A stretch of 23,243 bases of DNA, from NCBI GenBank assembly GCA_007131945.1, contig SLPP01000019.1:1-23243 (forward strand), given 5' to 3'. Below the pieces are notes generated by a model. That model made no database searches and was not told the DNA's origin. It worked only from the letters and a program-made list of their open reading frames with translations. The number at the start of each line of letters is the position of its first letter. Position 1 is the first letter of the stretch. The stretch is from Paracoccaceae bacterium (GTDB lineage Bacteria > Pseudomonadota > Alphaproteobacteria > Rhodobacterales > Rhodobacteraceae). Of this stretch, positions 1 to 23,243 are shown piece by piece. The translations under genes and the position numbers were made by a program.

Positions 1-1475
1 ACGATCATCGCCTTGATGTTGTCCTTCTGATCGACATCCTCCGCGTCGTAGAGCGTCGCGTCGAACCAGCGGGTCGAGGTGATGCCCGGCGTCTCCATGT
101 TCTGCTTGGCCGTGCGTCCGTCGCGGCCGCCCTTGGCCGGCACCTCGTCGAAGCGGTCATGGAACCAGTCGTAGGACACGTCCCAGACGCGCGCCCAGTG
201 CCGCCAGGCGCCTTCGCCGAGCCCGTAGTAGCAGGGCAGGTTCCCGACATCGAGGCCGAAGTCGGTCGCGCCCTGCACGTTGCAATGGCCGCGGAAGATG
301 TTGGCGCCGGTGCCGTCCTTGCCGACGTTGCCCGTGGCCAGAAGCAGGTCGCAATAGGCGCGCACGTTGGCCGTGCCCACCGTGTGCTGCGTGCCGCCCA
401 TGCACCAGATGAAGGTCGAGGGCTTCTGCGTCGCGAAGGTCTCGGCCACGCGGCGCAGCGTATCACCGGGAATGCCGGTGATGTTCTCGACAACGTCGGG
501 AGTGTAGGGCTGCACGGCTTCGCGGATCTGCTCCATCCCCCAGACGCGCTGGGAAATGAACTCCTGATCCTCCCAACCGTTCTCGAAGATGTGGTAGAGC
601 ATCCCCCAGATCACCGCGATGTCGGTGCCGGGGCGGAAGCGCACGTATTCGGTCGCATGCGCCGCGGTCCGCGTGAAACGCGGGTCGATCACGATGACAT
701 TGGCCTGCTGCGTCTCCTTGCCTTCGAGGATGTGTTGCAGCGAGACCGGATGCGCCTCGGCCGCGTTCGAGCCCATGAAGATCATGGTCTTCGAGTTGCG
801 GATGTCGTTGTAACTGTTGGTCTGGGCGCCGTAGCCCCAGGTATTCGCCACGCCCGCCACGGTGGTCGAGTGGCAGATGCGCGCCTGGTGGTCGACGTTG
901 TTGGTGCCCCAGAAGGCGGCGAACTTGCGGAAGAGATAGGCGCCCTCGTTCGAGAACTTGGCCGAGCCCAGCAGATAGACGCTGTCGGCGCCCGAATTCT
1001 CGCGGATCGCGAGCATCTTGTCGCCGATCTCCTCGATCGCCTGCTCCCAGCTGATCCGCTGCCATTCGCCGCCGACCTTCTTCATCGGGTACTTCAGCCG
1101 CCGGTCGCCGTGGACGAGTTCGCGCACCGCCGCGCCCTTGGCGCAATGCGTGCCGCGGTTGATCGGGCTGAACCAGCTCGGTTCCTGGCCGACCCAGACG
1201 CCGTTCTGGACCTCGGCGGTGACGGTGCAGCCGACCGAGCAGTGGGTGCAGATGTTCTTGCGGATTTCGATCGGCTGGCTGTGATCGGTGGGTCCGGCCT
1301 CGGCCCGCCGGGTCATCCCGGCGCCGAGGCTACCCAGCGCGGCGAGGCCGCCGACGGTCAGCCCCGAGGCGCGCAGGAAGCTGCGCCGGTCGAGCGGTTT
1401 GGCGGCCAGCCCGCTGGCGAGCTGGGCCAGGCGGCCGTTCTGGACGGCCTCACGGGTTCTGCGCTTGACGAGCAT
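1..1475 (-). CDS. fdhA: Formate dehydrogenase catalytic (alpha) subunit, Tat-exported, partial at left edge
   Basis: Catalytic subunit of a membrane-associated formate dehydrogenase that oxidises formate to CO2 with a bis-pterin Mo or W cofactor. Only the first 491 codons are in the window; the rest lies beyond base 1. Residues 29-35 (DRRSFLR) plus the following hydrophobic stretch form a twin-arginine signal, so export to the periplasm is expected. C76, C79, C83 and C111 are the [4Fe-4S] ligands of the molybdopterin oxidoreductase family. The active-site motif QARICHSTT has C201, encoded by TGC (minus strand of 873-875), where FdnG/FdoG of E. coli have selenocysteine. The ATG at 1475 is preceded by GGAGGAATGAGCG and lies 3 bases after the stop of the small Tat protein, so the two are probably translationally coupled. 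The beta (Fe-S) and gamma (cytochrome b) subunits presumably follow outside the window. Family assignment is very secure; the choice of Mo or W cannot be read from sequence. Confidence 0.96.
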   Translation of the reverse strand, partial: MLVKRRTREAVQNGRLAQLASGLAAKPLDRRSFLRASGLTVGGLAALGSLGAGMTRRAEAGPTDHSQPIEIRKNICTHCSVGCTVTAEVQNGVWVGQEPSWFSPINRGTHCAKGAAVRELVHGDRRLKYPMKKVGGEWQRISWEQAIEEIGDKMLAIRENSGADSVYLLGSAKFSNEGAYLFRKFAAFWGTNNVDHQARICHSTTVAGVANTWGYGAQTNSYNDIRNSKTMIFMGSNAAEAHPVSLQHILEGKETQQANVIVIDPRFTRTAAHATEYVRFRPGTDIAVIWGMLYHIFENGWEDQEFISQRVWGMEQIREAVQPYTPDVVENITGIPGDTLRRVAETFATQKPSTFIWCMGGTQHTVGTANVRAYCDLLLATGNVGKDGTGANIFRGHCNVQGATDFGLDVGNLPCYYGLGEGAWRHWARVWDVSYDWFHDRFDEVPAKGGRDGRTAKQNMETPGITSTRWFDATLYDAEDVDQKDNIKAMI

Positions 1476-1478
1476 CGC

Positions 1479-1703
1479 TCATTCCTCCCGGCGGTAGTAG
1501 CGGTTCGTGCGGTAGAAGTGTTCAATATGTTCAGTGACGCGGTAGCGTGCGCGGGTGCGCTCGGCCCCGGTCTGCTGCGCCGCGACGGGTCGCGCGCCGC
1601 CCGCGGTCAGCGCGACCGCGCTCGCCGCGCCCAGCGTGGCGCCGAAGAAGGTGCGGCGGTTGATCGGGTTGCCCCGGTCGCCTGCGCCCTGGTCCTGTGC
1701 CAT
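1479..1703 (-). CDS. Small twin-arginine protein of the formate dehydrogenase region
   Basis: A 74-residue protein with a Tat motif (NRRTFFGA, residues 15-22), a hydrophobic segment to about residue 35 and an AAQQ cleavage-like site. A short basic and aromatic tail follows (RYRVTEHIEHFYRTNRYYR). Proteins of this size and motif directly upstream of fdhA are known as the formate dehydrogenase region Tat target family (TIGR02811); their role is unproven, possibly an assembly or export partner. A longer in-frame start at 1757 exists, but the ATG at 1703 has an ideal GGGAGGATCGAC ribosome site and gives the usual family size. It sits 3 bases ahead of fdhA and 50 bases after the torD-like gene, in the same operon. 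Confidence 0.88.
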   Translation of the reverse strand: MAQDQGAGDRGNPINRRTFFGATLGAASAVALTAGGARPVAAQQTGAERTRARYRVTEHIEHFYRTNRYYRREE

Positions 1704-1721
1704 GTCGATCCTCCCAATCTG

Positions 1722-1737
1722 CCGGGCGCGCGCCCGG
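1722..1737. repeat. Perfect 16-bp GC palindrome between torD-like gene and Tat-protein gene
   Basis: CCGGGC-GCGC-GCCCGG reads the same on both strands and would form a 6-bp stem with a 4-base loop in the mRNA, 19 bases upstream of the ATG at 1703. It may be an intercistronic processing or stability hairpin; chance is possible at this GC content. Confidence 0.4.
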
Positions 1738-1753
1738 TATGCTTGCACCATGC

Positions 1754-2359
1754 TCATGCGGCCAGCGCGAAGGCGCGGGCCTCGATATCCACCAGAAGCC
1801 GCCCGATCTCGGCGACCGGACGATAGAAGCGTGCGCTGGGCGCGATCGCCAGATCGTCGAAGAACTGTGCCGCCCAGGGTTCGAGATGACGGCGGAAGAA
1901 GGCCGCCTCCGCCTCGGCACCGACGCCGATCTCGCCCGCGGCCAGATCCGCCATCACCTCGAGGATAAGTGCGATGTGATCCTCGGGCTCGTGGCGGCCC
2001 TTGGCGCGGGCGACGCCCAGACGCGCGAGGTCGCCGCGCAGATCGGCAAGCGGGCGCTCGTTCAGGAAGCCGGTCAGGTAGAAGCTGGCATAGGGCAGCA
2101 ACTCACCCCGGCCGACGCCGATGAAAAGCTCGAAAAATTCACGCTCGACCGCCGCCGGCTCGGCCGCATCGGCCACCTTCGCCAGCGCGCCGTAGGCCTG
2201 GCCCAGCGGTGTCGTGTCGCCCGCCAAAGCGGCGATATCGCGCAGCATGTCCGCCGAGGGTGCGGCCGCCAGAACCCGGCCGAGGAAGCGATACTGCTCG
2301 CTCCGGTACAGTTCGAGATCGTCGCGTGCGCGCCCGTCGCCGGGCTGGCTGGCTTGCAT
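1754..2359 (-). CDS. TorD/DmsD-family molybdoenzyme chaperone
   Basis: A 201-residue, mainly alpha-helical cytoplasmic chaperone of the TorD family. Such proteins bind the Tat signal of molybdoenzymes and hold them until cofactor insertion. Diagnostic stretches are EREFFELFIGVGRGELLPYA, SFYLTGFLNERPLADLR and the conserved EPEDHIALILEVMADL segment. A GTG 12 bases upstream (2371) is in frame, but GAGGTGAACGGACGA places the ribosome site correctly for the ATG at 2359. Its position directly before the small Tat protein and FdhA makes FdhA the obvious client. It is first in the group downstream of the candidate promoter near 2446-2472, so expression may be partly independent of the upstream accessory genes. 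Confidence 0.9.
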   Translation of the reverse strand: MQASQPGDGRARDDLELYRSEQYRFLGRVLAAAPSADMLRDIAALAGDTTPLGQAYGALAKVADAAEPAAVEREFFELFIGVGRGELLPYASFYLTGFLNERPLADLRGDLARLGVARAKGRHEPEDHIALILEVMADLAAGEIGVGAEAEAAFFRRHLEPWAAQFFDDLAIAPSARFYRPVAEIGRLLVDIEARAFALAA

Positions 2360-2444
2360 TCGTCCGTTCACCTCATGGATGCGCTTGGCGCATCCTGCAC
2401 TCCCGTCGGGCGCCTTGTCGGCGCTCCGGTCTTGTTTGGAGTTA

Positions 2445-2472
2445 CCGTATAACGGGCATCACGGTCAGTCAA
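2445..2472 (-). promoter_or_regulatory. Candidate promoter for torD-like gene/fdhA with a dyad over the -10 region
   Basis: On the minus strand TTGACT (2472-2467) lies 15 bases before TATACG (2451-2446), resembling -35 and -10 boxes with short spacing. The -10 lies inside CCGT-TAT-ACGG (2445-2455), a perfect 4-bp dyad, and a second ACCGT/ACGGT pair spans 2444-2465. This looks like an operator-overlapped promoter in the only sizeable gap (146 bases) in the leftward gene string. No regulator can be named. Confidence 0.4.
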
Positions 2473-2505
2473 ATAAACTCGCATCCCATTGCGGGCTTTT
2501 TCCGC

Positions 2506-3150
2506 CTAGCTTGGCCGCGCGCCTCCATGGCGGGGGCGCGGGGCCGGATCGGTGGCCGCATGGCGGTTTTCGCGGGCAGACGCGGGTGGTGGCGCCGTGT
2601 CGGCTGTCTTGGCGGCGCCGGCGGTGCGACAAGATGACGCGACCGACTCGCTGGGCGTCGCGGCCGGTGCGCGGGCGGCGGAGGCAGCGGGGACGCCCGT
2701 CGGCGGCTCGGGTTTCCGGTCGCCGGCGATCTCGCGCACCCATTGCGCCACGCGCTCGGGATCGAGCCTCCCGCCGTCGCCCGGCACACCGCCGGGCGTG
2801 TTCCAATCCCACGCGTAGTCGACCGCGACGTCCTTGTGGTCGCGGATCGCCGGGGTGACCAGCCACATCCGGCGTAGCGCCGCGTTCTTCAGCGCTGCCG
2901 GCACGCCCGGGCGCAGGAAGGCGCGGATGTCACTGCCGGCGGTCAGCGAGTCGACCGGCGGCAGGGCGGCGAGTTCCTCCTCGCTGATCGCTTGCGCCGG
3001 CTCGGCCGTGTCCGGCGCCGCCTGCGGCGCGCTGGCCGGCCCCGGGGCGTCCGGCACTTCGGCTGGCGCCTCGGTGCCGCTGTCCTCGGGCGTCTTGCGC
3101 GCCGCCGCCTTGCGCCCCGCCCAGCGTTCCAGAAAGGGTTTCTCGCTCAT
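2506..3150 (-). CDS. DUF3306 family protein
   Basis: A 214-residue protein of the DUF3306 family. The family N-terminus FLERWAGRKAAARK is at residues 6-19. The conserved core LPPVDSLTAGSDIRAFLRPG with following LKNAALRRMWLVTP occupies about residues 63-100. The region between (20-60) and the C-terminal tail after residue 120 are rich in Pro, Ala and Glu and probably disordered. DUF3306 genes recur in alphaproteobacterial and betaproteobacterial formate dehydrogenase clusters next to DUF3305; the molecular function is unknown. The ATG at 3150 has GGAGGAACCG before it and overlaps the DUF3305 stop by ATGA, so the two are co-translated. An in-frame start at 3174 has no comparable ribosome site. 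Confidence 0.85.
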   Translation of the reverse strand: MSEKPFLERWAGRKAAARKTPEDSGTEAPAEVPDAPGPASAPQAAPDTAEPAQAISEEELAALPPVDSLTAGSDIRAFLRPGVPAALKNAALRRMWLVTPAIRDHKDVAVDYAWDWNTPGGVPGDGGRLDPERVAQWVREIAGDRKPEPPTGVPAASAARAPAATPSESVASSCRTAGAAKTADTAPPPASARENRHAATDPAPRPRHGGARPS

Positions 3151-3677
3151 CGGTTCCTCCGTCCGGCGCCCCATTTCTCATCGGGCTGCAGGATGCGCGG
3201 CGCGCGTGGCGCCATCGCGTTCGGGTCCTGGGGCCTGCGCTTGCGCTTCTTGAACGGGATCTCGACGTGATGCGCCGCTATGAAGGCGGCGACGGCGGAC
3301 TGCACGCCGGCCGGCATCGGCAGCGCCTCGACGATCAGGTCGAGGTCCCCGGCGAGTCCCTCGCCCTCGTAGGGATCGGCGGTGATGCAGGCGATCTCGG
3401 CGCGCTCCGGCGCCCCGCCGCGGATCGCCACCCAGATCGACGGCCGACCCGAGGCGAGGTTGTCGCGGTGATGCCCGGTATCGCCCGACCAGAGCACCAT
3501 CTCGGCCGCGCCCAGATACCAGGTCTCGGCGCCGTTCTCGGCGGCGATCAGGGTATGCGGCGGGGTTGCCGGTTCCTGCGGCAGCACCGCCGAGGGGCGC
3601 AGTTCGCCCGGTCCCCAGCGGGTGACAGGCGGGCGGCGGATCGCCACCACGCCCAGGCGCATCCGTTCCTGCGGCAT
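3147..3677 (-). CDS. DUF3305 family protein
   Basis: A 176-residue protein of the DUF3305 family. The N-terminus has the family pattern (LGVVAIRRPPVTRWGPGELRP) followed by WYLGAAEMVLWSGDTGHHRDNL, then a beta-rich region with PSIWVAIR. The C-terminus is basic (PFKKRKRRPQ). There is no signal peptide or membrane helix. The family co-occurs with DUF3306 in formate dehydrogenase gene clusters, but its job is not established. A TTG at 3692 extends the frame, but GGGAGGACGCG sits just before the ATG at 3677, so this start was chosen. It lies 11 bases after the DUF6352 stop and overlaps DUF3306 by four bases. Confidence 0.85.
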   Translation of the reverse strand: MPQERMRLGVVAIRRPPVTRWGPGELRPSAVLPQEPATPPHTLIAAENGAETWYLGAAEMVLWSGDTGHHRDNLASGRPSIWVAIRGGAPERAEIACITADPYEGEGLAGDLDLIVEALPMPAGVQSAVAAFIAAHHVEIPFKKRKRRPQDPNAMAPRAPRILQPDEKWGAGRRNR

Positions 3678-3688
3678 CGCGTCCTCCC

Positions 3689-4681
3689 TCAATGCACCGG
3701 ATCGCCAGCCTTCAGCGGCAGGCCGGTGACCAGGTTCTGCGGTTTCATCCGGACCCCGCCATCGGCCGCCATCCCGAGGATGAGCCAGACCGGATGGCCG
3801 ACAAGCTCGGGTCGCACCGGGCCGGGGTCGGCGAAGTCGAGCCGGAAGAGGCCCACGAGCGTCTCGCCCGGCGTCTCGTCATGCCAGAGCGCATTGCCGA
3901 TCGCCGTGCCCGCCGGATCGAGCCCGACGAACCAGCGCAGATCGACGTCGTCGGCGCGCAGTTCGGGCGTGACGGTGACCGCGAGCCCCATCATATGGCC
4001 GAGGAACGCCTCGATCGCGCGCGCGAGACCCGCACGCGCGGTCGGATCGCCGCCGAAGTTCAGTACCGTCGTGTGCGCGTCCGAGCGCGACCAGTAGGTC
4101 CATTCGTTGCCGCCGCCGAGCACGTCGAGGCTGTCGATCCCGCCCGAGAACATCGCGGTGAGCGGCGAGGCGTGCATCTCGGCCTCCAGCAGCTGTACCA
4201 GTTCCTCGTCGGCGAGAAGCAGGCGGCCGTCCTTGACCTGGCCGCGTTGCGGGCGGAACATGAGTTCGGCGGCGCGCAGCACCTGCGCGTCCTCGCAACC
4301 CTCGAGCGCGTTGCGCAGGACCAGCTGCACGAGCTGGTTCATGAAGACGACCGGCAGGCGAATTCCTTCGCGGATGATCGAAAGATAGCCCTCCTCGATC
4401 GTCCCGGCGCGCAGCAGCCGGTCGCGCAGGGTCAGCAGGAAGCCCCAGTTCTCGCGCGCGTCCGGATCGGCGAGCGCGGCGAGTTCCGGATGACTGACCG
4501 GCGCGCGCGGCGCCTGCATCAGCCGCGCATGCAACGCGCGTTCGGCGGCGCAGGCTTCGGGCGGGGGCAGGACCTCGGGGCGGGCGAGCCAGGCCAGAAG
4601 CAACTCGTCGGTGACGCGCATCCGGCCGCGCGCGTCGAGCCGGGTCAGGTGGTGGCCGCTGGCAACCCAGAATTCAGGCAT
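3689..4681 (-). CDS. DUF6352 family protein
   Basis: A 330-residue protein beginning MPEFWVASGHHLTRLD. It matches what I know of the DUF6352 family, soluble proteins encoded in molybdenum-dependent formate dehydrogenase loci. Visible landmarks are DELLLAWLARPEVLPPPEAC near residues 25-44, an HPELAALADPDARENW segment, AMFSGGIDSLDVLGGGNEWTYWSRSDAHTT around residue 180-210, and a C-terminal KPQNLVTGLPL. There is no Tat or Sec signal and no obvious catalytic motif, so the role is unknown. Its start overlaps the end of the DUF6505 gene by 8 bases, indicating coupling. The family name is from memory and would need a profile search to confirm. Confidence 0.8.
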   Translation of the reverse strand: MPEFWVASGHHLTRLDARGRMRVTDELLLAWLARPEVLPPPEACAAERALHARLMQAPRAPVSHPELAALADPDARENWGFLLTLRDRLLRAGTIEEGYLSIIREGIRLPVVFMNQLVQLVLRNALEGCEDAQVLRAAELMFRPQRGQVKDGRLLLADEELVQLLEAEMHASPLTAMFSGGIDSLDVLGGGNEWTYWSRSDAHTTVLNFGGDPTARAGLARAIEAFLGHMMGLAVTVTPELRADDVDLRWFVGLDPAGTAIGNALWHDETPGETLVGLFRLDFADPGPVRPELVGHPVWLILGMAADGGVRMKPQNLVTGLPLKAGDPVH

Positions 4682-5228
4682 CGCGCTCTCCGCGCAGGGC
4701 GATCAGGTCGACGCCATGATCCTCCTCTTCCTCGAAGAAGTCGAAGGCGCGGTCGTGGCCCTGCAGGTAGCCCGCGCCGAAGGCGGTGTCCTGGCGCGGG
4801 CGAAGCGTGCGGAACTGCTCGCGGATCTCGCCCGCTTCCTGCCGGCGGTGGAGCGCGATCAGCGTGTTCGGCGCGTGGTCCCGGCAGAGGCTTTCGGCGA
4901 GCGCGATCTCTTCCTCGGCCGCGGGCGCGGCGGTGGCGAGATCGGGTGCGCCGAGATGGGTCACAAGCCCGCGCGCCAGCGCCGCGACCGCCTGCGCGCG
5001 CTCTGCCGGTGTCGCCTCCTGGACCACCACGAGCGTCGAGTGGCCGAAGCTCTCGACCCCCAGGAAGCCCGAGCGGAAGGCGATCTGTTCCTTCCGGCCC
5101 AGGCTCCCGGCCGGCCGGCCCCAGAAGAGGAACGTCCCCGGCACCGCCCATTCGCCGGGCTCGGCGGCACGCGCGAAGACCACCGCGTCCGAGGGGTCGA
5201 GCCGGATCGTGCGCGGCAACAGTGTCAC
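4674..5228 (-). CDS. DUF6505 family protein
   Basis: A 184-residue protein starting at a GTG (VTLLPRTIRLDPSDAVVFARAA) that overlaps the preceding stop as GTGA. Family-like stretches are EPGEWAVPGTFLFWG (residues about 23-37), AFRSGFLGVESFGHSTLVVV and a C-terminal acidic FDFFEEEEDHGVDLIALRG. This fits DUF6505, another small family confined to formate dehydrogenase accessory clusters, as far as I can recall. No catalytic residues can be assigned. The gene overlaps both neighbours (4 bases upstream, 8 bases downstream), so it is translated as part of a tight cassette. A longer frame to 5696 exists but would overlap nearly all of the ligase gene and is not credible. Confidence 0.78.
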   Translation of the reverse strand: MTLLPRTIRLDPSDAVVFARAAEPGEWAVPGTFLFWGRPAGSLGRKEQIAFRSGFLGVESFGHSTLVVVQEATPAERAQAVAALARGLVTHLGAPDLATAAPAAEEEIALAESLCRDHAPNTLIALHRRQEAGEIREQFRTLRPRQDTAFGAGYLQGHDRAFDFFEEEEDHGVDLIALRGERDA

Positions 5229-5941
5229 AGCTTCGGCCCCGCCGCGTCGCGCCAGCCGCTTGCGCCGAGCGCCTCCATCAGCGGCGGCAGGCGGCGGTTG
5301 CCAGAGGGCGTGATCTCGACCAGCCGGTCGCCCTCGATCCGGCGCACGCCGCGCAGGAGCGGCGGATCGATCCGCATCAGGTAACGATTGGTCACAGCCT
5401 CGAGCCCCTCGTGCGCCCAGCGGTCGAAATAGAGCATCATGTAGGAGGCGAAGGTCGAGACGATCTCCTCGGCCGGATCGAAGACCTCTTCCTTCAGCGA
5501 GGTCGATCCGGGGAAGCGGCCGGGCTCTTCCAGGTGGTCGCGATCGGCGATCAGTTCGACGGCGTAGACCATCCAGTCGGGTACGTCCTGCGGCCCGGTG
5601 CCAGGCGCCACGGCGAAGCGCGCGCCGCCGATTCGCGCCTTGTCGTAGCGGATCTCGTCGGGCCAGGTGATGCGGATCGGGCGCTCGGGCGGGCAATGCG
5701 CGGCCATCGCGTCGGTCAGCGCCGCCATCCCCAGAAGGAAGGCCATCTGCGCGGTTTCCAGCGGCGCCTCGGGTTCCAGCACCACCGCGAAGGCCAGAAT
5801 CCCCGGCGCCTCGCGCAGCACCAGCGTCCCGGCACCGTCCTCGGGCGCGCGGCGCGCGGCCTCGGCCAGCACGTCGTCTTCCGCGCCGCGAAACAGCGTG
5901 TAGGGCGGCGGCAGGGCGATCGCGCCCGCGGCTTCCAGCAT
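5225..5941 (-). CDS. Biotin/lipoate protein ligase-like protein (DUF4444 type)
   Basis: A 238-residue protein with a divergent biotin/lipoate ligase core. ITWPDEIRYDKARIGG at residues 91-106 corresponds to the KWPNDI...KIGG signature of BirA/LplA folds, with K101 in the place of the conserved lysine region. The C-terminal part (about residues 165-230, EEIVSTFASYMMLYFDRWAHEG onward) matches the DUF4444 extension. It is the first gene of the leftward cassette, with a strong GGGAGGAACCGG site before the ATG at 5941. Whether it ligates lipoate or biotin, or has been recruited as a non-catalytic assembly factor for the dehydrogenase, cannot be told. Its stop overlaps the GTG start of the DUF6505 gene. 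Confidence 0.8.
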   Translation of the reverse strand: MLEAAGAIALPPPYTLFRGAEDDVLAEAARRAPEDGAGTLVLREAPGILAFAVVLEPEAPLETAQMAFLLGMAALTDAMAAHCPPERPIRITWPDEIRYDKARIGGARFAVAPGTGPQDVPDWMVYAVELIADRDHLEEPGRFPGSTSLKEEVFDPAEEIVSTFASYMMLYFDRWAHEGLEAVTNRYLMRIDPPLLRGVRRIEGDRLVEITPSGNRRLPPLMEALGASGWRDAAGPKL

Positions 5942-6063
5942 CCGGTTCCTCCCGTCTTCGCGGCGCCCGGGTCGCGCAACCGTGGGTTTGCGACGACTAC
6001 CCTTCCCGGGGTCGCGGGGTTATATCGCGCAAGATAATGCCACGTTCCAGCCGGGGAAAGCCC
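5942..6063. promoter_or_regulatory. Divergent promoter region of the formate dehydrogenase accessory genes
   Basis: A 122-base gap separates the leftward ligase gene from the rightward Fe-S protein and must contain at least one promoter in each direction. The only A/T-rich patch is 6019-6036 (TTATATCGCGCAAGATAA), an imperfect dyad with TTAT/ATAA ends. GATAAT at 6031-6036 could be a -10 for the rightward gene, but no good -35 is seen. No FNR, NtrC/sigma-54 or other named site is convincing. Confidence 0.4.
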
Positions 6064-8028
6064 ATGCCCGAATCCGCGCGCACCGTCCTGACATGCAGCT
6101 GCGAGGGCACGATGCCTCTCGACGGCAAGGCACTGGCGACTGCGGGGGCCGAGGGGCGGTCGGCGCATCAGCTCTGCCGGGCGCAGCTGGAGAATTTTCG
6201 CGCCGCGCTGGGGCGGTTCGCCGAGGTGACGGTGACCTGCACGCAGGAGGCGCCGCTCTTCGCCGAGGTCGCCGAGGAGGCGGGCTTCTCCGGGCGGCTG
6301 TCCTTCGTCAACATACGCGAGACGGCGGGCTGGTCCGAGGCGGGGGCAGCGGCCGGGCCGAAGATGGCCGCGCTCATCGCCATGGCCGGGGTCGAGCCCG
6401 CGCCGTTCGAACTCGTGAGCCTCGAAAGCGAGGGCGTGACGCTGGTGCTCGGCCGCGGCGAGGAGGCGATGGAGGCCGCGCGCACGCTCGCCGAGACGCT
6501 CGACATCACGCTCCTGCTCGTGCCCGGCGCCGAGGCGATGCCGCCGCGGCGCACGGTCTTTCCGGTGCTGCAGGGGCGGATCCGCAAGGCGCGGGGGCAT
6601 CTGGGGGCGTTCGAACTCACCGTCGACGACTATGCCGCGCCCGCGCCCTCGTCCCGCAGCCGGCTCGAATTCGAGGCGGCGCGCGACGGGGCGGTGTCGC
6701 GCTGCGACCTGGTGCTCGACCTGACGGGCAACCCGCCGCTCTTTCCGGCGGCCGAGTTGCGGCCGGGCTACCTGCGCGCCGACCCGCGCGATCCGGCGGC
6801 GGTGGCGCGCTTGGTGGCGCGGGCGCAGGGCATGATCGGCACCTTCGACAAGCCGAAGTTCATCGATTTCCGCGCCGATCTCTGCGCCCATTCGCGCAAC
6901 CGGATCACCGGCTGTACGCGCTGCCTCGGGCTCTGCCCGACCGGCGCGATCGAGCCCGCGGGCGACAGCGTGGCGATCGACCCGAATATCTGCGCCGGCT
7001 GCGGGCAATGCGCTGCCGCCTGTCCGACGGGGGCCGCCGCCTACGCGCTGCCGCAGGTCGAGGCGCTGGCCCGGTCGCTGCGCGCCGGGCTGCGCGCCTG
7101 GTTCGCGGCCGGGGGGCAGGCGGCGCCGGTGATCCTCCTGCACGACGAGGGGCATGGCGGCGCGCTGATCGACGCCTCGTCAAGGATGGGCCGGGGCCTG
7201 CCCGCGCATGTCATCCCGGTCCAGGTCAACGAACCCGGCCAGGTCGGGCCCGAGATCATGGCCGCGGCGCTCGCCTGGGGGGCGGGGGCGGTGCGGGTGC
7301 TGACCCGGGCGCGGCCGGCGCATCCGCTCGACGGGCTCGACGAGACGCTGGCGCTGATGGAGGTGATCGGCGCCGCGACCGGCCATCCGGAGGAGACCTG
7401 CGCGCTGATCCAGACCGACGATCCCGAGGCGCTGGAGACCGCGCTCTGGACGAAGCCCGCCGCTGCCCGCGCCGCGCGGTCCTCGTTCCTGCCGCCGGCG
7501 GACAAGCGCGGGCTCCTGACGCTCGCCATGGCCGAGATGAACCGCGCCGCGCCCGAGCCGGCCGAGCGCGTCGCGCTGCCCGAGGGCGCGCCCTTCGGCG
7601 CGGTGGCGCTGGATCGCGACGCCTGCACGCTCTGCCTGGCCTGCGTCAGCGCCTGTCCGGCGGGGGCGCTCGGCGACAATCCCGACCGGCCGATGCTGCG
7701 CTTCACCGAGCAGGCCTGCGTGCAGTGCGGGCTCTGCGCCGCGACCTGCCCCGAGGACGCGATCACGCTCGTCCCGCGCATCGACTTCGCCGAATGGGAG
7801 ACGCCGAAGCGGGTGCTGAACGAGGACGAACCCTTCGCCTGCACCGGCTGCGGCAAGCCCTTCGGCGCGCGGGCGTCGATCGAGCGGGTCACGGCGAAGC
7901 TGGAAGGCCACTGGATGTTCTCGGGACCCGAGGGGGCGAAGCGGCGCGAGCTTCTCACGCTCTGCGACGACTGCCGCACGCAGCGGGTGGTGATCGAGGG
8001 GTTCGACCCGCACGAGAAGATCGGCTGA
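6064..8028 (+). CDS. Multi-cluster 4Fe-4S protein with HdrA/MvhD-like segments
   Basis: A 654-residue soluble iron-sulfur protein with no signal or membrane segment. The N-terminus has TCSCEGTM (C11, C13), LC38 and TC59 in an HdrA-like arrangement. Then come C274-x9-C284-x2-C287-x3-C291P and a full ferredoxin motif C310/313/316/320. A domain at about 350-480 (VILLHDEGHGGALIDASSRM) resembles MvhD/Hdr partner domains without their cysteines. It is followed by two more ferredoxin motifs (C521/524/527/531; C552/555/558/562). The end has a CxxC (593/596) and CxxC (634/637) pair suggesting a zinc ribbon or rubredoxin-like site. GGGGAAAG before the ATG at 6064 favours this start over 6037. Similar proteins are encoded beside formate dehydrogenase genes. 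It probably carries electrons for that enzyme or its assembly, but the partner is inferred only from location. Confidence 0.85.
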   Translation: MPESARTVLTCSCEGTMPLDGKALATAGAEGRSAHQLCRAQLENFRAALGRFAEVTVTCTQEAPLFAEVAEEAGFSGRLSFVNIRETAGWSEAGAAAGPKMAALIAMAGVEPAPFELVSLESEGVTLVLGRGEEAMEAARTLAETLDITLLLVPGAEAMPPRRTVFPVLQGRIRKARGHLGAFELTVDDYAAPAPSSRSRLEFEAARDGAVSRCDLVLDLTGNPPLFPAAELRPGYLRADPRDPAAVARLVARAQGMIGTFDKPKFIDFRADLCAHSRNRITGCTRCLGLCPTGAIEPAGDSVAIDPNICAGCGQCAAACPTGAAAYALPQVEALARSLRAGLRAWFAAGGQAAPVILLHDEGHGGALIDASSRMGRGLPAHVIPVQVNEPGQVGPEIMAAALAWGAGAVRVLTRARPAHPLDGLDETLALMEVIGAATGHPEETCALIQTDDPEALETALWTKPAAARAARSSFLPPADKRGLLTLAMAEMNRAAPEPAERVALPEGAPFGAVALDRDACTLCLACVSACPAGALGDNPDRPMLRFTEQACVQCGLCAATCPEDAITLVPRIDFAEWETPKRVLNEDEPFACTGCGKPFGARASIERVTAKLEGHWMFSGPEGAKRRELLTLCDDCRTQRVVIEGFDPHEKIG

Positions 8029-8050
8029 CAAGCACGGCCGGTCCGCCCTC

Positions 8051-8072
8051 CGACCGTCGCCCGACCGTCGCC
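8051..8072. repeat. Tandem 11-bp direct repeat
   Basis: CGACCGTCGCC occurs twice head to tail (8051-8061 and 8062-8072), just downstream of the Fe-S protein stop. Function unknown; may be replication slippage. Confidence 0.6.
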
Positions 8073-8091
8073 CGGGCGGGGGCGGCCCGGC

Positions 8092-8113
8092 AAGTGCGCG
8101 CATGCGCGCACTT
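8092..8113 (+). terminator. Perfect 22-bp palindrome downstream of the Fe-S protein gene
   Basis: The half-site AAGTGCGCGCA and its exact reverse complement meet at position 8102/8103, giving a 9-bp stem with CATG loop if transcribed. Only three T residues follow, so it is a weak intrinsic terminator, or possibly a protein-binding palindrome. It lies 64 bases after the stop at 8028. Confidence 0.45.
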
Positions 8114-8177
8114 TCACAAGGCAATGATTTCACTGCGAAAATCAGAGCCGTTAACCGCAACGAAACCTTTGCTTCGG

Positions 8178-8205
8178 GCGCCCGGTGATGCTGCTGACCG
8201 GGCGC
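8178..8205. repeat. Inverted repeat, 9-bp arms, in the convergent gap
   Basis: GCGCCCGGT (8178-8186) and ACCGGGCGC (8197-8205) are separated by a 10-base loop. No T-run follows on either strand. It lies between two convergent genes, so it could be a bidirectional RNA 3' end or a Rho-associated structure. A weaker arm pair TGATTT-N8-AAATCA is at 8125-8144. Confidence 0.45.
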
Positions 8206-8225
8206 GGCCGGTGTCCCGTCTCTCG

Positions 8226-8257
8226 AAAAAAGGGGGCCGCCGCTGCCGTCGCCCTCC
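8226..8257 (-). terminator. Intrinsic terminator of the eight-gene oxidase/NOR-like operon
   Basis: On the minus strand, directly after the hemerythrin stop, GGAGGGC (8257-8251) can pair with GCCCCC (8237-8232), leaving one bulged A. A run of six T (8231-8226) follows. Position and U-tract fit a factor-independent terminator closing the operon. Confidence 0.55.
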
Positions 8258-8662
8258 TCAGTGCTCGTGCGGGCCCAGCCGGCGGTGGAGCCGGGCGTCG
8301 TGGACGCGGAAGTGATCGGCGAACCAGGCCTCGAGCGTGCGGGTCAGGTGCTCGGCGGCCGTTTCGGGCTGGGCCGGGGCCTCGTCCATCAGGTCGCGCA
8401 ACTCGTCGAGGAGGCGCTCGTGATCGGTCTTGTGCGGGCCGAGCTGGTCGTAGCGGGCATTGCGCATCTGCTCTTCCTCGAGCGCGAAATGCGCCGAGAT
8501 GGCGCGGAAGAGGTCGCCGAAGGCGCGGTCGATATCGGTCTCGGGCCGCCGGTCGAGGATGGCCTCGGCAGCGGTATTGACCAGCTCGACGAGTTCCTGG
8601 TGCTCGTGGTCGATCGCCGGGTCGCCGACGCTGTATTCGGGCTTCCATTCGATCGGGGGCAT
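8258..8662 (-). CDS. Bacteriohemerythrin (di-iron O2/NO-binding protein)
   Basis: A 134-residue single-domain hemerythrin. All the usual di-iron ligands can be placed: H21 (IDHEHQEL), H58 and E62 (HFALEEEQM), H77 and H81 (HKTDHERLL), H117 and D122 (HFRVHD). The N-terminal WKPEYSVG matches the family start. There is no signal peptide, so it is cytoplasmic. Hemerythrins bind O2 and some bind NO; in this operon it could deliver, buffer or sense one of these gases. It is the last gene, 9 bases after the preceding stop, with GAGGAATCTCC before the ATG. A terminator follows at once. Confidence in fold is high; the ligand is inferred from context. Confidence 0.93.
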   Translation of the reverse strand: MPPIEWKPEYSVGDPAIDHEHQELVELVNTAAEAILDRRPETDIDRAFGDLFRAISAHFALEEEQMRNARYDQLGPHKTDHERLLDELRDLMDEAPAQPETAAEHLTRTLEAWFADHFRVHDARLHRRLGPHEH

Positions 8663-8671
8663 GGAGATTCC

Positions 8672-9193
8672 TCAGTGAAAGACGAACTCGCCGGTGGCGC
8701 TGCGGAAGTCTATCGCAAGGTTCTGGCCGGGTTCCAGCACCACCTGCCGGTTGTGTTCATGGCTGAACCCCGCGGTAAGCGGATCGTCGCGCAACCGCAG
8801 CGCGACGTGGTAGCTGCCCGCCGGCAGCACCAGCCGCTTGTAGGCGCGCGACGGCCCGCTGCCGGCAAGGCCCGTCGGCGGCAGGTCGGCCGCGACGACC
8901 GGGGCGCCGTCGATGTCCATCTCGACCCGGACCGGCGCGCGGCGGCGCTCGCAGACCTGCGGCGTGCGCATGTTGGGCGGCAGCGCGGCCAGTTCCTCGG
9001 GCGTGCGGTCGCGGCAGACGCGGCCGCCGGGATGGGTGAAGCTGAGCCGGATCAGCCCGGCATCCTCGGGCACCGACTGCCATTCCGGCCAGTAGGACAG
9101 GACCGCCGTCGCCGCGCTCAGCGCCAGGGTGGCGATGCCGCCCATCACCAGGTGCCGGCCGCGCCCGGCGAGGCCCTGCAGCGCGCGCCTCAT
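8672..9193 (-). CDS. Unrecognised membrane-anchored periplasmic protein of the oxidase/NOR-like operon
   Basis: A 173-residue protein I do not recognise. It has a basic N-terminus (MRRALQGLAGRGRH), one hydrophobic helix at about residues 15-34, and then a probable periplasmic domain. Visible features are SYWPEWQSVPEDAG after the helix, two cysteines (C60 in GGRVCRDRTPEEL, C81 in PQVCERRRAPVRV), and a beta-rich C-terminal half (YKRLVLPAGSYHVALRLRDD) ending VLEPGQNLAIDF. The overall plan recalls small oxidase-assembly proteins such as FixH or CtaG, without clear similarity. The ATG overlaps the stop of the cytochrome b fusion gene as ATGA and has no separate ribosome site, so it is coupled to it. 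It is probably an assembly factor or accessory subunit; this is inference from neighbours only. Confidence 0.8.
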   Translation of the reverse strand: MRRALQGLAGRGRHLVMGGIATLALSAATAVLSYWPEWQSVPEDAGLIRLSFTHPGGRVCRDRTPEELAALPPNMRTPQVCERRRAPVRVEMDIDGAPVVAADLPPTGLAGSGPSRAYKRLVLPAGSYHVALRLRDDPLTAGFSHEHNRQVVLEPGQNLAIDFRSATGEFVFH

Positions 9194-10806
9194 TTCGCCA
9201 CCACCTGCGCCCGCGCCACCGCCTGCGCCACCGCCCGCGCCTCGGCCGCCTCCTCGGCGCCCAGCGGGCGCAGCTTCTCGTAGGGTGCCATCGCGGCCAG
9301 ACGCTCGGCGAAGGCGGCGAGTTCCATCTGCAGGCGCAAGGGCTCGCTGGGGCCGGCCCAGACGGTCAGCAGCCGTTCGCGCGGTACCCGTTCGCGCAGG
9401 AGCGGGTCGCGGGTGCGGGCGATGCGCTGCTGCATCCAGTCGACGCCGAAGCGGTGCTGGCACTCGCGCTCGGCGCAGCCCGAGATGCAGACCCCGTCGG
9501 CGAGGCCCCGGCTGATGATGTAGTCGATGATCGAGGGCGGCGGCATCGCCGCGCAGGGCACGAGCACCCGGCCCGGCGGGACCGGGCCGGCATCCTCGCC
9601 GCCCGCGCCATGCGCGCAGGCGAGGGTGAGGATGCGGCCCCCGCCCTCGGGCAGCGCCTCGGCCGCGGCGATGACATCGGCGCGCAGCCGCGCGAAGGGG
9701 TAGTCGGGCAGGTCGATCCCGGTCTTCAGGTCGCCCGAGGTGCGGAAGGGCGTCGAGGCGGGGCAGGAGCCCATGCAGATGCCGCAGGCGACGCAGCGCG
9801 CCGGATTGACCTTGACCTCGCGCGGATAGGGCAGCCCGTCGCTGCGCGGCTCGATCGTGATCGCGGCATAGGGGCAGTCGTTTGCACAGCGCATGCAGCC
9901 GTTGCAGCGCGGCAGGTAGACCTCGGCGGCGGCGGCCTCGGCGCGCGGCGGCAGCCAGGGCAGGCCGATCATCACGACGGTGAAGAGCCCGACGCCGGCC
10001 CAGATGATCCCCGGCGGCACGATCTCGATCACCGGGTAGAGCGGCAGGTAGAACCAGTCGATCCCCACCCGCTGCGGCACGAGCGACAGGTCCGCCGGCC
10101 CCTGCGAGACCGCCGGGATGGCGTAGGAGACGACGACGAGCGCAACCAGCGTGATCAGTGCCAGGCCGAACGGCGGGTTGGTGCGCGCGTCGGTGATCCG
10201 CTGGGTGTGGATCCACATTACCAGCAGAAGCAGGAGCGGGATCGCGATATGCAGGAACACCATCAGCGTGAAGAAGCGGCTCGACAGGTTCGCCGGCGAC
10301 AGGAAGTTGCGCGCGATCGGCTCGGCGAAGATGCCGAGCGCGTCGAGAAGCTCGGTCGAGGTGATGGCGACGTATTGCGCCAGCTGGTCCCAGACCAGCC
10401 AGTAGCCGGTGATCCCCGAGAGGTAGACGAACCAGATGATCGGCACGCCGGTGACCCAGGAGAACCAGCGCTTGCCGCGATAGCGGTCGCGCGCCCATTC
10501 GCGCACGAGATGCAGGAACATCACCAGCACCATCAGGTCCGAGGCATAGCGGTGCAGGCTGCGCGAGAGCCCGGCATGCCACCACAGGTCGTGGGTGATC
10601 CACTCGACCGATTCGTAGGAGGCATGCACCCCGGTATCCCAGAAGATGAAGAGGTAGATGCCGCTGACCACGACGATCCAGAACAGGAACCAGCCGAGCG
10701 GGCCGAGATTGGCGAGCGGGTTCCAGTCGTGACCGAAGAGCCGGTCAAGGCCGCGCTCGGCCCGGTCGAAACCGCGCCGCAGGGTCGTGCGGAGGCCGGC
10801 CATCAT
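9190..10806 (-). CDS. Fusion: di-heme cytochrome b + two [4Fe-4S] + MvhD-like domain
   Basis: A 538-residue membrane protein with three modules. Residues 1-290 form a cytochrome b N-terminal-type domain. H85/H99 (SLHRYASDLMVLVMFLH) and H186/H200 (FLHIAIPLLLLLVMWIH), each pair 14 apart as in cytochrome bc complexes, should bind two b hemes, and further helices follow near 215-232 and 262-284. Residues 295-355 hold two ferredoxin clusters: C301/304/307/311 and C338/341/344/348. Residues 390-510 resemble the delta subunit of methyl-viologen-reducing hydrogenase (MvhD), with C397, C418, C440, C444 and C449. It could pass electrons between a soluble donor and the membrane. The start codon overlaps the SCO stop; two adjacent ATGs (10806 and 10803) are possible. 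Module assignments are firm; direction of electron flow and partner are inferred. Confidence 0.9.
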   Translation of the reverse strand: MMAGLRTTLRRGFDRAERGLDRLFGHDWNPLANLGPLGWFLFWIVVVSGIYLFIFWDTGVHASYESVEWITHDLWWHAGLSRSLHRYASDLMVLVMFLHLVREWARDRYRGKRWFSWVTGVPIIWFVYLSGITGYWLVWDQLAQYVAITSTELLDALGIFAEPIARNFLSPANLSSRFFTLMVFLHIAIPLLLLLVMWIHTQRITDARTNPPFGLALITLVALVVVSYAIPAVSQGPADLSLVPQRVGIDWFYLPLYPVIEIVPPGIIWAGVGLFTVVMIGLPWLPPRAEAAAAEVYLPRCNGCMRCANDCPYAAITIEPRSDGLPYPREVKVNPARCVACGICMGSCPASTPFRTSGDLKTGIDLPDYPFARLRADVIAAAEALPEGGGRILTLACAHGAGGEDAGPVPPGRVLVPCAAMPPPSIIDYIISRGLADGVCISGCAERECQHRFGVDWMQQRIARTRDPLLRERVPRERLLTVWAGPSEPLRLQMELAAFAERLAAMAPYEKLRPLGAEEAAEARAVAQAVARAQVVAK

Positions 10807-11642
10807 CCGGCCTCGCGGCCCTGTCCGGGGGGGGCAGCGAGCCGGCGCATCGCGCGGCGATGGGCGATCACCATGCGCACGAGGATCGCGGCGAAGATCA
10901 GCAGCGACAGCCCGCCGAAGAAGATGCCGAAGAAGATGCCGTAGTCGAAGCGATAGGCGCCGGTCAGCGGGTTGTAGGTGGTGCAGATGAAGGCGACGCG
11001 GTCCCACAGGTCGGCGGGCGCGAGCGAGCGGGTACGGGTGCCGAAGACGAGATCCTTCATCGGCTCCATGAAGACCGGCAGCGGGAAGGTCTCGCCGTAG
11101 ACCTGGCGGTAGACGGTGCCGTCGGCGTCGAGGATCGAGGTCTGCATCACATGGTCGAACCCGCCCGCCGCGGCGCGGAAGGAGAAGCCCAGATCCTCGA
11201 GGAAGGCGGCGGTGGTGGCGTCGTCGGCGCTGGCGATGTGCCAGCCGTCGACGGCGAGGATCCGGTGGGTATTGGCGAAGGCCTGCAGCTGCGCCGGGCG
11301 GTCGCCGCGGGCATCGAAGCCGAAGGTGAGCACGTTGAACCGCCCGGTGCCCAGCGCCCGCTGCGCCTCGATCACCGCGTCGCGCAGATGGCCGGTGGTG
11401 ACCGGGCAGACGGTCGAGCAGCTGGTGAAGATCAGCGAGACGACGAGCGGCTTGCCGCGCAGGTCGGAAAGCGAGAGCGGGGCGCCGGTATGGTCGATCA
11501 GCACATGCGCGCCGACCTGCCGGCCGATCGCGGCCTGGCTTTCCTCGAAGGCGATCTGCGCGTCGATCCGGGCGGTCTGCGCCGCGGCCGGCACGCCCAG
11601 CGCCAGGGTCACGGAGAGGAGAAGGAAACGCAGCAGGATCAT
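10803..11642 (-). CDS. SCO1/SenC-family copper chaperone with C-terminal TM helix
   Basis: A 279-residue protein of the SCO/PrrC family, which delivers copper to, or reduces, the CuA site of oxidase subunit II. A cleavable-looking signal (residues 1-21, ending VPAAAQ) precedes a thioredoxin-like domain. The CxxxC metal site is C75/C79 (FTSCSTVCP) and the third ligand is H164 (GFDHVMQTS). Unlike most SCO proteins it carries an extra hydrophobic helix at about 235-260 (FFGIFFGGLSLLIFAAILVR) and a basic cytoplasmic tail, so it would be anchored at its C-terminus. The start overlaps the ctaB stop by ATGA and lacks its own clear ribosome site. A CuA subunit encoded four genes downstream in the sequence listing but upstream in the transcript is its natural client. 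Confidence 0.93.
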   Translation of the reverse strand: MILLRFLLLSVTLALGVPAAAQTARIDAQIAFEESQAAIGRQVGAHVLIDHTGAPLSLSDLRGKPLVVSLIFTSCSTVCPVTTGHLRDAVIEAQRALGTGRFNVLTFGFDARGDRPAQLQAFANTHRILAVDGWHIASADDATTAAFLEDLGFSFRAAAGGFDHVMQTSILDADGTVYRQVYGETFPLPVFMEPMKDLVFGTRTRSLAPADLWDRVAFICTTYNPLTGAYRFDYGIFFGIFFGGLSLLIFAAILVRMVIAHRRAMRRLAAPPGQGREAG

Positions 11643-12523
11643 GCCAGCAACCGGTCGAACGCGCCCTGCAGGATGACCCCGGTCGCCAGCGCGGCGAAAT
11701 GCACCAGCGAGGCGCGGAAACAGGCCATCGCCGTGCGCTTGCCGGGCGCGCGCATCAGCGCCCAGGCGGCGATCAGGAACCAGGCGCCCGCGGCGAGGGC
11801 GAAGATCCCGTAGATCCAGCCGAGCCCCAGCGCCAGCGGCAGGAGCGACAGCCCGACCAGCGCCGCGACATGCAGGAAGATCGTCGGCCCCCAGACCTCG
11901 GGCTCGGTGACGACGGGCAGCATCGGGATGCCGGCGCGGCGGTAGTCCTCGCCCCGCGCGGCTGCGAGCGCCCAGAAATGCGGCGGTGTCCAGAGGAAGA
12001 GGACGCCGGCGAGGACCAGCGCCTCGGGGCTGATCACCGGCCCGACCGGATCGGCCGCGGCCGCCGCCCCGGCGAGCAGCGCGAATGAGCCCGCCGCGCC
12101 GCCGATCACCACGTTCCAGACCGTCCGCCGCTTGAGCCAGACGGTGTAGACCAGCGCGTAGGTCAGCGAGCCGAGGAAGACGAGGACGGTGGCCAGCGTG
12201 CCGCCGACCGACCAGGCCATCAGCAGCGAGGCGGCGAGCAGCGCGCTGAAGGTCACCGGCCAGACCGGCCCCGCCTTCAGCCGGCCGCTGGCGAAGGGGC
12301 GGTTGAAGGTGCGCGCCATCAGCCGGTCGGTGTCGCGCTCGAGATACTGGTTGAAGGCCCCCGCCGCGCCCGAGGCGCCGAGCACGGCGAGGGTGAAGAC
12401 CGCCGCCTCCAGCGCCCCCATCGGGCCGCCCGCGACCAGGATCCCGACCAGCGCGGCCAGCGCCACGAAGGAGCCGATGCGCAGCTTCAGGATCGAGGCG
12501 GTCATGGTCAGGGCAGCTTGCAT
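11639..12523 (-). CDS. ctaB: Protoheme IX farnesyltransferase (heme O synthase)
   Basis: A 294-residue polytopic UbiA-family prenyltransferase that converts heme B to heme O with farnesyl diphosphate. The two Asp-rich substrate motifs are seen: NQYLERDTDRLMART near residues 58-72, and the second loop around YTVWLKRRTVWNVVIGG. The family signature WTPPHFWALA lies near residue 178. Length and the roughly eight to nine membrane helices match CtaB/CyoE. It starts at ATG 12523 after AAGGAAAGCGCGCCC, 37 bases after the subunit I stop, and overlaps the SCO start. No heme A synthase (CtaA) is in the window, so the enzyme encoded upstream may use heme O, or heme A if ctaA lies elsewhere. Confidence 0.95.
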   Translation of the reverse strand: MQAALTMTASILKLRIGSFVALAALVGILVAGGPMGALEAAVFTLAVLGASGAAGAFNQYLERDTDRLMARTFNRPFASGRLKAGPVWPVTFSALLAASLLMAWSVGGTLATVLVFLGSLTYALVYTVWLKRRTVWNVVIGGAAGSFALLAGAAAAADPVGPVISPEALVLAGVLFLWTPPHFWALAAARGEDYRRAGIPMLPVVTEPEVWGPTIFLHVAALVGLSLLPLALGLGWIYGIFALAAGAWFLIAAWALMRAPGKRTAMACFRASLVHFAALATGVILQGAFDRLLA

Positions 12524-12560
12524 GGGCGCGCTTTCCTTGCGTTCGGTCGTTGTCCGGAGG

Positions 12561-14291
12561 TCAGCGGAGCAGCCAGAGTTCCGACAGGTACATCCAGTTG
12601 ACGAAGTAGTAGAGCACGAAGGCGGTGAAGAAGATCGCCACCAGGATGATCGTGCCCGGCAGCTTCAGCGTCGCGTGGCTGCCATAGGTCGCGACCGATT
12701 CGCGGCTGCGGTCGTGCAGCGGGAAGGTCAGCTTCGCGTCCGGCCCGTCGAGCTTGCGCCCGAAGAGGATCGAGGCGACGACGATGATCACGAAGAGCGC
12801 GCCGCCGATGCTGGCGAGAACGCCGAAGATCCCGTTGAGCGCCATCATCAGATAGGCCGCCGGCGGGTATTCGAAGGCATGCACCGCGTCGGTCAGCGCC
12901 AGGTCCCAGTGCCGGCGCGAGACGCCGAGCGTGCCCGCTCCCATCATGAAGAGCGAGATGCCGCCGGCGCCGATGCCGAAGAGATAGGGCTGCCACTTGG
13001 CCAGCGTCGGCCAGACGATGTCGCGCCCGAAGAAGAGCGGCACCAGGATATAGGTCGCGGCCATGAAGGCCAGCGTCGTGCCGGCGACGACCGTTCCGTG
13101 GAAATGGCCCGGCACGTAGAGGGTGTTGTGCATCAGGATGTTCAGCTGCTCGGTGCCGAGGATCACGCCGGTGATCCCGCCGATGAAGCCGAACATGACG
13201 AGCGACATGAACATCCCCGAGAAGGCCGGGTTGCCCCAGGGCGCCTTGGTCAGCCATTCGAAGGCGCCGCGGGTGTAGCCGTTGCGCCGCTGCGCCGCCT
13301 CGATCGCGCCGGGAACCGTCAGGCCGTGGATCATCGAGCCGAGCACGGCAAGATACATCATGTAGGAGGTGTTGACGATCTTCCAGGTCTCGCTCAGCCC
13401 CGGTTCGGCCAGAAGATGGTGCGCCGAGGCGAGCTGCAGGAACAGGATGTACATGAAGAAGGCCATGCGGCTGACCTTTTCCGACAGCGGCTTGGCGCCC
13501 AGCACCATCGCCGCGATCGCGTACCAGATCGCCACATGCGCCGAGACGTTGATCTGCTGGCTGGAATGGCCGAAGCCCCACCAGACGAGCTTGTACATCA
13601 GGCTGTCGATCTCGCTGATTAGGCCCAGCGACCAGAGCCAGGTCGGGATCAGGATGATCGCGCCCGAGGCGATGGTGAAGACGGCGATGATCGCCGCGGT
13701 GATCGCGCCGAAGGTCACCAGCGGCACCGAGCCCTCGTAGGTGCCCTCTTCCTTGGCGACGACCAGCGTGGCGAAGAAGCAGCAGACGGCGACCAGCGCG
13801 CCCACCGCGAAGAGGATGAGCGAGAGGTAGAACCAGTGCGAGGCCATCATCGGCGGGTAGGAGGTGAACATCACCGAGCTGTCGCCGCGCAGCACCGCGT
13901 AGTTGGCCATCAGCGCGCCGACGATCATCAGCGCGAAGCCGAGCCAGGCGAATTTCGGCGCCGCCAGCCGCGTGTTCAGCAGGACCGCGGCGGCGAAGTA
14001 GAGCACCGCGACCTCGAAGAAGATGATCCAGAAGACCAGCACGTTGGCGCCGTGGCCGGTCAGCACCAGGTAGAAGAGTTCGGCATCCAGCAGCTGGATC
14101 GCCGGCCAGCGCGTCAGCGCCACCAGCAGCCCCAGGAGCCCGCCCCAGGCCAGGAACACCACCGCCGCCACCGCGTTGACGCGGATCAGGATCTCGGCGT
14201 TGCGCTCGATCTTCAACCCGGTGAAGCGGCAGGTGCGATATTCGGCCTGCACGCCGCTGCCGGCATAGGTGCCCTCGTTCACTGCGGTCAT
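12561..14291 (-). CDS. Heme-copper oxidase superfamily subunit I, probably a non-canonical nitric oxide reductase
   Basis: A 576-residue polytopic protein with about 12 helices and the six invariant histidines of the heme-copper superfamily: H80 and H398 (low-spin heme), H396 (high-spin heme), and H242, H291, H292 (the CuB/FeB site). Oxygen reductases of types A and B have HPEVY or similar at the first CuB ligand, with a Tyr cross-linked to His. Here the motif is GHSSQQINV, so the +4 position is Q246. In cNOR that position is the FeB-ligating Glu. The stretch aligning with the K-channel helix reads VPGAIEAA, with Glu where PTGIK has Lys. Together these point to NO reduction rather than proton-pumping O2 reduction, in the manner of the recently proposed CuA-containing NOR families. 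GAGGGGACGCC precedes the ATG at 14291. Superfamily membership is certain; the NOR reading is inference. Confidence 0.9.
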   Translation of the reverse strand: MTAVNEGTYAGSGVQAEYRTCRFTGLKIERNAEILIRVNAVAAVVFLAWGGLLGLLVALTRWPAIQLLDAELFYLVLTGHGANVLVFWIIFFEVAVLYFAAAVLLNTRLAAPKFAWLGFALMIVGALMANYAVLRGDSSVMFTSYPPMMASHWFYLSLILFAVGALVAVCCFFATLVVAKEEGTYEGSVPLVTFGAITAAIIAVFTIASGAIILIPTWLWSLGLISEIDSLMYKLVWWGFGHSSQQINVSAHVAIWYAIAAMVLGAKPLSEKVSRMAFFMYILFLQLASAHHLLAEPGLSETWKIVNTSYMMYLAVLGSMIHGLTVPGAIEAAQRRNGYTRGAFEWLTKAPWGNPAFSGMFMSLVMFGFIGGITGVILGTEQLNILMHNTLYVPGHFHGTVVAGTTLAFMAATYILVPLFFGRDIVWPTLAKWQPYLFGIGAGGISLFMMGAGTLGVSRRHWDLALTDAVHAFEYPPAAYLMMALNGIFGVLASIGGALFVIIVVASILFGRKLDGPDAKLTFPLHDRSRESVATYGSHATLKLPGTIILVAIFFTAFVLYYFVNWMYLSELWLLR

Positions 14292-14313
14292 GGCGTCCCC
14301 TCGCTTTGGCTCT

Positions 14314-14397
14314 GCCGGCGGGGTTCGTTGCGCCGCCGGCCGCCGGATGTCCCGGCAACTTTCATGCAGATGCACCGGGCGGCGCGCGGCCGCCCGG
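14314..14397 (-). ncRNA. Two intercistronic hairpins between subunit II and subunit I
   Basis: The 113-base spacer contains two perfect inverted repeats. GCCGGCGG (14314-14321) pairs with CCGCCGGC (14333-14340) over an 11-base loop, and CCGGGCGGC (14375-14383) pairs with GCCGCCCGG (14389-14397) over a 5-base loop. No T-run follows, so these are not standard terminators. They may be mRNA processing or stability elements setting subunit levels. They are annotated as RNA structure, not an independent RNA gene. Confidence 0.4.
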
Positions 14398-14404
14398 GAA
14401 ACCG

Positions 14405-14959
14405 TCAGTCGACCACGCGGATACGGCCGGTCATGTTGTGATGGCCGATGCCGCAGTATTCGTTGCAGATGACCCCGAAATCGCCCGTCTCGGTCGGGGT
14501 GATGTTGATCACGTGCATGTAGCCCGGATGGACCGAGATGTTGATGTTGGTGGGCTGGATCGACAGGCCGTGCTGCCAGTCCGCCGAGGAGAGGTGCAGC
14601 CGGTAGCTCTGCCCCTTCTGCAGCTCGAGGATCGGCCAGAATTCCCACAGCCGGGCGAGGTAGTAGGCATCGCCCCCCGCCGGCGGGCGCACCACCGGCA
14701 CGCCGTTCTCGAAGACCGGCTCGCCGTTCTCGTCGACGACCTGGTATTCGTCGGCGAAGGCCTCGACCTTGTCGGCGAAGCGCCAGGGCTGGATGCGGTA
14801 GGTCTCGGTCGACAGATTCTGCTGCCCGATGAAGTGCCAGGCGATCATGAAGAAGAACATGAACAGCCCCCAGAGGAAGGCGATGATCACCCAGCCCAGC
14901 TCGATGCCGTGGATGGGCTCCTTCCACCAGAGGCGGTTTTCCGGAGGTGTGATGGCCAT
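14405..14959 (-). CDS. CuA-containing heme-copper oxidase subunit II
   Basis: A 184-residue protein with a single N-terminal membrane helix (about residues 21-43, LGWVIIAFLWGLFMFFFMIA) and a periplasmic cupredoxin domain. The complete CuA site is present: H130 (DWQHGLSI), then C165, E167, C169, H173 and M176 in CNEYCGIGHHNM. It therefore accepts electrons from a periplasmic donor such as cytochrome c and passes them to subunit I. One helix rather than two, and the short length, resemble B-family (ba3-type) subunit II. An acidic insertion lies at about 63-98. The ATG at 14959 has a GAGGG site and is 27 bases after the small TM gene. No cytochrome c domain is fused and none is encoded nearby. 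Confidence 0.94.
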   Translation of the reverse strand: MAITPPENRLWWKEPIHGIELGWVIIAFLWGLFMFFFMIAWHFIGQQNLSTETYRIQPWRFADKVEAFADEYQVVDENGEPVFENGVPVVRPPAGGDAYYLARLWEFWPILELQKGQSYRLHLSSADWQHGLSIQPTNINISVHPGYMHVINITPTETGDFGVICNEYCGIGHHNMTGRIRVVD

Positions 14960-14986
14960 GTCATGCCCTCGCGCGTGAAGCCGGGA

Positions 14987-15169
14987 TCAGTCGGCGATCG
15001 GAACGGAAACGACCTCCATCACCCCCCATACCGTGTAGAGCACGGTCGGAATGGCGATGCCGAGGAAGAGAAGCAGGAACGGATTGTCGAGGATCCGCTG
15101 CATGGCCGGGATCTGCGCACGGCCGGGCGCGGCCGGTTTCTTGTCCGTGTCGGTCGTCTGGTCGCTCAT
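14987..15169 (-). CDS. Small single-TM protein, probable third subunit of the oxidase/NOR-like complex
   Basis: A 60-residue protein: a hydrophilic N-terminus (MSDQTTDTDKKPAAPGRAQ), then one membrane helix at about residues 33-55 (FLLLFLGIAIPTVLYTVWGV). The ATG at 15169 is preceded by AGGAGAGCGAC; an in-frame upstream start at 15238 lacks support. It is the first gene of the operon, 27 bases before the CuA subunit. Small one-helix subunits are common in B-type and cbb3-type heme-copper complexes (for example CbaD, CcoQ/CcoH-like), which suggests a structural role, but I cannot assign a named family. Confidence 0.8.
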   Translation of the reverse strand: MSDQTTDTDKKPAAPGRAQIPAMQRILDNPFLLLFLGIAIPTVLYTVWGVMEVVSVPIAD

Positions 15170-15339
15170 GTCGCTCTCCTGTCCCTCGCTTCGCGATGCC
15201 CCCGGACGCCGGGGAAGCCCCGGACGGTCGCGAGACATCTCGCCCCGTGCCCGCTCCGCCCCCGCTTTGCGCCGACCGCGTCGCGGTGGCTGGCCGACCC
15301 TTTGCGGGAAGCGCCGGAACCCGGCACGGCCTTGAACAA

Positions 15340-15380
15340 GTGATAGTCAATAATGCGCGAGTTAAATTGACATGGATCAA
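15340..15380 (-). promoter_or_regulatory. FNR/Dnr/NnrR-type promoter of the oxidase/NOR-like operon
   Basis: TTGACATGGATCAA (15367-15380) matches TTGAT-N4-ATCAA at nine of ten positions and exactly fits TTG-N8-CAA. Its centre is 31 bases from the centre of a possible minus-strand -10 box TATCAC (15345-15340), the class II spacing expected when the site is near -41.5. The implied start near 15333 gives a leader of roughly 160 bases before the ATG at 15169. FnrL (oxygen) and Dnr/NnrR (NO) sites cannot be told apart by sequence alone. Confidence 0.65.
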
Positions 15381-15391
15381 GGTAATCCATG
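15371..15391. repeat. Inverted repeat CATGGAT-N7-ATCCATG overlapping the FNR-type site
   Basis: Perfect 7-bp arms at 15371-15377 and 15385-15391 around a 7-base spacer. The left arm shares most of its bases with the FNR-type site, so a second regulator bound here could compete. No known consensus is claimed. Confidence 0.5.
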
Positions 15392-15508
15392 ATTGTTGTT
15401 AAGGCGGAGGGTCTTGCGTCCGAATGCCGCGGCCGCGCGACGGGCGGTCGCGACAGGTGCTCCGGAACTGGCGGGAATGGCGGGACGGGCAGGCGACCGG
15501 CGCGCGGC
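15381..15508. other. Gap between serB and the operon promoter
   Basis: Together with the 15170-15366 leader this forms a 339-base stretch without a gene. It holds the promoter described at 15340-15380, a CGCGAC-N5-GTCGCG hairpin at 15436-15452 that may mark the serB 3' end, and a CCGGGG-N3-CCCCGG hairpin at 15209-15223 in the leader. No credible small gene was found. Confidence 0.5.
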
Positions 15509-16384
15509 TCAGCGCGCGAAGTCCTGCACCGAATACCCCTGCAGGTAGAGAAGCGCGGTCAGGTCGCCGTGGTTGACGCGCAGCTCGCATTGCGCGGCGA
15601 CGACGGGCTTGGCGTGCAGCGCGACGCCGGCGCCGGCGCGGGCCAGCATGCCGAGGTCGTTCGCCCCGTCGCCCACCGCGATCACCTCGGCGGGCGTGAT
15701 GCCGAGCCGCGCGCTGATCGCCTCGAGCGCGTCGATCTTCGCCTGCCGGCCGAGGATCGGCTCGACGACGGTGCCGGCGAGGCGGCCGGCCTCGATTTCC
15801 AGCAGGTTGGCGCGGTGCTCGTCGAAGCCGAGTTCCGCCGCGACGCGTTCGGTGAAGGCGGTGAAGCCGCCCGAGACCAGCGCGGTATGCGCGCCATGCG
15901 CCTTCATCGTCGCCACCAGCTCGCGCCCGCCCGGGGTGTAGGTGATGCGCTCGGCCAGGACCTGCTCGATGATGCCGGCGTCCATGCCGCGGAAGAGCGC
16001 GACGCGGGCGCGCAGGGCGGGCTCGAATTCGAGCTCGCCGTTCATCGCCCGCGCGGTGATCGCGGCGACCTCGGGCCCGAATCCGGCCAGATCGGCCAGT
16101 TCGTCGATGCATTCCTGCGCGATCATCGTGCTGTCCATGTCGGCCAGCAGCATGCGCTTGCGCCGGCCCTCGGCCGGTTGCACGGCAAGGTCGATCCCCC
16201 GCGCCTGCAACTCGGTCCAGACCTGCCAGCGATTCGCCGGCGCCGCCGCCAGGTCGAACTCGGCGGCGATGCCGGGGTTGAGCCAGCGCGCCGCGCCGCC
16301 GCCCCAGGCGTCGCGCAGCGCCTCGACGAGCGCGGCCTCGAGCCCGGCCCGCGCCGGATCGCTGAGCAGGGTCGCAACAAGCAC
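15509..16384 (-). CDS. serB: Phosphoserine phosphatase SerB
   Basis: A 291-residue HAD-superfamily phosphatase that performs the last step of serine synthesis, hydrolysing O-phosphoserine. HAD motif I is DMDST (D82 nucleophile, D84 acid/base), motif II is S171 in VSGGF, motif III includes K216 (GRQAKIDAL), and motif IV is GDGAND (D239, D243). The first 75 residues form the ACT-like N-terminal region typical of longer SerB proteins. The start is a GTG at 16384 preceded by AGGAGGTTTCGGCG. It lies 88 bases downstream of ppk2 on the same strand, with a CCGCGCC-N5-GGCGCGG hairpin between, so it may have its own promoter. Confidence 0.95.
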   Translation of the reverse strand: MLVATLLSDPARAGLEAALVEALRDAWGGGAARWLNPGIAAEFDLAAAPANRWQVWTELQARGIDLAVQPAEGRRKRMLLADMDSTMIAQECIDELADLAGFGPEVAAITARAMNGELEFEPALRARVALFRGMDAGIIEQVLAERITYTPGGRELVATMKAHGAHTALVSGGFTAFTERVAAELGFDEHRANLLEIEAGRLAGTVVEPILGRQAKIDALEAISARLGITPAEVIAVGDGANDLGMLARAGAGVALHAKPVVAAQCELRVNHGDLTALLYLQGYSVQDFAR

Positions 16385-16404
16385 CGCCGAAACCTCCTGA
16401 CCCG

Positions 16405-16423
16405 CCGCGCCATCCCGGCGCGG
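16405..16423 (-). terminator. Hairpin between ppk2 and serB
   Basis: CCGCGCC (16405-16411) and GGCGCGG (16417-16423) form a 7-bp stem with a 5-base loop in the 88-base gap between ppk2 and serB. There is no T-run, so it may be a Rho-associated end or a processing hairpin for the upstream transcript. Confidence 0.3.
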
Positions 16424-16472
16424 CCGGCCGTGGCCTTAGGACAATTGCGGCGGATGCGCCAGAGGCCGGCGG

Positions 16473-17591
16473 TCAGGTCCGGCGCTGTTCGGGATGCAGG
16501 GCGGCGCCGAGGATATGGTTCGAGCGGTGGACGACGTGGCTTGCCTGCCCGACGATCAGCGGATCGGGCGGCAGCGCGATCTGCGGATCCTTGTCGGGAT
16601 AGTCCAGCGTCGACAGGAAATGCCGCATCGCGTTGAGCCGGGCGCGTTTCTTGTCATTCGACTTGACGATGGTCCAGGGCGCGTCGGCGGTGTCGGTGTA
16701 GAAGAACATCGCCTCCTTCGCCTCGGTGTAGTCGTCCCACTTGCCGAGGCTGGCCATGTCGATCGGGCTCAGCTTCCAGCGCTTGAGCGGATCGTTCTCG
16801 CGCGACTTGAAGCGGCGCAGCTGCTCGTCGCGGGTGACCGAGAACCAGTACTTGTAGAGCCGGATCCCCGAACGCACGAGCATGCGCTCGAATTCGGGCG
16901 CCTGGCGCATGAATTCCAGGTACTCGACCGGGGTGCAGAAGCCCATCACCCGCTCGACGCCGGCGCGGTTGTACCAGGAGCGGTCGTAGAAGACCATTTC
17001 GCCCGATGTCGGCAGATGCTCGACATAGCGCTGGAAATACCACTGGCCGCGCTCGATGTCGGTGGGCTTGTTCAGCGCCACGACCCGGGCGAAGCGGGGA
17101 TTGAGATGCTCGTTGAAACGCTTGATCGTGCCGCCCTTGCCGGCCGCGTCGCGCCCCTCGAAGAGGATCACGAACTTCTGCCCGGTCTCCTGCGCCCAGA
17201 GCTGGACCTTGAGCAGCTCGGCCTGAAGGCGCGCCTTCTCCCGCTCGTAGGGGCGGCGGGCGATGCGACGGGGATAGGGGAACTTGCCGGTCTCGAACGC
17301 CTCGCGGATACGGTTCGGATCGACCAGGGGGAACTTGCTCGGCTCGCCGGACATCGACCGGCTGCGGGGGGGCTCCGGTACCTCGACCGCTTCGGCCGCT
17401 TCGGCCAATTCGGGCGCGGGCGGTTCGGTCCTGTCGGCCTTGTCGGCGGCAGCCGGGACCGCGGCGGGCTTCGCGGCCACGACCGGCGGCGCGGCCTTGC
17501 CGGCCGGACGCGCGGCGTCGGGCGCGCCGGTTTCTGCCGCACCGGCTTCGGGAGCGGGCGCGGGGGAAGTTGATTCGGTTTTCAGCGACAT
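16473..17591 (-). CDS. ppk2: Polyphosphate kinase 2 (PPK2), class I
   Basis: A 372-residue enzyme that uses polyphosphate to phosphorylate nucleoside diphosphates (GDP/ADP), or the reverse. The kinase domain starts near residue 105. Walker A is EGRDAAGKGG (145-154), the Walker B/lid region has FYDRSWYNRAG (D203), and the family segments KYWFSVTRDEQLRRF and WKLSPIDMASLGKWDDY are intact. One kinase domain marks class I. The first roughly 85 residues are an Ala/Pro/Glu-rich, low-complexity extension that is probably disordered. The ATG at 17591 follows AAGGAGCCCCC. Pho-box-like repeats and a TTG-N8-CAA site lie upstream (17650-17704), which would fit phosphate or redox control. The family is very secure; nucleotide preference is not readable. 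Confidence 0.95.
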   Translation of the reverse strand: MSLKTESTSPAPAPEAGAAETGAPDAARPAGKAAPPVVAAKPAAVPAAADKADRTEPPAPELAEAAEAVEVPEPPRSRSMSGEPSKFPLVDPNRIREAFETGKFPYPRRIARRPYEREKARLQAELLKVQLWAQETGQKFVILFEGRDAAGKGGTIKRFNEHLNPRFARVVALNKPTDIERGQWYFQRYVEHLPTSGEMVFYDRSWYNRAGVERVMGFCTPVEYLEFMRQAPEFERMLVRSGIRLYKYWFSVTRDEQLRRFKSRENDPLKRWKLSPIDMASLGKWDDYTEAKEAMFFYTDTADAPWTIVKSNDKKRARLNAMRHFLSTLDYPDKDPQIALPPDPLIVGQASHVVHRSNHILGAALHPEQRRT

Positions 17592-17649
17592 GGGGGCTCC
17601 TTTGCGCAGAGGCAACGGCCCTGTCTCGCGATCGCGGCCGGTGCGTGCC

Positions 17650-17663
17650 TTGCGCAGGATCAA
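17650..17663. promoter_or_regulatory. CRP/FNR-type half-conserved site upstream of ppk2
   Basis: On the minus strand TTGAT-CCTG-CGCAA fits TTG-N8-CAA, with a perfect left half and a poor right half, inside a CCTTG-N8-CAAGG repeat (17648-17665). It lies 59 bases upstream of the ppk2 ATG. Suggestive only. Confidence 0.3.
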
Positions 17664-17675
17664 GGACACGCGACG

Positions 17676-17704
17676 GCGTCAGAAAACTGTCACCGGAATG
17701 TCAC
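17676..17704 (+). promoter_or_regulatory. Pho-box-like direct repeats upstream of ppk2
   Basis: Three heptamers spaced 11 bases apart read on the plus strand: GCGTCAG (17676-17682), CTGTCAC (17687-17693) and ATGTCAC (17698-17704), with spacers AAAA and CGGA. The PhoB consensus is CTGTCAT-N4-CTGTCAT; the middle unit matches at 6 of 7 positions. The repeats point away from ppk2, opposite to the usual orientation, so function is uncertain. The position 85-113 bases before a polyphosphate enzyme makes it notable. Confidence 0.45.
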
Positions 17705-17721
17705 GTTTTCGCGCGTTGCGA

Positions 17722-18096
17722 TCAGTCGGCATCGGTCGCGTGGCGTTGCAGCACCTCGAAGGGCACCACGTCCAGCGTCCGCCGATGCGTCGCGCGCAGT
17801 CGGATGCGGGGGGCGGCGCCTTCCTCGTGCGCCTGCAGGAAGCGCCCGGCGCAGAGGCACCAGTGATCGCCCGGCTTGAGCCCGGGAAAGCCCCATTCCG
17901 GTCGCGGCGTCGAAAGGTCGTTGCCGAGGTATTTCGACAGCGCCAGGAACTCGGCCGTCATCTCGGCGCAGACGGTGTGCAGCCCGCGATCCTCGGGACC
18001 GGTATCGCAGCAGCCGTTGCGGAAGAATCCGGTCACCGGGTCGGTCGAGCAATCCTCGAGCGGGCTTCCGAGCACGTTGAGCGAGGGTTCCTTCAT
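17722..18096 (-). CDS. DUF2237 family protein
   Basis: A 124-residue soluble protein with the full DUF2237 pattern: NVLGSPLEDCSTDPVTGFFR at the N-terminus, GCCDTG (C29, C30), LHTVCAEMTAEFL, and GNDLSTPRPEWGFPGLKPGD followed by WCLCAGR (C80, C82). Conserved cysteines suggest metal or redox chemistry, but no function is established for the family. AAGGAGATGCCG precedes the ATG at 18096. It starts 17 bases after the serine hydrolase stop, so the two probably share a transcript. Confidence 0.9.
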   Translation of the reverse strand: MKEPSLNVLGSPLEDCSTDPVTGFFRNGCCDTGPEDRGLHTVCAEMTAEFLALSKYLGNDLSTPRPEWGFPGLKPGDHWCLCAGRFLQAHEEGAAPRIRLRATHRRTLDVVPFEVLQRHATDAD

Positions 18097-18113
18097 CGGC
18101 ATCTCCTTCGGGC

Positions 18114-19262
18114 TCAGAGGCTGGCGGCGATGGCGCGGAACATCGCGATGACGGGGTCGCGGACACCGGGGGCGCGGAAGTCCCGGTCGGCGGCGTTGAC
18201 CGCGATCACCACCCGGCGGTCGCGGTCGATCCAGATGTACTGGCCGTAGATGCCGCGGGCATAGACCTCGCCCGGCGCGGCATCCGGCGGCAGCCACCAC
18301 TGGTAGCCGTAGAGCGCGCCGCCGGGAGCGCTGGCGGCCGTCGATTCGGCGATCCATCCGGCGGGGACGAGTTGCGCGCCGCGCCACATCCCGTCCTGCA
18401 CCACCAGCTGCCCGATGCGCGCGTAGTCGCGCGTCGTCATGTTCAGCCCGCCGAGGACGAATTCCACCCCGCGCCCGTCGGTCAGGTAGAGCGGCTCGCT
18501 GTCGAGCCCGAGCGGACGGAAAAGGCGCTCTTCCATCAGTTCGGCAACGCGCCGCCCGGTGGCGCCACGGATCACCATGCCCAGCACATGCGTGTCGATC
18601 GAGACATATTCCCAGTCGGCGCCCGGCGGACCGCGGCGCCGGGTCTGGTCGATGGCGAAGCCATCCATCGTGCCGCCGAGCGCCAGCACGCGCCCCATGC
18701 GGTTGATGTCGGACCAGAAGTCCATGTAGTCCTCGTTGAACTCCAGACCCGAGGCCATCTGCGCCACCTGCCGGATCGTCACCCCGTCATAGGCCGAGGC
18801 GGCGAGCTCGGGCGCGTGGTCGGTCACCGGCGCGTCGAGATCGGGGATCGTGCCGTCGTGATGCAGCGTGCCGAGAAGCAGCGAGAGCACGCTTTTCGCC
18901 ATCGACCACGAGATGCGCCGGTCCCCGGGCGCGGTGCCGCGGTGGTAGCTCTCGTGCACGATCGCGCCGTCCTTGAGCACGACGATGCCGGTGACGGCGC
19001 GCGCCGCGAGCCAGTCGTCGAACCCGTCGGGCATCACCGCCTCGGGGCCGCGGGGCAGGGGGCTGGGCGTGCCGCCGTCCATCGCCACATGGTGGAAGAG
19101 CCGGTCCATGCCCGAGAAGTTCTCGACGATCCGGTCCTCGTCGAAGAGCGTGTTGACCGCGAACAGGCGGGTCAGTTCCTCCTGCTTCCAGAGCGCGGCG
19201 GCGCCGGTCGCCAGGATCAGCGCCAGCAGGACGAGGCCGAGGCCCTTCAGGAACCGTTTCAT
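18114..19262 (-). CDS. Serine hydrolase of the beta-lactamase/penicillin-binding-protein fold
   Basis: A 382-residue class C beta-lactamase-like hydrolase (PF00144 type). The catalytic SxxK is S120-MA-K123 (ISWSMAKSVL), the second motif is Y219-V-S221 (WEYVSID), and GIYGQY near residue 340 stands where the KTG/HxG motif is expected. An N-terminal hydrophobic segment (residues 4-24) will anchor or export it, placing the domain in the periplasm. The substrate is unknown; such proteins include esterases and peptidases, and true beta-lactamase activity should not be assumed. AGGAGGGCAGCG precedes the ATG. It is divergent from cutA (62-base gap) and followed closely by the DUF2237 gene. Confidence 0.9.
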   Translation of the reverse strand: MKRFLKGLGLVLLALILATGAAALWKQEELTRLFAVNTLFDEDRIVENFSGMDRLFHHVAMDGGTPSPLPRGPEAVMPDGFDDWLAARAVTGIVVLKDGAIVHESYHRGTAPGDRRISWSMAKSVLSLLLGTLHHDGTIPDLDAPVTDHAPELAASAYDGVTIRQVAQMASGLEFNEDYMDFWSDINRMGRVLALGGTMDGFAIDQTRRRGPPGADWEYVSIDTHVLGMVIRGATGRRVAELMEERLFRPLGLDSEPLYLTDGRGVEFVLGGLNMTTRDYARIGQLVVQDGMWRGAQLVPAGWIAESTAASAPGGALYGYQWWLPPDAAPGEVYARGIYGQYIWIDRDRRVVIAVNAADRDFRAPGVRDPVIAMFRAIAASL

Positions 19263-19324
19263 CGCTGCCCTCCTGCCGGCGACTGTGGCAGGATGGGCGG
19301 GCGGATGGCAAGAGGAGGCGTGCG

Positions 19325-19645
19325 GTGACGCAGATGATCGAGGTCGAAGTGAACTGCCCGGATGTCGAGACCGCCCGCGCCATCGGCCGCGCCGCGGTCG
19401 AGGCGGGGCTCGCCGCCTGCGGCAACGTGATCGCCGGGGTGGAAAGCGTCTATCTCTGGCAGGGCCGGGTGGAGAGCGATCCCGAGGTGACGCTCAGGCT
19501 GAAAAGCCGCGCCGGCGTCTTCGACCGGCTCTGCGCGCTGATCGGCCGGATGCATCCCTACGAGCTGCCGGCGATCGTGGCGCTGCCGGTCCTGGCGGCC
19601 AATCCGGGCTATGCCGACTGGCTCGAATCGGGCACCCGGGGATGA
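19325..19645 (+). CDS. cutA: Divalent-cation tolerance protein CutA
   Basis: A 106-residue CutA1-family protein, a trimeric signalling-type fold related to PII. The family pattern is clear: CPDVETARAIGRAAVEAGLAACGNVI, then VESVYLWQGRVESDPEVTLRLKS, and a C-terminal HPYELPAIVALPVLAANPGYADWL. The start is GTG at 19325, six bases after AGGAGG (19313-19318); an ATG at 19334 would be too far from that site. The physiological role of CutA in bacteria is unsettled despite its name. It is divergent from the serine hydrolase and followed by short hairpins. Confidence 0.95.
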   Translation: MTQMIEVEVNCPDVETARAIGRAAVEAGLAACGNVIAGVESVYLWQGRVESDPEVTLRLKSRAGVFDRLCALIGRMHPYELPAIVALPVLAANPGYADWLESGTRG

Positions 19646-19648
19646 AAG

Positions 19649-19710
19649 AACCGCACCCGAAGGCGCGGTTGAGAAGGTGTCTCGGCGCCGCCGAGGGAAG
19701 AAGCGGCGCC
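19649..19710 (+). terminator. Hairpin cluster downstream of cutA
   Basis: AACCGC (19649-19654) pairs with GCGGTT (19665-19670) right after the cutA stop. Further on, GGCGCCGC (19684-19691) pairs with GCGGCGCC (19703-19710). The alternative CTCGGC-GCC-GCCGAG (19681-19695) is mutually exclusive with that second stem. No T-run is present. The region separates two convergent genes and probably holds both RNA ends. Confidence 0.4.
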
Positions 19711-19723
19711 GCTGCGTCCGCCG

Positions 19724-19888
19724 TCAGCTGCTGACCGGCGCGACACAGGTCCGGGTCTCGCTGTCCCAGACGGTGCCTTCGGCGCAGGTCAACGCCGTCT
19801 GCGCGGGTTTCATGTCGCTGCACATGGCGACGGCCAGGCCCGGAGTCGCGGCCAGGACCAGCGCGGCGAGGGTCAGTTTGGCTTTCAT
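19724..19888 (-). CDS. Small secreted cysteine-containing protein, function unknown
   Basis: A 54-residue precursor: a Sec signal (residues 1-21, MKAKLTLAALVLAATPGLAVA) and a mature part of about 33 residues with three cysteines (C23, C35, C48). The segment TCAEGTVWDSETRTC resembles short cysteine modules of peritrophin/chitin-binding type, but it is too small to call. Similar tiny periplasmic proteins occur in other Rhodobacteraceae. GGAGGATTGCCG before the ATG at 19888 supports real translation. It is convergent with cutA and divergent from glnE. Confidence 0.75.
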   Translation of the reverse strand: MKAKLTLAALVLAATPGLAVAMCSDMKPAQTALTCAEGTVWDSETRTCVAPVSS

Positions 19889-20063
19889 CGGCAATCCTCC
19901 GTTGGTCGTGCAGAGGAAGATAACACGGAAAATCGGGTTTCCAGACATATTCCGGACATTTTTCGCCCGCGCGGCGAAATTTTCCGCCCCGCGCGCGGAA
20001 TCAGGGCATGCGAAGTGCCTGTCGGCGCGTTGACCTCGGCCGGGCCATCGCCAAAATCGCGCC
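19889..20063. promoter_or_regulatory. Divergent region between the small secreted protein and glnE
   Basis: This 175-base gap contains A/T-rich sequence from 19918 to 19983 that could hold promoters for both genes. It also has two adjacent hairpins: TTTCGCC-N5-GGCGAAA (19961-19979) and TTCCGC-N7-GCGGAA (19982-20000). The hairpins lie where the glnE leader RNA would start. No named regulator site was recognised. Confidence 0.4.
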
Positions 20064-22865
20064 ATGACCGGCTTCGCGAAACGACTCACCCGTGCGCCCC
20101 TTGCCTTCGACCGCGAGGCCGGGGCCGAGATTGCCGCGCGCTTCGACGACCTGCCCGGCGCGTTGCGCGATCTGCTCGCCGGCACCGCGGGCTGCAGCCC
20201 GTTCCTCAAGGCGCTGATCGAGGCCGAGGCCGACTGGCTGCGCGCGGCGCTCGATGCCGGGCCGGAGGCCGCCCTCGACGGCATCCTCGCCGGGCTCGTG
20301 CCCGAGGCGCCGAAGGCGACCGCGACCATGCTGCGGCGGGCGAAGGGACGCGTCGCGCTCCTCGCGGCGCTGGCCGATCTGGGCGGGGTCTGGCCGCTGG
20401 AGGAGGTCACCGGCGGGCTCACCCGCTTCGCCGATGCCGCCGTGCAGCGCGCCTTCGCCACGCATCTCGCCGAGGAGATCCGCCGCGGCAAGCTGCCCGG
20501 CGCCGCGCCCGGCGACGAGGAGACCGGCGCCGGGATGGTGGCGCTGGCGATGGGCAAGATGGGCGCCTTCGAGCTGAACTATTCCTCGGACATCGACCTG
20601 ATCTGCCTTTTCGACGAGGGCCGCTTCGACGCCGACGACTACCACGACGCCCGCGCCGCCTTCATCCGCGCCACCCGCCGGGCCGCGGCGACGCTTTCCG
20701 ACCATACCGGCGAGGGCTACGTCTTCCGCACCGATCTGCGCCTGCGCCCCGATGCCAGCGTCACGCCGGTCTGCATCTCGATGGAGGCGGCCGAGCGCTA
20801 CTACGAGGGGCTCGGCCGGACCTGGGAGCGCGCGGCCTATATCAAGGCGCGCCCGGCGGCCGGCGACATCGCCGCCGGCTGGCGGTTCCTCGAGACGCTG
20901 CGCCCCTTCGTCTGGCGCCGGCATCTCGATTTCGCCGCGATCCAGGATGCCCACGACATGCGCCTGCGCATCCGCAGCCACAAGGGGCTGGGCGGGGCGC
21001 TGGTGCTCGAGGGGCACGACATGAAGCTCGGCCGCGGCGGCATCCGCGAGATCGAGTTCTTCACCCAGACCCGGCAGCTGATCGCCGGCGGCCGCGACGC
21101 CGAGCTGCGCCAGCGCGACACGCTGGGCGGGCTGGCGGCGCTGGCGGCGAAGGGCTGGCTGCCGCGCGAGGTGACCGAGCGGCTGCGCGCGCATTACCGC
21201 GCCCATCGCGAGCTCGAACACCGGCTGCAGATGGTCAACGATGCGCAGACCCAGCTCCTGCCCTCGGGTGCCGAGGGATTCGACCGGATCGCGCGCTTCC
21301 TCGGCGAGGGTGACACGGCGGCGTTCCGCAAGGCCCTGCGTGACCGTCTGGAGGAGGTCGCGGTGCTCACCGAGGATTTCTTCGCCCCGGCCGAGGCCGC
21401 GCCGATGCCGGAACTCGGCGAGGCGCAGCGCGAGATCGTCGCCGGCTGGCGCGCCTATCCGGCGCTTCGTTCGGCGCGCGCGCGCGAGATCTTCAAACGC
21501 CTGCGCCCCGAGATCCTCGACCGGCTGCAGCGCGCGGCCAATGCCGACGAGGCGCTGGTCAGCTTCGACCGCTTCCTCGGCGGTCTGCCGGCGGGCGTGC
21601 AGCTCTTCTCGCTCTTCGAGGCCAATCCCAGCCTGATCGAGCTTCTGGTCGACATCTGCGCCACCGCGCCGCAGCTCGGCCAGTACCTCGCGCGCAACGC
21701 CGGCGTCTTCGACGCGGTGATCGGCGGCGACTTCTTCGCCGACTGGCCGGGCGCGGCGGCGCTGCAGGCGGCCCTGGCGGCGCAGCTGGCGGCGGCGGGG
21801 GATTACGAGCGCAAGCTCGACCGCGCCCGGGCCTGGGCGAAGGAATGGCATTTCCGCGTCGGCGTGCACCATCTGCGCGGGCTCATCGACGCCTTCGAGG
21901 CGGCGACGCAATACGCCCAGCTCGCCGATTCGGTCCTCGCCGCGCTCTGGCCGCAGGTGGTGGCGGAATTCGCCCGCAAGCACGGCGAGCCGCCGGGGCG
22001 CGGGGCGGTGGTGCTGGGCATGGGCTCGCTCGGCGCGCAGCGGCTGAATGCGGGCTCGGATCTCGACCTGATCGTGATCTACGACGCGGACGGGGTGGAA
22101 GGCTCGGACGGGCCGCGCCCGCTCGCCGCGCGGGCCTACTACGCCCGGCTGACGCAGGCGCTGGTCACCGCGCTTTCCGCGCCGATGGCCGAGGGCAAGC
22201 TCTACGAGGTGGACATGCGGCTGCGCCCCTCGGGGCGGCAGGGGCCGGTGGCGACGGCGCTGCAATCCTTCCGCAACTACCAGCGCGACGAGGCCTGGAC
22301 CTGGGAGCATCTGGCGCTGACCCGCGCGCGCCCGGTCGCCGGCACCGTCGCGCTGTTCGAGGAGATCGAGAGCTTTCGCCGCGAACTTCTGGCCGAGAAG
22401 GCGAAGGGCGAAGCGATCGCCGCCGATGTCGCGGCGATGCGGGCCCGGCTGCAGGCGGCGAAACCCGGCCAGGGCGGGCTCGACGCCAAGGACGGGCGGG
22501 GGCGGCTGCAGGATATCGAGCTCTTCGCGCAGATGGGCGCGCTGCGGGCCGCCTCGCCCGCCCGGCGCACCGAGCAGCAGCTCCTGGCCGCGCGCCGCGC
22601 CGGGATCATCGCGCCCGAAGTCGAGAGCGCCCTCGCCGCGGCCTACCGGCTGATGTGGCGTACCCACTGCACGCTGCGCCTGCTCGGCGACCGGCTCGGC
22701 GACGCCGGGGCGCTGAGCGAGGGCGCGACGGTGCTGCTCCTGCGCGAGACCGGGTTCGACGATCTCGACGCGCTTGTCGCCGCGCTCGAGGAGCAGGCCG
22801 GAACCGTCGCCGGGATTCTCGCCGAGGCGCTGCCCGAACCGGAACCGAACGCGACACAGACGTGA
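20064..22865 (+). CDS. glnE: Bifunctional glutamine synthetase adenylyltransferase/adenylyl-removing enzyme
   Basis: A complete 933-residue GlnE, which adenylylates glutamine synthetase to lower its activity and reverses this by phosphorolysis, under PII control. Two nucleotidyltransferase domains are present. The N-terminal adenylyl-removing domain has GKMGAFELNYSSDIDLI (residues 164-180, D176/D178). The C-terminal adenylylating domain has GMGSLGAQRLNAGSDLDLI (652-670, D666/D668). Each is followed by a helical regulatory region, and length matches the family (about 930-990). No good ribosome site lies before the ATG at 20064; the preceding bases are CCAAAATCGCGCC, so the start is chosen by homology and length. 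It is a single gene with a strong hairpin after it. Confidence 0.97.
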   Translation: MTGFAKRLTRAPLAFDREAGAEIAARFDDLPGALRDLLAGTAGCSPFLKALIEAEADWLRAALDAGPEAALDGILAGLVPEAPKATATMLRRAKGRVALLAALADLGGVWPLEEVTGGLTRFADAAVQRAFATHLAEEIRRGKLPGAAPGDEETGAGMVALAMGKMGAFELNYSSDIDLICLFDEGRFDADDYHDARAAFIRATRRAAATLSDHTGEGYVFRTDLRLRPDASVTPVCISMEAAERYYEGLGRTWERAAYIKARPAAGDIAAGWRFLETLRPFVWRRHLDFAAIQDAHDMRLRIRSHKGLGGALVLEGHDMKLGRGGIREIEFFTQTRQLIAGGRDAELRQRDTLGGLAALAAKGWLPREVTERLRAHYRAHRELEHRLQMVNDAQTQLLPSGAEGFDRIARFLGEGDTAAFRKALRDRLEEVAVLTEDFFAPAEAAPMPELGEAQREIVAGWRAYPALRSARAREIFKRLRPEILDRLQRAANADEALVSFDRFLGGLPAGVQLFSLFEANPSLIELLVDICATAPQLGQYLARNAGVFDAVIGGDFFADWPGAAALQAALAAQLAAAGDYERKLDRARAWAKEWHFRVGVHHLRGLIDAFEAATQYAQLADSVLAALWPQVVAEFARKHGEPPGRGAVVLGMGSLGAQRLNAGSDLDLIVIYDADGVEGSDGPRPLAARAYYARLTQALVTALSAPMAEGKLYEVDMRLRPSGRQGPVATALQSFRNYQRDEAWTWEHLALTRARPVAGTVALFEEIESFRRELLAEKAKGEAIAADVAAMRARLQAAKPGQGGLDAKDGRGRLQDIELFAQMGALRAASPARRTEQQLLAARRAGIIAPEVESALAAAYRLMWRTHCTLRLLGDRLGDAGALSEGATVLLLRETGFDDLDALVAALEEQAGTVAGILAEALPEPEPNATQT

Positions 22866-22882
22866 AACGGGTCCACCCGATC

Positions 22883-22916
22883 GGCGGGCCGGCGCGGCGG
22901 TGACGCCCCGCCCGCC
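22883..22916 (+). terminator. Nested hairpin downstream of glnE
   Basis: GGCGGGC (22883-22889) pairs with GCCCGCC (22910-22916), and inside it GGCG (22891-22894) pairs with CGCC (22904-22907). It begins 18 bases after the glnE stop. There is no T-run, so it is probably a Rho-dependent end or stabilising 3' structure. Confidence 0.4.
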
Positions 22917-23243
22917 AGGAGCGAAACGAGCGAACAGGACGCCTTGAGGCGGCCCCGGCGCCACCGGACCCACCAGATCCTGTGGTTGGGCGGTGCTCGC
23001 GCCACAAGGCGCTCCGAAAAGTCGCGCCCCTCGGAATCGCCGATTCTTTTCGTTTCTGGCGGAATTCGTGTCGCAATTTTTCACGTCCCTTGCGAAAGAT
23101 GCAAAATCGGGACGGGATCACCGGTCGCAGGGCCGACTTGCTCATTTTGAGCACGCCCGCATCTCGGCCGAGCTCGGCCCGGCGGGGCGATCAGGGGGAC
23201 GCCGCGTGCGAACCCGCCCCGGCCGCCGCCTGCGCCGGGGCCG
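22917..23243. other. Non-coding right end of the window
   Basis: No credible gene is seen here. There is an unusually A/T-rich patch at about 23030-23110, which could be a promoter for a gene beyond the edge. GAATC-GCC-GATTC followed by TTTT is at 23034-23050, and a 14-bp palindrome GGCCGAGCTCGGCC is at 23166-23179. A GTG at 23199-23201 opens a frame to the edge but is too short to judge. Confidence 0.5.

What the first reader, a model, noticed from the sequence alone, without database searches (positions are those of the whole stretch)
12561..14291. Heme-copper subunit I with Gln in place of the active-site Tyr: a likely non-canonical nitric oxide reductase
All six metal/heme histidines are kept (H80, H242, H291, H292, H396, H398), but the helix that normally carries HPEVY reads GHSSQQ, putting Q246 where oxygen reductases have the cross-linked Tyr and cNOR has an FeB-ligating Glu. 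The K-channel-like stretch has Glu (VPGAIEAA) instead of Lys. With a CuA subunit beside it, this does not fit cNOR or qNOR, nor an ordinary oxidase. It may belong to one of the extra NOR families proposed in the superfamily (eNOR, bNOR, sNOR, gNOR, nNOR) or be a new branch; I cannot recall the exact ligand set of each family.
Basis: partly seen in the sequence, partly recalled or inferred. Interest (0 to 1): 0.85.

Follow-up and report, generated by a model that had tools for sequence, protein, structure and literature searches.

The report
eNOR-type nitric oxide reductase operon
The gene looks like an oxygen-using enzyme but belongs to a known family, eNOR, that reduces nitric oxide to nitrous oxide; the enzyme is ordinary for its family, while the membrane electron-carrier gene that travels with it deserves study.

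Summary
In detail: on the minus strand at 12561-14291 lies a 576-residue heme-copper subunit I with all six metal/heme histidines and Gln246 where O2 reductases carry the cross-linked Tyr. One detail is wrong: the Glu in VPGAIEAA is not at the K-channel lysine place. That place is His322; the Glu (E331) aligns with a Glu that ba3 oxidases also have.

It is a member of the published eNOR family. Gln246 and the six His are kept in 116 of 116 relatives fetched; subunit II has a complete CuA site; the Gln rows form one clade beside the B-type Tyr rows. Cytochrome d1-domain proteins (NirS kin) occur in 27 of 31 eNOR-bearing and 27 of 367 other Pseudomonadota genomes. The host genome holds NirS and NosZ on other contigs and shows no cNOR, qNOR or NirK, but no NirJ either.

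The less expected part is downstream: a cytochrome b/[4Fe-4S]/FlpD fusion and a 173-residue membrane-anchored protein of no known family. Both are in 30 of 31 eNOR-bearing and 3 of 49 eNOR-lacking genomes tested. I propose that this module feeds electrons to, or matures, proteobacterial eNOR; which of the two is inferred.

The parts
12561..14291 (-). eNOR subunit I, 576 aa: six His ligands, Gln246 at the Tyr site, His322 at the K-channel Lys site
14405..14959 (-). subunit II, 184 aa, N-terminal membrane helix (by eye) and CuA domain; H130, C165, C169, H173, M176 in 134 of 134 and E167 in 133 of 134 aligned sequences (some are overlapping fetches of one place)
   Evidence: ligand roles recalled from ba3 oxidase
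14987..15169 (-). 60-aa single-helix protein in the place of ba3 subunit IIa; found in 72 of 74 loci of at least 9 kb
   Evidence: role inferred from position
11639..12523 (-). heme O synthase (CyoE/CtaB), over the TIGR01473 cut-off
10803..11642 (-). SCO1/SenC-family protein (copper chaperone) with a C-terminal hydrophobic stretch seen by eye
9190..10806 (-). cytochrome b (two H-x13-H pairs) fused to a two-[4Fe-4S] ferredoxin domain and an FlpD/MvhD domain, 538 aa
8672..9193 (-). 173-aa protein of no known family: one helix and a beta-sandwich (AlphaFold2 pLDDT 94.7), two Cys invariant in 41 of 41 aligned rows
8258..8662 (-). bacteriohemerythrin, last gene of the operon

Best explanation
This is the operon of an eNOR-type nitric oxide reductase. 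Shown by sequence: a B-type-like heme-copper subunit I with six His ligands and Gln in place of the cross-linking Tyr; a CuA subunit II; a single-helix subunit; heme O synthase and SCO, whose families serve heme and copper assembly. Inferred from the family: electrons enter at CuA from a periplasmic carrier, pass the low-spin heme (H80/H398) to the heme-metal centre (heme on H396; metal on H242, H291, H292), and there two NO are coupled to N2O and water; without the Tyr the site is not fitted for full O2 reduction. Inferred from genome patterns: it removes NO made by cd1 nitrite reductase in the same or neighbouring cells. The cytochrome b/[4Fe-4S]/FlpD protein and the 173-aa protein are near-obligate companions in Pseudomonadota (shown by presence and absence), most likely a membrane electron-transfer module that links a cytoplasmic donor or the quinone pool to eNOR, or keeps its metal site reduced during assembly (inferred).
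For: Gln246 and six His identical in 116 of 116 loci; Gln also in Thermus thermophilus pTF24b and Thermomicrobium roseum. PMC8756737: Gln marks eNOR (passages). PMC8879329: alphaproteobacterial 'ba3-a1' is eNOR and would serve as NOR beside cd1 Nir and NosZ in a MAG printed as SIO54-bin61 (passages); my locus L058 bears the isolate name SI054_bin61 and its subunit I is 66% identical. PMC6431628: the ba3-a1 of Magnetospirilli lacks the Tyr and has SCO in its operon (passages); L054 (Paramagnetospirillum) is in the clade. Clade: SH-aLRT 99 for Gln rows, 97 for B-type Tyr rows. CuA ligands complete. Cytochrome d1 protein in 27 of 31 eNOR+ against 27 of 367 eNOR- genomes (Fisher p 8e-23); in Rhodobacteraceae 6 of 8 against 32 of 190 (p 7e-4). 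Of the 32 genomes with both (G000 counted once), at least 12 have them on one contig within 10 kb (distances). Own genome: NirS, NosZ 1104 bits, other HCOs two aa3-like and one cbb3. Module: 30 of 31 against 3 of 49.
Against: No activity was or could be measured. No eNOR of proven activity (recalled: Rhodothermus marinus) was in my tree; the family link rests on the Gln rule and on names in papers. The window itself holds no nir or nos gene found here; the host's NirS and NosZ are on other contigs. The host genome (92% complete) and G436 (100% complete), which has nirS 2.0 kb from eNOR, show no NirJ over the cut-off and one strong d1-domain hit each, so their NirS may lack its cofactor. Two of the 8 eNOR-bearing Rhodobacteraceae (G477, G543) and four of 31 in the phylum sample (G129, G136, G201, G227) have no strong d1 hit. 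Genomes are related, so the Fisher values overstate. The 17.7-kb Thermus and Thermomicrobium eNOR loci show no cytochrome b module, so not all eNORs have it beside them.
Confidence: 0.88

Rival explanations
1. It is an O2 reductase of the B type that has replaced the Tyr but still respires oxygen, perhaps at low O2 or with a radical stored elsewhere.
For: Six His, CuA and single-helix subunit are those of ba3 oxidases; best solved relatives by sequence are ba3 oxidases. Databases name relatives cbb3-type or cytochrome c oxidase.
Against: Tyr absent in 116 of 116 relatives, no Tyr at the C-type site; association with cytochrome d1 proteins; eNOR described as a characterised NOR (PMC11388526, passages). 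The host already has two aa3-like and one cbb3 oxidases.
Confidence: 0.07
2. It reduces NO, but only to detoxify NO from outside or from leaks, not as a step of the cell's own denitrification.
For: No NirJ over cut-off and a single strong d1-domain protein in the host and in G436; hemerythrin at the operon end; 4 of 31 and 2 of 8 eNOR genomes have no strong d1 hit.
Against: NosZ in the host; eNOR on the same contig as d1 genes and a NirJ over the cut-off in G366, G018 and G534.
Confidence: 0.3
3. The cytochrome b/FeS/FlpD protein and the 173-aa protein are assembly factors: they supply electrons that reduce copper or the heme-metal site while eNOR is built, in the way proposed for CcoG or NosR (recalled), and do not carry respiratory electrons. 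This is compatible with the main explanation and rivals only its electron-supply reading.
For: They follow heme O synthase and SCO in the operon; the 173-aa protein has one predicted N-terminal helix and two invariant Cys; presence follows eNOR, not NirS.
Against: Cytochrome b keeps both heme pairs and a D-W motif near the place of the PEWY quinol site of bc1 (comparison recalled); not seen beside eNOR of Thermus and Thermomicrobium.
Confidence: 0.4

Closest known systems
eNOR family (Hemp and Gennis; Murali et al. 2024, both recalled or cited at second hand; 'ba3-a1' of PMC6431628 and PMC8879329)
   Same: Gln at the Tyr site, six His, CuA subunit II, B-family kinship, SCO in the operon, denitrifying company
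   Different: Nothing found that sets subunit I apart; it is one more alphaproteobacterial member. The cytochrome b module is not mentioned in the passages I read
B-type ba3 O2 reductase (Thermus thermophilus 4gp4, Aquifex aeolicus 7deg)
   Same: Heme and metal ligands, CuA, single-helix subunit, S319 and T325 at ba3 S309 and T315 (numbers counted by hand), E331
   Different: Gln246 for Tyr, His322 for the K-channel Thr/Lys, E93, N248, Y281, and nearly always Q286; separate clade
cNOR and qNOR
   Same: Predicted reaction, 2 NO to N2O
   Different: Their site residue is Glu, not Gln (Table A4 of PMC8756737); cNOR has a heme c subunit where this has CuA
sNOR and gNOR
   Same: NORs with a cupredoxin subunit II
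   Different: Site residue Asn or Asp, not Gln (Table A4 of PMC8756737)

Membership tests
eNOR | Gln at the position of the cross-linked Tyr | tested here: met
   Q246, 116 of 116 relatives; rule from PMC8756737
eNOR | six metal/heme His of the heme-copper superfamily | tested here: met
eNOR | cupredoxin (CuA) subunit II, no heme c | tested here: met
   14405-14959; ligands kept in 134 of 134
eNOR | clade apart from B-type O2 reductases, with published members | tested here: met
   52 rows, quick tree; L054 in the tree; L058 by isolate name and 66% identity only; no enzyme of proven activity in it
eNOR | one proton channel predicted | tested here: inconclusive
   S319 and T325 kept, H322 at the Lys/Thr place; no model
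eNOR | NO reductase activity | not testable with these tools
   needs enzyme
B-type O2 reductase | Tyr four residues after the first CuB His | tested here: not met
   Gln
C-type O2 reductase | Tyr on helix VII, six residues before HH | tested here: not met
   Leu285
cNOR/qNOR | Glu at the site; heme c or quinol-oxidising architecture | tested here: not met
   Gln; CuA subunit
sNOR/gNOR | Asn or Asp at the site | tested here: not met
   Gln
bNOR (CuANOR) | Asn at the site by Table A4 of PMC8756737 | tested here: not met
   Gln

The most novel reading that the evidence does not exclude
Proteobacterial eNOR does not work alone: it has an almost obligate membrane partner, a two-heme cytochrome b fused to a two-cluster ferredoxin and an FlpD (MvhD-like) domain, with a 173-aa membrane-anchored protein of a new family. 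The module would be a new kind of electron-transfer complex that ties a cytoplasmic low-potential donor or the quinone pool to NO reduction.
Probability: 0.4. Interest if true: 0.65.

Novelty: new member of a known kind. Interest (0 to 1): 0.4.

Why it matters
Where sources name close relatives, they name them cytochrome c oxidases, so surveys that count NOR genes by cNOR and qNOR can miss N2O-forming organisms such as this one, in which no cNOR or qNOR was found. If the cytochrome b/FeS/FlpD module is the electron path, it would explain how a CuA-type NOR is fed in Pseudomonadota and make the question of energy conservation by eNOR directly testable.

Tried and rejected
Rejected: 'Glu in place of the K-channel Lys' (register error). 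Rejected: a Tyr supplied by helix VII as in C-type oxidases (Leu285). Rejected: a second NOR hidden in the genome; the fifth, weak COX1 hit (L116, 18.9 bits, under the cut-off) lies in a membrane protein of about 140 residues. Considered and dropped: dependence of the cytochrome b module on NirS; 24 of the 27 d1-bearing eNOR-lacking genomes have no module.

Led nowhere: Murali et al. 2024 is not held, so what it says of operons is unknown to me. A structure of subunit I could not be made and the fold of the 173-aa model could not be compared; by sequence the 173-aa family has no solved relative better than E 0.19 and no Pfam or PHROG match. The six haloarchaeal plasmid genes that I read proved to be Tyr-type oxidases. 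Nine searches of papers (listings, and passages of nine papers opened) showed me no text on the module beside eNOR; the nearest is a table row in PMC8756737 that names one protein with cytochrome b6, DMSOR-beta and FlpD domains. This is open-licence text only and no proof that it is unpublished.

Full report
WHAT IS THERE. Window 12561-14291, minus strand, is one open frame of 576 aa, PF00115 COX1 at 212 bits; the best solved relatives by sequence are B-type oxidases, 7deg and the Thermus ba3 entries. The helix reads GHSSQQ against GHPVVY/GHPIVY in the two ba3 rows, GHPEVY in both aa3-like rows of this genome and GHNAVG in its cbb3.

THE K-CHANNEL REMARK. In the alignment the aa3 sequence VPTGIK lies on GSMIH, so the lysine place is His322. 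Counting from the HH pair of Thermus ba3 (done by hand), S319, H322 and T325 stand at ba3 S309, T312 and T315. E331 of VPGAIEAA lies on the Glu of ba3 AASLEF and ATSLEY. It is shared with O2 reductases and is no substitute for Lys. His322 is the real departure: it is identical in 116 of 116 relatives.

FAMILY. A tblastn alignment of P0001 with 116 loci (L003-L031, L032-L111, L140-L146) shows the six His, Q246, E93, L285, H322 and E331 in all 116. These loci were found by likeness to eNOR, and two patterns hold FFE and VPGHFH, so E93, H396 and H398 are partly built in for the 80 loci of that call. An earlier motif-based reading gave 100 readable frames of 109 (L003-L111), all 100 with Gln and six His; nine were missed by the motif filter. 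Two distant plasmid genes, Thermus thermophilus pTF24b (47%) and Thermomicrobium roseum (45%), also read QQ. The tree of 52 rows (quick IQ-TREE, SH-aLRT only) puts the 33 rows labelled eNOR on one side of a branch with support 99 and the 12 B-type Tyr rows on another with 97; two further Gln rows (L102, L110) were left unlabelled by my name filter and fall inside the eNOR clade. The program warned of long branches: the join of Thermus with Thermomicrobium and the order of the outgroups (own cbb3, Azospirillum, the Asn-type enzyme) are unsure.

LITERATURE (passages seen, not whole papers). PMC8756737 uses the conserved Gln to define eNOR, lists Q for eNOR, Y for O2 reductases, E for cNOR and qNOR, N for sNOR and CuANOR, D for gNOR, and finds eNOR in Alpha-, Beta-, Gamma- and Deltaproteobacteria. 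PMC11388526 says that cNOR, qNOR, bNOR and eNOR have been biochemically characterised and that the last two are related to B-family oxidases. PMC6431628 notes that the 'ba3-a1' of Magnetospirilli has SCO in its operon and lacks the catalytic Tyr. PMC8879329 equates ba3-a1 with eNOR and says that two MAGs with cd1 Nir and NosZ would use it as NOR, one of them printed SIO54-bin61; my locus L058 has the isolate name SI054_bin61 and 66% identity. Murali et al. 2024 is not held; that its enzyme came from Rhodothermus marinus is recalled.

SUBUNIT II AND OPERON. The CuA set H130, C165, C169, H173, M176 is kept in 134 of 134 aligned sequences and E167 in 133 (some are overlapping fetches of one place). 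In order on the minus strand follow heme O synthase, SCO, the cytochrome b fusion, a 173-aa protein and a bacteriohemerythrin. The same genes in the same order lie on a Defluviimonas plasmid. All 8 eNOR loci of the Rhodobacteraceae sample, the window's included, have every operon gene that I looked for (G534 is split over two fetched stretches). In 74 loci of at least 9 kb (72 from Pseudomonadota, plus Thermus and Thermomicrobium) tblastn found subunit I 74, subunit II 74, small subunit 72, SCO 70, cytochrome b 69, FeS 64, FlpD 63, 173-aa protein 63, heme O synthase 45, hemerythrin 42 (some loci end at contig ends, and hits to common families may lie apart from the operon). Cytochrome b and FeS are in one frame in 56 of the 64 loci of L032-L111 where both were found.

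NIRS LINK. In 398 Pseudomonadota genomes, 35 match P0001 at E 1e-20. Thirty-one are eNOR-like (51% identity or more; one, G227, is only a 91-residue piece); the other four are at 27-30% and their motifs were not read. With a limit of 1e-50, which I set after seeing the table, a cytochrome d1-domain protein (NirS, NirF or NirN; not told apart) is in 27 of 31 eNOR-bearing and 27 of 367 other genomes (p 8e-23). NirK over its cut-off is in 0 of 31 and 55 of 367 (p 0.013). The 31 fall into 12 families; in 11 of them at least one eNOR genome has d1 (counted by hand). In Rhodobacteraceae (198 genomes) eNOR is in 8, d1 at E 1e-40 in 38, both in 6 (p 7e-4); the host is in both samples. Of the 32 different genomes with both, at least 12 have a d1 gene within 10 kb of eNOR on one contig, 1.0 to 9.2 kb away; contigs are short and the lists were cut, so this is a lower bound. 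T. thermophilus pTF24b has nirS about 3.6 kb from its subunit I. Kinship among genomes makes the p values too small.

THE HOST. It has NirS with cytochrome c and d1 domains (L131), NosZ at 1104 bits, over its cut-off, two oxidases closest to CtaD/CoxA (cut pieces, under that model's cut-off), one CcoN over its cut-off, eNOR, and no other COX1 match over the cut-off. No NirK match was found in it. Against a full pathway of its own: NirJ is not found over its cut-off in it or in G436 (9 of the 15 genomes of that call have one), and each has one strong d1 match only. The host assembly is 92% complete, G436 100%. So its NirS may be idle or may use a cofactor made otherwise.

THE MODULE. The fusion keeps four His in two H-x13-H pairs (78-79 of 81), eight ferredoxin Cys and four FlpD Cys (66 of 81 or more), and D258-W259 (78 of 81; numbers of the 546-residue frame). 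Its parts resemble cytochrome b6, NuoI and MvhD. In 80 genomes (all 31 eNOR-bearing, all 27 d1-bearing eNOR-lacking, 22 of the 112 others that I had first listed) the fusion and the 173-aa protein were each found in 30 of 31 and 3 of 49, in the same genomes (p 2e-17). The three, G121, G137 and G145, belong to genera that hold eNOR in other sampled genomes; two are 77-82% complete, G145 is 96% complete in 730 contigs, so a missed eNOR is possible but not shown. The exception among eNOR-bearing genomes is G069, whose eNOR contig ends 2.6 kb on. In at least G045, G073, G153 and G181 the pair lies beside a d1 gene on another contig than eNOR. So the module follows eNOR in presence and may sit in either cluster. 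The 173-aa protein was modelled with mean pLDDT 94.7 as a helix of 33 residues and a beta-sandwich. What the module does is inference.

VERDICT. The partner module is the part that merits work.

Noticed in passing
L118 7983-9668 (Thermus thermophilus pTF24b): This eNOR copy reads VVGHFK where the other eNOR rows that I aligned keep HFH, so a low-spin heme ligand looks replaced by Lys.
   Followed up: no
L148 2401-3855 (G436, Rhodobacteraceae): A second heme-copper subunit I with Asn at the Tyr site (GHTFIN), sNOR-like by that residue, lies with its own COX2-type subunit II, a following gene that looks SCO-like by eye (no domain search run), and an Rrf2 regulator a few kb from nirS and eNOR.
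   Followed up: partly
L131 9240-11219 (own genome C35) and L148 6467-8689 (G436): NirS genes in genomes where no NirJ passes its cut-off and only one strong d1-domain protein is found: possibly orphan cd1 nitrite reductases.
   Followed up: partly
L113 1501-2838 (own genome C232): One of the two aa3-like oxidases reads VPTAVQ where the K-channel Lys is expected.
   Followed up: no
window 1-8028: Next to the operon, a TorD-type chaperone (1754-2371) and a polyferredoxin (6037-8028); the stretch looks like a formate dehydrogenase cluster (that name is recalled, not tested).
   Followed up: no
L117 (Defluviimonas sp. SAOS-178_SWC plasmid, 164.7 kb): The whole eNOR operon lies on a plasmid, which may help to explain its patchy spread in Rhodobacteraceae (8 of 198 genomes).
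   Followed up: no
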